A DNA stretch of 64,000 nt from Streptacidiphilus jeojiense (GTDB lineage Bacteria; Actinomycetota; Actinomycetes; Streptomycetales; Streptomycetaceae). The stretch spans positions 62,001-126,000 of the forward strand of contig NZ_JOEH01000015.1 in assembly GCF_000719095.1 (NCBI RefSeq). The letters run 5' to 3'. Position 1 is the first letter of the stretch; each line of letters begins with the position of its first letter. The notes beneath the pieces are model-generated. The model made no database searches, had not been told where the DNA came from, and saw only the letters and a program-made list of their open reading frames with translations. Positions 1-64,000 of the stretch are shown here, piece after piece. The position numbers and the translations under genes are program-made.

Positions 1-935
1 GGCGATCCGCAGGCCATCTGCACGGAGGGGTGCCCTTCGGGATCCGCTGCGACGTCCGCCACGGGATCCTCCGCGGGGCTCGCTGCGGGGTTCGCAGCGG
101 CGTTCCCCTGAGCGGTACGGGCTCCCCACGCCCACAGCCCGGTGCGCCCGATCGGCACCACCAGGGTCGTGATGCAGCGCCGGGCTCTCAGGAACTCCAC
201 AGCAGCCCGCTGGAGTTCGGAGGCCTCGGCACCCGTGGCGGGATGGCACCAGGCGGTCAGGGCGAGGTGCTCGCGCCGCAGGTCGTAGTCGAGGGTCCGG
301 CTCGCGGTCCCGATGTCGACCGGGGACTGCTCCAGGATCGAGCGGACCGTCTCCTCCCGCGCCGCCGCACTGCTGGTGACCCAGCGGTCGCGCTCGGCCA
401 GGTACTCCTCGGCCATGCCGGAGGAGAAGCCGTCGATGAACTCGAACAGGGTCTCCGAGACGCGCTTCATCTGCGCCGACCGGTCGGCCTCGGCCACGGT
501 CGCCTCGCAGGCTGCCATGAAGGCCCGGGCCATGGCGGCATGGCCGAGGTGGATCCCTCGCAGCACCTTGTCCAACGGCACTCCGCGCCGGACGAAATCG
601 CGATCGCCCAGCAGGGCCTCGTCGGTGAGCGGGCTGGTGGCGCCGTCGGCGACCAGGGTCACCAGCGCGCGCAGCGCCACCGACTCGGTGCCCATCCGCA
701 GTGTCTCGAACGGTCCTTCTCCACCGCCCAGTTCGGGGACGGCGGCGATCACCGCCGTCGCCATGTCATGACCGACCTCGACCGCCCAGGCGACTGCGCC
801 GGGGCCGACCGCAGAGGTCGCCTCGGCGAGGACGGCGGCCCCGCTGGCCGGGCCGAGCCCCGCTCCGGCCCGGGTAGGGCGAAGGCTGCGGGGCCAGCCG
901 CGGGCCGCATCGAGCCCGTCGTCGGATCCGTTCAC
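1..935 (-). CDS. PucR-family transcriptional regulator, C-terminus cut by window edge
   Basis: About 311 codons are visible before the frame leaves the window at position 1. I chose the GTG at 935 because GGTGGGAG precedes it and it opens a long, normally biased frame. The N-terminal half contains a helical region with LGDRDFVRRGVPLDKVL and LRGIHLGHAAMARAF (about residues 108-140). Actinomycete PucR/CdaR-type regulators with an RsbT-co-antagonist-like N-terminal domain carry this signature. The DNA-binding PucR C-terminal HTH would lie outside the window. Near the visible end is a low-complexity Ala/Pro/Asp stretch (about residues 280-305) that could be a linker. It starts 54 bp downstream of the citryl-CoA lyase stop on the same strand, so it may be read from the CoA-transferase operon. 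PucR proteins usually respond to a metabolite; which one is not visible here. Confidence 0.72.
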   Translation of the reverse strand, partial: MNGSDDGLDAARGWPRSLRPTRAGAGLGPASGAAVLAEATSAVGPGAVAWAVEVGHDMATAVIAAVPELGGGEGPFETLRMGTESVALRALVTLVADGATSPLTDEALLGDRDFVRRGVPLDKVLRGIHLGHAAMARAFMAACEATVAEADRSAQMKRVSETLFEFIDGFSSGMAEEYLAERDRWVTSSAAAREETVRSILEQSPVDIGTASRTLDYDLRREHLALTAWCHPATGAEASELQRAAVEFLRARRCITTLVVPIGRTGLWAWGARTAQGNAAANPAASPAEDPVADVAADPEGHPSVQMACGS

Positions 936-989
936 TGCTCCCACCTCGATCCCCTGACGCTCAGCCCGGGAACGGGACAGCCGCGGTGC

Positions 990-1835
990 TCACGCGGTCT
1001 CCGTGCTCTCTGAGCCCTCTGAGCCCTCAGGGGAAACGTAACGGGCATTGCGGTCCACGGCCATGTAGACGTCGTTGGCGATGGGCCGGCGCAGCTCCTC
1101 GGCGAGGTGCCCGAGCAGGCCGGCGGCGCGGGCCAGCAGGGCGAAGCCGCGCAGCAGCTCCACCGGCAGGCCGAGGTCGGCGAGCGCCGCTCCGCAGACG
1201 CCCGCCCCGTTCAGCGGCAGCCGACGGCCCAGGACCTCCGGGTGGACCCGGCCGACCGCCTCGAACAGGCGCAGGTGCGGGCCGCGCAGCCGCTCCTCCT
1301 CGGCGATGGCGATGATGACCGGCGTACGCGGGTCCTGCTCCTTGTGGACGGGATGGCCCAGGCCCGGGACGATCCGGCGTTCCGCGCGGTAACGGCCGAC
1401 GGCCCGGCGGGCCAGCTCGTCGAACTCCTCCTCGGTCCGGGGAGCCTGCTCGGCGGCGGCCAGTACCTCGGCGAGGAAGCGTCCGGTGTCCTCGGTGACG
1501 CCGAGAAAGCGGGAGCCTCCCCCCAGCAGGCCGGCCGCGAGCGCTCCCTGGATCGCGTCGGGAGCACTGAGAAAGGTGAGCCGGGCGGCGATGGCGGTCG
1601 GGGTGAACCCGTGGTCGGCGAGGGCGACCAGCACGGACTCGAAGACCCGGGTCTCCCCGGGCGTCGGGCGCCGCAGGGTCGCCAGCCAGAAGGCGAGCTC
1701 GCCGAAGCCGACCCTGCCCAGCAGGTCCTGGGCGAGGTCCTGGCCGAGCAGCCGGATCGTGGTCGGATCGGAGGTTCCGAGCGAGGTCGGGAAGTCCAGC
1801 GCGGAGCTTCCGGGGACGGGGAGGGAGGCGGTCAT
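990..1835 (-). CDS. citryl-CoA lyase, citrate synthase superfamily
   Basis: The 281-aa protein is the length of the short citrate-synthase-fold citryl-CoA lyases rather than true citrate synthase (about 370-430 aa). The citrate-synthase His loop is recognisable as GLGHPVHKEQDPRTP (about residue 180). The usual catalytic Asp segment (NVD) is replaced by LNGAGVCGAALADLG, so the active site is altered from citrate synthase. Family members cleave a citryl-CoA-like 3-hydroxyacyl-CoA to acetyl-CoA plus an oxoacid. The ATG at 1833-1835 overlaps the stop of the CoA-transferase gene (ATGA), so translation is coupled. The inferred pathway is activation of a di- or tricarboxylic acid by the transferase, then carbon-carbon cleavage here. 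The true substrate is unknown. The last ten residues are a low-complexity Gly-Ser-Glu tail. Confidence 0.8.
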   Translation of the reverse strand: MTASLPVPGSSALDFPTSLGTSDPTTIRLLGQDLAQDLLGRVGFGELAFWLATLRRPTPGETRVFESVLVALADHGFTPTAIAARLTFLSAPDAIQGALAAGLLGGGSRFLGVTEDTGRFLAEVLAAAEQAPRTEEEFDELARRAVGRYRAERRIVPGLGHPVHKEQDPRTPVIIAIAEEERLRGPHLRLFEAVGRVHPEVLGRRLPLNGAGVCGAALADLGLPVELLRGFALLARAAGLLGHLAEELRRPIANDVYMAVDRNARYVSPEGSEGSESTETA

Positions 1836-3121
1836 CGGTCGGCTCCTTGTGCCTGCTGCGGGTCGGGCGTGGGGGCTGGGGCGGTGGCGGGGTCGTTCCG
1901 GGGGTGACTTTGGGCGTCCGGCTGCGGCACGGCCAGCCACGCCTTGATCTCGTCGGTGTGCTCGCCGAGGGCCGGCGGCGGCAGCAGGTGCTGCGGCGGG
2001 GTCTCCGAGAAGGTGATCGGGTTGCGGATCACCGGAACGGCTCCGTCGCCCTCCCCGACCGTCACCACCGGGTGCAGGCCGAGGTCGCGGGCGAGGTCGA
2101 CGCCTCCCGCGACCGTGTTGATGGGACCGCAGGCCACCCCGGCCTGCGAGAGCAGCCGGAACCACTCGTCCGCGGGCTTCAGCGCCAGGCGGTCGACCAG
2201 CAGCGGGCGCAGCAGCTCCCGGTTGGCGGTGCGGTCCTCGGTGCGACGGAAGCGGTCGTCGTCGGCCAGCTCCGGGACGCCGAGCGCGCCGCAGAGCTTG
2301 CGGAACTGGCCGTCGTTCCCGGCGGTGACGATGAGGTCCTTGTCCGCAGTGGGCAGCGGCTCGTACGGGAACAGGCTCGGGTGGGCGTTGCCCATCCGAC
2401 TCGGCACCACGCCGCCCGCGACATAGGCGGAGGTGTGGTTGACCAGCGCGGACAGGGCCGAGGAGAGCAGGTTCACCTCGATCTGCTGCCCCTGACCGGT
2501 GGCGGTGCGGTGGTGCACGGCGGCGAGGATGCCGATCGTGGCGTGCAACCCGGTCATCACGTCGAAGACCGAGATCCCGGCCCGGTAGCCGGGACCCTCG
2601 GGGTCCCCGGTCAGGCTCATCAGGCCGGAGACCGCCTGGACGATGAGGTCGTAGCCGGGCAGGCCGGCTCCCCCGCTGGTACCGAACCCGCTGATGGAGC
2701 AGTAGACGACGGACTCGTTGCGGCTCCGGACGGTGTCGTAGTCGAGACCGAAGCGCAGCAGGCCACCGGGCTTGAAGTTCTCTATGACCACGTCCGCACG
2801 GGCCGCGAGCTCCTGCGCGGCGGCCAGGTCGTCGGAGTCCTTGAAGTCCAGCACGACCGAGCGCTTGTTGCGGTTGACGGCCAGGTAGTACGTCGACACG
2901 TCCTCCCGCACCGGCGGCTTCCAGCTGCGGGTGTCGTCCCCGCCGGGGCCCTCCACCTTGATCACAGTGGCCCCGAGGTCCGCCAGCAGCATCGTGCTGT
3001 ACGGGCCTGCCAGGACTCGGGAGAAGTCCGCTATCAGCAGCCCCTCCAGCGGTCGCGCCGCTCCGGTCGGTGGCTGGGCCCTCTGCTGCCGGCCGCTCGC
3101 CTGCTGCGGGTGGGTGGACAT
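1832..3121 (-). CDS. CaiB/BaiF family CoA-transferase
   Basis: A 429-aa class III CoA-transferase. It opens with the family hallmark PLEGLLIADFSRVLAGPYST (about residues 25-44). It also carries VIKVEGPGGDDTR and VNRNKRSVVLDF (CoA-binding region), and the catalytic Asp lies in SVFDVMTGLHA (about residue 170). Enzymes of this family move CoA from a donor thioester to a carboxylic acid in the cytosol. The ATG at 3121 has a strong GGAGAGGAAG upstream. The gene diverges from the IclR regulator, with two palindromes between them, and its stop overlaps the start of the citryl-CoA lyase by 4 bp. The Pro/Ala-rich last 30 residues are probably disordered. The acyl acceptor cannot be told from sequence. 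Confidence 0.88.
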   Translation of the reverse strand: MSTHPQQASGRQQRAQPPTGAARPLEGLLIADFSRVLAGPYSTMLLADLGATVIKVEGPGGDDTRSWKPPVREDVSTYYLAVNRNKRSVVLDFKDSDDLAAAQELAARADVVIENFKPGGLLRFGLDYDTVRSRNESVVYCSISGFGTSGGAGLPGYDLIVQAVSGLMSLTGDPEGPGYRAGISVFDVMTGLHATIGILAAVHHRTATGQGQQIEVNLLSSALSALVNHTSAYVAGGVVPSRMGNAHPSLFPYEPLPTADKDLIVTAGNDGQFRKLCGALGVPELADDDRFRRTEDRTANRELLRPLLVDRLALKPADEWFRLLSQAGVACGPINTVAGGVDLARDLGLHPVVTVGEGDGAVPVIRNPITFSETPPQHLLPPPALGEHTDEIKAWLAVPQPDAQSHPRNDPATAPAPTPDPQQAQGADR

Positions 3122-3147
3122 GGTCGCTTCCTCTCCTTGCCGAGCAA

Positions 3148-3164
3148 TGTCCGCAGAACGGACA
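3148..3164. promoter_or_regulatory. inverted repeat, candidate IclR operator 1
   Basis: TGTCCGC-AGA-ACGGACA: 7-bp arms with one mismatch and a 3-bp spacer, 27 bp upstream of the CoA-transferase start. It has the same layout as the sites at 3278 and 4218. IclR proteins often bind palindromes in the divergent promoter region. Confidence 0.6.
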
Positions 3165-3277
3165 CTCGTCCGCTCGATCCTGCGCGCTGTCCCCAGCGAC
3201 TGTCAAGGCGCTCCCCACCCCTGGCGACCGTGGTAAATCCGCTGCCCTCCCCGGCCCGACGGGTCCTGATGGATGGA

Positions 3278-3294
3278 TGTCCGCCTCGCGGACA
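3278..3294. promoter_or_regulatory. perfect 17-bp palindrome, candidate IclR operator 2
   Basis: TGTCCGC-CTC-GCGGACA is a perfect inverted repeat lying 56 bp upstream of the IclR start codon. Together with the similar site at 3148, it fits autoregulation and control of the divergent CoA-transferase operon. Confidence 0.65.
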
Positions 3295-3349
3295 ACGGCG
3301 GCTATCCTGCACAGGAGGGCAGCGGAGAACGATCGTGAGGAGGTCCGTG

Positions 3350-4162
3350 ATGCCACGTGAGGGAACAGGTCCCGACTTCATCGAGGCACTGGCACGCGGC
3401 CTGGAGGTGATCGCGGCGTTCCGGCCGCACCGTCCCGCGATGACGCTCGCCGAGGTGTCCACCGCCACCGGGCTGGCCCGTCCCACCGCCCGGCGGATCC
3501 TGCTCACCCTGGAGGAGCTCGGGTACGTGCGGGCGGCCGAGCGCGGCTACTCGCTGACCCCCCGGGTCCTCGAACTCGGCATGGCGTACGTGCACTCCAT
3601 GGGACTGTGGGAGGTGGCCCGGCCGCACCTGGAGCGGCTCGTGGCCCGTACCGACGAGTCCTGCTCGATCGCCCAGCTCGACGGCTCGGACATCGTCTAT
3701 GTGGCTCGGGTGTCGGTCCCGAAGATCGTGTCACTGGCGGTGCAGATCGGCACCCGCTTCCCGGCGCTCGCCACCTCACTGGGAAAGGTGCAGCTCGCAG
3801 CACTGCCACTGGACGAACTGGACGCGGTACTGGCGGAGCCGACCCGCTCCGGCCTGGTTCCCCGCTGGCAGCCCGACCGGACCGAACGCGACGCCGAACT
3901 GAGGGACGTGCGGGCCCGCGGCTGGGCGCTGACGGACGAGCAACTCACCCTCGGCATCCGGTCGGTGGCGGCTCCGCTGCGGGACGGATCGGGGCGGGTC
4001 ATCGCCGGGATCAACGTCAACTGCCACTCGGCGGAGACGACAGTGGAGCGCCTGCTGGAGCACCATCTGCCGCTGCTGCTGCAGGCCGCGGGCGATATCA
4101 GCGCCGACTTCGCCCGACTCCAGGACGTACCGCACACCAGCGCCACCGCCGGCACCCGCTGA
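3350..4162 (+). CDS. IclR-family transcriptional regulator
   Basis: A 270-aa protein with the two IclR domains. The winged HTH covers about residues 8-70 (MTLAEVSTATGLARPTARRI, then LEELGYVRAAERGYSLTPRVLELG). The effector-binding domain covers about residues 85-255 (SIAQLDGSDIVYVARV, FPALATSLGKVQLA and SVAAPLRDGSGRVIAGINV). The alignment resembles the PcaR/PcaU/PobR group, which act on aromatic or carboxylic-acid catabolism. The ATG is preceded by GTGAGGAGGTCC. The gene diverges from the CoA-transferase operon, which is its likely target through the palindromes at 3148 and 3278. The effector is presumably the pathway acid or its CoA ester; that is inference. Confidence 0.9.
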   Translation: MPREGTGPDFIEALARGLEVIAAFRPHRPAMTLAEVSTATGLARPTARRILLTLEELGYVRAAERGYSLTPRVLELGMAYVHSMGLWEVARPHLERLVARTDESCSIAQLDGSDIVYVARVSVPKIVSLAVQIGTRFPALATSLGKVQLAALPLDELDAVLAEPTRSGLVPRWQPDRTERDAELRDVRARGWALTDEQLTLGIRSVAAPLRDGSGRVIAGINVNCHSAETTVERLLEHHLPLLLQAAGDISADFARLQDVPHTSATAGTR

Positions 4163-4217
4163 GCCGGACGTCGGGTGCCGGGCGCCAGACGTCGGACGCC
4201 GACATCGGGCGGACACT

Positions 4218-4234
4218 CGTCCGCGATGCGGACA
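4218..4234. promoter_or_regulatory. third copy of the TGTCCGC-N3-GCGGACA palindrome
   Basis: CGTCCGC-GAT-GCGGACA differs from the two upstream copies only at the outermost base of the left arm. It lies between the convergent IclR and thioesterase genes, where a promoter operator is not expected. It could be an auxiliary site for DNA looping or a relic. Confidence 0.45.
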
Positions 4235-4247
4235 GCAGGCATCCCTC

Positions 4248-4778
4248 TCAGTCGCCGGGGCGCATGATCAGGCAGCTGCTGGTCGCCGTCGCGCAGACCT
4301 TGCCCGCCGCGTCCAGCAGCCGCGCCTCGGCCAGCGCGGTACGGCGGCCGAGGTGGACCACCGAGCCCACCGCGGTGATCGTGCCGGTGGCGACGGAGAC
4401 CGGGCGTAGGAACTTCACCGAGAGGTCGAGACTGGTGTAGAAGACGCCGACCGGAAGCCGGGTGTGCACGGCACAGCCGCAGGCCGAGTCCAGCAGGGTG
4501 GCGAACACTCCGCCGTGCACCGAGCCGATCGGGTTGTAGTGGAACTCCTTGGGCGTGAGCCGGAACTCGACACGCCCCTCCTCGAAGGAGACGCCGTCGA
4601 AGTCCAGGGTGTTCAGGATCGGCGGGGGCGGGACCAGGCCCTTCGCCATCGCCTCGAAGAACTCCATCCCGCTGAGACCGGCCGCGATCCCGGCCGTCTC
4701 CATCGGATCGGACCAGCTGTACGCGCGCTCGCGGACCGTCTGCGACGTCTGTGCCTGCTCGGTACCGGTGTCGGTCAT
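4248..4778 (-). CDS. PaaI-type hotdog-fold thioesterase
   Basis: A 176-aa single-domain protein. The hotdog core includes HYNPIGSVHGGVFATLLDSA (about residues 80-99), with the HGG helix-start typical of PaaI/4HBT thioesterases. A long N-terminal helix (about residues 18-60) precedes it. These enzymes hydrolyse acyl-CoA thioesters, often aromatic or hydroxylated ones, in the cytosol. GAGGGG precedes the ATG. The gene is divergent from an HxlR regulator and has a clear promoter, -35 TTGCTA (complement of 4865-4870) and -10 TAGCGT (complement of 4841-4846). The HxlR operator sits between these boxes. Substrate not predictable. Confidence 0.87.
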   Translation of the reverse strand: MTDTGTEQAQTSQTVRERAYSWSDPMETAGIAAGLSGMEFFEAMAKGLVPPPPILNTLDFDGVSFEEGRVEFRLTPKEFHYNPIGSVHGGVFATLLDSACGCAVHTRLPVGVFYTSLDLSVKFLRPVSVATGTITAVGSVVHLGRRTALAEARLLDAAGKVCATATSSCLIMRPGD

Positions 4779-4840
4779 CGTCGTGGCCCCTCGTTCGTCC
4801 GCTCGGCGTTCGGGCTACGCCCCGTTCGGGCTGCACGCCC

Positions 4841-4886
4841 ACGCTAGGCCAGCTGAGTTCTCTTTAGCAACTCAGCTCGGTAGAAT
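4841..4886. promoter_or_regulatory. divergent promoter with HxlR operator
   Basis: The inverted repeat AGCTGAGTT (4851-4859), 9-nt spacer, AACTCAGCT (4869-4877) has perfect 9-bp arms. It covers the spacer of the thioesterase promoter (TTGCTA, 18 bp, TAGCGT on the minus strand) and lies just upstream of a -10 TAGAAT (4881-4886) on the plus strand. TAGAAT ends 6 nt before the hxlR-type ATG, so that transcript is probably leaderless. Confidence 0.72.
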
Positions 4887-4892
4887 GCCGCT

Positions 4893-5390
4893 ATGAGCAA
4901 CAGCACAGGGTGGGCCGTCCCGGAGTACAGCGCCTTCGACAGCGAGACCTGCTCGATCGCGCGCACCCTGGCGCTGGTCGGCGACCGCTGGACGCTGCTG
5001 GTGCTGCGCGACCTGGCGAACGGCGTTACTCGCTTCGACGACCTGACCACCCACCTCGGCATCGCCCGCAATGTGCTCTCCAAGCGGCTCGCGGCGCTGG
5101 TCGACGCGGAGTTGGCGGTCCGCACCGGCTACCGGACCGAGGGCTCCCGCGAGCGGTACGAGTACCGACTCAGCCGCGCGGGGCGCGAGTTGATGCCGAT
5201 CCTGCTCGCCTTCATGGGCTGGGGCGACCGTCACCTCGCCGGCCCGCAGGGCCCCCCGGCCCTCCCGGTCCACGCCGACTGCGGCGCCCCGGTACGGGTG
5301 GCGGTGACCTGCGAAGCAGGACACGACCTCGGCGAGCGCCCCCGGGTACGGGTGCAGCCCGGCCCGGGCAGCCGCCGACGCGAGGGGTGA
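4893..5390 (+). CDS. HxlR-family winged-helix transcriptional regulator
   Basis: A 165-aa protein. Residues 20-105 are a typical HxlR/MarR-like winged helix: CSIARTLALVGDRWTLLVLR, then FDDLTTHLGIARNVLSKRL, then RYEYRLSRAGREL in the wing. Cys20 lies in the position conserved in HxlR-type redox or aldehyde sensors. The C-terminal tail carries two more Cys (HADCGAPVRVAVTCEAGH), reminiscent of a small metal or redox site. No Shine-Dalgarno is visible and TAGAAT ends 6 nt before ATG, which suggests a leaderless mRNA. It probably controls the divergent thioesterase and itself through the 9-bp-arm palindrome. Confidence 0.88.
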   Translation: MSNSTGWAVPEYSAFDSETCSIARTLALVGDRWTLLVLRDLANGVTRFDDLTTHLGIARNVLSKRLAALVDAELAVRTGYRTEGSRERYEYRLSRAGRELMPILLAFMGWGDRHLAGPQGPPALPVHADCGAPVRVAVTCEAGHDLGERPRVRVQPGPGSRRREG

Positions 5391-5848
5391 CCGGTCGGGG
5401 GCCGAAGAAGCGTCCCTCCCGGCTGCACAGCCCGGGTTTTGGGGTCACTGACCCTACGTTGGGGCCGCTCGCCCGACATACACTGACCATTATGTCCTGA
5501 TATGTCCGATATAAGGGTTGTCTCGACCTGACGGTGCGACACCTCGGGTGCGGCAGACCGCCCCAGCCCGAGTTGGGACAGATGGGGCTGGTGTGACAGG
5601 TGATGCGCCGCCGTCGCCCGAATGGTTCACGCCGGTGGCGCTATCGGGTGACGATCGCAGGCTGGTCATGGGAGGCCGCGCAACCGCGGGCTCCGGGCCA
5701 GGCGGTTGGTTAGCCCCAACTGCCAAGCGAGGCAGAGGACTCCGCCAGGCGAACGATCAGGTGACCAGCCCTGACTTCCCGTCAACCGTTTCAGCCGCCC
5801 CGTGCGGCCCATCCCGACCAGCAGCACCATCCACATCAGGAGGCACCT
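5391..5848. other. 458-bp non-coding stretch with palindrome and tandem repeat
   Basis: No frame here has normal codon bias or a convincing start. Two structures stand out: GGGTCA-C-TGACCC (5442-5454), a perfect 13-bp palindrome, and two adjacent 10-mers TATGTCCTGA and TATGTCCGAT (5491-5510) followed by ATAAGG in an unusually AT-rich patch. They may form the promoter and operator of the alanine-rich gene at 5849, although the distance (about 340 bp) implies a long leader or a second promoter. Confidence 0.4.
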
Positions 5849-6310
5849 GTGGCACGCGCCATTTCCGCCAACGCCATCGCCAGCGCCAACGCTCAGGCAA
5901 ACGCCGGCACGCAGGCGAACGCCGACGAAGAAGACTCCGAACTCCATGCCCAAGGCGGTCCCGACGCGGCCCAGGCTCCCCGCAGCGATGCCGGACGGCT
6001 GCTGCGCACCGTCGCGCTGCAGCGACCGGTCCCGGAGCTGCTGCAGCTGGTGACGCTGCTCAGCGCGGCGAACCAGCGCGTCCACGCCCAGGAGATCCTC
6101 ACCACCGCGGCGACGTTGCGGCCGGTGGTGGATGTCGCCGCCATGGTCCCGCTGCTGATGGGACCCCAGGCGGCCAGCACGCTGAACGCCGTGGCCCAGC
6201 GGCCGGTGGAGGAGCTCGCCGAGCTGGTCGAGCACCTGGACACGTCCACACCGGTTCCCCCGACTCCCCCGGAGCCCGACCAACCCGGCCGCTGGAAGCT
6301 GCTCCGCTGA
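5849..6310 (+). CDS. alanine-rich conserved-looking hypothetical protein
   Basis: 153 aa from a GTG start placed 5 nt after a perfect AGGAGG (5838-5843), which is the best evidence that the gene is real. Residues 1-45 are a low-complexity Ala/Asn/Gln-rich segment, probably disordered. Residues 48-125 look like a helical module (LLRTVALQRPVPELLQLVTL, then a second similar VAQRPVEELAELVEHL). The repeated RPVxEL pattern hints at two related helical hairpins. The C-terminus is Pro-rich. No signal peptide, membrane segment or catalytic motif is seen. Function unknown. A strong hairpin terminator follows. Confidence 0.6.
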   Translation: MARAISANAIASANAQANAGTQANADEEDSELHAQGGPDAAQAPRSDAGRLLRTVALQRPVPELLQLVTLLSAANQRVHAQEILTTAATLRPVVDVAAMVPLLMGPQAASTLNAVAQRPVEELAELVEHLDTSTPVPPTPPEPDQPGRWKLLR

Positions 6311-6321
6311 GGCACGGGCAC

Positions 6322-6364
6322 AGCCGGCGAGGGCCCCGCTGTCTCGCAGGGGCCCTCGCCGGCT
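6322..6364. terminator. bidirectional hairpin terminator
   Basis: Perfect 16-bp stem, AGCCGGCGAGGGCCCC (6322-6337) with GGGGCCCTCGCCGGCT (6349-6364), and an 11-nt loop. It lies between the convergent genes ending at 6310 and 6379, and no T-run is present, as is usual in high-GC actinomycetes. Confidence 0.85.
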
Positions 6365-6378
6365 GCATGCCGGGCCCC

Positions 6379-8469
6379 TCAGGAGGTGTACGTGGTGGTG
6401 CAGACCGTCCCGTTGAGGCTGATCGCCGTGGGCGGGCCGTAGGCGCCGGTGTTGCTGCCGACGAAGCCGACGGTGGTGGAGTTGCCGGAGTACGGGGCCA
6501 GTTGGGCGTTGCTGTCCAGGCTGGTGACCCGGACGCTCGTTCCGGTCGTCGTCCAGTTGCCGTTCCAGCCCGAGCTGACGCTCTCCCCTGCGTCCGGGAA
6601 GCTGAAGTTCAGCGTCCAACCGTCGATCGCGGCCGGGCCGGTGTCGGTGACGGTGATGTTGGCGACCCAGCCGCTGCCCCAGCCGTCGGAGAACTGGTAC
6701 GACGCGGCGCAGGTGCTGCTGCTGGGCGTGCCGGTGGTGAAGGTCAGCGGCGCCGAGGGCTGGGAGAGATGCCCCGCCTGGTCCGTGGCCAGCACGTTCA
6801 CCGTGTAGGAGGTCCCCGGCACCAGGTTGTGCAGGGTCGCTCCGGTCGAGGTGGACTCGGCCAGCAGCTCGCTGACGGTGCCGACCTGCCGGTACACCCC
6901 GTAGCGGGTCACCGCGCCACCGCTGGAGGCGGGCCAGTTGACGGTCGCCGAGGTGTCGGTGACGGCGCTGACCGTGGGAGCCCCCGGCGCGGTGAGCGCG
7001 GTGGCGTTCTGGCCGGACGGCGTCAGCACGACCGTCTCGATCGAGTACGGCGGCAGCGTCTGCGTCGAACTGCTGCCCTGCGCCGCGCTGGTGATCGCGG
7101 TTCCCTCATCGGCGTAGCTGTAGACGGTGGGCGTGGCCGTGCTCGGGCTGTAGCCGGTGTAGTTCAGTTTCACCGTATAGGTGTTGTCCGGGTCCTTGTT
7201 GACCAGTTCCACGGCGAGGTCGCCGTTGGCCTGCCGGACCGCGTGCGCGGCCACCAGTTGCTGGTCGGTGCCGGCCCGGACCAGGGTGTCGCCCGGGCGG
7301 CCCACCTTGCTCAGCATGCTGAGCGCGAAGTAGGTCGGGAACGGCGTGTTCATCGCCGGTTCGCAGGTCGTGCCCACGCAGCCGCCGCTGGACAGGATCC
7401 CGTAGTCGCCGTAGTCCGTCGCCCCGTCCGGTGCGGTGCCGACGCTGGTGGCGCCGTTGTGGGTGTCCCACCAGTCCGCGGTGAAGACGCCGTCCTCCAG
7501 CGCGGTGAAGTAGGCGTCCGCCCCGAACAGCGCGTCCGGCTGGGTGTCCTCGTACTGGTTGGAGTTGATCTCGGTGAGCGCCACCTGGAGGTTGGCCGCG
7601 TTGGCGCCGGCGTACTGGTCGATCTCCTGCCGCAGCTGGGCCAACTCCCCTGTCAGCTGGGCCGGTTCGGCGAGCATGGTGGCGGCGCCCTGCCCGCCGG
7701 GGTACCAGTGCACGATGACGAAGTCGACCGCGCTGCCGGCGATGGAGAGCACGGTGCGGTTCCAGTCGGCGGCGTCGCCCGCGGCCAGCACCCCGTCCGG
7801 CCAGTTGCCGGGCAGCGTGAGCACGGCTCCGATCTTGATGCTGGGGTCGACGGCCTTCATCGCCGAGGCGTACTGGACCACGTTGTCCGCGTAGGCGGTC
7901 GGGCTCTTGTCGGTGTGGGTGTCGGTCTCCCAGCCGCTGCCGTAGTAGCCGTTGCCGTAGATCTCGTTGCCGATCTCCCAGTACTTGGCGCCGTACCCCT
8001 TGGTGATGTTCGCGTAGCGGACCCAGTCGGCCGCCTCCTGGGGTGTCCCGGAGCCGTAGTCGGCGATCAGCATCGGCTGGGCGCCGATGGTCTTCACCGT
8101 GCCCATGAACGCGTCGAAGTCCGTGCCCGGCGCAACGTAGCCGCCGGGGGCGGTGTTGGTCTGCCAGTGGTAGATGTCGCCGTAGGAGCCGCCGGGGTAG
8201 CGCAGCACGCCCACCCCGGCCTGGCCCAGCAGGCCGGCCACCGCCGGGGTGTTCATCTGGGCGTCCCACACCGCGCTGTTGAGGCCGTAGGCGGTGGCCG
8301 GGATGGTGCCCAGCCCCTCCTGGGTGTTGACGGTGACGTCGACGGCGGGCCCGGAGGCCTCGGCGTGGGCGCTGGGCGCGGTCGCGGCGAACGCCGCGGC
8401 CAGGGCCACCGCGCAGGCCGCTGCGGCGCGTCCCAGCCGCGAGCGGGCCGATCGGTTTCCAACTCTCAT
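6379..8469 (-). CDS. secreted clan GH-A glycoside hydrolase (arabinofuranosidase-like) with FN3 and CBM2
   Basis: 696 aa from the ATG at 8469, chosen because AAAGGGGGAGA precedes it and a normal signal peptide follows (Arg-rich start, hydrophobic AVALAAAFAATAPSAHA). A longer in-frame start at 8562 would bury the signal. The catalytic domain (about residues 40-490) has YGLNSAVWDAQ near the start, WEIGNEIYGNGY (acid/base Glu region, as in GH51/GH39-type enzymes) and ALTEINSNQYED (candidate nucleophile Glu). An FN3 domain follows (about 500-590). Last is a CBM2-like cellulose/xylan-binding module (about 600-696), with Cys near each end and WGSGWVANITVTDTG. The likely substrate is plant cell-wall polysaccharide such as arabinan, arabinoxylan or glucan. 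The exact family is uncertain. Confidence 0.78.
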   Translation of the reverse strand: MRVGNRSARSRLGRAAAACAVALAAAFAATAPSAHAEASGPAVDVTVNTQEGLGTIPATAYGLNSAVWDAQMNTPAVAGLLGQAGVGVLRYPGGSYGDIYHWQTNTAPGGYVAPGTDFDAFMGTVKTIGAQPMLIADYGSGTPQEAADWVRYANITKGYGAKYWEIGNEIYGNGYYGSGWETDTHTDKSPTAYADNVVQYASAMKAVDPSIKIGAVLTLPGNWPDGVLAAGDAADWNRTVLSIAGSAVDFVIVHWYPGGQGAATMLAEPAQLTGELAQLRQEIDQYAGANAANLQVALTEINSNQYEDTQPDALFGADAYFTALEDGVFTADWWDTHNGATSVGTAPDGATDYGDYGILSSGGCVGTTCEPAMNTPFPTYFALSMLSKVGRPGDTLVRAGTDQQLVAAHAVRQANGDLAVELVNKDPDNTYTVKLNYTGYSPSTATPTVYSYADEGTAITSAAQGSSSTQTLPPYSIETVVLTPSGQNATALTAPGAPTVSAVTDTSATVNWPASSGGAVTRYGVYRQVGTVSELLAESTSTGATLHNLVPGTSYTVNVLATDQAGHLSQPSAPLTFTTGTPSSSTCAASYQFSDGWGSGWVANITVTDTGPAAIDGWTLNFSFPDAGESVSSGWNGNWTTTGTSVRVTSLDSNAQLAPYSGNSTTVGFVGSNTGAYGPPTAISLNGTVCTTTYTS

Positions 8470-8532
8470 GCGGTCCGGTCTCCCCCTTTGGAGTCGGTGC
8501 GCCGGGCGCACCGCGGATGCCACGGGCTCCGC

Positions 8533-8579
8533 ATCGTGACAGCTGCCGGTAAGTGTCGTCAAAGGGTTGTGAAACTTAC
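8533..8579 (-). promoter_or_regulatory. candidate promoter and inverted repeat for the CBM2 hydrolase
   Basis: On the minus strand, TTGACG (complement of 8557-8562) is followed after 18 nt by CACGAT. A 6-bp inverted repeat, GTAAGT (8549-8554) and ACTTAC (8574-8579), flanks the -35 box and could bind a repressor. Neither element is strong on its own. Confidence 0.35.
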
Positions 8580-8692
8580 ATGGCCGCCGCCCCGGCCATC
8601 TGACGTATCACCAGTTCAGGGGTGGCGAACGTGCCCGACGGTCGGTGCGCGCGGACAATGGACCGGAAGGTCACCGGACCATCGACCGTCCG

Positions 8693-8719
8693 CCGAACGA
8701 ACCGAACGAACCGAACGAA
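8693..8719 (+). repeat. three tandem copies of CCGAACGAA
   Basis: The 9-bp unit CCGAACGAA is repeated three times without change, directly ahead of the AAGGAG Shine-Dalgarno of the HhH-GPD gene. It lies in the leader, so copy-number change would alter the leader, not the protein. Confidence 0.85.
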
Positions 8720-8729
8720 GGAGCACGCG

Positions 8730-9332
8730 ATGGCGACCGCCCTCCGCCTCGCCCAGAACGAGGAGGCCGACGCGCTGCTCAGCCGCAGCCCGCTGGCCGC
8801 TCTGATCGGCATGCTGCTGGACCAGCAGGTGCCGATGGAGTGGGCGTTCAGCGGCCCGTACACACTGCTGGAACGGCTCGGCGGCGACGATCTCGACGCA
8901 CATGCGATCGCCGGCTACGACCCGGACGCCTTCGCCGCGCTCTGCTCGCAGAAGCCCGCGGTGCACCGCTACCCCGGCGCGATGGCCAAGCGGATCCAGC
9001 AGCTCTGCGCGTACCTGGACGAGCACTACGACGGCGACACCACCGCGGTGTGGCGGGACGCGGGGACCGGGACCGAACTGCTGAACCGGCTGATCGAGCT
9101 GCCGGGCTTCGGCAAGCAGAAGGCGCAGATCTTCCTGGCCCTGCTGGGCAAGCAGCTCGGGGTACAGCCCAAGGGCTGGCGCGAGGCGGCCGGCCCCTAC
9201 GGCGAGAAGAACAGCTTCCGATCCGTGGCGGACATCACCGGCCCGGAGTCCCTGGACCAGGTCCGGGCCTTCAAGCAGGAGGCCAAGGCCGCAGCCAGGG
9301 CGGCGAAGGCGAGCAAGGCCGCCAAGGGGTAG
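8730..9332 (+). CDS. HhH-GPD-type base-excision DNA-repair protein
   Basis: A 200-aa protein that starts at the ATG after AAGGAG. LAALIGMLLDQQVPMEWAF (residues 22-40) and LIELPGFGKQKAQIFLALLG (about 130-149) form the HhH-GPD glycosylase framework; the second is the helix-hairpin-helix with the LPGFG hairpin. The family excises damaged bases in DNA. The C-terminus is a Lys/Ala-rich basic tail (AKAAARAAKASKAAKG) likely to contact DNA. I do not see an obvious iron-sulfur Cys cluster. Short tandem repeats sit immediately upstream and downstream of the gene. It is convergent with a glycosyltransferase gene. Confidence 0.82.
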   Translation: MATALRLAQNEEADALLSRSPLAALIGMLLDQQVPMEWAFSGPYTLLERLGGDDLDAHAIAGYDPDAFAALCSQKPAVHRYPGAMAKRIQQLCAYLDEHYDGDTTAVWRDAGTGTELLNRLIELPGFGKQKAQIFLALLGKQLGVQPKGWREAAGPYGEKNSFRSVADITGPESLDQVRAFKQEAKAAARAAKASKAAKG

Positions 9333-9371
9333 TCCGAACGGCCGTGTGGCCGAGTGGCCGAACGGCCGAGT
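9332..9371 (+). repeat. five tandem 8-bp units of the GGCCGARY type
   Basis: Units GTCCGAAC, GGCCGTGT, GGCCGAGT, GGCCGAAC and GGCCGAGT abut one another from the last base of the HhH-GPD stop codon. They fill most of the gap to the convergent glycosyltransferase gene and may also form the weak hairpin that ends transcription. Confidence 0.75.
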
Positions 9372-9380
9372 GGTCCGCTG

Positions 9381-10595
9381 TCAGTGCAGCGCCACACGGG
9401 CTGCCGCATCGCGGTGGACGGCGTCCAGGAGGGTGGCGTAGGAGGCGACCATGCGGGTGCGACTGAAACGCTCGCGGCTGCGGGTCAGCGACGGGGCGAG
9501 CTCGGTGCGGCGGGCCACCGCCTCGGACCAGGCGGCGGCGATCGACTCGGGGTCGGGGGGTGTGATGAAGCCGTGGCCGGCCACGATGGGGACGCAGTCG
9601 CCCACGTCGGTCGCGACCGGGACCGCGCCGCACATCATGCCCTCGATCAGGCACAGCGGGGCGGCCTCCCCGTTGGCGGAGGTCAGCGAGACCACGTCGG
9701 CGGCCGCGTAGACGTTCTCCATGTCCAGGCGCACCCCGAGCAGCGCCAGCCGGCCGGCCAGCCGGGGCCGGTCGGCGAAGGCCGCCGCGATGTCGGCGAG
9801 CAGGCCCGGGTTGTCGGCGGTCATCCCCGCGCCGCAGAGCAGCAGCCGGGCCCGGGGCTCGCGGCGCAGGTAGGCGCGGGCGGCGCGGAGGAACAGCGGC
9901 ACGTTCTTCATCGCGGCGTAGCGAGCCGCGAAGACGATCACCGGGGCGCCGGCCGGGATCCGCAGCGAGGCCCGCAGCTGCGCACGCCGGACCGGGTCCG
10001 GACGGAACCTCAGCAGGTCGACCCCGTTGGGGATGACCCGCATCAGGCCGGCCGGGACCCCGGCGTCCCGGTAGGCGTCGCGGGTGGACTCCGCGCAGCA
10101 GACGCAGGCGGCGACGCGGCCGTCGGCGACGGCGGCCAGCAGGTCGTCCAGGGCCGGCCCCTGGTTCTCCGGGTCGGAGCGGTGCAGGCAGACCACCACC
10201 GGCCGGTGCGCGGGGACGGCCTGGCCGAGCAGGCCGAGGGGCTGCTCCTTCAGGGACAGCAGGATGTCGGCCCCGGCCGCGAGGCGTGCGGTGGCGTCCA
10301 ACTCCGCGGCGGTGAAGTCCGGTCCCCTGGAAAGGTCCTGACTTGGGGTCAGGTTTGGGCTGCGGTCCAGCGAGGTGACCGGCACGCCGGCGGCGGTGAG
10401 CCTGGCGTAGCAGGCGTCGTCCTCCATCCGCTGGCGGGTCGCCTCGCGGTGCACCTCGCCGTGGATGCTCAGCACGCTGTGGCGCTGGCCGCTCCGGTGC
10501 AGCCCGATCACCGCGTCGCTGTGCAGCATTCGGGCCCCGCCGGAGAAGAACCCCTCGTAGACCGAGAGCACCCGCAGTCCGTCCTTCTCCAGCAC
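9381..10595 (-). CDS. GT4-family glycosyltransferase
   Basis: 404 aa from a GTG start. The GT-B fold is clear. The N-terminal Rossmann half has SVYEGFFSGGARMLHSDAVI. The linker to the donor domain has VIPNGVDLLRFRP (about residue 210). The nucleotide-sugar site has the GT4 E-x7-E motif in EAAPLCLIE (about residue 325), followed by CGAVPVATDVGD. Enzymes like this transfer a sugar from a nucleotide donor to a lipid, glycan or small molecule in the cytosol. No membrane segment or signal peptide is seen and no glycan-assembly genes adjoin it, so the acceptor is unknown. No start codon lies further upstream in frame. Confidence 0.82.
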   Translation of the reverse strand: MLEKDGLRVLSVYEGFFSGGARMLHSDAVIGLHRSGQRHSVLSIHGEVHREATRQRMEDDACYARLTAAGVPVTSLDRSPNLTPSQDLSRGPDFTAAELDATARLAAGADILLSLKEQPLGLLGQAVPAHRPVVVCLHRSDPENQGPALDDLLAAVADGRVAACVCCAESTRDAYRDAGVPAGLMRVIPNGVDLLRFRPDPVRRAQLRASLRIPAGAPVIVFAARYAAMKNVPLFLRAARAYLRREPRARLLLCGAGMTADNPGLLADIAAAFADRPRLAGRLALLGVRLDMENVYAAADVVSLTSANGEAAPLCLIEGMMCGAVPVATDVGDCVPIVAGHGFITPPDPESIAAAWSEAVARRTELAPSLTRSRERFSRTRMVASYATLLDAVHRDAAARVALH

Positions 10596-10705
10596 CTCAT
10601 CACCAGCCGTCCGTACGCAACCGTCCCGTGAACCCCGGGCCCGCCGCCATCAGGAGGACCCACCGAGCTTGCCGGTCCGTGACGAACGTGTTGCCAACAG
10701 AAAAA

Positions 10706-11632
10706 TCATCCGCTCAGGTGCCGGTCGCGCAGTTGGAGCGCGAACCGACCGGTGCAGCCGGCGATCCGGTCGGCCTCCGCCGCCGTGGCCAGTCCGGCGA
10801 AGGCGCCCCAGGTCCGGACCCAGTACTCCAGGGTGACCAGGGTGGTGATCACGGCCTGGACGGTGGTGGAGGGCTGGGACTCCAGCCGCCCCCAGCCGTC
10901 GCCCACGGTGTCCCCGCTGGCGGCGGCCCAGGTACGGCTGTGGGCGGCTCCGGAGAGGACCGTGTAGACGCCCAGGCTGGCGTTGGCGGGCAGCAGCTTG
11001 CCGATGGTCCTGGTGAGGTTCACCCCGGTCTCCTCCAGCGTGGTGCGTTCGACCTGGAGCGCCAGCGGATGGCCGCGGCGGTCCTCCAGCAGGCTGATGC
11101 CGGCCTGCTGGAACGTCTCGACCATCTCCTGCCTGCGCGCCAGCGCGCCCGTCGCGTCCTGCGGCGAGACGGCGGTGGTCAGGTCGACCTCGTAGGCGGT
11201 CTCGGTGGCCCAGAGCCCGGCGGCGCGGGCCAGCCTCACCGTCAGCGATTCCGAGCTGTCCTGTAAGTGGAACGCCAGCGCCGCTGCCTCCAGCACGGCC
11301 CGGGCGAGGGTCACCGGGGGAAAGGCCGGCGGCTGCCGGGTGAGCAGCGCGGCCAGGGCCTCGACGTGGCCCCGGGCGTCCTCCCAGGCGAAGTGGGTCC
11401 GCACGGTCCCGGTGCGGTAGACGAGGGTCCGCGCCTCGACGACGTCGGCGGGCATCCGCCGGATGTCGTCGAGGTCCACCTGGAAGGCCGAGCGGTCACC
11501 GCCGGCCCGGTGCAGCACCGTGTCGGCGATCCCCAGCGCCCCGAGCAGCGCGGCCCTGGCGTCGTCCAGAAGCTCGTTCGACCACGCCAGATTAGGGACA
11601 GGCGACTTCGGTTGCGGAGAAGTTGTGTCCAT
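10706..11632 (-). CDS. hypothetical protein, mostly helical
   Basis: 308 aa from the ATG at 11632. A longer in-frame start at 11863 runs through tandem repeats and is not believed. Codon bias is normal, but I recognise no family. The protein is Ala/Leu-rich and helical throughout, with RAVLEAAALAFHLQDSSESL and VYTVLSGAAHSRTWAA the most distinctive segments. It has no signal peptide and no long hydrophobic span. One reading is a cytosolic all-helical protein of the abortive-infection or HEPN-like kind, but no R-x4-6-H active-site motif is evident, so I do not assign it. It lies 110 bp upstream of the glycosyltransferase on the same strand. Confidence 0.6.
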   Translation of the reverse strand: MDTTSPQPKSPVPNLAWSNELLDDARAALLGALGIADTVLHRAGGDRSAFQVDLDDIRRMPADVVEARTLVYRTGTVRTHFAWEDARGHVEALAALLTRQPPAFPPVTLARAVLEAAALAFHLQDSSESLTVRLARAAGLWATETAYEVDLTTAVSPQDATGALARRQEMVETFQQAGISLLEDRRGHPLALQVERTTLEETGVNLTRTIGKLLPANASLGVYTVLSGAAHSRTWAAASGDTVGDGWGRLESQPSTTVQAVITTLVTLEYWVRTWGAFAGLATAAEADRIAGCTGRFALQLRDRHLSG

Positions 11633-11774
11633 GCCACAGCACGCTAGGGCGTCCCACCTGCCTCCGCAGGCATTTCCGGCCAACCCGGGCCGCCATCGGC
11701 CCGACACATTTCGCGCGACGATCACCGGGCCCGGCCGGAGGACCCGATCCGGCCCCGGCCCGCTCCCCCTCCGG

Positions 11775-11822
11775 GTCCCTTCCAGGCCCCTTCCAAGTCC
11801 CTTCCAAGTCCCCTCCAAGTCC
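11775..11822. repeat. four-copy 11-bp tandem repeat
   Basis: Units GTCCCTTCCAG, GCCCCTTCCAA, GTCCCTTCCAA and GTCCCCTCCAA abut each other, followed by GTCC. The period is exactly 11 bp, about one helical turn. It lies in the 361-bp intergenic region between the divergent genes at 11632 and 11994, the rest of which holds only the promoter elements listed separately. Confidence 0.85.
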
Positions 11823-11890
11823 GCGAACATCGACATTCCTTCATCATCTGAAGCCATCCGCACGACCTGGGGCCGCCTGGCTACAGACCA

Positions 11891-11938
11891 TTGACGGTGT
11901 ATGAGCCAGCTGCTTCACTTCCACCTGAGAGCGCTCTC
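11891..11938 (+). promoter_or_regulatory. promoter plus CebR-like palindrome
   Basis: TTGACG (11891-11896) with a weak -10 TTCACT after 17 nt precedes a perfect 12-bp palindrome, GAGAGCGCTCTC (11927-11938). This resembles the GGGAGCGCTCCC core bound by LacI-type cello-oligosaccharide repressors of the CebR kind, and it lies just downstream of the likely transcription start, where a repressor would block. Confidence 0.5.
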
Positions 11939-11993
11939 TCGCCCTCGAGGAGCAACTGCACCATCCTCCCCATCCACCACGTCAGGGAGAGTC

Positions 11994-13814
11994 ATGTCCG
12001 TCAGCCCCAACCGTCGCACCGTGCTCCGCAGCGCGGCCGTCGCCGCAGCCGCATTGCCACTGGTCGGCAACCTCGCCACCGGATCCGCCTACGCCTCCGC
12101 GCCCGCTCACGGCAACAACGGCGGCGGCAACGGCGGCGCCGGCGGCCTGGGCGCCAACGTCCTGGTCTTCGACCCGTCCATGGGCGACGCCGCGATCCAG
12201 GCCCAGGTCGACGCTGTGTTCAACACTCAGCAGTCGAACCAGTTCGGCACCGAGCGGTACGCCCTGGCCTTCAAGCCGGGCACCTACAACGTCGACGTCA
12301 ACGTCGGCTTCTACACCCATGTGCTCGGTCTCGGCGACAGTCCCGACGATGTCGTGATCAACGGTCATGTCACGGTCGACGCCCAGTGGTTGCAGGGGAA
12401 CGGCACCCAGAACTTCTGGCGCGCCGCCGAGAACCTGTGCATCGTCCCGCCGGACGGGCTGGAGCGCTGGGCGGTCGCCCAGGCCGGCCCGATGCGCCGC
12501 ACCCACGTCAAGGGCGACATGACGCTGTGGCCGAGCCCGCCCGGCAACCGCTGGTCCAGCGGCGGGTTCCTGGCCGACAGCGTGGTGGACGGCCAGGTCG
12601 ACTCCGGTTCGCAGCAGCAGTGGCTGTCCCGCAACGACACCTTCGGCAGCTGGGTCGGCTCCAACTGGAACATGGTCTTCGTCGGCACCCCGGGCGCTCC
12701 GGCCCAGCACTTCCCCAACCCGGCCTGGACCGTGGTCGACAAGACCCCGACCGTCCGGGAGAAGCCGTTCCTCACGCTGTCCCGCGACGGCTCGTACCGC
12801 GTCTTCGTCCCCGCGCTGCGCCGCAACTCCGCCGGGACCACCTGGGCGAACGGCCGGGCCGCGGGCGAGAGCATCCCGCTGTCCCGCTTCCACGTGGCCC
12901 ACCCCGGCGACTCGGCCGCCACCATCAACCTGGCGCTGGAGCGGGGACAGCACGTGCTGTTCACCCCCGGCGTCTACGCCCTGTCCTCGGCGCTGCGGGT
13001 CAACCGCCCGAACACCGTCCTGCTCGGCATCGGTCTGGCCACCCTCCAGGCCACGCACGGCAATTCGCTCATCGAGGTGGCCGACGTCGGCGGCGTCACC
13101 GTCGCCGGGGTGCTGCTGGAGGCCGCCTCGGCCAACTCCCCCGTGCTGCTCCGGGTGGGCCACGGCCGCAGCTGGACCCGGCACAGTGACAACCCCACCG
13201 TCCTCTTCGACGTCTACGCCCGCATCGGCGGCGCGCTGCCCGGCGGCGCCACCGTCAGCATCCAGCTCGACAGCAACGACGTGGTCTGCGACAACCTCTG
13301 GCTCTGGCGCGCCGACCACGGCAACGACGGCAGCGTGGGCTGGTCGGTCAACCCGGCCGACACCGGCTTCCTGGTCAACGGCGACCGCGTCACCGCCTAC
13401 GGGCTCGCCGTCGAGCACTACCAGAAGTACGAGGTGCTCTGGAACGGCAACCACGGCCGCACCTACTTCTTCCAGAACGAGCACCCCTACGACGTCCCGA
13501 CCCAGTCCGCCTGGGTGCACGGCAGCACCAACGGCTACGCCTCCTACAAGGTCGCCGACCACGTCACCGACCACCACGCCTGGGGGTTGGGCAGCTACTG
13601 CTTCTTCGACCTGTCGGCGAACATCTACACCGACCGGGCCTACGAGGTCCCGGACACCCCCGGCGTGGTCTTCACCGACCTGATGACGGTCTGCCTCAAC
13701 GGCCCCGGCGGCGGAGGCATCCTGCACTGCATCAACAACACCGGTGACCCGGTCGAGAACGGCTTCGGCACCTTCAACATGACCAGCTACTCCAACGGCG
13801 TCGGAACCCTCTGA
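11994..13814 (+). CDS. Tat-secreted right-handed beta-helix protein, GH55-like
   Basis: 606 aa. The ATG at 11994 follows GGGAGAG and starts a twin-arginine signal peptide (PNRRTVLRSAAVAAAALP, cleavage near SAYASA). After a Gly/Asn linker, VVINGHVTVDAQWLQGNGTQ and repeated short strands suggest a beta-helix. ERYALAFKPGTYNVDVNVGF and a second GQHVLFTPGVYALSSALRVN look like the two repeated pectate-lyase-superfamily halves seen in GH55 exo-beta-1,3-glucanases. I cannot name the catalytic residues, so the enzyme activity is inferred. It acts outside the cell, presumably on a polysaccharide. The upstream CebR-like palindrome supports sugar-responsive control. Confidence 0.68.
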   Translation: MSVSPNRRTVLRSAAVAAAALPLVGNLATGSAYASAPAHGNNGGGNGGAGGLGANVLVFDPSMGDAAIQAQVDAVFNTQQSNQFGTERYALAFKPGTYNVDVNVGFYTHVLGLGDSPDDVVINGHVTVDAQWLQGNGTQNFWRAAENLCIVPPDGLERWAVAQAGPMRRTHVKGDMTLWPSPPGNRWSSGGFLADSVVDGQVDSGSQQQWLSRNDTFGSWVGSNWNMVFVGTPGAPAQHFPNPAWTVVDKTPTVREKPFLTLSRDGSYRVFVPALRRNSAGTTWANGRAAGESIPLSRFHVAHPGDSAATINLALERGQHVLFTPGVYALSSALRVNRPNTVLLGIGLATLQATHGNSLIEVADVGGVTVAGVLLEAASANSPVLLRVGHGRSWTRHSDNPTVLFDVYARIGGALPGGATVSIQLDSNDVVCDNLWLWRADHGNDGSVGWSVNPADTGFLVNGDRVTAYGLAVEHYQKYEVLWNGNHGRTYFFQNEHPYDVPTQSAWVHGSTNGYASYKVADHVTDHHAWGLGSYCFFDLSANIYTDRAYEVPDTPGVVFTDLMTVCLNGPGGGGILHCINNTGDPVENGFGTFNMTSYSNGVGTL

Positions 13815-13820
13815 GGCTGT

Positions 13821-13859
13821 GCCGTCGGCCCCCTGACGTTCGATCAGGGGGCCGACGGC
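13821..13859. terminator. bidirectional hairpin terminator
   Basis: Perfect 16-bp stem, GCCGTCGGCCCCCTGA (13821-13836) with TCAGGGGGCCGACGGC (13844-13859), around a 7-nt loop. It separates the convergent beta-helix and prolyl oligopeptidase genes. Confidence 0.88.
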
Positions 13860-13863
13860 GTTC

Positions 13864-15921
13864 TCAGATTCCGGCGTGGGTCCAGAGGTAGTCGAGGACC
13901 AGCGCCCACTTGAAGGCGGTCTGCTCGTTGTTGGAGGCGCCGCCGTGGCCGCCCTCGGTGTTCTCGTAGTAGTCGACGGTGTGGCCCAGCTCCAGCATCC
14001 TGGCGGCCATCTTGCGGGCATGGCCCGGATGGACCCGATCGTCCCGGGTGGAGGTGGCGAACAGCACCGGCGGATATCCGGGCTGCTCGCGGATGTTCTG
14101 GTACGGCGAGTAGGCGCCGATGTAGGCCCACTGCTCAGGATCGTCCGGGTCGCCGTACTCGGCCGTCCAGGAGGCTCCGGCGAGCAGCTTGTGGTAGCGC
14201 TTCATGTCCAGCAGCGGGACCTGGCAGGCGATCGCCGCGAACAGCTCCGGGTAGCGGGTGAGCATCACGCCCATCAGCAGCCCGCCGTTGCTGCCGCCCT
14301 GGATCACCAGCTCCGCAGGGGTGGTGACGCCCCGTCGGACCAGGTCCCGGGCGACGGCGGCGAAGTCCTCGTAGACCTTGTGCCGCCCGGCCTTGACCGC
14401 CTGGGTGTGCCAATCGGGCCCGTACTCGCCACCGCCGCGGATGTTGGCCAGGACGTAGGTCCCGCCGCGCTCCAGCCAGCCGCGGCCGACCACGGTGAGG
14501 TAGTCCGGCGTCAGCGAGACCTCGAAACCGCCGTAGCCGGTCAGCAGCGTGCGCCCGCCTTGTTCACTGTCGGCGCCGTCTGCGCCGTCCGCGCCGCCGC
14601 CGGGTCGTGGGCGGACCACGAAGTACGGGATCCGGGTGCCGTCCTCGGACACCGCGAAGTGCTGCTCGACAGCGGTCCCCTCGGCGTCGAAGAGGGCCGG
14701 GGCCCGCTTGAGCACCTCGACGGGGCCGCCGACCACGCCCCTGCTGAGGGTGGGCGGGGTGGTGAACCCGGTGGTGAGGGTGAGGAACTCGTCGTCGTCC
14801 TCCGGGTTGGTGTCCAGGATCCCGGCCGACCCCAGCGGCGGCGTCCCCGGCAGCGGTTCGGACGCCCAGGGGCCTTCCGCGGCCGGGGTGAGCACCCGCA
14901 GCTCGGTGGCCACATCGCGCAGGACGGTGAGCAGCAGGTGGTTCCGGGTCCAGCGGTAGTCCTCCAGGGAGGTGCGGCCGTCCGGCTCGAAGACCGTGGT
15001 GAAGCCCCGGCCGCCGGCCATGAACTCCTCGAAGCCGATGGCCAGCAGCGCGCCGGCCGGATGGTCGCGGCCGCCGGTCCGCCAGGGCGAACGGGTCCGC
15101 ACCAGCAGCCACTCGCGGTGCACCGACGCCTCAGCGTCCTCGGGGACCTCCACCCGCACCAACTCGCCGCCGTCGGACGGGCGCAGGAACAGCTCGTCGC
15201 GGAAGAAGTCGATCCCCCGGTGCACGAAGTCGCGCTCGAAGCCCGGTGTCGGATCGTGGTGGGCACTCACCGAGACGTCCTCGGTCCGGCCCTCGAAGAC
15301 CGTCACCGCCTGGTCCGGCGCCGTGCCGCGGCGCCACTCCTTCACCAGCCGGGGATAGCCCGACTCGGTGAGCGAGCCCTCGCCGAAGTCGGTCCCCAGG
15401 TAGACCCGGTCGGCGTCGATCCAGCCGACCCGGCTTTTGGCCTCGGGGAGTTCGAAGCCGTCCTTGACGAACCGGCGCTCCTCGATGTCGAACTCCCGGA
15501 CCACGGCGGCGTCCGCGCCACCGCGGGAGAGCTCGACCAGGGCGAGCCGGTGTCCCGGCCGCAGCACGTCGGCACCGTGCCACACCCAGTTCTCGTCCTC
15601 GTCGCGGGCGAGCGCGTCGACGTCCAGGACCACCTCCCAGGCGGGGGCGTCGGTGCGGTACTGCTCCAGGGTGGTGCGGCGCCACAGGCCGCGCGGATGC
15701 TCGGCGTCCTGCCAGAAGTTGTAGAGGTGCTCACCGCGCCGGGTCACGTAGGGGATCCTGCCCTCCGCGTCCAGCACCGCCCGCAGGTCCTCGCGCAGGG
15801 CGTCGAAGGCCGGACCGGTGGCGTACCGCCCGGTCGACTCCTCGTTGCGGGCGCGCACCCAGTCCAGGGCCCGCTCGCCGGTCACGTCCTCGAGCCACAG
15901 ATACGGATCTTCGTCAGCCAT
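13864..15921 (-). CDS. prolyl oligopeptidase family serine peptidase (S9A)
   Basis: A 685-aa protein of full POP length. Residues 1-400 form the beta-propeller (opening DPYLWLEDVTGERALDWV is a family hallmark). The C-terminal alpha/beta-hydrolase domain holds the catalytic triad: Ser544 in GGSNGG, Asp about 628 in STRDDRVHP and His659 in EGGHGG. No signal peptide is present, so it is cytosolic. POPs cleave after proline in short peptides. Some act on RiPP leader peptides, but this one lies 35 kb from the lanthipeptide genes and is more likely general peptide turnover. A short Gly/Ala/Asp repeat (about residues 455-463) is an unusual insertion. Confidence 0.92.
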   Translation of the reverse strand: MADEDPYLWLEDVTGERALDWVRARNEESTGRYATGPAFDALREDLRAVLDAEGRIPYVTRRGEHLYNFWQDAEHPRGLWRRTTLEQYRTDAPAWEVVLDVDALARDEDENWVWHGADVLRPGHRLALVELSRGGADAAVVREFDIEERRFVKDGFELPEAKSRVGWIDADRVYLGTDFGEGSLTESGYPRLVKEWRRGTAPDQAVTVFEGRTEDVSVSAHHDPTPGFERDFVHRGIDFFRDELFLRPSDGGELVRVEVPEDAEASVHREWLLVRTRSPWRTGGRDHPAGALLAIGFEEFMAGGRGFTTVFEPDGRTSLEDYRWTRNHLLLTVLRDVATELRVLTPAAEGPWASEPLPGTPPLGSAGILDTNPEDDDEFLTLTTGFTTPPTLSRGVVGGPVEVLKRAPALFDAEGTAVEQHFAVSEDGTRIPYFVVRPRPGGGADGADGADSEQGGRTLLTGYGGFEVSLTPDYLTVVGRGWLERGGTYVLANIRGGGEYGPDWHTQAVKAGRHKVYEDFAAVARDLVRRGVTTPAELVIQGGSNGGLLMGVMLTRYPELFAAIACQVPLLDMKRYHKLLAGASWTAEYGDPDDPEQWAYIGAYSPYQNIREQPGYPPVLFATSTRDDRVHPGHARKMAARMLELGHTVDYYENTEGGHGGASNNEQTAFKWALVLDYLWTHAGI

Positions 15922-15971
15922 TCCCCGAGTCTGGCAGCTTCCGACGGGTCTTTGAATGGGATCGGGCCAGG

Positions 15972-16709
15972 TCAGGCGATGCCGCCGTTGGCGAACAGCA
16001 CCTGGCCGTTGATCCAGCGGCCGGGGCCGGCCAGGAAGGCGACCGCCTCGGCGATGTCGGCCGGGGTGCCGAGGCGCTCCATCGGCGCCAGGCCGGCGAT
16101 CTGGTCGATGACCTGCTGCGGCTTCCCCTCCAGGAACAGCGGGGTGGCGGTCGGCCCTGGGGCCACCGCGTTGACGGTGACGTCGCGGCCGCGCAGCTCA
16201 CGGGCCAGGATCAGCGTCATCGCCTCCACCGCGCCCTTGGTGGCGGCGTAGGCGGCGTAGCCGGGCTGCTGCAGCCGGGTCACCGAGGTGGAGAAGTTGA
16301 CCAGGGCGCCGCCGGGGCGCAGCGTGCGCGCCGCCAGCTGGGAGACGACGAAGGTGCCGCGCACATTGGTGCGGTGCATCCGGTCGAAGTCACCGAGGTC
16401 GTACTCGGCGACGGGCCCCAGCAGCATGATGCCGGCGGTGTTCACCACCACGTCGACGCCGCCGTACAGCTGCCCGGTCTGCTCGAAGAGCGCGGACATC
16501 TCCGCCTCGTCGGCGACGTCGCCGCGGATCGCGGTGCCGGTCCCGCCGGCCGCGGTGAGGGTGTCGACGACCTCCTTGGCGCGGGCCTCGTTGCCGGCGT
16601 AGTGCACCACCACGGCCATGCCGTCGGCGGCGAGCCGCTCCGCGACGGCGCGGCCGATGCCGCCGGTGGCACCGGTGACGATCGCTACCCGGGGAGTTGT
16701 CGTGGTCAT
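15972..16709 (-). CDS. SDR-family oxidoreductase
   Basis: 245 aa from the ATG at 16709, which follows GAGGAGG. A classical short-chain dehydrogenase: TGATGGIG cofactor loop (residues 12-19), NTAG (about 90), active-site Ser in NFSTSVT and YAATK (catalytic Tyr and Lys). The C-terminus WINGQVLFANGGIA is the usual SDR end. It probably uses NADP(H) to reduce or oxidise a carbonyl or alcohol. It is divergent from a TetR regulator that has two operator-like boxes in the shared promoter, so it is likely induced by the compound it processes. Confidence 0.9.
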   Translation of the reverse strand: MTTTTPRVAIVTGATGGIGRAVAERLAADGMAVVVHYAGNEARAKEVVDTLTAAGGTGTAIRGDVADEAEMSALFEQTGQLYGGVDVVVNTAGIMLLGPVAEYDLGDFDRMHRTNVRGTFVVSQLAARTLRPGGALVNFSTSVTRLQQPGYAAYAATKGAVEAMTLILARELRGRDVTVNAVAPGPTATPLFLEGKPQQVIDQIAGLAPMERLGTPADIAEAVAFLAGPGRWINGQVLFANGGIA

Positions 16710-16733
16710 CGGAATCAGCCTCCTCTTCACATG

Positions 16734-16774
16734 TGGACTACTTGTCCATAAATGAAATGTAGACTGATCGTCCA
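16734..16774. promoter_or_regulatory. paired TetR operator boxes
   Basis: Two 15-bp inverted repeats, TGGAC-TACTT-GTCCA (16734-16748) and TAGAC-TGATC-GTCCA (16760-16774), are spaced 26 bp centre to centre in an AT-rich patch between the divergent SDR and TetR genes. Two dimers on one face of the helix would fit TetR-type repression of both promoters. Confidence 0.68.
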
Positions 16775-16804
16775 TATAGCGCAAGCAGGAGGGCGAGGGG
16801 ACAC

Positions 16805-17422
16805 ATGGACGAGACCGAGACCGAGACCGGGACCGCGGCCCAGCCACGGCGCGGCCGCGGACGGCGACCGGCGGCCCAGGTCCGGGGCGAGGTACTGGAG
16901 GCCGCCGCGGCGATGCTGTTCGAGGGCGGGCTGGCCTCGATCACCTTCGAGAAGGTCGCCGCCCGCGCCGGAGCGAGCAAGATGACGCTCTACAAGTGGT
17001 GGCCCTCCCCCGGGGCACTGGCCTTCGAGGCGTACTTCAGCGCGGTCGAGGAGACCCTCGCCTTCGCCGACACCGGCGACATCGAACGCGACCTGACCGC
17101 CCAACTGCACGCCTTCGTACGACTGCTGACGAAACAACAGGCCGGCCCGGCGATCGCCCAACTGGTCGGCGCGGCACAGACCGACCCCGACCTGGCCGCG
17201 GCCCTCAGCCGCAGCTACACCCATCCACGCCGACAACTCGCCGTCGACCGCCTCCGCACCGCCCAGAACCAGGGCCAGATCCGACCGGACGTCGACCCCC
17301 AGGTCGTGGTCGACCAACTCTGGGGCGCCTGCTACCACCGCCTCCTGCTCCCCGACGAACCCCTCGACCCCACCTTCGCCGACGCCCTGATCACCAACCT
17401 GCTACGCGGCATCCAGCCCTGA
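16805..17422 (+). CDS. TetR-family transcriptional regulator
   Basis: A 205-aa protein. After an acidic then Arg-rich N-terminus (GRGRRPAAQ), the HTH covers about residues 22-68: EVLEAAAAMLFEGGLASITF, then EKVAARAGASKMTLYKWWPS. The C-terminal ligand domain (about 85-200) is helical with no named family visible. The start follows GCGAGGGGACAC. The divergent SDR is its presumed target. Confidence 0.9.
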   Translation: MDETETETGTAAQPRRGRGRRPAAQVRGEVLEAAAAMLFEGGLASITFEKVAARAGASKMTLYKWWPSPGALAFEAYFSAVEETLAFADTGDIERDLTAQLHAFVRLLTKQQAGPAIAQLVGAAQTDPDLAAALSRSYTHPRRQLAVDRLRTAQNQGQIRPDVDPQVVVDQLWGACYHRLLLPDEPLDPTFADALITNLLRGIQP

Positions 17423-17500
17423 GCACCCCCTCGACATATATTCGCTCATCTGTTCTATTCTGAGGTTCGGAGGTCAACCGCACCAACCCGAGGAGGCGCC

Positions 17501-18532
17501 ATGCGCTGGCAGAATCTGAGTGCCGACGGCACGGCCGCGCCGGGGCTCTTCGGCCTTGACGTGGTGACGCGGACGTTCGACACGCCGGAGTTCCGGGGCA
17601 TCACGTTTCACGAGGTGCGGGCGCGGTCGATCATCAATCGGGTGCCCGGGGCGTCGCGGATGTCGTTCGGCTGGACCGTCAACCCGTACCGGGGCTGCAG
17701 TCACGCCTGTGTCTACTGCTTCGCGCGGAGCACCCACAGCTATCTCGACCTGGACACCGGGCACGACTTCGACAGTCAGATCGTCGTCAAGGTCAACGCC
17801 GCCGAGCTGCTGCGGCGTGAACTGGCTGCGCCGAAGTGGGACGGTGCGCACATCGCCATGGGCACCAATGTCGACTGCTACCAGCGGGCCGAGGGCCGGT
17901 ACCGGTTGATGCCCGGCATCCTGACCGCGCTGCGCGACCGGGCGAACCCCTTCTCCATCCTGACCAAGGGCTCGCTGATCCTGCGCGACCTGCCGATCCT
18001 GGAACAGGCCGCCGAGGTCACCGAGGTCGCCACCGCCGTCTCGATCGGTTTCACCGACCACGAGCTGTGGCGCAGCGTGGAGCCCGGCACCCCGTCGCCG
18101 GCCAAGCGGCTGGAGGTCTGCCGCACGCTGATCGAGCACGGCATACCCTGCGGCGTGCTGATGGCGCCGGTGCTGCCCTACCTCTCCGACTCCCCCGAGC
18201 AGTTGCGTGCCACCGTCGCCGCCATCGCCGCCACCGGCGCGACCTCGGTCACCCCGCTGGTCCTGCACCTGCGCCCGGGCGCCCGCGAGTGGTACTTCCA
18301 GTGGCTCGCCGAGAACCACCCCGACCTGGTCCGCCGCTACCAGGCGCTGTACCACCAGGGCGCCTACGCGCCCACCTGGTACCAGCGCCGGATCACCCGC
18401 CAGGTGCACGAACTGGCCGCCGAGTTCGGCATCGGGCCCGGTGAGCGACCGGCCCGGGCGCGGGTCGAGGTGCCTGCGGAGCCCGCGCAGCCGTCGGGGC
18501 CCCCGGAGCCGACGCAGCTCAGGCTGATCTGA
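17501..18532 (+). CDS. radical SAM protein, Rv2578c/SplB-like
   Basis: A 343-aa protein. The radical SAM cluster is C66-x3-C70-x2-C73 within RGCSHACVYCFAR, preceded by GWTVNPY as in the Rv2578c family and spore-photoproduct-lyase relatives. The TIM-barrel continues to about residue 300 (AMGTNVDCYQRAEGRYRLM, SILTKGSLILRDL), and the last 40 residues are a Pro-rich tail. Family members bind [4Fe-4S] and cleave SAM; their substrate in actinomycetes is unknown, though a link to DNA repair has been suggested by similarity to SplB. Upstream a -10 TATTCT (17456-17461) lies in an AT-rich patch, and GAGGAGG precedes the ATG. Transcribed alone. Confidence 0.87.
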   Translation: MRWQNLSADGTAAPGLFGLDVVTRTFDTPEFRGITFHEVRARSIINRVPGASRMSFGWTVNPYRGCSHACVYCFARSTHSYLDLDTGHDFDSQIVVKVNAAELLRRELAAPKWDGAHIAMGTNVDCYQRAEGRYRLMPGILTALRDRANPFSILTKGSLILRDLPILEQAAEVTEVATAVSIGFTDHELWRSVEPGTPSPAKRLEVCRTLIEHGIPCGVLMAPVLPYLSDSPEQLRATVAAIAATGATSVTPLVLHLRPGAREWYFQWLAENHPDLVRRYQALYHQGAYAPTWYQRRITRQVHELAAEFGIGPGERPARARVEVPAEPAQPSGPPEPTQLRLI

Positions 18533-18619
18533 TCTGATCACCCCGCCGTCGACGGAACACCGCTGCTGGTCGAGGATGTCGCCCAGCGACTCCACCGGTG
18601 AAAGCGAAGGGGACCAGAC

Positions 18620-19786
18620 ATGGGACAGCCGTTCGGCTCCTACCAGAACGAGATCTACCTCAACGGGCTGGGCGGCGTGCTGCCGCGGTTCCCGATGGGC
18701 TTCGCGGAACTGGAGGAGCGGGCGCAGGCGGCACTGCCGCCCTCGGTGTGGTCCTATGTCGCGGGCGGTGCCGGCGACGAGCGCACCCAGCGGGCCAATG
18801 CGACCGCCTTCGAGCGCTGGGGCCTGGTGCCGCGGATGTTCGTCGGCGCCGCGGAGCGCGACCTGTCCGTGGAGCTGTTCGGGATGCGGCTGCCCGCGCC
18901 GGTGTTCATGGCCCCGATCGGTGTCATCGGACTGTGCGCCCAGGACAGGCACGGCGACCTGGCCACCGCCCGGGCCGCCGCGCGCACCGGGGTGCCGATG
19001 GTCGCCTCCACCCTGACCGTCGACCCGATGGAGCAGGTCGCCGCAGAGTTCGGGGACACCCCCGGCCTCTTCCAGCTGTACACCCCCACCGACCGGGAAC
19101 TGGCCGCCAGTCTGGTCCACCGCGCCGAGAAGGCGGGCTACCGGGGCATCGTGGTCACCCTGGACACCTGGATCACCGGTTGGCGCCCGCGCGACCTGGC
19201 CACCGCCAACTTCCCCCAGCTGCGCGGCCACTGCCTGGCCGACTACACCAGCGACCCGGTCTTCCGCGCCCGGCTGGCGCGCTCGCCCGAGGAGGACCCG
19301 CAGTCGGCGGTGCTGCTCTGGACCCAGATCTTCGGCAACCCGCTCACCTGGGACGACCTGCCCTGGCTGCGCTCGCTGACCGACCTGCCGCTGATCGTCA
19401 AGGGCATCTGCCACCCCGAGGACGTGCGCCGGGCCAAGGACGGCGGCGTGGACGGCATCTACTGCTCCAACCACGGCGGCCGGCAGGCCAACGGCGGCCT
19501 CCCGGCCCTGGACGCGCTGCCCGGCGTGGTGGAGGCCGCCGACGGTCTGCCGGTGCTGTTCGACTCCGGGGTCCGCAGCGGAGCCGACATCGTCAAGGCC
19601 GTCGCCCTGGGCGCCTCCGCCGTCGGGATCGGCCGCCCCTACGCCTACGGCCTCGCCCTCGGCGGCACCGACGGCATCGTCCACGTGCTGCGCTCGCTGC
19701 TCGCCGAGGCCGACCTGATCATGGCCGTGGACGGCTACCCCACTCTCGCCGACCTCACCCCGGAGAGCCTGCGCCACCTTGGTTGA
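18620..19786 (+). CDS. FMN-dependent lactate 2-monooxygenase
   Basis: A 388-aa TIM-barrel flavoenzyme of the alpha-hydroxy-acid oxidase family. [15 protein letters not shown] near residue 45 and the active-site His in SNHGGRQ are diagnostic, as is [20 protein letters not shown] (FMN phosphate site). The overall pattern, including the extended N-terminus ([12 protein letters not shown]), matches lactate 2-monooxygenase, which converts L-lactate and O2 to acetate, CO2 and water, better than lactate oxidase or glycolate oxidase. The start follows AAGGGG. Transcribed alone. Substrate preference within the family is inferred. Confidence 0.85.
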
Positions 19787-19990
19787 CGGTCCAGGTACGT
19801 CCGGCCGGGACCGAGGGGTGCGGGGACGTGTGCAGCTGACCGGACCAGATCAGCGCCGCCCCTGCAGCGCGGTGCGGGTGGGGGTGCTGTTGGGGGAGTG
19901 TTCGACCGCCGGTACCCGGCGCGCGGGTCCGGCGTACCCGGGGCGTCCCTAGCGTGACTCCGTTCGAATACTCGGCACATTGGAGCGGAC

Positions 19991-21997
19991 ATGCACAGCA
20001 CTCCTGGGGACGACCAGCACGCGGCCGACTGCGGCTGCCCCCGCACCGCTGACCTCGACGGCGACGGCATCGCCGCGTCCAGCCGCCGCACCTTCCTGCA
20101 CCGGGCCGGTGCGCTCGGCGCCGGGGCCGCGGCCGTGGGGCTGCTCACCGAGACCCCCGCGTACGCTTCGACCGGCGGAGCCGGGAAGGGCAACGGCGGT
20201 GGCGCGGACGACGACCCGTACGGTCTGACCACGATGGTGCCCGCCCCGCGCGGAACCTGGAGCCCGGACCCGGAGAACCCCCGCTTCACCGTCGTCGTGA
20301 TGCCGGACACCCAGTACATGTTCGACGAGGACCGGATCCACCCGGTGCCCATGGAGGCCTCGTTCCGCTACGTCCTGGACCCGGCCGGCCGGGCCGGCGG
20401 CCCCGACGAGAACATCGTCTTCCTGGCGCACCTCGGCGACGTGACCAACAACGGCCTCGCCGAGGAGTACGCCGCGGCCACCAAGGTCTTCGACCTGCTC
20501 GACCGGGCCGGGGCCGCGTACGGCGTGCTGGCCGGCAACCACGACGTCTCCGGCACCGACCAGCGCGGCAGCACCCCGTACCTGGACACCTTCGGCCCGG
20601 CCCGGGCCAGGAGGACGCCGGGCTACCACTCCTCCAGCCCGGACGGCTACAACACCGCCCACGTCTTCACCGGTGGCGGCCGCAAGTGGATGCTGCTGTC
20701 GCTGGACTGGCGGCTGTCGGAGCAGGGCTTCGCCTGGGCCAACGCCGTCATCGCCGACAACCCGACGCTGCCGGTGATCGTGACGACCCATGAGATCGTC
20801 GGCGCCGACGAGGACGGCGCGGCAAGCCTGTCCGCCTACGGGCAGCAGCTGTGGGACGGACTGATCAAGGACAACGACCAGATCTTCCTCACCCTCAACG
20901 GCCACTACTGGCCGCCCGGCAGCACCGTGCTGAAGAACAGCGCCGGCAACGACGTGCAGCTGCACATCACCAACTACCAGGACCGGTACTACGGCGGCGC
21001 CGGCATGATCCGCTCGTACCGCTTCGACCTCAACCGCGGCATGGTCGACATCGCCACCTTCTCCCCGTGGATCCGCGAGCTGGTGGAGAAGGACGAGGCC
21101 AACGCCCTCGCCGCGCAGGAGCTCGAACTCACCTCCAAGGTCGACTACTTCTCCATGGAGATCGACTTCGACCAGCGCTTCGCCGGCTTCGCACCGGTCC
21201 CGGCCCGCAAGGCCCGACCGGCCCGGCGGATGCTGCTGCCCGGCACCCTCGCCTACTGGCGCTTCGACGACGGCGGGGCGGCCGGCAGCGACGTGGCCGC
21301 GGACACGGTCATCAAGGACCAGACCGGGAAGGGCAACGACCTGGTGCTGCGCAGCGCCCCGGGCACCCCGGCGCACTCGCTCAGCTGGACCGCGGACCAC
21401 CACCCCGACCAGCCCGCCCACGCCGGCCTGGTCTTCGCCGGCCAGGGCAACCCGGTCAGCGGTTCGTACCTGCAGACGGTCGACCAGGCGCCGATCAACG
21501 GCGAGACCTTCGCCCACGGCTACACCTTCGAGGCGTTCTTCAAGGTGCCCTCCGACTGGGACGGCGGCCGTAACGGCTGGTCGGCGATGCTCAGCCGGGC
21601 CGGCAGCGCCGGGCAGGCGGGCAAGAACGGCCCCACCGCCACCGCGGAGGAGCCCATCCTCACCCTCAGCCTGTCCAGCTCCATCGAACTGCAGTGGAAC
21701 GTCTACCCGTTGAACCAGAACGGGGCCACCACCGCCTGGAGCCACCTGCTCCAGCAGGAGCAGTGGTGGCACGTCGCCGTGGTCAACGACGGCCGGATCA
21801 GCAAGCTCTACGTCAACGGCTGCGAGGAGGGCCGCAACCCCACCAGCACCGCCGTCGGACTGACCGCCCTGGGCATGCCGTTCCTGCTCGGCGGTTACCA
21901 GTGGGCCGGCGCCATCAACCAGGTCTTCCACGGCACCATCGGTGACGTCCGGATCACCGGACGGGCGCTGACGCCCGGTCAGTTCATGAACGCCTGA
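19991..21997 (+). CDS. Tat-secreted metallophosphoesterase with C-terminal LamG domain
   Basis: A 668-aa protein. The N-terminus has a twin-arginine signal (SSRRTFLHRAGALGAGAA, about residues 30-50). The calcineurin-like core (about 95-400) has the metal motifs PDTQYM, HLGDVTNNG, GNHD, THEI and GHYW in order, so it should be an active phosphodiesterase or phosphatase. A concanavalin-like LamG domain follows (about 415-668) with YWRFDD and GTIGDVRITGRALTPGQF at its end, likely to bind carbohydrate or cell wall. It acts extracellularly. The ATG follows TGGAG. The 3' end overlaps the convergent PNPOx-like gene by 14 bp. Confidence 0.87.
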   Translation: MHSTPGDDQHAADCGCPRTADLDGDGIAASSRRTFLHRAGALGAGAAAVGLLTETPAYASTGGAGKGNGGGADDDPYGLTTMVPAPRGTWSPDPENPRFTVVVMPDTQYMFDEDRIHPVPMEASFRYVLDPAGRAGGPDENIVFLAHLGDVTNNGLAEEYAAATKVFDLLDRAGAAYGVLAGNHDVSGTDQRGSTPYLDTFGPARARRTPGYHSSSPDGYNTAHVFTGGGRKWMLLSLDWRLSEQGFAWANAVIADNPTLPVIVTTHEIVGADEDGAASLSAYGQQLWDGLIKDNDQIFLTLNGHYWPPGSTVLKNSAGNDVQLHITNYQDRYYGGAGMIRSYRFDLNRGMVDIATFSPWIRELVEKDEANALAAQELELTSKVDYFSMEIDFDQRFAGFAPVPARKARPARRMLLPGTLAYWRFDDGGAAGSDVAADTVIKDQTGKGNDLVLRSAPGTPAHSLSWTADHHPDQPAHAGLVFAGQGNPVSGSYLQTVDQAPINGETFAHGYTFEAFFKVPSDWDGGRNGWSAMLSRAGSAGQAGKNGPTATAEEPILTLSLSSSIELQWNVYPLNQNGATTAWSHLLQQEQWWHVAVVNDGRISKLYVNGCEEGRNPTSTAVGLTALGMPFLLGGYQWAGAINQVFHGTIGDVRITGRALTPGQFMNA

Positions 21998-22682
21998 CCG
22001 GAGCGGGCGCGCGGTGGCCCGAACCCCGCTCCACGGGTTCGGGCTGCTGCGGCTGGCCGTCCGCGGCCGCGATCCGCTGCTCGGCCGCCGCACCGAACCA
22101 GTCGCCGCCCTTGCGCCGCACGTCGTCCGTGCCCCAGGCCCGGCCGCCGCTCGGTAGTTTCGCCAACCGCGGGATGTGCTTGGAGCAGTGGATGTACGCC
22201 TCCTGGACCGACACCTCGACCCAGATCCTGGGGCGGCGGCCGGGCACCGGGTCGACCGGCAGATCCGGATGCTCCGCACGCATCTGCTCGTCCTGCACCA
22301 GCCGGACCGTGCCGTTGACGTGCAGTCCGATCCGGTGCACGTCGAAGTCCAGGAACAGCAGCCCGATGTGGGCGTTCTCGCTGCAGTTCCCCAGGCTCGC
22401 CATCACCCCGTTCCCCCGGTAGTCGGGGTAGGTCAGCGAGGTGTCCCCGAGCACCTGGACGAACCCCGGCGGCCCGGCCCGGAACGAGCAGTCGCACTCC
22501 CCCTCGCCGTCGGCGGTCGCCACGAACACCATCTCCTGCCAGGAGACGAACTCCCGCATCCGCGGGTTGAGGTGGTCCAGCACCTGGTCGCGGTAGAAGG
22601 CCCCGGCCCGCTCGGCGGTGCCGAACTCCCACTGCAACAGGTGCTCCCCGATCGAGCCCTTCCCTGACAGCTGGTCGTCCAC
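21984..22682 (-). CDS. pyridoxamine-phosphate-oxidase-like flavoprotein
   Basis: 232 aa from a GTG start after GGAGGGGG. The split beta-barrel of PNPOx-like FMN or F420 proteins is visible at MREFVSWQEMVFVATADGEG (about residues 42-61), GNGVMASLGNCSENAHIGLL and the later HVNGTVRLV, followed by a conserved VEVSVQEAYIHCSKHIPRL. Members of this group reduce or bind small molecules with FMN, but specific roles are mostly unknown. The C-terminal 35 residues are a Pro/Gln/Arg-rich tail. It overlaps the convergent phosphoesterase gene by 14 bp. Confidence 0.82.
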   Translation of the reverse strand: MDDQLSGKGSIGEHLLQWEFGTAERAGAFYRDQVLDHLNPRMREFVSWQEMVFVATADGEGECDCSFRAGPPGFVQVLGDTSLTYPDYRGNGVMASLGNCSENAHIGLLFLDFDVHRIGLHVNGTVRLVQDEQMRAEHPDLPVDPVPGRRPRIWVEVSVQEAYIHCSKHIPRLAKLPSGGRAWGTDDVRRKGGDWFGAAAEQRIAAADGQPQQPEPVERGSGHRAPAPVRRS

Positions 22683-22909
22683 TGGAGTCCCCCTCCGTCC
22701 GACGGTCCTCTGTCGCTCATCCGTACCCGGAACGAGCCAGGATCCATCCCGAATCGGGGTCTGTTCAGGGACAAATCGGCATATGCGCGCTTGATGCCGT
22801 CCGCACCGGACTGATGGCCCTCAGAGCGGACCCACTCTGGCCGATCGGGCGCGAGCGGCGGCCATTCCGCGCTCAGCCCGCAGACAGCCAGTAGCCCCAT
22901 AATGCCGGG

Positions 22910-24592
22910 ATGACGATCATCCCGGTCTCCCCGGCGGATGTGCCCGCGAGACCCTGGCTTGCCGCCGACGCCGGACGCTGGGCGGCCATCCGTGTTCCTC
23001 TCTGGGCCCGACCGCTGGGTCCGGCTCTGTTGTTGTTCGGATCCGTGGTCGCGGCGATCGTGCTCTCGCCGGCCTGCCCGGCGTGCTCGGCGACGGCGCC
23101 CTGCACGACGGACTGGCTCGACGCGGTCGGGACTATGGCCTTTCTGCCGCATCTGCTGTGGCTGTTCCTGCTTCCCGAACTGGCCGTCGTCTCCGCGCCG
23201 CTGTTGCTGCTGTGGATGACAGAACCGTCCACCTGGCAGGGCGGCGCGGGCGAGAAGATCGCGGACACCGTCGTGGTGGTGGCACTCTGCTGGGGCTGGG
23301 CAGCCATGGCAACCCGGCTGCGGACCAGGCGGAAGGCACGCTCGGCGGTGCGCGACGCGGCCGGCGGCATCACCGCCTCCGCCCCGGCGCCGGGCGGGCC
23401 GTGGCTGCGCCGGGGCCTGATCCGCTGGGTCGCCGGTGCACTGGCCTGCACGGTGGCCGCCGTCCTGATCGCGGGCATCGTCCTGGACGACCGCGCCGAC
23501 GACCGCACAGCCGCTACGGCCACCGCGCAGGACGCCCGCGTGGTGGCCGTCGACAACGACGACTACACCCTCACCGTCCGCCTGCCCGACGGCACCCGGC
23601 ACCGGTTCGACGTGCAGGGCAGCTACCGGAACGGCAGCACCGTGCGGGTGCTGGTGCACGGCGACTGGATGCGGCTGGCCTCCGAGCCCTACGGCGACCC
23701 CACCGACCGGCAGGCGGTGGCCCTCCTCTGCGCCGCCCTCGGCCTGACCCTGCTCGGCTGGGGCCTGCTCGCCCACCGACGCGATGCCGCGCTGCGCCGT
23801 GGCCCGGTGCCGGTGCTGCGCGTGCTGACCCGCCGCAACCACGGCCGCACCGAGATATTCGCGGCGGACGACACCGACGCCCTGCACCCCGTGCTGAACT
23901 ACCAGCCGCACGACGGGCAGTGGACCTCACTCCGGCAGGGGCTGCTCTACGGGGCGCCGTGCGGGGGCGCCGAGTTGGTGCTGGCGAGCGCGACGGAGGC
24001 CGGACAGTGGCTCGTCGAGGTGAACATCTCCGCGATACGACGAGGTGCCGCCGCCGACTCCTACGCTCGCACCGCCGAACGCGAGGCCGCGCCCAGCATC
24101 GTCACCGAGGCCCAGGTCCAGCAGGCCCTCGCCGCCATGGCACCGGCGAGCGGACCGGTGCGCCGGCAGGCGGATGCGGCGACCCGCGCAGTCGCGGCAC
24201 TCACCCTGCTGATATCCGGCGCGGTCGTCGCCCTGATGGTGGCCTCCAGGTGGTGGACCCTGATCCTCTGGGTGCCGTTGCTGTGCTCCGGGGCGGTGGC
24301 CTGCCTCCAGGTGATCAGCTGGCGGATCACCGCGGACGCCTTCGGACTGCGCATTCGCAGGATGTGGCGTGGACACCGGGTTCCCTGGGCCGATGTCACA
24401 GGCGTCGTCTTCACCGGGAAGAACGAACTCACCATCTCCTGCCGCACCGGGATCGACGACGTCCGGGTCGGTCGCGTCGCCGTCCCCCGGCTGGACCGCC
24501 TGCTCCGGCGGCCCGCCGTCGGCGAGCGCGCCGCCGTCGAGATCAGTGCCATGGTGCTGGAGCCGGGGCTCCGGCCGACGGACACGGTGTGA
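22910..24592 (+). CDS. multi-span membrane protein with C-terminal PH-like domain
   Basis: A 560-aa protein. Hydrophobic spans lie at about residues 35-53, 75-105, 120-135, 168-187, 260-280 and a pair at about 430-475. Between them are soluble regions, one (about 200-250) with a beta-rich DDYTLTVRLPDGTRHRFDVQ segment. The end (about 475-555: SWRITADAFGLRIRRMWRGH then VPWADVTGVV) is a bacterial PH-like domain. A CPACSATAPC cluster follows the first span. No enzymatic motif is seen. There is no clear Shine-Dalgarno, and CATAAT ends 6 nt before the ATG, so the mRNA could be leaderless. Function unknown. Confidence 0.75.
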   Translation: MTIIPVSPADVPARPWLAADAGRWAAIRVPLWARPLGPALLLFGSVVAAIVLSPACPACSATAPCTTDWLDAVGTMAFLPHLLWLFLLPELAVVSAPLLLLWMTEPSTWQGGAGEKIADTVVVVALCWGWAAMATRLRTRRKARSAVRDAAGGITASAPAPGGPWLRRGLIRWVAGALACTVAAVLIAGIVLDDRADDRTAATATAQDARVVAVDNDDYTLTVRLPDGTRHRFDVQGSYRNGSTVRVLVHGDWMRLASEPYGDPTDRQAVALLCAALGLTLLGWGLLAHRRDAALRRGPVPVLRVLTRRNHGRTEIFAADDTDALHPVLNYQPHDGQWTSLRQGLLYGAPCGGAELVLASATEAGQWLVEVNISAIRRGAAADSYARTAEREAAPSIVTEAQVQQALAAMAPASGPVRRQADAATRAVAALTLLISGAVVALMVASRWWTLILWVPLLCSGAVACLQVISWRITADAFGLRIRRMWRGHRVPWADVTGVVFTGKNELTISCRTGIDDVRVGRVAVPRLDRLLRRPAVGERAAVEISAMVLEPGLRPTDTV

Positions 24593-24776
24593 GACTGCGC
24601 GGTCACCGTAGTCGCACCTGCATCCTGCGTCACTTCCGCGCTGCCGCGGCGGAGGCGGCGGGTGTGTGAAATTGTGGGTTTGTTGGCCGCCGAGTTGCCT
24701 CTGCGGCGACATAGGATCTCCGTGTATCGACGTCGGCTGCCACGTTTCCGGGATGCGTGAGGGGTCTCAGGGTCCG

Positions 24777-26204
24777 ATGATTGTTCTTTCGGGACGGGGA
24801 TCGGACCAGGGAGGCGGGGTGCGTTCCGAGGGATCGGGCGCCGGCCCGGGCAACGGTGAAGCGGTGCGGGCCTCGGCGGCCCCCGGCACCGGCGACCTGC
24901 GCGATCTGCTGGCCGAGCGTGAGCGGCTGGTGCTGCTGAACGAGGCATCCGAACGCATCGGCACCTCGCTGGACCTGGAGGCCACCTGCGCCGAACTGGC
25001 CAGGTTCGCGGTGCCCCGGTTCGCGGATCTGGCGAGCGTGGAGATCCTGCCCCCCGAGGCGCTCCCGGCCGGACTGACCCTGAGCTCGGGTCCGCTGCGT
25101 GCGCAGCGGACCGCCCTGGAGGCGGTCCCGGCGCTGCGCCTCGGCCCGGAGACCCCGGCACCGGTCGGTACCTGGGTGCGGCACCAGCCGGAGTGTCCGA
25201 CATCACAGTGCCTGGAGAGCGGCCTGGTCCTGCTGGACAACCGGCACAGCGGCAGCGCCCCCGGCGACGGGACGCCCGCCGAGGTCTTCTCCTGCGAGAT
25301 CGACGCGGGCGCTGCCGGTGGCAGGTCGGTGCTGCTGGTCCCGCTGCGGGCCCGGGGGCAGCTCATCGGGGTCCTCTCGCTGCTCAGGTCCGCGCACGGG
25401 GTGTCCTTCGTGCCCTTCGGGGAGGACCACGCGATGATCCAGGCCGTCGCCGACCGGGCCGCGCGGAGCATCGACAACGCCCGCCGCCATGCGCTGGCCC
25501 AGGACCTGACCATGGAGCTCCAGCGCGCCCTGCTGGCGGAGCCGGGCAGCCCGCACGCCAACCTGGAGCTGGCCTCGCGCTACCTGCCCTGCGGCACCTC
25601 CGCGATGGTCGGCGGCGACTGGTTCGAGACCATCAGGCTGTCCTTCGGACGCACCCTGCTGGTCATCGGCGACGTCATGGGCCACGGGGTCGAGGCGGCC
25701 GTGGACATGAGCGCCTACCGCACGCTGCTGCGCTACGTCGCGGCCACCGACCTGCCGCCGCACCGCATCCTGCGGCAGCTGGACCACCTCACCTCGCAGA
25801 GCGACGCCACCCGCCCCGCCACCTGCCTGCTCGCCCTGGTCGAGCCCGCGCGCCACCGGGCCACCTTCGCCAGCGCCGGGCATCTGCCGCCCACCCTGCT
25901 GCGGCCCGCCGGGACGGCGCAGCTGCTCTCGGTGCCCACCGGCCCCCCGTTGGGGACCGGCCTGGGCGACTACGAGGCGGTGGTCCACCCGCTGGACCCC
26001 GGGCAGGTGCTGCTGCTCTACACCGACGGTCTGGTCGAGCGCCGCACCGAGGACATCGACGCCTCGCTGGCCAGGCTCACCCGGCTGCAACGCCCGCGCA
26101 GCGGCACACCCCTGGAGCAACTGCTGGACCAGGTCCTGGCCGACGTCACCCCCGCCGTCCCCGACGACGACATCGCCGTCCTGGCCGCCCGTATCCAGGA
26201 CTGA
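24777..26204 (+). CDS. GAF and SpoIIE/PP2C-type serine phosphatase
   Basis: 475 aa from the ATG at 24777; an alternative in-frame ATG at 24753 is possible. After a short disordered N-terminus, a GAF-like sensor domain (about residues 45-235) ends in ARSIDNARRHALAQDLTMEL, the helix that joins it to the phosphatase. The SpoIIE/RsbU PP2C domain (about 240-475) is intact: AMVGGDWFETI, GDVMGHGVEAA (metal Asp), SAGHLPP and PDDDIAVLAARI. Such proteins dephosphorylate anti-sigma-factor antagonists to release sigma factors of the SigB/SigF type. No anti-sigma gene is adjacent, so the partner is encoded elsewhere. Confidence 0.88.
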   Translation: MIVLSGRGSDQGGGVRSEGSGAGPGNGEAVRASAAPGTGDLRDLLAERERLVLLNEASERIGTSLDLEATCAELARFAVPRFADLASVEILPPEALPAGLTLSSGPLRAQRTALEAVPALRLGPETPAPVGTWVRHQPECPTSQCLESGLVLLDNRHSGSAPGDGTPAEVFSCEIDAGAAGGRSVLLVPLRARGQLIGVLSLLRSAHGVSFVPFGEDHAMIQAVADRAARSIDNARRHALAQDLTMELQRALLAEPGSPHANLELASRYLPCGTSAMVGGDWFETIRLSFGRTLLVIGDVMGHGVEAAVDMSAYRTLLRYVAATDLPPHRILRQLDHLTSQSDATRPATCLLALVEPARHRATFASAGHLPPTLLRPAGTAQLLSVPTGPPLGTGLGDYEAVVHPLDPGQVLLLYTDGLVERRTEDIDASLARLTRLQRPRSGTPLEQLLDQVLADVTPAVPDDDIAVLAARIQD

Positions 26205-26284
26205 GCCGGGCGACCCGCCGGGCCCGGGCGCCGCACCGCGTGCAGGGCACGTTCGGGCACTGGGCCTGCATTAGGCTGACGGGC

Positions 26285-27166
26285 ATGAAACTCCACGTCG
26301 GATGTGCGATGTGGACGCACGCCGCTTGGCAGGGCAGCCTGCTGCCGCACCCGCTCCCGCCCCGGGAACGGCTGCGCGCGTACGCGAGTTGGTGCAACGC
26401 GGTGGAGGGCAACACCACCTTCTACGCCACGCCGTCCGCGGCCACGGCAGCCTCCTGGGCCGAGCAGACCGCACCGGACTTCCGGTTCCTGCTCAAGCTG
26501 CCCAAGCAGATCACCCATGAGCGGCGGCTGGCCGACACCGACGGCCTGCTGCGCTCCTTCCTGGACGTGGTCGAACCGCTCGGTCCGCGGGTGCACGCGC
26601 TGTGGGTGCAACTGCCGGCGTCCTTCGGCCCGTCGGACCTCGGCACGCTCGCCGCGTTCCTGCACCGGGTACCGCGCGGGCTCCGCTGCACGGTCGAGGT
26701 GCGGCACCCGGCGTTCTTCGAGGACCCGCGCTGGGAACGGCGGTTGGAGGGGGTCCTGAACGACGTCGGTGCCGAGTGGACCTCGTTCGACACCACCGAC
26801 CTGTTCGCGGCCCCGCCCAGCAGCGCGGCGGAGCGGGAGGCCTGGCAGAAGAAGCCCCGACTCCCGCGCAGGTCACGGGCGTTGACCGAGCACCCGGTGG
26901 TCCGCTACATCGGCAGGGACGAGCTCGGACAGGAGCAGCTCGGACGGGACGGTGCGCAGCCCACCGCGGCGGGCTGGCGCCACTGGACCGGCACGGTGGC
27001 CGACTGGCTGCGCGAGGGCCGCTCCCCCACGGTGTTCCTGCACACCCCGGACAACGAGCAGGCGCTCTCCCTCGCCCGCCGCTTCCACGACGGCGTCAGC
27101 AGTCTGGTCCCCGGGCTCGAACCGCTCCCCGAGCCGGTCCCCACCGGCCCGCCGACGCTCTTCTGA
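26285..27166 (+). CDS. DUF72 family protein
   Basis: A 293-aa protein with the DUF72/YecE signature: VGCAMWTHAAWQGSLLP at the N-terminus, CNAVEGNTTFYATPSAATAA (the E-x-N-T-T/S-F-Y motif) and FRFLLKLPKQITHERRL. The fold is a TIM-like barrel distantly related to sugar isomerases and endonuclease IV. The biochemical role is not established. Compared with typical members the catalytic-looking residues are kept. The start has only a weak Shine-Dalgarno. It lies 80 bp downstream of the phosphatase on the same strand and might be co-transcribed. Confidence 0.85.
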   Translation: MKLHVGCAMWTHAAWQGSLLPHPLPPRERLRAYASWCNAVEGNTTFYATPSAATAASWAEQTAPDFRFLLKLPKQITHERRLADTDGLLRSFLDVVEPLGPRVHALWVQLPASFGPSDLGTLAAFLHRVPRGLRCTVEVRHPAFFEDPRWERRLEGVLNDVGAEWTSFDTTDLFAAPPSSAAEREAWQKKPRLPRRSRALTEHPVVRYIGRDELGQEQLGRDGAQPTAAGWRHWTGTVADWLREGRSPTVFLHTPDNEQALSLARRFHDGVSSLVPGLEPLPEPVPTGPPTLF

Positions 27167-27208
27167 CAGCCGACGCATCGTCATCTGCTGGTACTGCACT
27201 GGGAGTTG

Positions 27209-27276
27209 CCTGGCAGTCCAGGAATTTGGTCTAGTCCTCTTGACGTGGACCCGTACAGGTTGTTTGGTATGTACCA
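27209..27276 (+). promoter_or_regulatory. chitinase control region with DasR-like sites
   Basis: TGGTCTAGTCCT (27227-27238) matches 10 of 12 bases of the DasR element core TGGTCTAGACCA known from Streptomyces chitin genes. A second palindrome, TGGTA-TG-TACCA (27265-27276), and a 5-bp-arm repeat, CCTGG-CAGT-CCAGG (27209-27222), flank it. TTGACG (27240-27245) is a candidate -35. The arrangement fits N-acetylglucosamine/chitin-responsive control of the gene that follows. Confidence 0.58.
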
Positions 27277-27348
27277 ACGCCAGGCCTGCGCCGCACGACC
27301 CCCACACCCCCACGCCCGACGGGGCATCCCCCGAAAGGGATAACTGTC

Positions 27349-29058
27349 ATGCACCTGGCAAAGCTTGCAGCTTCCGCCTGCGCTCTCGCGCTCACGACCG
27401 CCGGCGCGGTCGTCGCTCTGGCCCCCACCAGCAGCGCCGCCACGGGCAGCGTCTACTCCGTGGCCCCCTACGTCGACATGTCCAACGGCCAGGAGGGCAT
27501 GCTCGACACCGCCATCACCGGACACGGCCTCAAGGCCTACACCGCGGCCTTCGTGCTCGGCGAGGGCTGTACCCAGATCTGGGGCGACACCCTCCCCATC
27601 GGCGCCGACTCCTACACCGACCCGCTGATCGCCAAGGCGAAGTCCGAGGGCGCCTCCGTGATCGTCTCCTCCGGCGGCTCCGCCGGTGAGCCGCTCGCCT
27701 GGACCTGCTCCACGCAGAGCAGCATCGACGCCGGGTACCAGGCCATCATCAACGACTACGGGGTCACCCAGCTGGACTTCGACGTCGAGGGCGCCGCAGT
27801 CGCGGACACCGCCGCCGCAGCCCGGCAGATGCAGGCGATGAAGGACCTCAAGGCGTCCAACCCCGGCCTGCAGTTCTCGATGACCCTGCCGGTGCTGGCC
27901 AGCGGGCTGACCAACGACGGCATCAACATCCTCAAGGCCGCCAAGACCGCGGGCATCAAGATCGACGTGGTCAACATCATGACCATGGACTACTACTCCG
28001 GCACCGGCACCGAGATGGGCCAGGGCTCGGTCGCCGCCGCTCAGGCCACTCTGGCGCAGATGCAGGCCGTCGACTCCAGCTACACCTACGCCAACCTCGG
28101 GATCACCCCGATGATCGGCAAGAACGACGACGGTTCGACCTTCACCCTCGCCGACGCCCAGACGGTGGAGAGCTTCGCCGTGCAGCACAGCGTCGGACGG
28201 CTGGCGTTCTGGTCGGTCGACCGCGACCAGCCCTGCAGCGGCACCGCCAACTCGCTGTCCACCTGCAGCGAGATCAGCCAGAACAGCCTGGCCTTCACGG
28301 ACGCGTTCGTACCGTACGAGGGCAGCTCGGGCGGCGGTGGCGGCACCACCACCAGTGACTTCTCGCTCGCCGTCTCACCGGGCTCGGCGTCGGTCGCCCA
28401 GGGCGGCTCCGCCACCGCGACCGTCTCCACGGCGGTCACCTCCGGCAGCGCCGAGTCGGTCAGCCTCTCCGCGTCCGGCGCGCCTTCCGGCGTCACCGTC
28501 TCGCTCAGCCCGACCTCCGTCTCCTCCGGCGGCAGTTCGACGCTGACGGCGACGGTGGGCTCCTCCGTGGCCGCGGGCAGCTACCCGATCACGGTCACTG
28601 GCACCGCCTCCACCGGCAGCCACAGCGCGACCTACACCCTGACCGTCACCAGCACCACCTCCGGCGGCGGTGGCGGCGGCTCGCTGACCAACGCCGGCTT
28701 CGAGACCGGCAGCCTCAGCCCGTGGACCTGCGCCGCCGGCAGCGCGGTGGTCTCCAGCCCGGTCCACTCCGGCAGCCACGCCCTGCAGGTCGTGCCCAGC
28801 GCCAGCAGCACCGGCGAGTGCGACCAGACGGTCACGCTGTCCCCCAACCACACCTACACCCTGACCGGCTGGGTCCAGGGCCCGTACGCCTACATCGGCG
28901 TCAGCGGCGGCGCCAGCGCCAGCACCTGGTCCAACAGCACCAGTTGGAACCAGCTGTCGACCTCCTTCACCACCGGCAGCAGCGGCACCGTCACCGTCTT
29001 CGTCCACGGCTGGTACGGCCAGGCCAACGTCTACGCGGACGACTTCACCCTCGGCTAG
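27349..29058 (+). CDS. secreted GH18 chitinase with Ig-like linker and C-terminal CBM
   Basis: A 569-aa protein. The Sec signal peptide is residues 1-32 (cut near SSAATG). The GH18 barrel covers about 34-325, with [11 protein letters not shown] (barrel strand 3) and the catalytic LDFDVEG (Asp143, Asp145, Glu147), which is intact. A Gly-rich linker follows. Then comes an Ig/FN3-like repeat module (about 335-435) with Ser/Thr-rich strands, a second Gly linker and a jelly-roll carbohydrate-binding module (about 448-569; [22 protein letters not shown]) of the CBM4/9/35 type. It hydrolyses chitin outside the cell. AAGGGA precedes the ATG. DasR-like sites lie upstream. Confidence 0.9.
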
Positions 29059-29096
29059 GCAGCCGGCCGGGTACCGGCACCACCCGCGCAGGGCCC

Positions 29097-29133
29097 GCCT
29101 GTCCCCGCCGTGCTCACTGCGGCGGGGACAGGC
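29097..29133. terminator. bidirectional hairpin terminator
   Basis: Perfect 14-bp stem, GCCTGTCCCCGCCG (29097-29110) with CGGCGGGGACAGGC (29120-29133), and a 9-nt loop. The right arm includes the last codons of the convergent DUF2264 gene. Confidence 0.82.
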
Positions 29134-31129
29134 GCACGCTGTCCCTCCTGCCGTCGCCCCAACCGACGGTGGCGAGCAGCGCACCGTCCTCGGCTGACGT
29201 GACGTCGACCAGCAGCCCCTCGGCGGTGTCCGGCCCTGCCGCCGTGCCGGAGAGGCAGACCAGCGCGGCATACAGCTCGCCGGGGACGACCGCGCCCGAG
29301 GTGGCCAGCCACGGCGTCGCGGAGTGCCGCCCGAGGGCGTTGGCGTCGCGGGCCCCGGCCACACCCGCCCGGTCGAAGCCGCGCAGGCCGACCACGGTGG
29401 AGGCCAGGCCGTCGGGCCGGCGCAGCCAGGCAGCGGGGTCGGGGCCGGGATCGGCGGAGGTCTGCACCGACAGCGGCGCGTCGTCCGCGAGGCAGTACCC
29501 GCCCACGCGCAGCCGCAGTGGCTGGTCCGTGGCACCGTCCACCCGGACCAGCCGGACTTCGAGCGGCCCGTGCAGCACCGAGGCAGTGGTGATCCACGGT
29601 CCGTCCCGGAACGCGGGTGCGGCGGGCCCGTCCGCGTAGGGCGCCGGCACCGGTCCGAGCGGCCAGTGGGCCCGGTGCCGGGAGGACGCTACCTGCTCGT
29701 CCAGTTGGAGCCGGGTCAGCGGGCGGCGGTGGGACGGGCGTCCGGTCCAGTCGAGCAGGGCTACGTGGGAGTCCAGGGGATCGTTCAGGGCCTCGTCGCC
29801 GCTGTCGGGAAAGGCGTGGGTGGAGTAGCACAGCCGCGCGTACGCCGGGTCGTCGGCCTCGGCCGCCGGTGGCCCCGACCCGGCGTGGTCGCTGCCGTGG
29901 TTGACCACCCGGACCACCCCGTCGGCGGCGGTCCCGTTGACCAGCCAGCCCGGGGCGGCCAGTCTGCGGCGGAAGTCGCCCTCCTCGATCGGCAGCGGCA
30001 GTTCCGCCTCGGTCCACACCGGGTGGTCCCGGGGCAGTACCAGCCCGGCGAAGCCCTTGCTGGACCAGTACGGCGAGCCCGGCCCGGAGTACGGCTGCCG
30101 CAGCGCGGTGAACTCGCGGTGCCAGCCCAGGGGTTGCAGACCACGCGGGTCGAAGGCGCCCCGTTCCGCGAAGTGCCGCAGCGTGCCGCTGGCCAGACGC
30201 CGGGTCAGCCCCGGCTTCAGCGGGGTGGCGTCGAAGACCGCGCCGACCCACAGCGGGCACAGGGTCGCATAACGGTACGTCAGCGACCGTCCCTGGAGCA
30301 GCGGCCTGCCCTCCGCGCCGACCAGGAACGGTGCGTCGTCGAGGTAGCGGCGCAGCCGCTCGCTGTAGCGGGGCAGCAGCGCGGGGTCCGCGTCGGTGCC
30401 GGAGACGCGGCAGTACCAGAGCGGGTAGTACTGCATGGCCCAGCCGGAGTAGTGGTCGAAGTTCCGCAGGCCGCGCCCCGACTGCGGGCCGTCCGACTGC
30501 GGGCCGTCCGACTCCCGGTGGCCGCCGTCGGAGTACCAGCCGTGGCCGGCGTACCAGTGCTCGGTGCGGGCCACGGCGTGCTCGATGTCCGGCTCGTGGA
30601 ACGGCGCGCCGACCGAGCGCAGGAAGGCCGAGGTGACGGCGCGGAACCAGACCCAGTTGTTGTCGGGGACCTCGGTGCCGTGCATCGCGGTCATCCACTC
30701 GACGATCCGCTGCCGCACCCGGTCGTCGAGCCGGTCCCAGATCCAGGGCCGGGACTCGTGCAGGGCGATGGCCACCGAGGCGCACTCCACCTTGGCCTGG
30801 CCGCACGCGTCCAGCAGCGGCCAGGCGTCCTCCGCGGCCGGGTCGGAGCCGGCAGCCAGCCCCTCGGCGTACCACTCGGCGAGGCCTGCGGGGTCGTCGT
30901 CGCCACCCTGGGCCAGTCGGAACCCGGCCAGCAGGAAGGTGCGGGCGAAGCCTTCGAGCCCGTCGCTGCGGCGTCCGTTGCGGCTGGCCGGGCCCACCGG
31001 TTCGACCAGTCCGTGACGCCGCGTGGCGAACGGCCGCACCGCCAGGAGTTGACGGTCCGCCAGTTCCTCCCAGTGGGCCCGGGTCCAACCGGTGTACGGG
31101 GAGGTCCGACGGTCGTCGCCGGGTATCAC
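29114..31129 (-). CDS. DUF2264 protein (GH154-like), likely glycan-degrading
   Basis: A 671-aa protein with no signal peptide. Residues 25-400 form the alpha/alpha-barrel DUF2264 domain: LEGFARTFLLAGFRLAQGG, VPDNNWVWFRAVTSAFLRSV, GWYSDGGHR and YSGWAMQYYPLWYCR are characteristic. A C-terminal beta-rich region (about 420-671) follows. Relatives are placed near GH154 and unsaturated glucuronyl hydrolases, so cytosolic hydrolysis of imported uronate-containing oligosaccharides is a reasonable inference. The ATG overlaps the LacI stop by 4 bp, so the two are translationally coupled. The divergent ABC importer is the likely source of substrate. Residues SDGPQ occur twice in tandem, from a 15-bp duplication. 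Confidence 0.82.
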   Translation of the reverse strand: MIPGDDRRTSPYTGWTRAHWEELADRQLLAVRPFATRRHGLVEPVGPASRNGRRSDGLEGFARTFLLAGFRLAQGGDDDPAGLAEWYAEGLAAGSDPAAEDAWPLLDACGQAKVECASVAIALHESRPWIWDRLDDRVRQRIVEWMTAMHGTEVPDNNWVWFRAVTSAFLRSVGAPFHEPDIEHAVARTEHWYAGHGWYSDGGHRESDGPQSDGPQSGRGLRNFDHYSGWAMQYYPLWYCRVSGTDADPALLPRYSERLRRYLDDAPFLVGAEGRPLLQGRSLTYRYATLCPLWVGAVFDATPLKPGLTRRLASGTLRHFAERGAFDPRGLQPLGWHREFTALRQPYSGPGSPYWSSKGFAGLVLPRDHPVWTEAELPLPIEEGDFRRRLAAPGWLVNGTAADGVVRVVNHGSDHAGSGPPAAEADDPAYARLCYSTHAFPDSGDEALNDPLDSHVALLDWTGRPSHRRPLTRLQLDEQVASSRHRAHWPLGPVPAPYADGPAAPAFRDGPWITTASVLHGPLEVRLVRVDGATDQPLRLRVGGYCLADDAPLSVQTSADPGPDPAAWLRRPDGLASTVVGLRGFDRAGVAGARDANALGRHSATPWLATSGAVVPGELYAALVCLSGTAAGPDTAEGLLVDVTSAEDGALLATVGWGDGRRDSVRLSPPQ
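30480..30509 (-). repeat. in-frame 15-bp tandem duplication inside the DUF2264 gene
   Basis: GACTGCGGGCCGTCC (plus-strand view) occurs twice back to back and gives a repeated SDGPQ pentapeptide in a surface loop after the GWYSDGGHRE segment. It keeps the frame. Confidence 0.85.
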
Positions 31130-32199
31130 GGGGTCCCCTTTCCGGAGAGGCGGGCCGGCGGTGCCACCGACTGCCGGACGACGATGTGCGAGCCGAGCAT
31201 CACGTGCCGGCGCGGCGGGTCCCCGGCCCGCCGGTGCAGCGCCAGCCGGGTGGCGGACCGGCCCAGTTCCTGCTGCGGCACGTGCACGGTGGTGAGGCCG
31301 GGGTAGACGTCCTCGGCCAGCGGAATGTCGTCGAAACCGACGACCGACACGTCGTCGGGCACGGAGCGCCCCAGGTCGCGGGCGGCGGCGACGGCGCCGG
31401 CCGCGCTCATGTCGTTGGCGCAGAAGACCGCGGTGGCATCGGTGCCGGTGAGCAGGGTGCGGGCGGCGGCGTAACCCGTCTCCCGGGTCATGTCGCTGCT
31501 CGCGATCAGGGCGGGGTCGGGTTCGATGCCGTAGGCCCGCAGCGCGCGCTCGTAGCCGTGCAGGCGCTGCCGAGCGACGCTGAACTCGTGCGGTCCGGCC
31601 AGGTGCGCGACCCGGGTGTGGCCGGCGGAGAGCAGGTGGTTGGTGGCGGCGAACGCTCCCCCCTCCACGTCGCTCTCGACCACGTCGATCGGAGCGTCGG
31701 GCCCGGCCCAGGAGCGTCCGCAGAGCACCATGCGCGCCCCGGCGCGGTCCAGCGCCTCGGCGGCTGCGGCGAGTTGGCCGAGGTGCTGCTCGCCCTCGGC
31801 CATGCCGCCGACCAGGATCACCGCCTCCACCCCCCGGGCGCGCAGCAGTTCGATGACGGAGAGCTCGCGCTCGGGGACGCCCTGGGTGGAGCAGACGATG
31901 CAGACCCGGCCGTCGGCCATGGCCTGCTCCTCGACTCCGGAGGCGACGTTCATGAAGAACGGCGAGGTGATGTCGTTGACCACCACCGCGACCAGTCCGG
32001 ACCTGGCGTTCAGCGAGCGCGCATTGGCGTTGACGACGTAGTCGAGGGCCTCGACGGCCTTCATCACCCGTTCCTGGGTCTCCGGCGGCGCGGTGTAGGA
32101 GCCGCTGAGGATGCGGGAGACCGTGGCGACCGAGACCTGCGCGCGCTCCGCCACGTCGCGGATGGTCGGCCGCCCGCTCGAGCTGCGGCCACGTGCCAT
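31126..32199 (-). CDS. LacI-family transcriptional repressor of the sugar ABC locus
   Basis: A 357-aa protein. The LacI HTH is at residues 11-32 (TIRDVAERAQVSVATVSRIL), with hinge helix about 50-60. The periplasmic-binding-like effector domain follows (NDITSPFFMNVASGVEEQA; ILVGGMAEGEQHL; FCANDMSAAGAVAAARDLG; VSVVGFDDIPLAEDVYPGLT). It is divergent from the sugar-binding lipoprotein gene and coupled by ATGA overlap to the DUF2264 gene. The TGNAAACGTT boxes at 32239 and 32338 are its expected operators. The inducer is probably an imported oligosaccharide. Confidence 0.92.
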   Translation of the reverse strand: MARGRSSSGRPTIRDVAERAQVSVATVSRILSGSYTAPPETQERVMKAVEALDYVVNANARSLNARSGLVAVVVNDITSPFFMNVASGVEEQAMADGRVCIVCSTQGVPERELSVIELLRARGVEAVILVGGMAEGEQHLGQLAAAAEALDRAGARMVLCGRSWAGPDAPIDVVESDVEGGAFAATNHLLSAGHTRVAHLAGPHEFSVARQRLHGYERALRAYGIEPDPALIASSDMTRETGYAAARTLLTGTDATAVFCANDMSAAGAVAAARDLGRSVPDDVSVVGFDDIPLAEDVYPGLTTVHVPQQELGRSATRLALHRRAGDPPRRHVMLGSHIVVRQSVAPPARLSGKGTP

Positions 32200-32226
32200 G
32201 GTTCTGCCCTCCGGTACGAGTGGATC

Positions 32227-32252
32227 GTGTAACGCGGATGCAAACGTTACAC
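32227..32252. promoter_or_regulatory. LacI operator near the repressor start
   Basis: GTGTAACG and CGTTACAC (32227-32234, 32245-32252) form perfect 8-bp arms around 10 nt. The right half holds TGCAAACGTTACA, the same core as the box at the importer promoter. It sits 28 bp upstream of the lacI start codon, so autoregulation is likely. Confidence 0.68.
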
Positions 32253-32300
32253 AGGATGACCCTCTCCGACTACACCTACTCGCGAATTCTGCGCGGAGTA

Positions 32301-32362
32301 TTGACGGCTCTCCAGGCAGGACCTAGCGTCCCGTCACTGTAAACGTTTCCATGAACGTTACA
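32301..32362 (+). promoter_or_regulatory. importer promoter with LacI operator at the start site
   Basis: TTGACG (32301-32306), 17-bp spacer, TAGCGT (32324-32329) is a good actinomycete promoter. TGTAAACGTTTCCA (32338-32351) matches the LacI/CcpA-type consensus TGWAANCGNTNWCA at 13 of 14 positions and lies just after the expected transcription start. A partial box, TGAACGTTACA (32352-32362), abuts it. This is a textbook repression layout. Confidence 0.78.
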
Positions 32363-32392
32363 TCGTCTTCCCCTCACGGAAGGTCCATGCAG

Positions 32393-33883
32393 ATGACCGC
32401 CTCGCCCCTGTCCAGAAGAACCTTCCTGCGCGGCTCGGCACTCGCCGCCGGCGCGGTCGCCGCCGGCGGTGCGCTCAGCGCCTGCGGATCGAGCGGATCC
32501 GGCTCCGGCAGCGGCTCCGGGCTGGCCTACTGGGACTGGTACGTCACCCAGGCGCCCTGGGTCGACGGGGAGATCTCCCGCTTCCAGAAGGCCCATGCGG
32601 GCGTGACCGTCAAGAAGACCACCCAGGTCTCCGCCAAGTACGCCGACCTGGTCGCCCTCGCCTACCGCAGCGGCTCCACCCCGGACGTGTTCATGGTCCC
32701 GCAGAGCCCCGGACTGGCCGAGCAGGTGGACCGCGGCTGGCTGCTCCCGCTCGACCAGTGGGCCACCGCCTCCTGGCAGTCCCGCTTCCCGGCCGGCACC
32801 TTCATCGAAGGCGCCAACGTCTTCGGCGGCAAGGTCTACTCCGCCCCGCTCAAGGGCTCCGCCCCGCAGTACCAGCTCTACATCCACAACGGCGTGTTCA
32901 GGACCGCCGGGCTGACCAACCCGGACGGCAGCGTGAAGACGCCCACCACCTGGGACGAGGTCAGCGCCGCCGCCGACGCCATCACCAGGAAGTCCGGCGG
33001 TAAGACGTACGGCTTCGGTTTCGGCAACGGCGACAACATGGGACTGATGGCCTGGTGGCTGGACCTGTTCGTGCGCGGGGCCGGTGCCCCCGGCGGCGCT
33101 CCCAGCGGATCGGGCACCGGCCTGGACCTGCGCGTCGGCAGGTGGACCTACGCCAGCGACCGTTCCTACGCCGACTTCCTCGACCTGATGGTGCAGTGGA
33201 AGCAGCGCGGCTACTTCTACCCCGACTCGCTCAGCCTGTCCGACGAGGCGGCCCGCGCCTTCTTCGAGCGCGGCAGGTTCGGCATGACCGTCGGCGGGGT
33301 GTGGAACCAGCCCGAGTGGACCCAGCACAGGTTCACCGACTACAGCCTGGTCACCCTCCCCTCCCCCGGGGCGACACCGAAGGCCTTCTACTACGCCGAC
33401 CCGGTCGGCACCGGCGCCTTCGCCGCGGTCTCCGCCAGGACCAAGCACCCGCAACAGGCCTTCCAGTGGGTGGACGCGCTGACCTCGCCCGCCGCCGGAC
33501 GCCGCTGGGTGCAGGACCTCAACGGCGTCTCGGTCTACCCGGCCGACAACGCACCGGCCGGCATCGACTCCAAGCCCTTCGCCGCCTTCGTCGCCATGAC
33601 GGCGCAGGAACTGACCGGCCCGGTGCCGGTGATCCGCAACCCCGACCTGGCCGGGGTCGCCCCGCAGGCCCCCAAGTCCGACATCGGCGACCTGGTCACC
33701 GGCGTCTACACCGGGCAGATCAAGGACCTGCAGTCGGCGCTGAGCAGCCTGGCCGGCGAGAAGGAGCAGCTCCTCTCCACCGCTGTGGCCGCAGTGGCCA
33801 AGGGCGGCAAGAAGGCCGCCATGACCGACTACGTGTTCGCCGACTGGGACCCGACCCGGCCGTACACCGCAGCGAAGGCCTGA
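32393..33883 (+). CDS. ABC sugar importer solute-binding lipoprotein
   Basis: 496 aa from the second of two close ATGs. GGAAGG is 9 nt from 32393 but only 3 nt from the ATG at 32387. The signal has both a twin-arginine motif (SRRTFLRG) and a lipobox LSAC with GSSGSGSGSG after it, so it is a Tat-exported lipoprotein. The mature protein is a family 1 extracellular binding protein (LAYWDWYVTQAPWVDGEI; TPDVFMVPQSPGLAEQVDRG; GRFGMTVGGVWNQPEW; TKHPQQAFQWVDALTSPAAG). It captures an oligosaccharide for the two permeases that follow. No ATPase gene is in the operon; as is common in Streptomyces, a shared MsiK-type ATPase probably serves. Confidence 0.92.
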   Translation: MTASPLSRRTFLRGSALAAGAVAAGGALSACGSSGSGSGSGSGLAYWDWYVTQAPWVDGEISRFQKAHAGVTVKKTTQVSAKYADLVALAYRSGSTPDVFMVPQSPGLAEQVDRGWLLPLDQWATASWQSRFPAGTFIEGANVFGGKVYSAPLKGSAPQYQLYIHNGVFRTAGLTNPDGSVKTPTTWDEVSAAADAITRKSGGKTYGFGFGNGDNMGLMAWWLDLFVRGAGAPGGAPSGSGTGLDLRVGRWTYASDRSYADFLDLMVQWKQRGYFYPDSLSLSDEAARAFFERGRFGMTVGGVWNQPEWTQHRFTDYSLVTLPSPGATPKAFYYADPVGTGAFAAVSARTKHPQQAFQWVDALTSPAAGRRWVQDLNGVSVYPADNAPAGIDSKPFAAFVAMTAQELTGPVPVIRNPDLAGVAPQAPKSDIGDLVTGVYTGQIKDLQSALSSLAGEKEQLLSTAVAAVAKGGKKAAMTDYVFADWDPTRPYTAAKA

Positions 33884-33894
33884 GCGGCGGCCCG

Positions 33895-34902
33895 ATGACC
33901 CTCTCCGCTCCCGGGCTCCGGCGCAGGCCGGACCCCGCCGGTACGCCCGAGCCCGCTCCCGTCCGCCGCACCGGCCTGCGCCGGCGGGTACGCGCGGCCG
34001 GCTGGTCCTACGCCTACCTCGCGCCGATGGCGGTGCTGGTACTGGCCTTCGTCGTCTACCCGATCTTCGCCTCGCTCGGCTACACCTTCTACCAGTGGAA
34101 CGGCATCGGCAGCCCGTCGAACTTCGTGGGGCTGGCCAACTTCCGCCAGGTGCTGCACGACTCCATCTTCTGGGGCGCGGTCGAGCACACCTTCGTCTAC
34201 GCGTTCGTGCTGGTCCCGGTGCAGCTGCTGATCGCGCTGATGCTGGCGCTGGTACTGAACAACCCCAGGCTGCGGTTCCGGATGTTCTTCCGCACCGTCT
34301 ACTTCGTCCCGGTGGTCACCTCCGCCGCCGTGGTCGGCGTGGTGATGCAGCTGATGCTGTCCAACTTCGGCGACGCGGCCGGCAGCCTGTTCGCCGGGAC
34401 CGGGCTGACCGGCAGTCACATCGACTGGCTGGGCGACCCGCACACCGCGCTGGCGGTGGTCATCGCGATCGGCATCTGGCACACCCTCGGCTACAACCTG
34501 GTCTACTTCATGGCCGGGCTGCAGACCATCCCGGCCGAACTCTACGAGGCGGCCCGGATCGACGGCGCCGGGCCGGTCCGCTGCTTCTTCTCCATCACCC
34601 TGCCGATGCTGCGCCAGGTCGGGGTGGTCATCGTGGTGCTGGCGTTCATCGGCAGCTTCCAGGTGTTCGACCTGGTGCAGGTGCTCACCGGCGGCGGCCC
34701 CTACTTCGCCACCGAGGTCGTCAACACCTACATCTACCACCTGGCCTTCGGCGGCGGCTCCGGCTCCGGGGCGGTCCAGCCCGACGTCGGCCTGGCCTCC
34801 GCCGCCTCCTTCCTCTACGGCCTGCTGCTCATCCTCTTCTCCGCCGCGCAGGTGCTGGCCCTGCGCCGGCTGGGTCGGCGACGCGCGGGCTCAGCGCTGT
34901 GA
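33895..34902 (+). CDS. sugar ABC transporter permease (MalF type)
   Basis: A 335-aa protein that starts 11 bp after the binding-protein stop. After a 40-residue basic cytosolic N-terminus come six predicted spans (AYLAPMAVLVLAFVVYPIFA is the first). The EAA loop that contacts the ATPase is ELYEAARIDGAGPVRCFFSI (about residue 220), followed by TLPML. The sequence is typical of carbohydrate uptake family 1 permeases. It forms the channel with the next gene product. Confidence 0.93.
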   Translation: MTLSAPGLRRRPDPAGTPEPAPVRRTGLRRRVRAAGWSYAYLAPMAVLVLAFVVYPIFASLGYTFYQWNGIGSPSNFVGLANFRQVLHDSIFWGAVEHTFVYAFVLVPVQLLIALMLALVLNNPRLRFRMFFRTVYFVPVVTSAAVVGVVMQLMLSNFGDAAGSLFAGTGLTGSHIDWLGDPHTALAVVIAIGIWHTLGYNLVYFMAGLQTIPAELYEAARIDGAGPVRCFFSITLPMLRQVGVVIVVLAFIGSFQVFDLVQVLTGGGPYFATEVVNTYIYHLAFGGGSGSGAVQPDVGLASAASFLYGLLLILFSAAQVLALRRLGRRRAGSAL

Positions 34903-34913
34903 AAGGTGCCCCC

Positions 34914-35756
34914 ATGCGTACCGGCCCGATCGCCCGCACCGGCAGGCGCGGCCTGCTCTACCTGGCCCTCACCGCAGGCGGACTGCTCTGGCTCTACCCG
35001 TTCCTGTGGGCCGTCGGCGGCTCGCTCAAGAGCGACGACGACTTCTTCGCCACCGGTCTTGACCCGTTCACCACCCACCCGCAGTGGTCCAACTACAGCC
35101 AGGCCTGGGAGGAGGGGGACTTCGGCCGCTACTTCCTCAACACCGTGCTCTTCGCCGGCGGGACCGTCGTGCTCACCGTGCTGGCCACCGCCATGGCCGG
35201 CTACGTCCTGGCCCGCACCGAGTTCCCCGGCAGGAAGGCCGTGCTCGCCCTGATCGGCGCGACGCTGTTCCTGCCGCACGGCTACACCATCATCCCGGTG
35301 TTCGACCTCATCCAGCGACTGCACCTGCTCAACACCCTGTGGGCGCTGATCATCGTGCAGTCGGCCAGCGGCATGGTCTTCGGCACCTTCCTGTTCATGG
35401 GCTACTTCTCCACCATCGACCGGGGGTTGGAGGAGGCCGCCCGGGTGGACGGAGCCGACTTCCACCAGGTGTTCTGGCGGATCATGCTGCCGCTGTCCGG
35501 GCCGATGCTGGCCACCGTCGCGCTGTTCAGCTGCATCAACGCCTGGAACAGCTTCTTCGTCCCGCTGGTGTTCACGCTGTCGCGGCCGGACCTGCACACG
35601 CTCACGGTCGGCATGTTCACCTTCCTCGGCGAGAACTCCACCGCCTGGACGCTGGTCTGCGCCGGGTCGGTGATCACCCTGCTGCCCATCGTCGCCGTCT
35701 TCCTCGGGCTGCAGCGGTACTTCGTCAACGGTCTCGCCGGAGCGGTCAAGGAGTAG
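34914..35756 (+). CDS. sugar ABC transporter permease (MalG type)
   Basis: 280 aa from the ATG at 34914, with GAAAGG upstream. A GTG 15 bp earlier is less likely because it lies on the previous stop. There are six predicted spans. The EAA motif is GLEEAARVDGADFHQVFWRI (about residue 178) followed by MLPLSGP. FLPHGYTIIPVFDLIQRLHL is the usual central segment. It pairs with the upstream permease. The hairpin terminator just downstream marks the end of the operon. Confidence 0.93.
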   Translation: MRTGPIARTGRRGLLYLALTAGGLLWLYPFLWAVGGSLKSDDDFFATGLDPFTTHPQWSNYSQAWEEGDFGRYFLNTVLFAGGTVVLTVLATAMAGYVLARTEFPGRKAVLALIGATLFLPHGYTIIPVFDLIQRLHLLNTLWALIIVQSASGMVFGTFLFMGYFSTIDRGLEEAARVDGADFHQVFWRIMLPLSGPMLATVALFSCINAWNSFFVPLVFTLSRPDLHTLTVGMFTFLGENSTAWTLVCAGSVITLLPIVAVFLGLQRYFVNGLAGAVKE

Positions 35757-35778
35757 GCCCTGCGGACGACCGACCTGT

Positions 35779-35807
35779 CGCCCCCGGCAGCGCGTCTGCC
35801 GGGGGCG
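35779..35807 (+). terminator. hairpin terminator after the ABC operon
   Basis: Perfect 12-bp stem, CGCCCCCGGCAG (35779-35790) with CTGCCGGGGGCG (35796-35807), and a 5-nt loop. It lies between the second permease and the dehydrogenase gene and would attenuate read-through. Confidence 0.82.
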
Positions 35808-35867
35808 CAGCACGTACCCGTGAAGACCACGTACCCCCACAGGGAAACCAACAGAGAAGGAGTCCGC

Positions 35868-36849
35868 GTGGCCGGCCTGCCCGCAGTCCTGGCGTTCGAC
35901 CCCGTCCACACCGCCGCCGTCTTCCCGCCGGACGTGCTGGCCCGCCTCGGCCGCAGCCTGGACCTGCGCGGCCCCCTACCCGAGCCTGGGCGGCGTCGAC
36001 CTCGCCGACACCGAGGTCGTGGTCACCGGCTGGGGCGGCCCGCCGATCGACGCCGCTGTGCTGGACCGGGCCCCGCGGCTGCGCGCCGTGCTGCACTCGG
36101 CCGGTTCGGTCAAGGCGTTCGTCGGTCCGGAGGTGTTCGAGCGCGGGATACAGGTGTCCTCGGCGGCCGGGGTCAACGCCGTGCCCGTCGCCGAGTACAC
36201 CCTCGCCGCACTGGTCCTGGCGGCCAAGCGGGTACTGCCGGCGGGCCGCCGCGTCCCGGTGGACGAGCGGCAGGTGACCACGCCCACCGGCATCGGGCTG
36301 CGCGGCCGGGCCGTGGGCGTGGTCGGGGCGTCCCGGGTCGGACGGCTGGTGGTGGCGGGCCTGGTGGTGGCGGGCGCGCGGGTGCTGCTGGCCGACCCCT
36401 ACCTCGGTGCGGAGGCCGCCTCGGCGATGGGCGCCGAGCTCACCGGGCTCGACGCCCTCTGCCGCAGCTGCGACCTGGTCACCGTCCATGCCCCGGAACT
36501 GCCGTCCACCAGGCACATGTTCGACCGCCGGCGGTTGGGGCTGCTGCCCGACGGAACCGTGCTCGTCAACACCTCCCGAGGCTCGCTGCTCGACCACGAG
36601 GCGCTCGCGGAGGAGTGCGGCGCCGGCCGTCTCGCCGCGGTGTTGGACGTCACCGACCCGGAGCCGCTGCCGCCGGACCACCCGCTGCTGTCGCTGCCCG
36701 AGGTGCTGATCACCCCGCACGTGGCCGGGGCGTCGGGGCGCGAGCGGCGACTGCTCGGGGAGTTCACCGCCGCCGAGGCGGAACGGCTGACGGCAGGTCA
36801 GGCCCTGCAGGGGCTGGTGCGCTGGGACGAGCTCTCCCGGTCGGCCTGA
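35868..36849 (+). pseudogene. D-isomer-specific 2-hydroxyacid dehydrogenase, frameshifted
   Basis: The frame opens at GTG 35868 (AAGGAG before it) and reads about 35 family-like residues (LPAVLAFDPVHTAAVFPPDV ... LDLRGP). It then loses frame at a run of five C (35972-35976). The rest continues in the next frame to 36849: VVVTGWGGPPIDAAVL, the NAD loop GVVGASRVGRLVVAG, VTVHAPELPSTRHMF, NTSRGSLLDHEAL and ITPHVAGASGRERR. Deleting one C restores a continuous protein of about 326 aa. It is therefore a recent single-base insertion, a sequencing error or, less likely, programmed slippage. Only the 36019 GTG would give a 276-aa protein without the N-terminal part. The context suggests a role in metabolising the imported sugar acid. 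Confidence 0.75.
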
Positions 36850-36860
36850 GCCGCGGTACG

Positions 36861-36887
36861 GGGCAGGGTCCGTCAGGTTCCCTGCCC
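36861..36887. terminator. hairpin terminator between convergent genes
   Basis: GGGCAGGG (36861-36868) pairs with CCCTGCCC (36880-36887) across an 11-nt loop, between the dehydrogenase gene and the GH6 operon end. Confidence 0.65.
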
Positions 36888-36912
36888 TGCAACGGTGTTC
36901 AGGCGGCGTCCG

Positions 36913-37860
36913 TCATGTTCCGTTGATCAGCGCGACGGCCAGCGCCGGATCGAAGGTTCCGGCGGGGGTGGTCGGATCGGTACCGCACTCCCCGTCGGAG
37001 ACCCCCGGTGTCTTCACCCACAGCAGCAGGTCGGCTCCGCCGCCCGACTGCGGGGTGGTCCCCAGCTTCGCCCCGGACGGGTTGCACCACTCGCCGTCCG
37101 AGCCGTTGCCGTTGCGGCTGGTGTCCACCACGAAGTGCGAACTCCCGCCGAGCGAGGCGTTGATGGAGCCCGCGTAGGTCTCCGACGAGCCGGTGGTGTA
37201 GAAGTTCGAGACGTTCACCGAGAAACCGCGGATGTTGGCCACACCGGCGGCCTTCAGCTCGGCCGCCATGGTCGCCGGAGCCACCCAGTTGGTGTGTCCG
37301 GCGTCCAGGTAGGCCCAGGTGTCGATCGCCTTCGTCTGGAACATCCGGGTCGCGAACAGCAGCATCGCGGTCCGCGAGGACTGCTGAGCCGCCGTCAGGC
37401 AGCTGTAGTCCGACAGGGCGTCGGGCTCGATCACCACCACGGCGGGCCGGGCGGCGACGGCCGCGGCGAAGGTGGAGATCCAGGACTCGTACGCACTGAC
37501 GCTGCTCGCGCCGCCGCCCGAGTAGCCGCTGCACGCGTCCCGGTCGGGGATGTCGTAGGCGACCAGCACCGGCACCTTGCCGTGGCTGTAGGCCGTACCG
37601 ACATAGCTGCTCACCTCCGTACCGATGTCGCCGCCGTCGTCCCCGAACCAGCGGGCGATCGGCTCGGCAGCGATGGCGGACCGGATACTCGCCGCCCTCG
37701 GGTCGGACGGGTTGGCCGCCACCCACGCCGCCGGGGCCGAGGCGGGGTTGACGTAGAAGCCGCTCGTTCCCGAGAGCGGGTCGGCGGAGGCGCTCGGCGC
37801 TGCGAACAGGCAGCACGCGAAGGCCAGCAGGACGGTGCCGAGCAGGGCGCTGCGGCGCAT
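36913..37860 (-). CDS. secreted GH6 cellulase, catalytic domain only
   Basis: 315 aa from the ATG at 37860. A Sec signal peptide (residues 1-26, cut near SASA) leads directly into a GH6 barrel. The motifs VPVLVAYDIPDRDACSGYS, VVVIEPDALSDYSC (catalytic Asp region), YLDAGHTNWV, GFSVNVSNF, HFVVDTSRNGNG and the C-terminal LLLWVKTPGVSDGEC are all intact. No cellulose-binding module is present. GH6 enzymes cut cellulose or beta-1,4-glucan with inversion, from the non-reducing end or internally. It is transcribed 11 bp after the second GH6 gene and diverges as part of that operon from a LacI regulator. Confidence 0.93.
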   Translation of the reverse strand: MRRSALLGTVLLAFACCLFAAPSASADPLSGTSGFYVNPASAPAAWVAANPSDPRAASIRSAIAAEPIARWFGDDGGDIGTEVSSYVGTAYSHGKVPVLVAYDIPDRDACSGYSGGGASSVSAYESWISTFAAAVAARPAVVVIEPDALSDYSCLTAAQQSSRTAMLLFATRMFQTKAIDTWAYLDAGHTNWVAPATMAAELKAAGVANIRGFSVNVSNFYTTGSSETYAGSINASLGGSSHFVVDTSRNGNGSDGEWCNPSGAKLGTTPQSGGGADLLLWVKTPGVSDGECGTDPTTPAGTFDPALAVALINGT

Positions 37861-37871
37861 GGCGGGCCCCC

Positions 37872-39233
37872 TCACCGGTTCCGGTTGAAGGTCAGGACCG
37901 GGTCGGCGTTGCCGACCAGCGTCAGCGCCATCTCGGGCCGCCAGGCCCCGGCGACCGGGTCCACGGCCCCGTACTCCGGATCGACGGTCCCGCCAGGGAT
38001 GCTGCGGTTGCACTGGCCGTCGGAGGTGCCGATCGTCTTCACGTACAGGTAGGCGTCCGCCAGTGGGACCTGGGTGTCGGCGGTCGGACGGGCACCCATG
38101 CCGCGGCCCGGTGCGTTGCACCAGGTCTGCGGGTCACCGGCGTACTTGCCCGGGGGCGGCGTCCAAACGCCCTGGCCGTTGCGGCTGGTGTCCACGACGA
38201 AATGGGTGAGCTGGTCCGCGGGCGGCGTGCCGACGTTCTTGTCGAACCAGGCGTCGGTCCAGTGCCAGGTGCTGTAGTCGTTGGCGGACACCTTGTCGCC
38301 GGGCAGCGAGTCGTTGGGGGCGGAGGCCGAGTAGTACTGGCTCGCGCAGTAGTTGGTGTGGCCCGCGGCCCAGGCCGGCCCCTCGGTGGCGAACCAGATG
38401 CACTTGGCGACCCAGGTGCCGTACTGATCGGACTGGGCGGTCGGCTGGGTGCTGGAGACGTTCAGCGAGAAGCCCTGGACCTGGGCCACTCCGGCCCGGA
38501 TCAGCCGGGAGGCGGCGTCGCCGACGGCGAGCCAGTGGCTGTTCCCGGCATCGAGGTAGACCGAGGCACCGGGCTGTGCCTCCAGCACGCCGACCGCGTA
38601 CCTGAGGTCGGCGAGTCGGGCCGCGCTGAGCGCGCCGGTCGGGTCGGTGGCCGCGCCGCAGTCCGAGGGCAGGTTTGCCAGGGCGTCCGGCTCCAGGATG
38701 ACGACGGCCTTGCTCCGGCCCAGGCCCTTGGCGAACGCCGCGATCCACGCCTGGTAGTCGGCGTCCGACTGGGCTCCGCCCGCCGAGTACTGCGAGCAGT
38801 CGCGCAACGGGATGTCGTAGGCGACCAGCACCGGAACCGACCGCTGCGCCGCGGCCTTCCGGACCAGGTCCTTCACCTTGTGGTTCACCTGGGCGGGCGT
38901 GTCGTCGCCGAACCAGGTCGCGCCGGGCCAACTGGCCAGCTTCGCCATGGCGGTGGCGTCGGCGAGGTCGTGCCGGAACAGGTCCGTCCTCGCCTGCTTC
39001 GCCGCAAGGCCGTCCGGGTTGACGTAGAAGCGGGTGCCGGGGGCGAGGGTGCGGGTCGAGGAACTGGAGGTTGGGGTGGAGGTTGGGGTGGAGGCGGCGG
39101 TGGCGTCCGCGGGTGAGGTCGCGGCGGCCGTGGCCGAGCCCGTCACGGCCAGGCCGAGGCCGGTCATGAGGACGACGGTCAGCAGGGCGAGCGGTCTGTT
39201 GCGCAAGTTGCGCAGGTGCGGGTGGATCGGCAT
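37872..39233 (-). CDS. secreted GH6 cellulase / cellobiohydrolase-like
   Basis: A 453-aa protein. The signal peptide (about residues 1-37) is followed by a Ser/Thr-rich linker (about 40-62) and a GH6 domain with VPVLVAYDIPLRDCSQYS, KAVVILEPDALANLPSDC, YLDAGNSHWL, GFSLNVSSTQ, HFVVDTSRNGQG and AYLYVKTIGTSDGQC. Compared with the downstream GH6 gene it carries an insertion (about 285-345, CIWFATEGPAWAAGHTNYCA and following) that could form the tunnel-covering loop of exo-acting enzymes, so it may be a cellobiohydrolase while the shorter one is an endoglucanase; that split is inferred. First gene of a two-gene operon. Confidence 0.92.
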   Translation of the reverse strand: MPIHPHLRNLRNRPLALLTVVLMTGLGLAVTGSATAAATSPADATAASTPTSTPTSSSSTRTLAPGTRFYVNPDGLAAKQARTDLFRHDLADATAMAKLASWPGATWFGDDTPAQVNHKVKDLVRKAAAQRSVPVLVAYDIPLRDCSQYSAGGAQSDADYQAWIAAFAKGLGRSKAVVILEPDALANLPSDCGAATDPTGALSAARLADLRYAVGVLEAQPGASVYLDAGNSHWLAVGDAASRLIRAGVAQVQGFSLNVSSTQPTAQSDQYGTWVAKCIWFATEGPAWAAGHTNYCASQYYSASAPNDSLPGDKVSANDYSTWHWTDAWFDKNVGTPPADQLTHFVVDTSRNGQGVWTPPPGKYAGDPQTWCNAPGRGMGARPTADTQVPLADAYLYVKTIGTSDGQCNRSIPGGTVDPEYGAVDPVAGAWRPEMALTLVGNADPVLTFNRNR

Positions 39234-39385
39234 GACGGGACCTCTTCGATGGCAGGGTCCCGGCCCGGAGCGGCGTCAGTGCTCGATGGTCGCGTCGGCC
39301 ACCGGCCGTGTCAACGGCTGCGACTCGGATAATTTTCCCCGTCGAAACACTTCCCAGACGGCGGGGCGTCCTTCTAGCCTGCGAC

Positions 39386-39486
39386 TGTTACCGCTCCCAG
39401 TTTTTATGGGAGCAGACGTCAACACCGGTCCGAAACTGCGGCGTCAACCCAGTTCAATGGTGTTGTTCAGACTGTAACCGCTCACA
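39386..39486. promoter_or_regulatory. GH6/lacI divergent promoter with two LacI-type boxes
   Basis: TGTTACCGCTCCCA (39386-39399) and TGTAACCGCTCACA (39473-39486) both fit TGNNANCGNTNNCA and differ from each other at two positions. The first is followed by GCTCCCA-GTTTTTA-TGGGAGC (39393-39413), a 7-bp-arm palindrome sharing half-sites with the CebR box. The 385-bp region 39234-39618 holds these sites and two TTGACG elements on the minus strand, and no gene. Confidence 0.65.
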
Positions 39487-39618
39487 GAAAAGCCGGTTGG
39501 CACTGGATCGGAGGTACCTGCGTCGCCGAGAACCGCCGGGCCCTGGGGCGCGGCGGCCGGCGAGGCATACAGTTCTGGTGGTCCCCGTCCGCGATGCAGG
39601 AACAGGAGCAGCTCGTAC

Positions 39619-40620
39619 ATGAGCAATCGGCAGCCCACGCTCGACGAGGTGGCGGAGCGCGCCGGTGTCTCCCGGGGCACCGTCTCGCGGGTCATCAACG
39701 ATCGCCACCACGTCAGCGCCAAGGCCCGACTGGCCGTGCAGAGCGCCATCGCGGAGCTCGGCTACGTGCCCAGCATGGCGGCCCGGTCGCTCGCCTCCCA
39801 GCGCCGCGGTGCGGTCGTCCTGGCGATCTCCAGCGACGACCCCGCACTGTTCGCCAACCTCTTCTTCGCCGAGGTGATCGCCGGCGTCAACGCGGTCATC
39901 GAGGAGACCGACCTCCAACTCCTGCTGGTCCTGGCCGCCTCGGAGCGCGGCCGGAGCAGACTCGCCCGGATCCTGCAGTCACGGGGCGCGGACGGGGTCA
40001 TGCTGCTGGCGCTGCGCGAGAACGACCCGCTAGCGAAGGTGGCCGAGGCCGGAGGCGTCCCGGTGGTCCACGGCGGCCGTCCGCTGGACGGGACACCGCG
40101 CTGGTACGTGGATGCCGACAACCGCGGTGGAGCCCGGCAGGCCGTGGAACACCTGGTCGCCACCGGACGCAGCCGCATCGCCACCGTCACCGGTCCGCAG
40201 GACCTGAACGCCGGCGTCTCCCGCTACCTGGGCTACCGCGAGGCGATGGCGCTGGCCGGGCTGAGCGACCACCGGGTGGCCCACGCCGACTTCACCGAGG
40301 CCGGCGGTGCCGCGGCCACCAGCCGGCTCCTCGACGAACACCCGGACCTGGACGCGGTGTTCGTGGCCTCCGACGCGATGGCGGCCGGCGCCCTCGGGGT
40401 GCTGCGCGAGCGCGGCCGTACGGTACCAGGCGACGTCGCGGTCGTCGGCTTCAACGACGTCCGGGCGGCCCAGCACACCCGGCCGGCCCTCACCACCGTT
40501 CGGCAGCCCATCATCGCGCTCGGCCGCGAGATGACCCGCATGCTGGTCCGCCTGATCGACGGTGAGGAGCCGACTCCGCTGATCCTGCCCACCGAACTGG
40601 TGGTCAGGGAGTCGACGTGA
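39619..40620 (+). CDS. LacI-family regulator of the GH6/GH31 cluster
   Basis: A 333-aa protein. HTH residues 7-28 (TLDEVAERAGVSRGTVSRVI), hinge about 45-60 (GYVPSMAARSLASQRRGAV). The effector domain has a standard layout (LFANLFFAEVIAGVNAVIEE; GADGVMLLALRENDPLAKV; VFVASDAMAAGALGVLRERG; VAVVGFNDVRAAQHTRPALT). It is divergent from the GH6 operon and convergent with the GH31 gene. The boxes at 39386 and 39473 are its likely operators, with a related partial box in front of GH31. The likely inducer is a cello- or gluco-oligosaccharide. It is not the same paralogue as the LacI at 31126. Confidence 0.92.
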   Translation: MSNRQPTLDEVAERAGVSRGTVSRVINDRHHVSAKARLAVQSAIAELGYVPSMAARSLASQRRGAVVLAISSDDPALFANLFFAEVIAGVNAVIEETDLQLLLVLAASERGRSRLARILQSRGADGVMLLALRENDPLAKVAEAGGVPVVHGGRPLDGTPRWYVDADNRGGARQAVEHLVATGRSRIATVTGPQDLNAGVSRYLGYREAMALAGLSDHRVAHADFTEAGGAAATSRLLDEHPDLDAVFVASDAMAAGALGVLRERGRTVPGDVAVVGFNDVRAAQHTRPALTTVRQPIIALGREMTRMLVRLIDGEEPTPLILPTELVVREST

Positions 40621-40629
40621 CCGCGGAGG

Positions 40630-40649
40630 CCGTCAGCCGAAGCTGACGG
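40630..40649. terminator. short hairpin between convergent genes
   Basis: CCGTCAGC (40630-40637), loop CGAA, GCTGACGG (40642-40649). This is an 8-bp stem in the 12-bp gap and last codons of the GH31 gene. Confidence 0.5.
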
Positions 40650-43600
40650 TGACCGGCCGGTGCACGCTCTGCCGGGGCAGGGTGACGGACAGGGTGCGGG
40701 TCGCGCTGTCGAAGTGGTAGTCGTCGGGGGACAGTCGGGAACCGTCGGCGCTGACGCTGCCGGCCGGCGCCGTGACACCGGCGAGCAGGACGGTCCACTG
40801 CCGGGACTGCACCTGGCCGGGGAACGATCCGGAGGTCGGACTGATCGTCACCGTGCGCCTGGTGCCGCTCTCCTGGTACCGGATCGCGGTCGTGGCGCCG
40901 TGGCCGGGCCTGGTGGTGGTCCCGTTGTCCTCGTAGAGGGTGTAGGAGCCGGAGGCGCCCGCGGCGACGGTGAGGGTGACCTTCGTCAGCGGGGACTGGT
41001 CGTTGCTGGTGACGTCGTCGGTGCGGGTGGGGATGATCGCACCGGCCTTGACGAACACCGGCATGGTGTCCAGGCCGGTGGTGACGGACTGGGTGGTGCC
41101 GCCGGTGTAGGTCTGTCCGGTGAAGTAGTCGGTCCACTGGCCGGGTGGGAACCACACCGAGGTGGTGGCGGTGGTGCCGGGCGTGGTGACCGGGGCGACC
41201 AGCATGTCCGGGCCGTAGAAGTACTCGCTGCCGGCGGTGGCGTACGCCTGGGGCTCGTCCGGGTACTCCAGGTAGGTCGGGCGGGTCACCGGGACGCCGG
41301 TGGCATTGGCCTGCTCGGCGAGCGAGTAGGTGTACGGCACCAGGTTCTCGCGCAGGTTGAGGAACTTGTCGGCCGAGGCGCGGGCGGCGGTCCCGTACTG
41401 CCAGGGCAGACGGTCGCTGTGGTTGCTGTGCAGGCGGTCGATCGGCTGGAAGGTGCCCAGCTGGACCCAGCGCGCGTACAGGTCGTCGGGGAGTTTGTGG
41501 GTGGTGAGGGTCTGTCCGCCGGAGGTGTAGGTCTCCGAACCGGTCAGCCCGGTGGTGTCGTTGTGGCCGCCGATGTCGTGGCTGATCGCCGACATGCCGG
41601 TGGCGGCCGCCTCACCGGGGGTGTAGCCGACCTCCGCCTTGAGGGTGCCCCAGGTGGAGGAGGTGTCGCCGGTGAAGTGGACGGTGGTGCGCTTGTCGGC
41701 CCAGGGCCCGGTCGGCAGGGCTGCGTTGCCGCCGGACTGCAGGGAGCCGTAGGCACGGGAGAGCACGAAGCCGCGGCCGATGGACTTGTCGGCGTCGGTT
41801 GCGTACTGCTGGTTGATCCAGGCGTCGGGGGTGACGCCGGGCACCGAGGACTGCGAGGAGTCGCAGCACCAGTCGAGCCACCAGAAGTCGTTGCCCTGCT
41901 GGTCCATGGTCTGATGCAGGTTCAGGTACGCCTTCAGCTGGTCGGGGTCGCCGAAGTCGAAGGTGTAGCAGTCTCCGGCGCCGCTGCTGGCGGCAGGTGC
42001 GCAACCGCCCTTCTGCAGCTTGCCCTTGGCGGTCGCCTGGGCCTGGGCGAACTGCGGGTCGGAACTGAGGATGCTCGGGTGGATGTTGAGCGTGTTGTGC
42101 AGGCCCTGGGAGGCGGACCAGTCGAAGAACGCCTTGGGGTCAGGGAACTTGGCGGTGTCGATCTCCCAACCGCTCCAGGTGTTGGGGGACTTGAAGTCGG
42201 TGTCGGTCACCAGGACGTCCAGTGGCACGCCTTCGGAGCGGAAGGCGGGCAGGATCGTGTTCTCGTAGTCGGCGGCAGTGCGGTCGATGTACTCCGAGTA
42301 CCACACCCCGTAGGCCCACTCCGGGAGCAGCTCGGCCGGACCGGTCAGTGTCGCCAGGTCGGACAGGCCCTGCTGGTAGTCGTGCCCGTAGCCGAAGACA
42401 TAGCCGTCCTGGTACGGGGTGCCGCCGTGCGAGGGACGCTGGGTGACCTGTCGGGTGCCGGTGTCGTACAGGGCGGAGGTGGTGTCGTCGAGCAGGTACC
42501 AGCCGTCCTGGTACAGCAGGCCGGGCGTGGTCGCCGGTGCGCCGTTGTCGCCGTTGACGCCGTCGAGGCTGCGGCGGTAGCCGCCGAGCGCCAGGTGCGG
42601 CTGCGGGGCGGGGGCACCGGCCGCGGTGACGGCCACCGTGTCGAGGTTGACATGGCAGCTCGTGGCCGCTGGGCAGCCGATGGTGAGGTCGTCGGCGCCG
42701 GCCTTGAGCGTGACCGGTACCGAGGCGGTCTGCCAGCTGTCCCAGCCTCCGGTGACCGGCAGCGACAGGGTCTGTGACGTACCGCCGGAGGACACGGTGG
42801 CGCTGCGGGTCTGGTAGAGACCGTCGCCGCCGGTGCCGTTGGCGTAGCGCACCTGCAGTGCGTAGCTGCCGTCGGCCGGTACGCCGACCAGATGGGCCGA
42901 CACGCTCGACCCCTGGTTCAGCTCCGCGACGAACCCGCTGCCGGAGTAGCCGGTGTGGTCGGTGGCCACGACGGCCGAGCCGCCGAGGCGGGCGGCCTCC
43001 GCCTCGCAGCCCACCGCGAGCCGGCAGTCCGTGATCGCGGTCGTGGACACCGGCGGGTAGGCGGCGCCCGGGTTCACCAGGGCCACGCTGTCGATGTTCA
43101 CATTGCCGGAGTCGGTGGCGGTCCTGGCCAGCGTGACCGTGTGGTGTCCGGCACCCAGCTGCACCGAAGTGGTCGCCAGGCTCCAGGAGTCCCAGTTGGC
43201 GGTGGTCGGCAGGCTCAGCGTGCGGCTCGCGCCGCCGTCCACCGACAGGGTCAGTGTTCGCGTGGTGGACTGGCCGTCCCCGCCGACGGAGTTGGCGTAG
43301 CGGGTGTCGAACTGGTAAGTGCCGGACGCGGCCACGTCGACGTCGGCCGACAGCGAGTTGCCAGTCCCCTGGAAGCCGGCCAGGAAGCCGGAGCCGGTGT
43401 AGCCGGTGTGGTCCGTGGCGGTACTGAGCCCGCTGTACGACAGGCGCTCGGCCTCGCACAGGGCGCCCAGGCTGCAGGTCAGCTGCTGCCACGGGGTGGC
43501 GGTGACCGGCGCCCCGCCGGCCGACAGCTGCACGGAGAGGTTCTGGGCGTTGAACGCGCCCGACCCCACCTGGTACCGCAGGGTGAGCGCGCTGGTGCTG

Positions 43601-43926
43601 ACGGTCAGCCAGCCGTTGGAGGTGCTGGTGGTGTAGCTGGTCGGCGTGAACGCGGTGCGGCCGATGGCGTTGAAGGTCGCGCTGTCGGTGAACCTGCCGT
43701 CCTGCGCGTACTCCGTGCGGATCAGCGTCGGTGACAGCACCTCGAAGCGCGCCCCGCCGGAGGTCACCGTGGCGAGCCGGTGGACTGCGGCGGCCCCTGC
43801 CGACTCCCCCGCTGACGCCGGTCCGGCACCGACCGTCGCCATGGCCGCCATGCTGACGGCCAGTGCGACGATGGTGGCCCGCCGTCGGAGTAAGCGCATC
43901 ACGCGCTGCGCTGGGCTTCTTGTCAT
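40633..43926 (-). CDS. large secreted GH31 alpha-glycosidase with two CBM35-like modules
   Basis: 1097 aa from the ATG at 43926; ATGs at 43944 and 43899 are alternatives. The signal peptide has an Arg-rich start (RVMRLLRRRATIVALAVSMA). The N-terminal GH31 beta-domain is interrupted by two CBM35/6-like modules (about residues 140-290 and 295-435). Each starts CEAE and has a DHTGYxGSGF segment. The barrel follows: PEWAYGVWYSEYIDR, DFWWLDWCCDSSQ (nucleophile Asp loop), HFTGDTSSTWGTL, then the distal beta-domain (KAGAIIPTR, YTLYEDNGTT). GH31 enzymes hydrolyse or transfer alpha-glycosidic bonds. The WLDWCC variant and double CBM insertion are unusual. Substrate not known; an alpha-glucan or xyloglucan is possible. 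Confidence 0.87.
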   Translation of the reverse strand: MTRSPAQRVMRLLRRRATIVALAVSMAAMATVGAGPASAGESAGAAAVHRLATVTSGGARFEVLSPTLIRTEYAQDGRFTDSATFNAIGRTAFTPTSYTTSTSNGWLTVSTSALTLRYQVGSGAFNAQNLSVQLSAGGAPVTATPWQQLTCSLGALCEAERLSYSGLSTATDHTGYTGSGFLAGFQGTGNSLSADVDVAASGTYQFDTRYANSVGGDGQSTTRTLTLSVDGGASRTLSLPTTANWDSWSLATTSVQLGAGHHTVTLARTATDSGNVNIDSVALVNPGAAYPPVSTTAITDCRLAVGCEAEAARLGGSAVVATDHTGYSGSGFVAELNQGSSVSAHLVGVPADGSYALQVRYANGTGGDGLYQTRSATVSSGGTSQTLSLPVTGGWDSWQTASVPVTLKAGADDLTIGCPAATSCHVNLDTVAVTAAGAPAPQPHLALGGYRRSLDGVNGDNGAPATTPGLLYQDGWYLLDDTTSALYDTGTRQVTQRPSHGGTPYQDGYVFGYGHDYQQGLSDLATLTGPAELLPEWAYGVWYSEYIDRTAADYENTILPAFRSEGVPLDVLVTDTDFKSPNTWSGWEIDTAKFPDPKAFFDWSASQGLHNTLNIHPSILSSDPQFAQAQATAKGKLQKGGCAPAASSGAGDCYTFDFGDPDQLKAYLNLHQTMDQQGNDFWWLDWCCDSSQSSVPGVTPDAWINQQYATDADKSIGRGFVLSRAYGSLQSGGNAALPTGPWADKRTTVHFTGDTSSTWGTLKAEVGYTPGEAAATGMSAISHDIGGHNDTTGLTGSETYTSGGQTLTTHKLPDDLYARWVQLGTFQPIDRLHSNHSDRLPWQYGTAARASADKFLNLRENLVPYTYSLAEQANATGVPVTRPTYLEYPDEPQAYATAGSEYFYGPDMLVAPVTTPGTTATTSVWFPPGQWTDYFTGQTYTGGTTQSVTTGLDTMPVFVKAGAIIPTRTDDVTSNDQSPLTKVTLTVAAGASGSYTLYEDNGTTTRPGHGATTAIRYQESGTRRTVTISPTSGSFPGQVQSRQWTVLLAGVTAPAGSVSADGSRLSPDDYHFDSATRTLSVTLPRQSVHRPVTVSFG

Positions 43927-43942
43927 GGGAGGGCCGCACCCC

Positions 43943-43958
43943 ATTCCATCGTTGGAAT
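43943..43958. promoter_or_regulatory. LacI-type operator in the GH31 leader
   Basis: ATTCCATCGTTGGAAT is a 16-bp palindrome with a single mismatched pair and a CG centre, as LacI proteins prefer. It lies 17 bp upstream of the chosen GH31 start. Confidence 0.6.
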
Positions 43959-44070
43959 CTCTGTACGTGGCATGACATCACACCCTCCGGACGGTGTCCA
44001 TGAGTCCGGCGCCAGCTGCGGGGTTCCGCTCGTCAGCGCCGTCGGGGCGGTCGCCCTGCCACCGTCCGGT

Positions 44071-44094
44071 ATTCCAACGTTGTTACCGCTTGAA
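44071..44094. promoter_or_regulatory. second GH31 promoter box
   Basis: ATTCCAACGTTG (44071-44082) repeats the half of the 43943 operator and overlaps TGTTACCGCTTGAA (44081-44094), whose first ten bases equal the GH6-promoter LacI box. The region may therefore be seen by two repressors. Confidence 0.42.
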
Positions 44095-44136
44095 CGGCAG
44101 CGGCTCCGATCTCAACCCCTGCGTGGTCGCTCCGGA

Positions 44137-45405
44137 TCACGCCTCACTGCCCCGGGCCAGGATCCGACCGGTCGCGCTGCTCGGGCGCATGAGCAGATGG
44201 CTGGCTGCGGCCCACAGGGTGGCGGTCGCGATCAGGGCAGTGAGGAGGGCCCACAGGGGTGTCCGCAGCAGGAAGAGGATGCCTGCCAGGCTGTACATGA
44301 TGAGATTGGCGAAGAGGATGATCTGGTTCACCCAGCCCCACAGCCCCTGCTGGGACACGTTCTCCCGGGCCGCCAGTCGGGACAGTGCGGAGCGCATGGC
44401 GCCGCTGACCAGGGCGGCGCAGCAGCCGAGCGCGAGGAAGGCCAGGTAGGGCAGCGGTCCGGAGCCGAACGACCAGGCCACCAGGCCCACCGCGTACAAC
44501 GCCGCCATCAGGTTCATCGGAACCGTCCAGGTGGGCCGGCGTGTTGACACCCCGAGGGCGGCGAGGCCACCGAGGCCGTAGCAGCCCAGGGCCAGTCCGA
44601 CCTGCCCCGCCGAGAAGCCGAGTCCCTGTTGGAACCTCGGCATCTCGACCGCGTTCAACAGCGCTCCGGTGAGCATGAAGCTGAACCAGACGACCATGCC
44701 GCGGGTCAGCAACGGACCGGTGTGCTGCGGGCGTCCGGCCCAGGAGAAGAGTCTCCGCGGTCCGGCCGGGGCGCTCCGGGCAGGTTCCTGGTCGGGAACG
44801 TGCCGGAAGTGGCGGGGCAGCAGAATCGCGACGCCGATCAGGAAGCTCGACGCGTCGAGGGCGAACAGAAGCCCGACGCCGAGCGCCTGGCTGAGCGCAC
44901 CGCCGACGGCGGGCGCCAGCACCAGGGTCAACGAACCCGCGGCGCCCACCGCCGTATAGGTCGACTCACGCACCGCACTGCTCACGGACGTGGTGACCAG
45001 GGTGAACAGCAGCGGGTTGGCGACGGCGCGCAGGAACATGGCGAGCGCCACGAACGCGTAGACGTAGGGCAGCGAGCGGTAGCCGACACACATCGTGAGG
45101 GAGAGAAGAGCCAGCACGACCTGCGTCGCCGCCCAGGCGCGGTAGGTGTGTCGGCCGCCGATCCGGTCGGAGACCGCACGCGCCCCCAGCAGGGCCGGAA
45201 CGGTCTGTGCGAAGAACACCCCGGCGCTGGCCGCCGAACCGTACTTCTCCTGGACCGCGACCACCACGGCCAGGAACGTCAGCCAGTTCCCCGTCTGCGA
45301 GACGGCGGCGGCCAGCACCAGGCGCCGGCGCAGTCGGGACTCCGCCGGTGCCGTGTCTGTGGTCGCTCTCTGACGTTCCGTCTGTTCCTGGGTGCCGTCA
45401 GCCAT
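44137..45405 (-). CDS. MFS transporter
   Basis: A 422-aa protein with about 12 hydrophobic spans. LRRRLVLAAAVSQTGNWLTF begins the first, and SDRIGGRHTYRAWAATQVV is the loop 2-3 motif of major-facilitator drug/metabolite exporters. An intracellular central loop (about residues 200-230: HFRHVPDQEPARSAPAGPRR) splits the halves. Substrate unknown. The start overlaps the end of the upstream metallophosphoesterase by 8 bp, so the two are probably made together. Confidence 0.88.
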   Translation of the reverse strand: MADGTQEQTERQRATTDTAPAESRLRRRLVLAAAVSQTGNWLTFLAVVVAVQEKYGSAASAGVFFAQTVPALLGARAVSDRIGGRHTYRAWAATQVVLALLSLTMCVGYRSLPYVYAFVALAMFLRAVANPLLFTLVTTSVSSAVRESTYTAVGAAGSLTLVLAPAVGGALSQALGVGLLFALDASSFLIGVAILLPRHFRHVPDQEPARSAPAGPRRLFSWAGRPQHTGPLLTRGMVVWFSFMLTGALLNAVEMPRFQQGLGFSAGQVGLALGCYGLGGLAALGVSTRRPTWTVPMNLMAALYAVGLVAWSFGSGPLPYLAFLALGCCAALVSGAMRSALSRLAARENVSQQGLWGWVNQIILFANLIMYSLAGILFLLRTPLWALLTALIATATLWAAASHLLMRPSSATGRILARGSEA

Positions 45406-46666
45406 TCGACCGCAGGGTGAGCAGGGTGATCTCGCTCGGTGCGAAGACGCGGAACGGCGGGCCCCAGAAGCCGGTGCCGCGGCTGGTGTAGAGCTGGGTA
45501 CGTGCTCCGTGCCGGCTCAGGCCGTGGACCACCGGCTGGTCGATACGGACCAGGAAGTTGAAGGGCCAGATCTGCCCGCCGTGGGTGTGTCCGGAGACCT
45601 GCAGGTCGATCCCGGCGCTCGCGGCCTGTCCGACGTACTTGGGCTGGTGGGCGACGAGCAGCACCGGCAGCTCCGGGTCGGCTCCCGCCAGCGCGCCGTC
45701 CAGGTTCGCCCGGTGTCCGGCCAGCCCGGAGGAGGCCGCGGTCACGTCGTCCACGCCCGCGAGCACCAGGCTGTCGCCGCCGCGCTGGACCACCAGGTGG
45801 CGGTTGTGCAGCGGCTCCCAGCCCAGTTCGGCCATGTGGTCGAGCCAACCCTGCGCCTCGCCGAAGTACTCGTGGTTGCCGGTGACGTACACCTTCGCCA
45901 GCCGTGAGCGCATCGTGCCGAGCGGTGCGGCCTGCCCGCGGCGCTGGTCCAGGGTGCCGTCGGCGATGTCGCCCGCGTGGCAGACGATGTCGGCGTCCAG
46001 CTCGTTGACCGCCTCGGCCACCCGCGCGGACCAGTCGGCCCGGTCGATCGGGCCGTAGTGGGTGTCGGCCAGCACCACGACCCGTGTCCCGTCCAGGCCG
46101 CGGCCGAGCCGCGGGACGGTGACGTCCAGGCGCTTGACCCGGGGCAGGCGCATGGCCTCGTGGTGGCCCCAGACCAGCAGGACTGCGGCGACCACCGCGA
46201 CGGCGACAGCCACGATCCTGGACCGGGTCGGGTCGCCGACGCCGAACGCGAACAGGAGCAGCCGCAGCAGGCCGCTCAGAGCCGACCAGGCGAACAGCAC
46301 CCAGACGATCCCGAGCGTGGTGTCCGCCGCGCGTGCCGCCGGGTCGGACCGCCTGCGCCCGTGCCCCCGGACCATCAGCACCGGGAAGGCGAACAGGGCA
46401 GCCGCGAAAACGACGGAGCCGACCAGGACCACCGGGAACGGCCAGTCGGCGCCGGCGGCGAACAGCGTCCACCAGGGCAGCAGGAACAGCAGGACGAGCA
46501 CGGCAACGACCACGGACCCGCCCAGCAGCCGGCGCAGACCCCGACCGCCGCCGCCACCGGTTTCGGCTTCGGGTGACGCCCCGTCATCTCCCCTGGGTTC
46601 CGGGCCACCGACGCCGGCCACCGCCACGGCCGGGTCCGACAACCGGGACTCATTGCCTGTCGTCAC
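45398..46666 (-). CDS. membrane-anchored metallophosphoesterase (YaeI-type)
   Basis: 422 aa from the GTG at 46666, chosen because GAGGGG lies 7 nt upstream; in-frame upstream ATGs lack that. The N-terminal third has four predicted spans (about residues 45-65, 75-100, 117-145, 155-175). The phosphoesterase domain (about 185-420) keeps every metal motif: LADTHYG, HAGDIADG, TGNHEYFG, AHQP and SGHTHGGQ. Proteins of this kind face the cytosol or outer leaflet and hydrolyse phosphodiesters, in some cases of lipid A or phospholipid. It overlaps the downstream MFS gene by 8 bp. Confidence 0.87.
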   Translation of the reverse strand: MTTGNESRLSDPAVAVAGVGGPEPRGDDGASPEAETGGGGGRGLRRLLGGSVVVAVLVLLFLLPWWTLFAAGADWPFPVVLVGSVVFAAALFAFPVLMVRGHGRRRSDPAARAADTTLGIVWVLFAWSALSGLLRLLLFAFGVGDPTRSRIVAVAVAVVAAVLLVWGHHEAMRLPRVKRLDVTVPRLGRGLDGTRVVVLADTHYGPIDRADWSARVAEAVNELDADIVCHAGDIADGTLDQRRGQAAPLGTMRSRLAKVYVTGNHEYFGEAQGWLDHMAELGWEPLHNRHLVVQRGGDSLVLAGVDDVTAASSGLAGHRANLDGALAGADPELPVLLVAHQPKYVGQAASAGIDLQVSGHTHGGQIWPFNFLVRIDQPVVHGLSRHGARTQLYTSRGTGFWGPPFRVFAPSEITLLTLRSNG

Positions 46667-46792
46667 TCCGCTACCCCTCACATCCGCCGTCAGCCTGCCG
46701 ACTCCATCATCCGGCATGCGGTGCGGCGCCCCTCGGGCACGGTGCCCTGCGGCCACCGGGCTATGCCCTATAGGTTATGCAAGGATGGCTGC

Positions 46793-47371
46793 ATGCAGAC
46801 TCAGGAGGAGATCTACCGGCATCTGCGCGACCTGCGCAATGAACTCGGCGTGGTATCCGGCCGTTACGGCGAGATCAGCGATGGCGAGATCGTCATGATG
46901 ATGAGTCCTGTGCCGATGCATGCGTACATCGCCAGAAGCATCGCCCGACAGCTGGACGCCCAACTGCCTCCGCCCCTGGGCGCTTTCGAGAATGCCGACA
47001 CTGATGACGCCGCCCTGGGAAAGCTGCGCATCCCCGATGTTCTGGTCGTGCCCGAGGATGCGATGAAGAGCGTCGACCCGCTGGACCCGCACGAGATCAG
47101 CCTTGCCGTGGAGATCGTCTCGCGATCCAACCCGAATACGGACTATGTCGACAAAGTGGCCGACTATCCGGCCATGGGAATCCCCCACTACCTGATCATC
47201 GACCCGCGCGACGGTACCGCGCGCCATCACTGGCAGATCGCAACGCAGAACGGGCACCCGGCCTACCTCAACCAGGTCTCCTACAGCTTCGGCGACAAGA
47301 TTCGCATCGGCGACTGGACCATCGACACCGCCGACCTGCCCCGGTACAGCGACGACCAGAGGCCGGCATGA
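46793..47371 (+). CDS. Uma2-family (DUF820) endonuclease-like protein
   Basis: 192 aa from the ATG after AAGGA. The PD-(D/E)XK-like Uma2 fold is visible: DGEIVMMMSPVPMHAYIARS (about residues 30-49), then KLRIPDVLVVPEDAM (metal Asp), then SLAVEIVSRSNPNTDYVDKV (Glu and Lys of the nuclease motif) and YLIIDPRDG. Its third codon positions are less GC-biased than neighbouring genes, which suggests acquisition. The stop overlaps the ATG of a 65-aa XRE protein. Uma2 proteins are abundant in actinomycetes and cyanobacteria; their role is unproven. Confidence 0.85.
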   Translation: MQTQEEIYRHLRDLRNELGVVSGRYGEISDGEIVMMMSPVPMHAYIARSIARQLDAQLPPPLGAFENADTDDAALGKLRIPDVLVVPEDAMKSVDPLDPHEISLAVEIVSRSNPNTDYVDKVADYPAMGIPHYLIIDPRDGTARHHWQIATQNGHPAYLNQVSYSFGDKIRIGDWTIDTADLPRYSDDQRPA

Positions 47372-47565
47372 CCCCGGGCCGGCTCGTACGGGAGCGCCGC
47401 GAAGCGATCGGCTGGTCCCAGGCCCGGCTCGCCCAAGCCGCGCAGACCCGTCAGCCCGTCATCTCCCGTATCGAATCCGGGCGTCTCAACCCCACCGTCG
47501 ACATGCTCGCCCGGCTGGCCAACGCCATGGATGCCGAGCTCACCCTCACGCTCCTCCCGCGCTGA
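47368..47565 (+). CDS. small XRE-family HTH protein
   Basis: 65 aa, essentially a bare HTH: SQARLAQAAQTRQPVISRIE (about residues 17-36) then SGRLNPTVDMLARLANAMD. The ATG overlaps the Uma2 stop (ATGA), so its synthesis is tied to the nuclease-like protein. It may repress their joint promoter or act as an antitoxin-like partner. The region 47566-47724 downstream holds no gene. Confidence 0.87.
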   Translation: MTPGRLVRERREAIGWSQARLAQAAQTRQPVISRIESGRLNPTVDMLARLANAMDAELTLTLLPR

Positions 47566-47724
47566 CAACGCCACCCCTGCCTGCCGAGGTCCGACATCGG
47601 TGCGAGCTCCCATTGGGCCGCAGGTCGGGCGGTTCTTGCGCGGCTGGCAGGCTGGGGGGTCATTGTCTTGCTGTTTCCGGGAGCACTCGTGCCGTTCGCG
47701 CATGCTTCTCCTAGCGTGAGCGGT

Positions 47725-48579
47725 ATGACGCACGCATCCCCGCACACACCATCCCCGCACGCAACGGAGCACGACTCCGACGACCATGCGGAACTCCTCG
47801 ACCTGGATGCCGAGGTGCTCGCCGAGCACCTCGCCGACATCACCGGCTGGCTGCCCGTCGGCGCCGACCCACAGCAGATCGTGGATCTGGGTTGCGGGAC
47901 CGGAGCCGGAACCTTCGCGCTGCTGGAGCGCTTCCCCCGGGCCCAAGTGACCGCCGTCGACACCTCCGCCGGCCATCTGGCCCGGCTACTCCGGAAGGCC
48001 GAGGCAGCGGGCCTGGCCGACCGGGTGCACGCCGTCCAGGCCGACCTCGACGCCGGCTGGCCCGATCTGGGCAGGCCGGAGCTGATCTGGGCATCGGCCT
48101 CGATGCACCACATGGCCGACCCCGGGCGTACGTTGCGCCGGGTGCGCGACACGCTCGCTCCGGGCGGACTGTTCGCCGTGGTGGAGCTGGCCGGCTTCCC
48201 CAGGTTCCTGCCCGAGGGCGCCCCCGAGGACCGTCCCGGTCTGGAGGAGCGCTGCCATGCCGCCACCGACCGGCACCACGCCGAGCACGTGCCGCACCGC
48301 GGTGCCGACTGGGGTTCCGAGCTCACCGCCGCCGGCTTCACCGTCGAGGCCGAACGCACCGTCAGCGTGGACATCGGACCGCCGCACACCGACGCGGTCG
48401 GCCGCTACGCCCTCGGCAGCCTGCGCCGCATGCGCGGCAGCGTCGCCCAGGTCCTGGCGGCCGAGGACCTCGCCGCCCTCGACCGACTGCTGGACACCGA
48501 AGGACCGGACAGCATCCTGCGCCGCGACGACCTCGCGGTGCGCACCGAGCGCATGGCCTGGGCGGCACGGCGCAGCTGA
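47725..48579 (+). CDS. class I SAM-dependent methyltransferase
   Basis: 284 aa from the ATG at 47725 (an in-frame start further upstream lacks support). Motif I is IVDLGCGTGAGTFALLERFP (about residues 50-69), motif II VTAVDTSAGHL, and SASMHHMADPGRTLRRVRDT the motif IV region. A His-rich N-terminus precedes it. The substrate is unknown. Relatives act on small molecules. Transcribed towards the convergent TetR gene with a 15-bp gap. Confidence 0.85.
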   Translation: MTHASPHTPSPHATEHDSDDHAELLDLDAEVLAEHLADITGWLPVGADPQQIVDLGCGTGAGTFALLERFPRAQVTAVDTSAGHLARLLRKAEAAGLADRVHAVQADLDAGWPDLGRPELIWASASMHHMADPGRTLRRVRDTLAPGGLFAVVELAGFPRFLPEGAPEDRPGLEERCHAATDRHHAEHVPHRGADWGSELTAAGFTVEAERTVSVDIGPPHTDAVGRYALGSLRRMRGSVAQVLAAEDLAALDRLLDTEGPDSILRRDDLAVRTERMAWAARRS

Positions 48580-48594
48580 GGGTGCACGGTCTGA

Positions 48595-49260
48595 CTACGC
48601 CTTCCGACCGTCCGCCGGCTCCGGCTCCGACTCCGGCGCCACCCGCAGGCCGCGCAGCAGCACGTCCAGGAGTGAGTCCACCGACGCGATGCTCAGGTCT
48701 GCGCGGCGGGCGGTCACCCAGTACATCAGCGAGCCGAGGATGGCGTCGACGACGGCGCCGAAGTCCGCGTCCGGACGCACCTCGCCGGCCTCGGCGGCCA
48801 GGCGCAGGCGGTCGATCAGTCCGGTCCGCTGGACCTGCGTGAAGCGTTCGTAGAGCCGCTCGGCGGTGGCCGGGTCCTCGCTCGCCGCCGCGGTGACGGC
48901 CCGGATGCGGCCGGCCCGGACCGGGTCGACGAAGTCCCGGGCCAGGGCGTGCACCCATGCCCGGACGTCCTGGTCCACCGATCCGCTGCGGGCCGGCGGC
49001 GCGAGGTAGAAGGGCTGCGCCTCCTCCAGTACCGCGTCCGCCACGACCATCCCCTTCGAGGGCCACCAGCGGTAGATGGTGTCCTTGCCCACCCCGGCCC
49101 GCGACGCGATCCCGCCGATCGAAAGCCGCTCGTAGCCCAGCTCGCCGATGAGCTCGCGGGTCGCCGAGAGGATGGCGAGCCGCGACGCCTCACTGCGCTT
49201 GCGACCCGGGCCGGGGCGCACATCCTTGCTGGTGGGAGGGGTCTTGCTGGGCTCACTCAC
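48595..49260 (-). CDS. TetR-family regulator of the divergent SDR
   Basis: 221 aa from the GTG at 49260. The HTH is at about residues 25-70 (LAILSATRELIGELGYERLS, IGGIASRAGVGKDTIYRWWP), preceded by a basic GPGRKRSEA arm. The C-terminal domain is of the TetR_C_11/16 style (LARDFVDPVRAGRIRAVTAA). TATGAT (complement of 49267-49272) ends 6 nt before GTG with no Shine-Dalgarno, so the mRNA is probably leaderless. Its operator is expected at 49329-49356. Confidence 0.87.
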   Translation of the reverse strand: MSEPSKTPPTSKDVRPGPGRKRSEASRLAILSATRELIGELGYERLSIGGIASRAGVGKDTIYRWWPSKGMVVADAVLEEAQPFYLAPPARSGSVDQDVRAWVHALARDFVDPVRAGRIRAVTAAASEDPATAERLYERFTQVQRTGLIDRLRLAAEAGEVRPDADFGAVVDAILGSLMYWVTARRADLSIASVDSLLDVLLRGLRVAPESEPEPADGRKA

Positions 49261-49266
49261 CGGCCA

Positions 49267-49356
49267 ATCATAGGTCGGCCGCCGACGCGCCGGGCCTGTG
49301 TTGCTTCCGTGCCATGTCGGAGTTACCGTTTCAATACGGGACGACTCGTATCGAAA
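49267..49356. promoter_or_regulatory. TetR/SDR divergent promoters with operator
   Basis: Minus-strand -10 TATGAT (complement of 49267-49272). Plus-strand TTGCTT (49301-49306), 17 bp, TACCGT (49324-49329). Inverted repeat TTTCAATACG (49329-49338), 8-nt spacer, CGTATCGAAA (49347-49356) with 9 of 10 pairs matching. The repeat covers the expected SDR transcription start. Confidence 0.66.
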
Positions 49357-49365
49357 TGGACAACC

Positions 49366-50313
49366 ATGACACTGCTGACCACTCCTTTCAACCGCGACAC
49401 CACCGCCGACGAGGTACTGCACGGCGTGGACCTCTCCGGCCGGCGTGCCGTGGTCACCGGCGGCTCCTCCGGAGTCGGTCTGGAGACCGCGCGGGCGCTG
49501 GCCCGGGCCGGCGCCGAGGTGACCCTGGCGGTGCGCGACACCGCCAAGGGCGCCGGGGTCGCCGCCGAGATCACCGCGGACACCGGCAACACTCAGGTCG
49601 CGGTGGCTCCGCTGGAGCTCACCGACCTGGACTCGGTGCGCGCCTTCGCTGCCGACTGGCAGGGCCCGCTGCACATCCTGGTGAACAACGCCGGGATCAT
49701 GGCGCTGCCCGAGCTGCAGCTCACCCCGCAGGGGTGGGAGACCCAGTTCGCCACCAACCACCTGGGCCACTTCGCCCTGGCGACCGGGCTGCACCGGGCG
49801 CTGGCCGCAGAGGGCGGACGGATCGTCGCGGTCAGCTCGACCGCGCACCTGTACTCGCCGGTCGTCTTCGAGGACATCCACTACGCGCAACGGCCCTACC
49901 TCCCGATCGAGGCCTACGGCCAGTCCAAGACCGCGATCGTGCTGTTCGCCGCGGAGGCGGGCCGGCGCTGGGCCGCCGACGGCATCACCGCCAACTCGCT
50001 GATGCCAGGCGGCATCCGTACGCCGCTGCAGCGCTACGCCTACGGCGACGACATGTCGGACCAGGCGCGCGCCGTCTACGACAGCTACCCGTGGCGCTCC
50101 GCCGCCCAGGGGGCCGCCACCTCGGCGCTGCTGGCCGGATCGCCGCTGGTCGAGGGGGTCACCGGACGGTACTTCCAGAACAGCGCGGAGGCCCCGGTGA
50201 TCGCACCCGAGGCGATCGGCTCGGACCTCGAACCGGTGGGCGTCGCCGGGTACGCGCTCGACCCGGGGGCCGCACGGCGGCTGTGGGAGGTGTCCGCCGC
50301 CGCCGTCGGCTGA
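49366..50313 (+). CDS. SDR-family oxidoreductase (retinol-dehydrogenase-like)
   Basis: A 315-aa extended SDR. VVTGGSSGVGLETARALARA (cofactor loop, about residues 27-46), HILVNNAGIMALP, FATNHLGHFALA, VSSTAHLYSP and YGQSK (catalytic Tyr and Lys) are all present. The pattern matches the WWOX/retinol-dehydrogenase-like SDRs common in actinomycetes, which reduce xenobiotic or lipid carbonyls with NADP(H). No strong Shine-Dalgarno precedes the ATG. Regulated by the divergent TetR. Confidence 0.87.
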   Translation: MTLLTTPFNRDTTADEVLHGVDLSGRRAVVTGGSSGVGLETARALARAGAEVTLAVRDTAKGAGVAAEITADTGNTQVAVAPLELTDLDSVRAFAADWQGPLHILVNNAGIMALPELQLTPQGWETQFATNHLGHFALATGLHRALAAEGGRIVAVSSTAHLYSPVVFEDIHYAQRPYLPIEAYGQSKTAIVLFAAEAGRRWAADGITANSLMPGGIRTPLQRYAYGDDMSDQARAVYDSYPWRSAAQGAATSALLAGSPLVEGVTGRYFQNSAEAPVIAPEAIGSDLEPVGVAGYALDPGAARRLWEVSAAAVG

Positions 50314-50382
50314 CAGCTGACGCATCGTCCGCCCGGCCGGGCTGCGGGCATACCCGTCGCATACCGGGCGCAGCCGAAAAGC

Positions 50383-50402
50383 GAACCGGGGGTTCCTAAC
50401 GT
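50383..50402 (+). promoter_or_regulatory. candidate lanthipeptide promoter and operator
   Basis: GAACC-GGG-GGTTC (50383-50395) is a perfect 5-bp-arm palindrome directly upstream of a -10-like TAACGT (50397-50402). It lies 58 bp before the first precursor gene, where an activator could bind. No good -35 box is seen, which fits a promoter that needs an activator. Confidence 0.42.
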
Positions 50403-50460
50403 CGACCGTGACACATGGGGACCGGCCGGGTCCCCCTCGGCACAGGAACAGGTGATCCGG

Positions 50461-50568
50461 ATGGCCCAGATCCTCGCCCTTCAGGAACTCGACGTGGAGC
50501 AGGAGGAGAGCCTGTTCGCCCCCTGCTTCAGCATCGTCGGCAGCAGCATCACCGTTCACACCCAGTGA
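50461..50568 (+). CDS. class III lanthipeptide precursor 1
   Basis: A 35-codon gene. The leader (residues 1-20) has ILALQELDVEQEE, the amphipathic Leu/Glu-rich helix with the LxLQ pattern recognised by class III synthetases. The core starts near residue 20 and holds one cysteine, Cys22, then Ser24, Ser28, Ser29, Thr31 and Thr34; it ends in Gln35. No S-x2-S-x(n)-C labionin motif is present. The start follows AGGAACAGGTGATCCGG (weak Shine-Dalgarno). It lies 64 bp before the LanKC gene. Leader residues 3-8 (QILALQ), Leu10, Asp11, Glu13, Glu16 and core positions C, +2 S, +6 S, +9 T, +11 H, +12 T match precursor 2. The product is expected to be a secreted cyclic peptide. Confidence 0.86.
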   Translation: MAQILALQELDVEQEESLFAPCFSIVGSSITVHTQ

Positions 50569-50632
50569 CCTCCTGCGCCGGTCGAGCCGCAGCTGACAGT
50601 GGATCGCATCGCAGGCCCTGAGGAGAGATCAC

Positions 50633-53239
50633 GTGCTCGACGCCCTCGCTGAGTCGCTCGCGGACCAGGAGTACTACGCTCCGCTCGCGACGATGGCCGA
50701 TCCGGGCCCGCGCTTCGCGCCCAGCCGGCCGGAACCCCGCTGGCTCCGGGTGGAGCAGGACATCTGGACGGTGTGGAGCGAGCCGGACTCCCGGCGCCCC
50801 GAGCAGGGCTGGAAGATCCATGTGTCGGCGCGGCTCGACCGTGCCCAGCAGGTGCTCGACCGGGTGGCGGAGGTCTGCTTCGCGCAGCGGGTGCCGTTCA
50901 AGCACATCGCCGCCCGGACCTTCTTCCTGATCCTGCATCACAAGCACGCCCACCGGGCCCAGGCGGGCAAGTTCTGCGCGATCTACCCGCCGGACACGGA
51001 GACCGCGCGGCGGCTGCTCGGCCTGCTGTCCGAGGCGCTGCGCGACGAGGACGGTCCCTACATCCTCTCGGACCGCCGCTTCGGCGACTCCCGCACCGTC
51101 CACTACCGCTACGGGGCGTTCGGCGCCCGGAGCAGGCTGCTGCCCGACGGCACCAGGCAGGGACTGGTCCGCGACGGCGCGGGGCGCGATGTCGCGGACG
51201 AGCGCCGGCCGTACTTCGTGCTGCCCGACGGGATCACCGATCCCTTCGTCGCGGAGCAACTCGCAGCGCACTCGGGCGCGATCCTGATCCGCGACTACGA
51301 GGTGCTCGCGGCGCTGCAGCCGAGCAACGCCGGTGGGACGTACCAGGCCCGGGACACCCGCACCGGCCGCCGCGTCTTCATCAAGGAGGCGCGCGCCCAC
51401 AACGGCCTTACCTGGGACGGCAAAAGCGCGCAGCAGCGGCTGCGGCACGAATACGAGGTACTGACCGCCCTCCATGCGGCGGCTCCCGGTGTGTGTCCGG
51501 AGCCGCTGGACCACTTCACCGAGTGGGAGCACGACTTCCTGGTCACCGAGTTCGTCGAGGGGGATCCGCTGCGGACCTGGCTGAGCCGCATCTCTCCGCT
51601 GATGCGGAGCGGGCGGTCGGCCGCGGACTACCCGGCGTTCTTCGGCCTCTGCCGGGGCGTGCTGGACGGCCTGGACCGAACCCTGGACCAACTGCACGCG
51701 CTGGGGTACCGGTTCGGCGACATCAGTCTCGGGAACGTCCTCATCACCCCGTCGGGCGACGCCAGGCTCGTCGACTTCGAGGCCGCCACCGCGCTGGACG
51801 GGCCCCCGGTGGCCATGGGTACCAGGGGCTTCTCACCGCCCACCGCGCTGCTGCGCGACAGCGACGACCCGTTTCTGACGGACCGTTACGGCATGGCCGC
51901 GCTGGCCCTCGCCTGCTTCGCGCCCTTCCACGACGTCGCCGAACAGGCCCCCGCCGCACTGACGTTGCTGCGTCACGAGCTCGGAACGGCCGCGGCGCCG
52001 CCACCGGAGGACCTGTGGACCCGGGCCACCGCCTTCCACCGGGGCGCCGCCAGGGCCGACGGAACCGCGTCCTCCGCGCCGCCCTCCCCCGCCGAGGTCG
52101 ACGCCGATCCGCTGGGCTGCCTGGGCCGGCTCGCCGACCAGGTGGCGGAGGGCCTGCTGGCGACGGCCGACACCGGCCGCAAGGACCGGGTCTTCCCACC
52201 GCCGCCCGAGGCGTTCGGCGCCAACACCGTGTGCGTGGCCTACGGCACCGCCGGTGTGGTGCACGCCCTGCACCGGGCCGGGGTGCCGATCCCGGACGAG
52301 ATCGAGAAGCGGCTCCGCCACGACGCCCTGACCCGGCGTGACGAACTGCCCCCCGGCCTGGACACCGGTACCGCCGGGATCGCCCGCGTCCTGGCAGCGC
52401 TCGGCCGCCTGGACGAGGCGGTCGACCTCGCCGGGCACGCCGACGGCCACCCCCTCACCGCGTCCTGCACCACCCTGGCCGGTGGACGGGCCGGGGTCGG
52501 CCTGACCTGGCTCGCCCTGCACCGGCACACCCGGGACAGCCGCCATCTGGAGCGGGCCGCCGCCGCAGGCGACGCCATCCTGGCCACCGCCGACCTGGTG
52601 CCCACCCTCGGCGCCGACGACGCCCGCGGGCTGTTCCACGGCCGCTCCGGACTGGCCCTGTTCCTGCACCACCTGGGCGGCGAGACCGGCGACGACCGCT
52701 ACCGCGCGGCCGGACTGCGGTTGCTGCACCAGGAGTTGGACCGGGCGATCGCCATGGACGACGGCACCCTGTCCTTCGCGGACAACGCCGTGATCAGGCG
52801 CGCCATGCCCTATCTGGCCATCGGCGCGGCGGGCGTGGGGACCGCGCTGACCCGGTACGCGGCCACCGGCCAGGACGAACGCATCGCGGCGGCACTGCCG
52901 TTGGTGACGGCCGGCGCCTCCGTGGCGACCTGGACCAGGGAGGCGGGCCTCTACGGCGGGCTGGCCGGACTGGCCTGGTCCCTGGCCGACCACGCGGAGG
53001 CCGACGGCGGCGACACCGCCCGCGCGGCCGCCGTACGGTCCGCCACCGGCCTGCTCAAGTACGCCGTCCCGCACACCCGCGGCGTCCGCTTCCTCGGCTC
53101 GCAGGCGCACCGCTTCAGCGCCGATCTGTCCAGCGGCGCGGCCGGAGTCCTGCTGGCCCTGCACCGCGTCCTGCACGGGCCCGGGGACGAGGTGTTCACC
53201 CTGGACCCGGCCACCGGGACCCCCGCGCACCGCGGGTGA
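50633..53239 (+). CDS. class III lanthionine synthetase LanKC
   Basis: 868 aa from GTG after GAGGAGA. The order is N-terminal lyase-type domain (about residues 1-215, with KIHVSARLD, RTFFLILHHKHAHRAQAGKF and GPYILSDRRFGDSR), Ser/Thr kinase domain (about 216-480) and LanC-like cyclase domain (about 500-868). Kinase residues are intact: Lys251 in VFIKEA, Asp363 and Asn368 in GDISLGNVL, and Asp381 in VDFEAA. The cyclase has the GxxG repeats (GIARVL, FHGRSGLALFL, LSSGAAGVLLALHRVL) but lacks the zinc Cys-Cys-His ligands. That makes it class III rather than class IV. It phosphorylates Ser/Thr of the precursor, eliminates phosphate and closes thioether rings. It lies between two precursor genes. Confidence 0.93.
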   Translation: MLDALAESLADQEYYAPLATMADPGPRFAPSRPEPRWLRVEQDIWTVWSEPDSRRPEQGWKIHVSARLDRAQQVLDRVAEVCFAQRVPFKHIAARTFFLILHHKHAHRAQAGKFCAIYPPDTETARRLLGLLSEALRDEDGPYILSDRRFGDSRTVHYRYGAFGARSRLLPDGTRQGLVRDGAGRDVADERRPYFVLPDGITDPFVAEQLAAHSGAILIRDYEVLAALQPSNAGGTYQARDTRTGRRVFIKEARAHNGLTWDGKSAQQRLRHEYEVLTALHAAAPGVCPEPLDHFTEWEHDFLVTEFVEGDPLRTWLSRISPLMRSGRSAADYPAFFGLCRGVLDGLDRTLDQLHALGYRFGDISLGNVLITPSGDARLVDFEAATALDGPPVAMGTRGFSPPTALLRDSDDPFLTDRYGMAALALACFAPFHDVAEQAPAALTLLRHELGTAAAPPPEDLWTRATAFHRGAARADGTASSAPPSPAEVDADPLGCLGRLADQVAEGLLATADTGRKDRVFPPPPEAFGANTVCVAYGTAGVVHALHRAGVPIPDEIEKRLRHDALTRRDELPPGLDTGTAGIARVLAALGRLDEAVDLAGHADGHPLTASCTTLAGGRAGVGLTWLALHRHTRDSRHLERAAAAGDAILATADLVPTLGADDARGLFHGRSGLALFLHHLGGETGDDRYRAAGLRLLHQELDRAIAMDDGTLSFADNAVIRRAMPYLAIGAAGVGTALTRYAATGQDERIAAALPLVTAGASVATWTREAGLYGGLAGLAWSLADHAEADGGDTARAAAVRSATGLLKYAVPHTRGVRFLGSQAHRFSADLSSGAAGVLLALHRVLHGPGDEVFTLDPATGTPAHRG

Positions 53240-53280
53240 ACCACAGCGAAGGAACCACAACCGAGAAGGAGAATCACCCC

Positions 53281-53385
53281 ATGACCCAGATCCTCGCCCT
53301 GCAGGCCCTGGACACCGAGCCCCAGGAGGTCGCCACCTTCTGCATCAGCTCCGGTTGGAGCGACTGGAGCATCCACACGGCCTGA
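53281..53385 (+). CDS. class III lanthipeptide precursor 2
   Basis: A 34-codon gene 41 bp after LanKC, with GAAGGAG 9 nt before ATG. The leader has QILALQALDTEPQE, nearly the same as precursor 1. The core holds one Cys (Cys21), then Ser23, Ser24, Ser27, Ser30 and Thr33 and a symmetric SGWSDWS segment with two Trp. Ring-forming positions relative to Cys are conserved with precursor 1: +2 Ser, +6 Ser, +9 Ser (Thr in precursor 1), +12 Thr after an invariant His. The non-ring residues differ strongly, as expected of a two-product RiPP locus. A hairpin terminator follows 15 bp later. Confidence 0.87.
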   Translation: MTQILALQALDTEPQEVATFCISSGWSDWSIHTA

Positions 53386-53400
53386 CCCGATGCGAACCAC

Positions 53401-53437
53401 CGACCCCGGCCCGCGCCTCCCGCACGGGCCGGGGTCG
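53401..53437 (+). terminator. hairpin terminator of the lanthipeptide transcript
   Basis: Perfect 13-bp stem, CGACCCCGGCCCG (53401-53413) with CGGGCCGGGGTCG (53425-53437), and an 11-nt loop, after precursor 2. It ends the precursor 1-LanKC-precursor 2 unit before the regulator gene. Confidence 0.85.
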
Positions 53438-53443
53438 TGCTTT

Positions 53444-53475
53444 CGAGGGGTCGCTTCCGAGGGGTCGCTTCCGAG
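53444..53475 (+). repeat. 14-bp tandem repeat
   Basis: CGAGGGGTCGCTTC at 53444-53457 and 53458-53471, followed by a partial CGAG. It lies between the terminator and the regulator promoter. Confidence 0.8.
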
Positions 53476-53500
53476 CGGAACGGCGCAGGTCCCGGCCGGG

Positions 53501-53521
53501 CTACGTACGAGATTTGCGTAG
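53501..53521 (+). promoter_or_regulatory. inverted repeat upstream of the LuxR-type regulator
   Basis: CTACG (53501-53505) and CGTAG (53517-53521) flank 11 nt in an AT-richer patch 89 bp upstream of the regulator start. The octamer CTACGTAC also occurs at 59444 in front of the second LuxR-type gene. Confidence 0.4.
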
Positions 53522-53609
53522 TATCACGGATGCTTCCTGGCCCCACGATTGGAAAACTCACCACAAGCACGGACACACCGGGTTGTCGGATCCCCCGAAG
53601 GGAGCACCA

Positions 53610-56402
53610 GTGGTCCAGGCGAACGGCAACTCACCGGGGCAGTTCGGAACCCCGCCCCAGGACGACCGGGTCAGGGATCCGGGAGCCGAAACGGTCGGCG
53701 AGCTGGTCTCGCTGACCACGCGCGAACGCCAGGTCGCGGCTCTCGTCGCGGAGGGTCTCAGCAGCGCGGCGATCGCCGCCGAGCTCTACCTCAGCCCCCG
53801 CACCGTGGAGACCCACATCGCCCGGATCTACCGCAAGACCGGGGTGTCCTCCCGCGCCGCACTGGCCTCCATCGTGACCCGCAGCAAGGCCGACCCGCCC
53901 GCGCCTGCCGACCCGCCCGCTGACATCGCCCCGCAGACGCCGCGGGCAGCGCGGGGCAGCCGACTGGTCGGGCGAGGCGTCGAAGTCGATTCGGTGACAA
54001 GGGCGTTGGAAGATCTCAAGGCGGGCACGGGCCGGGCGATCGCGCTGGTCGGGGAGCCGGGCATCGGCAAGAGCTCACTGCTGCGGACGGCCGCGGCACA
54101 GGCCCGGGACCAGGGGATCCAGGTCCTCACCGCACACGGCGGCCACCCGGCCCTGCCCGCGCTCCTCGGCGGGCCGGGCACCATGGACCTGCACGAGGTG
54201 GCGGCGCACGCCGCCGACCGTGCTGCCGTCATGGCGGTGGTGGACGACCTGCACGATCTCGCCGCCGACCGCATCGCCGACATCGAGCGGCTGATCGAAA
54301 CGACAGCTGCCGGCCCGGTGCTGTGCCTGCTCTCCTACCGGCAGCGCCAGCTGTCGCCGGCGCTGGCGGCCGTGCTCTCCCGGGCGTCGTCCGCCGGGTT
54401 CCTGGAGGTGTGGAGCCTGGGGCCGCTCTCCCAGGAGCAGGCTCGCGAACTGCTCGGCGACCGGCCGAACCTGGACCAGGTGCACCGCGAGGCCGAGGGC
54501 AATCCCCAGTACCTCCAGATCATGGCCGCCGACGACCGGACGGCGGTCGACGCCGAGACGGCGATCCTCGGTGAACTCACCGGCCTCGACGCCCGTGCGC
54601 TGGCCGTGGTGCAGGCGGCGGCGGTCCTCGACGGGCCGTTCCACCCGGAGCTGCTGGCCGGCGTCGCGGGTCTGGAGCTGTCAGTGGTAATGGCCGCGCT
54701 GGACTCACTGGCCCGGCTGGACCTGGTCCGCCCGGCCGAGCCCGCCTCGCAGTTGACGCTGCGTCATCCGGCGATCGGAAAGGTGGTCTACCGGCGGCTG
54801 GAACCCGGCCGCCGCACCGAACTGCACCGGATGGCCGAGGCCGAACTGGCAGCACGGGCGGCGCCGATCGCGGAACGCGCCCACCATGTCGCGCGAGCCG
54901 CGGATCCGCGGCGGCCGGAACACGCGACCACCCTGATCGCGGCGGCCCGCGGCATGATCTACACCTCCCCCGCCGTCGCCAAGGGCCATCTGCAGGCGGC
55001 GCTGTCGCTGCTCCAGGAGGGCGGTGCGCACTGGTACGAGGCCAAGGTCCTGCTCGCCCGCGCCCGGCTGCTCACCGGGGACGCCTCCGAGAGCCGTGCG
55101 CTGCTGGAGGCCCTGCGCTCGGACATCCCCGGCGGACCGCCCGGTGACGCGACCGCGCTCGCCGACTCCAGCCGGATCGAACGGCGGCTGGGCCGGTACA
55201 CCGAGGCCGGTGCGCTGGCCCGCGCCGGGCTCGCGGCGCTGACCGACGACGACTCGGCGACGGCCGCGGCCCTGCATTCCGAACTGGCCGACTACGCCTA
55301 CGACGTGCAGGACTTCGAGACGTCCCGGCAGCACGCCGAGACCGCGGCGGCACTGGCGCACGGGCACGGGGACCGGGTCGGCGAGACCTACGCCCTGGGC
55401 AAGGCGGCCCTCGCCCATCTGTTCACCAGCGACCAGGACAGTGCGCTGACGACGCTGCGCAAGGCCGCCGAACTCCTGGACGCCGTCCCCGACTCGACGC
55501 TGGTGGCCAACCTGGAGGCCGCGTTCCAGGTGGGCATGGCGGAAGGGATGCTGGGACGGCTGGTGGACTCCGAACGCCATCTCACCCGTGGCGCGGTGCT
55601 GTCCCGGCGCACCGGGCAGACCTACATCCATCCGCAGATGGTGACGGTGCTCGGCAACGCCCAGCTGCGTTCGGGGAACCTGCACGGCGCACTGGCGACC
55701 CTGGACGAGGCCGACCACCAGGTCAGACGGATCGGCGACACCGCGACCGAGGCGGTGCTGATGACGCTGCGGGCCGAGGCCCTGTTCTGGCGCGACGGCC
55801 CCGGCGACCTGACGGACGCGACGGAAACCGCCGAACGCGTCATGGCGTCCGTCGGCTCCACGCTGACCTCCTGGGCCGTCTCCGTCCGCTGCACCACCGC
55901 CGAGTTCGTCCTGCACGCCGGCGAACCGGCCCGGGCCGGATGGCTGCTGCTCGACGCCGCGGGCGGCGAGGGGCTGCCGAGGTTCACCGCCTGGCGCAGA
56001 CCCCGCTGGTGCGAGAGCCTGACGCAGGTGGCGGTCGCCGAGGGCGACCAGGATGCGGCCGACCGCTGGGCCCGGCTGGCCGAGGAGAGCGTCGAACAAC
56101 TGCCCTCCGCGGGCCGGCGGGGCTTCGCCCTGCGGGCGCGGATGCGGGCCCGGGTGCTGCGTGGCGACACCGACGGAGCACTCCGCAGCGCCCGGGACGC
56201 GATAGCCGACTTCGCCACCTGCGGTGAACGCCTGGAGCTGGCCCGCACCCTGCTCACCGCGGCCGCACTGGCCCTGGACGCCGGCCGGACCGACGCGGTG
56301 GGCGGCCGGCTGGACCGGGCCGCGGTCCTGGCCGACCAGTGCGGCTCGGCCCGGCTGGCAGCCGGTGTCACCACCCAGCGGGCGCGGCTTGCCGATCGGT
56401 AG
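53610..56402 (+). CDS. LuxR-type ATPase/TPR regulator with N-terminal HTH
   Basis: 930 aa from GTG with AAGGGAG 5 nt upstream. The LuxR HTH is at about residues 32-85 (TTRERQVAALVAEGLSSAAI, SPRTVETHIARIYRKTGVSS), at the start of the protein rather than its end. After a Pro/Asp linker, an AAA/NACHT-like ATPase (about 112-400) has Walker A GEPGIGKSS and Walker B AVVDDLHD. TPR-like helices then run to the C-terminus. Classical LAL regulators place the HTH last, so this is an inverted architecture. Its position right after the lanthipeptide unit makes it the likely pathway-specific activator; the sensed nucleotide or ligand is unknown. Confidence 0.86.
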   Translation: MVQANGNSPGQFGTPPQDDRVRDPGAETVGELVSLTTRERQVAALVAEGLSSAAIAAELYLSPRTVETHIARIYRKTGVSSRAALASIVTRSKADPPAPADPPADIAPQTPRAARGSRLVGRGVEVDSVTRALEDLKAGTGRAIALVGEPGIGKSSLLRTAAAQARDQGIQVLTAHGGHPALPALLGGPGTMDLHEVAAHAADRAAVMAVVDDLHDLAADRIADIERLIETTAAGPVLCLLSYRQRQLSPALAAVLSRASSAGFLEVWSLGPLSQEQARELLGDRPNLDQVHREAEGNPQYLQIMAADDRTAVDAETAILGELTGLDARALAVVQAAAVLDGPFHPELLAGVAGLELSVVMAALDSLARLDLVRPAEPASQLTLRHPAIGKVVYRRLEPGRRTELHRMAEAELAARAAPIAERAHHVARAADPRRPEHATTLIAAARGMIYTSPAVAKGHLQAALSLLQEGGAHWYEAKVLLARARLLTGDASESRALLEALRSDIPGGPPGDATALADSSRIERRLGRYTEAGALARAGLAALTDDDSATAAALHSELADYAYDVQDFETSRQHAETAAALAHGHGDRVGETYALGKAALAHLFTSDQDSALTTLRKAAELLDAVPDSTLVANLEAAFQVGMAEGMLGRLVDSERHLTRGAVLSRRTGQTYIHPQMVTVLGNAQLRSGNLHGALATLDEADHQVRRIGDTATEAVLMTLRAEALFWRDGPGDLTDATETAERVMASVGSTLTSWAVSVRCTTAEFVLHAGEPARAGWLLLDAAGGEGLPRFTAWRRPRWCESLTQVAVAEGDQDAADRWARLAEESVEQLPSAGRRGFALRARMRARVLRGDTDGALRSARDAIADFATCGERLELARTLLTAAALALDAGRTDAVGGRLDRAAVLADQCGSARLAAGVTTQRARLADR

Positions 56403-56416
56403 TGCATCCAGTCCCC

Positions 56417-59335
56417 TCACCGGGTGGCCTGGTGGCTCGGAGCGTCGGGGAACTGGGCCAGGACACCGATCAGGGCGGAGCGTGAACTGACGCCGAGTTT
56501 GCGGAAGATCCGGGTGAGGTGGCTCTCGACGGTCTTGACCGACAGGAACAGGCTGGTCGCGATGGCACGGTTGGACATGCCGCGGGCCACCAGGTCGGAG
56601 ATGTGGCGCTCCTGCTCGGACAGCGTGCGGTCGGCCGCCCGGCTCCGGCCCGGACGGGGGCGGCGGGCGCCCAGGCTGCGCTGGGCGTTGACGGCGAGCG
56701 CGCCCAGGTGCGCGGCGCCGTGGGTGTCGGCGATCCGCTTCGCACGGCCGATGGCGGCGGCTGCCTCGTCGTCCTGTCCGGCGCAGGCCAGGGCCCGGCC
56801 GAGGAGGAGCCTGGCACGGCCCTCGGCCGTCACCAGTCCGCCGACCGCGAAGAAGTCGACCGCGGCGGCGAAGAGGGCTGCGGCGGCGGCCGGGTCTCCG
56901 TCCTGGACGCATCCGTTGGCCAGGGCGGCATAACCCAGCTGTCCCGGGAGCCGAACAGCCTCGGCCGCCTCGTCGGCGTGCTTGGCCCATTCGCGCGCCG
57001 CCGCGAGGTCCCCCCTGGCCGTCTCGGCCTGGGCCGCGGTGCAGCACCACATGGCCCGCAGCGCGTGCGTGGTCACCGAGCGGTTGCTGCCGGTGATGGT
57101 GCGCAGCAGGTCGAGGCAGTCGTCGGGACGCCCCTGGTCGAGCCGGACGGAGGCGAGCACCGCGGTCGAGAGTTCCCACAGGCGGCCACGGCGGCCCACC
57201 GAGTGCACAGCGCGTTCGGCGGCCTCGACGGCGGCCTCCGGGCTGTCCCGCAGCGCGGTGGCCGCAGCGCGCAGCGCCAGCGCGTACCCGATCAGGTCCG
57301 GCCGGTCGAGCAGGTGGGCCATCTCCTCCGCCTCGGCCGCCGACTCGATCCCCCCGGCCAGATCACCGGTCGCCTGCTGTGCGTACGACTGGCAGAGCAG
57401 CAGGTACGGCAGCATGTAGCTCTGTCCGTTCAGGCGGGCCACCCGGATGCCCCGGTCCATGTGCCGGATCGCGTCGTGATGGCGTTCGGCCAGGACCTCG
57501 GCCCAGCCGAGCTGTCCGACCTCGTCCAGGAAGGTCGCCAGCTCCTGGTCCTCCATCAGATCGATCGCGGTCGCCGCCTCGGTGGCGTACGCCCGCAGTG
57601 GCGCGACCCTGCCGCCGTACGCGGCGCCCAGGGCGCGGCAGGCGGCCGCGGAGGTGAGGGTCCGGCGGTCGGGTGCGGGCGTGTCGGCGAGCAGGGCGTC
57701 GAGGAGGCCGTCCGCCTCGTCGGTCCTCCCCTGGCCCACACGTGTGGTGGCGAGTTGGAGCCGGAGCGGATTCGCCCGCGGGTCCGTCGTCGGCCAGCGG
57801 GTCAGTTCGTCCTCCAGCACGGTCTCCGACACCTTGATGCTGCCGATGATCCGTTCTATGATCGAGCGCAGCGCCACGATCGGTATCCGCCGGTCGGGCC
57901 GGTCGGACGGGACCAGCTCCAGGGCCCGGCCGAGAGTGTCACGGCAGGCGGCGAGTTCGCCGGTCACGCCGTAGGCGTTGGCCAGCCCGAGCAGCATCCC
58001 GAGTCGGTCCAGGACCGACTCCTCGGAACCGTCCGGGACGGACAGGTACAGCGCCGCCCGCAGCCAGGCCGCCCCGGTCGCGGGCGCCGAGTGGACCGTC
58101 TGCGTGGCCGCCTCGGTCAGCACCCGGACGGCCTCGGTGTCGCCCATCTGCGCGGCGCGCGCGATGTAGGGTGCGCGCTCCACGGTGCCGGCCCCGCTCC
58201 TGCGCAGGGCCTCGTCGGCGCGGGCGTTCGCGGCCAGCCGCCAGCCGGGCGGCGTCTCGCCGGAGACCACCTCGCGGAGCAGCGGATGCCGGAACTGCAG
58301 GAGTTGGCGTACCTCCGGCTGCGGTGCCGGCGGCCGGCACGAGCGGATCAGATCCGTCCCGGAGAGGACGTCGAGGGCCTCCAGGGCCGGTCCGGTGGCC
58401 AGGCCGGACACGGCGGCCAGCAGGATCGGGTCGAAGGGGTCGCCGAGCACTGCGGCGGCGCGCAGCACCGCCAGCTCGTCCGCCGTGAGCAGGGCGATCT
58501 CACGGGCCAGCGCGGCCCGCAGGGTGGCCGGGAGGTCGCTGAAGTCGGTGGCGCCCTCGGTGGTGAGCTCGGAGAGCACTTCGAGGTAGAGCGGATTGCC
58601 CCCGCTCACCGTGCACAGCTGCTCCCGCTGGGCGCGTGTGTGCGCGGTGCCGAGCAGGCGGTGGCAGGACTGCCGGTCCAGCGGGGAGAGCGGCAGGCCG
58701 GCGGTGCGGTAGCCGGCGGCGGCGTGCTGGAAGGAGGCGAGCAGCTTCGCCGGTGCCTGCCGTGGCCGGTGCGCGCAGGCGAGGATCAACGCCGCCCGGG
58801 GCGGCTGCCGCAGCAGGTGGTGCAGCAGTTCCACGCTGCCCTCGTCGGCCCAGTGCAGGTCGTCCAGGCAGAGCAGCACCCCGCGGCCCCGGTCGGCGTC
58901 GGCGAGGAGCCGGCCGAAGGCGTGGTGGAGTCGGTAGCGTTCCACGCCGGGAGAGGGCGGCGGTCCGTCGTGCGGCGCCGCCGTCCGGGGAAGTACCAGG
59001 TCCAGCAGGGCCGCGGTCTCCAGGTCCAGGGTCTCGTGCCAACGCTCCGTCAGTCGGCCCACGCACCCCCGGACGGGTTCGGCGAACGCCCCGAAGGAAC
59101 GCTCCTGCTCGAACTCCGAGGCCCGACCGCTCAGCACGGTGAGCCCCTCGGCCCGGGCCAGGGCGCCGAGTTCGTCGAGCATCCGGGACTTGCCGAGTCC
59201 GGGGTCACCGGTGATCTCGATGACCGTCGAGGCGCCGCCGGCGCAGCCGGCCACGGCGGACCGCAGGACGGACATCTCGTGCTCCCGGCCCGTCAGCGGT
59301 CGTGCCTCGGACTGCTGGTGGCGCTGTGCGCTCAT
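56417..59335 (-). CDS. LuxR-family LAL regulator (conventional architecture)
   Basis: 972 aa from the ATG after GAGGAGG. The ATPase at about residues 15-330 has Walker A GDPGLGKSR and Walker B LLCLDDLHWADEG. Long TPR-like helical repeats run through about 340-870. The C-terminal HTH (about 900-955) is TLSEQERHISDLVARGMSNR, then SLFLSVKTVESHLTRIF. These proteins activate secondary-metabolite or sugar operons. It is convergent with the lanthipeptide regulator (14-bp gap). It may control itself or nearby genes through the palindrome at 59412. Confidence 0.9.
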   Translation of the reverse strand: MSAQRHQQSEARPLTGREHEMSVLRSAVAGCAGGASTVIEITGDPGLGKSRMLDELGALARAEGLTVLSGRASEFEQERSFGAFAEPVRGCVGRLTERWHETLDLETAALLDLVLPRTAAPHDGPPPSPGVERYRLHHAFGRLLADADRGRGVLLCLDDLHWADEGSVELLHHLLRQPPRAALILACAHRPRQAPAKLLASFQHAAAGYRTAGLPLSPLDRQSCHRLLGTAHTRAQREQLCTVSGGNPLYLEVLSELTTEGATDFSDLPATLRAALAREIALLTADELAVLRAAAVLGDPFDPILLAAVSGLATGPALEALDVLSGTDLIRSCRPPAPQPEVRQLLQFRHPLLREVVSGETPPGWRLAANARADEALRRSGAGTVERAPYIARAAQMGDTEAVRVLTEAATQTVHSAPATGAAWLRAALYLSVPDGSEESVLDRLGMLLGLANAYGVTGELAACRDTLGRALELVPSDRPDRRIPIVALRSIIERIIGSIKVSETVLEDELTRWPTTDPRANPLRLQLATTRVGQGRTDEADGLLDALLADTPAPDRRTLTSAAACRALGAAYGGRVAPLRAYATEAATAIDLMEDQELATFLDEVGQLGWAEVLAERHHDAIRHMDRGIRVARLNGQSYMLPYLLLCQSYAQQATGDLAGGIESAAEAEEMAHLLDRPDLIGYALALRAAATALRDSPEAAVEAAERAVHSVGRRGRLWELSTAVLASVRLDQGRPDDCLDLLRTITGSNRSVTTHALRAMWCCTAAQAETARGDLAAAREWAKHADEAAEAVRLPGQLGYAALANGCVQDGDPAAAAALFAAAVDFFAVGGLVTAEGRARLLLGRALACAGQDDEAAAAIGRAKRIADTHGAAHLGALAVNAQRSLGARRPRPGRSRAADRTLSEQERHISDLVARGMSNRAIATSLFLSVKTVESHLTRIFRKLGVSSRSALIGVLAQFPDAPSHQATR

Positions 59336-59411
59336 CGGCCTCCTCAACTCCAGCCCCGCGTGAGCGGTTCGTGTGGTGAAGCCAGGAGCACTCCGGGCTC
59401 CCTCGATCATC

Positions 59412-59451
59412 GGACATGACATGTCCACCGGGCGTCCGGGGAACTACGTAC
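59412..59451. promoter_or_regulatory. palindrome and CTACGTAC box upstream of the LAL gene
   Basis: GGACATG-A-CATGTCC (59412-59426) is a perfect 7-bp-arm palindrome in the leader of the LAL gene. CTACGTAC (59444-59451), shared with the regulator promoter at 53501, lies 17 bp further upstream. Confidence 0.5.
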
Positions 59452-59493
59452 TCTCCTACTGAATCCCGCGTCCGGGATCGCGGAGGCGCGTCC

Positions 59494-60084
59494 TCACAGG
59501 GCCATCAGACGCTCCAGTTCGCGGATCAGCTGCGCTGCCGCCGCCCGCTGCTGCGGCGGCATGCCCGGGGCGGCCTCGGCGGCGCCGGACCTGTCGGCGG
59601 TGACGATGCGCAGGGCGATCGCGGCCTGACGGGCGAACAGCGAGAGCAGGTCCAGCTCCGGCAGCCCCGACCGCGCCTGGGCGGAGGGGTCGAGGATCTC
59701 CAGGACGCCCAGCACCTGGCCGTCGTGGATCAGCGGGGCCGCCATCAGGGCGTCCGGCACGTACTGGGTGGACTGGGCCAGCGAGCGGTCGAAGGCGGCG
59801 TTGTCGGTGAGGTCGTCGACCACGATCGACTCACCGGAGACCGCCACCCAGCCGGCGATGCCCTGGCCGGCCGGGAAGCGCCGGCCGACCAGGAACTCCT
59901 CGCCCTGGCCGGAGACCGCCCGGAAGACCAGCTCGCCGCTCTCCTCGTCGAGCAGGAACACGGAACTGGCCAGGGCGCCGAAGATGGCGCGGGCCACGTC
60001 GACGATCGACTGGAGCAGCTCCAGCGCGACCGGGTCGGCGGGATCGGCCACCGGGAGTGTGGTGGGTTCGATGTCGGAGGGCAC
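59494..60084 (-). CDS. GAF-domain protein
   Basis: A 196-aa protein, essentially one GAF domain (about residues 25-165): SSVFLLDEESGELVFRAVSG, GRRFPAGQGIAGWVAVSGES, VPDALMAAPLIHDGQVLGVL. A helical tail follows (QQRAAAAQLIRELERLMAL), possibly a coiled coil for dimerisation. Stand-alone GAF proteins bind cyclic nucleotides or other small ligands. Downstream member of the cyclase-protease-GAF operon, 13 bp after the S8 peptidase. A cAMP-binding role is an inference from the neighbour. Confidence 0.87.
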   Translation of the reverse strand: MPSDIEPTTLPVADPADPVALELLQSIVDVARAIFGALASSVFLLDEESGELVFRAVSGQGEEFLVGRRFPAGQGIAGWVAVSGESIVVDDLTDNAAFDRSLAQSTQYVPDALMAAPLIHDGQVLGVLEILDPSAQARSGLPELDLLSLFARQAAIALRIVTADRSGAAEAAPGMPPQQRAAAAQLIRELERLMAL

Positions 60085-60097
60085 GGTGACAACCTCT

Positions 60098-60952
60098 CTA
60101 CTGGTGCTGCGGACCGTGGCCCGCGGCCATCGATCGGCCGGCGGCGGGACGCGGGGAGCGGACGTTGGCCGCGGAGAGGTAGAGCGCGCTCTTCAGCTGA
60201 AAGGGCGTCATCCGCGGTTGCTCGGAGAGAATCCGGGCGCAGAGCCCGGCGATGAAGGGGGTGGCGAAGCTGTTTCCGCTGGTGCGGATGGTCCGGCCGC
60301 CCAGCCAGGCCACCTCGACGTTCTGGCCGGGGGCGAAGAACTCCACCGGCGGGCTGGGGTTGTAGAGGTGCAGGTCGAGGTCGTCCTCCTGGTGACTGCC
60401 CACCGAGACCACCGACGCGAACCGCCAGGGGAAGCTCTCCACCGGGGTGTTGTGGGCCGAGGCGACGATCACCGTGCCGTTGAAGTACGCCTCGTCGGCC
60501 AGTGCGTGCAGTTCCTCGACGAAGCGCATCCGCGTGGTGGACAGGCTCAGGTTCACCACGTCGTAGCGCTGCCGGACCGCCCAGCGCAGCCCTTCGAGCA
60601 GCACCTCGCCGGTGCCGGAGAAGCGTTCGCCGAGGACCCGGACGCTGTGCAGCTCGCAGTGCGGCGCGACCCTCCGGACGATGCCGGCACAGGCCGTGCC
60701 GTGACCGCAGGAGTCGCCGGTGTCGGTCGGGGCCACCCGGATCCCGGTGTCGTCCTTCTCGACCACCCAGGAGGAGTCCACCCGCCCGACCACGGGATGG
60801 TCCCGGTCGACGCCGGAGTCCACCACGCAGACCCGCACCCCTCGGCCGCCGGCCCCGGGCGCCGCTGCGTGGTCGAGCAGCACCGGGATGTCCTCCGGGC
60901 TCCGGCCGCGCAGGCTCCAGGTGAGGCCGGTCTGTGGCGTGGCCGTGCTCAT
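60098..60952 (-). CDS. intracellular subtilisin-like S8 peptidase
   Basis: A 284-aa protein without signal peptide or I9 propeptide, so it is likely made active in the cytosol or held by a partner. The triad is complete: Asp45 in VVDSGVD, His84 in CGHGTACAG, Ser228 in TSGNSFATPF, with oxyanion Asn168. The last 25 residues are basic and Ala/Gly-rich. The ATG overlaps the stop of the cyclase/ATPase gene (ATGA), and it is followed by the GAF gene. A regulated protease acting after nucleotide signalling is plausible. A role as leader protease for the lanthipeptides is possible but unproven. Confidence 0.87.
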   Translation of the reverse strand: MSTATPQTGLTWSLRGRSPEDIPVLLDHAAAPGAGGRGVRVCVVDSGVDRDHPVVGRVDSSWVVEKDDTGIRVAPTDTGDSCGHGTACAGIVRRVAPHCELHSVRVLGERFSGTGEVLLEGLRWAVRQRYDVVNLSLSTTRMRFVEELHALADEAYFNGTVIVASAHNTPVESFPWRFASVVSVGSHQEDDLDLHLYNPSPPVEFFAPGQNVEVAWLGGRTIRTSGNSFATPFIAGLCARILSEQPRMTPFQLKSALYLSAANVRSPRPAAGRSMAAGHGPQHQ

Positions 60953-63900
60953 CGTCGCTCGCTTCCCTCGGAGGCGGCCCGGATCAGCCGGGCCGCCCAT
61001 CGCATACCGGGGCGGTGGCCCTTGGCGGCGAACGCCGAACGGGCCAGGGCCGCTGCCGATGCCGCCTCCGCGGCGTCACCGAGCAGCAGCTGGGTGTGGG
61101 CCCGGTCGAGCAGGGCAGAGCCGCGCAGGACCGGGGAGTCGGTGCGGTCCGCGGCGCGCACGGCGCGGCCGGCGGCCTCCAGGGCCGGGACGCGATCGCC
61201 CCGGGCGGCTGCGATCCGGCCCTGCAGACCGTCGTGTTCGACCGCGTCCCCGCGCGGCCGTCCCGCGCCCGAGCCGACCTGCTCCAGGGCCTCCGCGGCG
61301 GCGGACCAGCGGCCGGAGTCCGCCAGGATCCTGGCGGACTCCAGGGCGATGTTGCCCAGCAGCGAGGTCGCCCCCAGCCGGCGGGCGACCACCCGGGCGG
61401 CGTCGAGCATGTCCAGGGCCCGGTCGGGACGGTCCGCCAGCACCTCCACCGCCGCCGCGAAGAGCGGGAGGAACACCTGGGCCTCCGCGTAGCCCAGTTC
61501 GTCGGCCAACCGGCCCGCCTCGGCCAGGCTCTCCCGGGCCGCGTCCGGTTCCCCGTGCAGCGCGAGCAGGACCGCGAGCGGGCAGTTCAGGGTCACCCGG
61601 ACGGTGCGCCGTTCGCGCCCCTGCTCGGCCAGCAGGGTCCGGCACTGGGCCACCGCGGCGGGCACCGGTTCCGGGCCCCGCCACAGCGAGATGCCCATCG
61701 CACCGAGGGCCGCGGCCCGCTCCGGCTCGCCGTCGGCGCGGACCGCGTGGGCCAGCGCCCGGGTCAGCAAGCCCTCGGCCTCCCCGTGGCGGCCCTGTGC
61801 CTGGCGGGCCTGGGCGAGCCGCAGGCACGCACGGGCCTGACCGAGCTGGTCCCCGGCGGCCTCGAAGACCGGCAGCGCGGCCTGCGCCGCGTCCGCGGGG
61901 GACTCCCCGTCGGCGTCCACCATCGCCAGGGACAGCCGGGCGTGGGCGGTCTCGGCCGGGTCGGCAGAACCGGCCAGCACGCTCCGGAGCAGGGCGCGGC
62001 CCTCGTCGGTGCGGCCCAGGGCCAGTCTGACCTCGCCCAGCCTGCGGGTGGCGGCCGTCGTCCCGGGCTCGTCCGACCGGCCCAGGGCCAACGCGCGGGC
62101 CAGCAGGTCGGCCGCCCAGGGCAGGTCGGACCGGGCGCAGGCCTGGTCCCCCGCCCGTCCCAGCGCTTCGGCCGCCCGGACCCTCAGGTCCTCGGTCGCG
62201 GCATCGAGCATGCCGAGTTCGCTGCGGTAGCCGTGGGCGCGCTCCAGGTGGCCGCCCACCGCCGCCGGCCCGGCGACCCGGACCGAGGGCAGGGCGGCAG
62301 CCTTCTCGTGCCCCTCGGCCCGGGCCCGCTTGGACATGCAGGCGTAGGTGACCTCCTGGACCAGGCCGCTGCTGAAGCGGAACGTGACCTGGCCGGGGCG
62401 GCTGCGCCGGTCCGGCTCCACCAGTCGGCTCCGGCTGAGCCGCAGCAGGGCGTCGCGCACGCCGTCCGCCATCCGGGCCGGATCCGTGCCGCAGAGTCCG
62501 GCCAGTTCGCCGGGCACGAACTCCCGACCGATGACCGAGGCCAGGTTCAGCGCCGTGCGCTCGCCGGGTTCGAGAGCGTCGATCCGCGCCCCGAGCACGG
62601 CCTGGAGGCTCAGCGGCAGCCCGTCCGGCGCTCCGGCCGCGGCCGCCAGCAGCTGCTCCAGGTGCAGCGGATTCCCTCCGGCCCGCTCCAGCAGCCGGAG
62701 CGGCCCGGATTCCAGGTGGGCGCTGACGTCGGCCAGCTCGGCGGCCAGCAGTGACGCGTCGTCGTCCGACAGGCCGGACAGCAGCAGCGACCTGGACGGG
62801 GTGCCCGGCTGCTCCCGCCGCGGGGTCGACGGCTCGGGACGGGACAGGCACACCAGCAGCACGGCGGTCCGGCCGAGTTCGGTGACCAGCCGGTCGAGCA
62901 GGTCCAGCAGCAGCGGTCCGGCCCAGTGGAAGTCGTCGACCACCAGCACCACCGGACGCCGGGCGGCCAGCACGGCCAGGATCCGGACCAGCGCCGCGCA
63001 GGTCTCCTCCACCGAGGGGTTCGGGGTGCCGTCCAGCAGCAGCCCGACGGACAGCACCCGCAGTGCCTCGGTCACGTCCGGCTGCTCACCGGGGCCGAGC
63101 GGGTCACCCGGACCACCGGCCGCGAGCAGCGCGGTCACCGCGTCGGCCAGCGGCTGCAGGCTGCCCCGCTCGCCGTAGGGCCGACAGCGCCCGGTGCCGT
63201 GCAGGACCGGCCGGTCGGTCTGCTGCAGCCACTCCCTGAGCAGCCGGGTCTTGCCCTGTCCGGCCTCACCGTGGACCAGTACCCGCTGGACGCCCCTGCC
63301 CCGCCCGGCCTCCGCCAGGGCCTGGTCCAGTGCGGCCAGTTCGCGGCGCCGGCCGACGAAGCGGACGTCGAAGCGGCGCAGCAGCTCCGGGTCGTCCTCG
63401 CCGAGACCCAGCAGCCGGTACGCGGCCACCGGGTCGGTCTTCCCCTTCAACAGCAGCGGTCCGACCGGCTCGGCGCGCACGGCGGCCCCCACCGACAGCA
63501 GGGTGTCGGGGCCGATCAGGATCTGGCCGGCGGCGGCGTTCTGCTCCAGCCGGGCGGCGACGTTGACGGTCTCGCCGGAGACCAGTGCCTGCCGGGCGGA
63601 CGCGTCCGAACCGGCCACCACCTGACCGGTGTTGACGCCGATCCGGACGTTCAGCCGGACGCCCAGGGTGAGTTGCAGCTCGGCATTGAGGGTGGCCAGG
63701 GCGTCGAGCATGTCCAGGGCTGCGGCGAGGGCGCGCCGGGCGTCGTCCTCGTGCACGGTCGGCACCCCGAACACGGCCATCACCGCGTCCCCGATGAACT
63801 TCTCCACGGTGCCGCCGTGCGCCTCTATCTGACGTCCCATCAGTTCGAAATAGCGCAAGGTGACGGTGCGCAGGGTCTCCGGGTCGAGGGTGCCGGACAG

Positions 63901-64000
63901 TGCGGTGGAGCCCACCAGGTCGCAGAACAGCACGGTGACCATCTTCCGGCCCTCCGTCGCCGCGGCCGCCGGGGCCGGTGCGCACGGTGTCCCGCAGGAG
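60949..64000 (-). CDS. adenylate cyclase-AAA ATPase-TPR signalling protein, 5' end outside window
   Basis: At least 1016 codons. Reading upstream of the internal Met at 63942 gives an in-frame SCGTPCAPAPAAATEGRK that continues off the window. The true start therefore lies beyond 64000, probably with a zinc-ribbon. The class III cyclase domain has the metal Asp residues in LFCDLVGST and FIGDAVMAVFG. It also has the adenine-type Lys in EKFIGD and the Asn/Arg pair in VNVAARLE, so it should be an active adenylate cyclase. An ATPase follows (Walker A GEAGQGKTR, Walker B VLVVDDFHW), then TPR-like repeats. Upstream gene of the operon with the S8 peptidase and GAF protein. Confidence 0.88.
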   Translation of the reverse strand, partial: SCGTPCAPAPAAAATEGRKMVTVLFCDLVGSTALSGTLDPETLRTVTLRYFELMGRQIEAHGGTVEKFIGDAVMAVFGVPTVHEDDARRALAAALDMLDALATLNAELQLTLGVRLNVRIGVNTGQVVAGSDASARQALVSGETVNVAARLEQNAAAGQILIGPDTLLSVGAAVRAEPVGPLLLKGKTDPVAAYRLLGLGEDDPELLRRFDVRFVGRRRELAALDQALAEAGRGRGVQRVLVHGEAGQGKTRLLREWLQQTDRPVLHGTGRCRPYGERGSLQPLADAVTALLAAGGPGDPLGPGEQPDVTEALRVLSVGLLLDGTPNPSVEETCAALVRILAVLAARRPVVLVVDDFHWAGPLLLDLLDRLVTELGRTAVLLVCLSRPEPSTPRREQPGTPSRSLLLSGLSDDDASLLAAELADVSAHLESGPLRLLERAGGNPLHLEQLLAAAAGAPDGLPLSLQAVLGARIDALEPGERTALNLASVIGREFVPGELAGLCGTDPARMADGVRDALLRLSRSRLVEPDRRSRPGQVTFRFSSGLVQEVTYACMSKRARAEGHEKAAALPSVRVAGPAAVGGHLERAHGYRSELGMLDAATEDLRVRAAEALGRAGDQACARSDLPWAADLLARALALGRSDEPGTTAATRRLGEVRLALGRTDEGRALLRSVLAGSADPAETAHARLSLAMVDADGESPADAAQAALPVFEAAGDQLGQARACLRLAQARQAQGRHGEAEGLLTRALAHAVRADGEPERAAALGAMGISLWRGPEPVPAAVAQCRTLLAEQGRERRTVRVTLNCPLAVLLALHGEPDAARESLAEAGRLADELGYAEAQVFLPLFAAAVEVLADRPDRALDMLDAARVVARRLGATSLLGNIALESARILADSGRWSAAAEALEQVGSGAGRPRGDAVEHDGLQGRIAAARGDRVPALEAAGRAVRAADRTDSPVLRGSALLDRAHTQLLLGDAAEAASAAALARSAFAAKGHRPGMRWAARLIRAASEGSERR

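Follow-up and report, generated by a model that had tools for sequence, protein, structure and literature searches.

Class III lanthipeptides such as labyrinthopeptin, SapB/AmfS and durhapeptin are, in the sources available, made by a LanKC with lyase, kinase and zinc-free cyclase domains from precursors with an LxLQ leader and a short Ser-rich core in which Cys comes last (S-x2-S-x(2-5)-C). The locus described here is alike in enzyme, leader and Ser-rich core, but its cores start with Cys (C-x-S-x3-S), which raises the question of what ring its synthetase closes, and in which direction. The determinants of labionin formation by LanKC cyclases that lack zinc are described as an open question (PMC10604976). 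The locus was studied within a stretch of 64,000 nucleotides from Streptacidiphilus jeojiense, here called the window; P1, lanKC and P2 make up this class III locus, one of a family with Cys-first precursors (Table 1).

Two precursor genes flank a LanKC gene

A preliminary description had reported two tiny genes flanking a LanKC gene, with near-identical leaders and with cores opening on Cys. Both ORFs and the synthetase gene were found in this arrangement on the plus strand, with 64 bases between P1 and lanKC and 41 bases between lanKC and P2. By-eye reading of the sequence gave an upstream GTG at 50452, which may be the true start of P1. A scan of the locus for sigma-70 promoters and terminators yielded none.

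P1 (MAQILALQELDVEQEESLFAPCFSIVGSSITVHTQ, 35 aa) and P2 (MTQILALQALDTEPQEVATFCISSGWSDWSIHTA, 34 aa) indeed have leader residues Q3-Q8, L10, D11, E13 and E16 in common, and the ILALQ within their QILALQ stretch conforms to the LxLQ recognition motif. The sole Cys of each peptide opens the core (CFSIVGS in P1, CISSGWS in P2; both S-x3-S) ahead of every core Ser, and both cores fit the pattern C-x-S-x3-S-x2-[ST]-x-H-T-x as described. Neither contains the labionin-type motif S-x2-S-x(2-5)-C.

No curated NCBIfam lanthipeptide model was passed by P1 or P2, and the model of the noursin precursor NorA was absent among their matches. Model NF038154 (lanthi_III_a), the best or second-best one for P1, P2 and the relatives matching it, scored 18.3 bits with P1 and 13.0 bits with P2 (cut-off 22). 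Such low scores would fit small ORFs that are not genes, or a motif that is a chance similarity, yet four of ten relatives scanned passed the same cut-off, and synteny and conservation (see below) speak against chance, which makes this reading exceedingly improbable. Part of the family is thus already named class III lanthipeptide, and the core pattern of NF038154 may overlap with that of the window family.

Table 1. Features of the P1-LanKC-P2 locus and its downstream neighbourhood (positions in the window)
Feature	Position	Strand	Basis and remarks
Precursor P1 (lanA1)	50461..50568	+	ORF and sequence; orthologue upstream of LanKC in L123
P1 leader	50461-50523	+	
P1 Cys-first core	50524-50565	+	
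LanKC, class III lanthionine synthetase (lyase, kinase, metal-free cyclase)	50633..53239	+	868 aa, GTG start
Precursor P2 (lanA2)	53281..53385	+	ORF and sequence; orthologues in G010 and G923
P2 leader	53281-53340	+	
P2 Cys-first core	53341-53382	+	
Large LuxR-type regulator, AAA/MalT-like region	53610..56402 (putative start)	+	Pfam GerE, AAA_16, TPR_MalT
Second large LuxR-type AAA regulator	56417..59428	-	Pfam AAA_16, GerE
GAF-domain protein	59494..60084	-	Pfam GAF; copies in L051, L034/L125, L078
Subtilase (S8)	60098..61000	-	Pfam Peptidase_S8, 97 bits; copies in L051, L034/L125, L078
Adenylate/guanylate cyclase-AAA protein	60949..63999 (frame reaches window end)	-	Pfam Guanylate_cyc, AAA_16; copies in L051, L034/L125, L078

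Conservation of the core motif

All 84 loci examined that have a precursor fitting [PF]CxSx3S carried a LanKC piece of at least 60% identity on the same strand; these loci partly overlap (many are re-fetches of one place), and in L124 the LanKC is broken. Family ORFs were searched with an [IVLM]LALQ leader, and precursors were selected by [PF]CxS. The 40 distinct precursors obtained comprise 27 distinct cores, and Cys0, Ser+2 and Ser+6 are present in every one of these. Because the selection pattern already demanded [PF]CxS, including Ser+2, only +6 is a free test: Ser was found there 27 times and Thr never (54 Ser and no Thr for +2 and +6 pooled). Beyond +6, the distinct cores contain 18 Ser and 33 Thr; the rows are related, and the contrast with +6 is only indicative. 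Position +1 is Phe, Ile or Leu, and the tail is variable. The core Cys is preceded by Pro in 37 and by Phe in three of the 40 precursors, one or the other being demanded by the selection. Cys is absent beyond position 0 in 26 of the 27 cores, with a second Cys at +3 in the remaining one; the leader, too, contains an additional Cys in three precursors. In the core CLSIFASHYYETL the only early Ser are those at +2 and +6. Eight of 48 small LALQ ORFs did not fit, namely three apparent stray frames (judged by eye) and five Cys-free peptides, and no Cys-last precursor of the window's clade was among these eight.

In the preliminary description the mirror motif C-x5-S-x2-[ST] was taken as the unit kept, and conservation of Cys, +6 and +9 in orthologues was expected. 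This held for Cys and for Ser at +6, but position +9 varies (Ser or Thr in 10 of 27 distinct cores) while Ser+2 is kept, so that the conserved unit is C-x-S-x3-S. The His-Thr of the tail is conserved in three of three P2 orthologues, and P1 of genome G923 has Arg-Thr instead. Since the relatives keep the Cys-first arrangement, the peptides of the locus are probably closed into rings by an uncommon type of cross-link; receptor binding or common descent could also account for the fixed Ser spacing.

Distribution and layouts

A scan of genome contigs with LanKC revealed 16 Streptomyces loci at 63-67% identity, of which 15 have a QILALQ precursor directly after lanKC and the sixteenth (L043) ends at the contig end. 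Searches with a precursor profile gave matches in at least 17 of 394 genomes of the family (13 with C-x-S-x3-S peptides, three with Cys-free peptides beside other LanKCs, and G015 with a partial profile match and no precursor seen), in seven of 70 genomes of genus g14 (five with the motif, two Cys-free), in at least 18 of 392 genomes of genus g9 (motif and LanKC in all 19 loci examined) and in one of 35 genomes of genus g6. In a phylum-wide search of 396 genomes, the window's own genome was the sole one among the matches listed. The counts for 394, 392 and 396 genomes are lower bounds because scoring was limited to 19 candidates per genome. A protein search, here for LanKC only, showed relatives in Actinospica (70-72%) and Streptosporangium (63%) among the matches listed (120 of 454).

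The P1-LanKC-P2 layout is also present in the Streptomyces-type genome G923 (locus L123). Other layouts comprise a single downstream precursor, which in Streptomyces often ends in PEPM or PDPM, and up to three tandem downstream precursors in genus g14. Genome G010 encodes a LanKC orthologue (87-89%) and has P2 only, with no P1 ORF at the corresponding place and one profile match genome-wide; the P1/P2 pair is therefore not obligatory. An obligatory two-peptide system was also rejected in view of the single precursor at most loci and the three precursors in three g14 genomes. Spread by plasmids was likewise discarded: the 86 plasmid records matching LanKC were all below 60% identity (top rows 34-35%), and one Streptomyces precursor had no match among plasmid records. 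Streptomyces loci share the core CFSVAWSISDIFPEPM almost without change although their neighbour genes differ, a pattern more suggestive of a function in signalling or development than of an arms-race antibiotic.

The synthetase and its phylogenetic position

LanKC scored 746.4 bits against NCBIfam model NF038151 (cut-off 575) and contains the Pfam domains RamC_N, Pkinase and LANC_like. Its AlphaFold model has a mean pLDDT of 68 and a pTM of 0.56. Catalytic residues were mapped on a solved LanKC (chain 8sao), taken as ThurKC on account of matching residues with a 3-residue offset, and compared in 12 aligned LanKCs, ten from the window's clade and two sisters. The DFE motif and the eight lyase residues reported for ThurKC (PMC10604976) show no substitution in any of the 12 sequences, which also keep the cyclase domain, where many alignment columns do not vary. 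Zinc ligands are absent, the positions of ThurKC S726/F770/D771 being A729/Y774/G775 in the window LanKC. With lyase and kinase residues intact and no zinc ligands, the enzyme is likely to dehydrate its substrate and to cyclise it without a metal, the Cys attacking in the C-terminal direction.

In a tree of 39 LanKCs, the synthetases of C-x-S-x3-S peptides (24 rows) lie on one side of a branch with an SH-aLRT value of 99. This tree was made by a quick method, with SH-aLRT values only and midpoint rooting, from a set without L039, L043, L045, re-fetched copies and the broken LanKC of L124, and with two duplicates removed. A mixture-model tree of 27 rows, which leaves out four long-branched rows and eight near-copies, agreed with it. 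The nearest rows, L006 and L007 (LanKC identity 47-48%), form a sister group in which five precursors have the Cys-last motifs S-x2-S-x3-C or S-x2-S-x4-C, as judged by eye. In L007 (712-1379), the 47% LanKC is preceded by three precursors in tandem, each with a single Cys and a canonical Cys-last motif. The window clade and this sister group lend themselves to a comparison aimed at the determinants of ring type and ring direction. The cassette is compact: a single enzyme plus a single peptide, 32 to 42 residues long.

Proposed cross-link and alternatives

Rings of reverse direction are the natural expectation from Cys-first cores. We tentatively favour, at somewhat below even confidence, that LanKC closes a reverse-direction thioether ring, most likely using both invariant Ser in a permuted labionin or its mirror form. 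The steps, like those of processing and regulation, are predictions from sequence. LanKC would bind the QILALQ leader and then phosphorylate and eliminate Ser+2, Ser+6 and some Ser/Thr of the tail; the Cys at core position 0 would add to a dehydroalanine located C-terminal to it, giving a thioether ring opposite in direction to those of known class III products. Labionin formation is described as attack of Cys on a central Dha followed by attack of the enolate on a second Dha (PMC4979651). By analogy, Cys0 would most likely add to Dha6 and the enolate would capture Dha2, closing a carbacycle over S-x3-S (permuted labionin); alternatively, Dha2 would be the centre (mirror form). Cleavage near the Pro/Phe-Cys border would be the task of a protease, for which the linked S8 subtilase is a candidate.

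That a LanKC can close a labionin carbacycle over S-x3-S is documented by NMR for noursin (NorA/NorKC; PMC10206099). Like the window family, noursin has a single Cys, but this lies eight residues after the second Ser, and a Thr-His crosslink is present in addition (PMC10206099). The S-x3-S of the family matches the carbacycle half of noursin, and Cys alone would have switched side.

A plain reverse lanthionine is a credible competitor to which we give a lesser probability. Here Cys0 would close either a 7-residue ring with Dha6 or a 3-residue ring with Dha2. The resulting enolate would simply take up a proton, and the other invariant Ser would be left as Dha or unmodified. One and the same class III motif is described as giving either lanthionine or labionin (PMC7268733). 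Labionin formation in ThurKC requires Arg610, Asp667 and Asp771 (PMC10604976), and these are not conserved in the window LanKC (Ala616, His669 and Gly775, respectively, the enzymes being remotely similar and the alignment unsure), so that the cyclase may make a plain lanthionine or act differently. By itself, however, a plain lanthionine gives no reason for keeping both Ser+2 and Ser+6 as Ser.

Dehydration only, with Cys left free to bind metal, to form a disulfide (e.g. one linking P1 to P2) or to be coupled to another molecule, appears unlikely. The zinc-free cyclase with its unusual site residues would agree with it, as would the position of Cys at the likely new N-terminus, directly after the selected Pro or Phe. 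Against it speak the retention of the cyclase domain with its invariant columns and the ordinary ring motifs of the sister group.

For a different Streptomyces subfamily, subfamily C, with C-x-S-x2-S peptides, a 'reverse labionin' was proposed in 2024 (PMC11251773); its motif is present in neither P1 nor P2. The peptides of subfamily C resemble the window family in a single Cys before two Ser and in a class III enzyme; they differ in spacing (S-x2-S versus S-x3-S), and their clusters also contain a LanM and a Cys-free peptide (PMC11251773). That source names no known member of the subfamily. No LanM was among three PF05147 matches in the window's genome, a search that missed one LanKC found otherwise. 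What is new here is the C-x-S-x3-S variant, the Cys-first 'reverse labionin' idea being already in print (PMC11251773). A literature search found no paper on a C-x-S-x3-S class III family or an ILALQ leader, nor any class III product described as a bicycle with an N-terminally placed Cys; supplements and most subscription papers were outside its scope, and it counts as weak evidence.

In the window's genome, a C-x-S-x2-S motif lies 12-19 kb past the window end, and the peptides concerned adjoin two LanKCs of a distant tree group. Cys-first substrates may therefore have arisen twice, the second group being represented by one genome. The broader proposition, that the clade joins Cys0, Ser+2 and Ser+6 into an N-terminal-Cys bicycle (permuted or mirrored labionin) and that LanKC direction was reversed in one lineage or more, perhaps in both the C-x-S-x3-S and the C-x-S-x2-S group, is more speculative, and we hold it somewhat doubtful.

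Neighbouring genes

The genes for the GAF protein, S8 subtilase and cyclase-AAA protein occur as a block near LanKC in the window, L051, L034/L125 (one record) and L078, i.e. in four of 35 loci of more than 8 kb searched. A LuxR-AAA gene accompanies the block in all but L078, copies of the regulator at 56417 standing beside LanKC in L051 and L034/L125. The regulator at 53610 has a close copy (87%) only in L051 among the 35 loci and is presumably linked to the lanthipeptide locus. The block was not found in L123, though the LanKC of L123 belongs to the window's subclade. The subtilase contains Asp61, His100 and the Ser of SGNSFATP (numbering of the 300-aa frame) and is a candidate leader protease. 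A conserved export or tailoring gene as part of the cassette was discarded, no neighbour family occurring in more than five of 29 loci compared (flanks mostly 6-10 kb, crude gene calling).

Other lanthipeptide loci

A second class III locus of the window's genome (L050, C15:126001-146000, positions 9777-18855) starts about 10 kb past the window end. It comprises two LanKCs, an MFS transporter, a SARP-type regulator and three C-x-S-x2-S precursors, whose motifs CISFVS, CVSYAS and CVSYAS equal the published 'reverse-labionin'-like motif. In G923 (L123:1591-6257), a LanKC of the same distant group and a SARP-type regulator adjoin the C-x-S-x3-S locus, and the two systems may thus move as a pair. 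In the stretches examined of the related loci L052 and L123, C-x-S-x2-S peptides were not found.

The five Cys-free LALQ precursors are located in L083, L084 and L085 beside other LanKCs, 34-36% identical to that of the window. Four of them have cores of the type SH[WT]S...AH.R..-PV in common, and one gave a weak match to the noursin model (14.9 bits against a cut-off of 40); these peptides are possibly His-crosslinked without Cys. A LanC-like protein (L001, C47:42252-43349; 485-aa frame, 119 bits) is encoded in the window's genome away from the class III loci. Finally, L008 (1306-1449), in the window's genus, encodes beside another LanKC a peptide ending in LFCSHWSSRTCM, whose Ser-rich core has a Cys close to either end.
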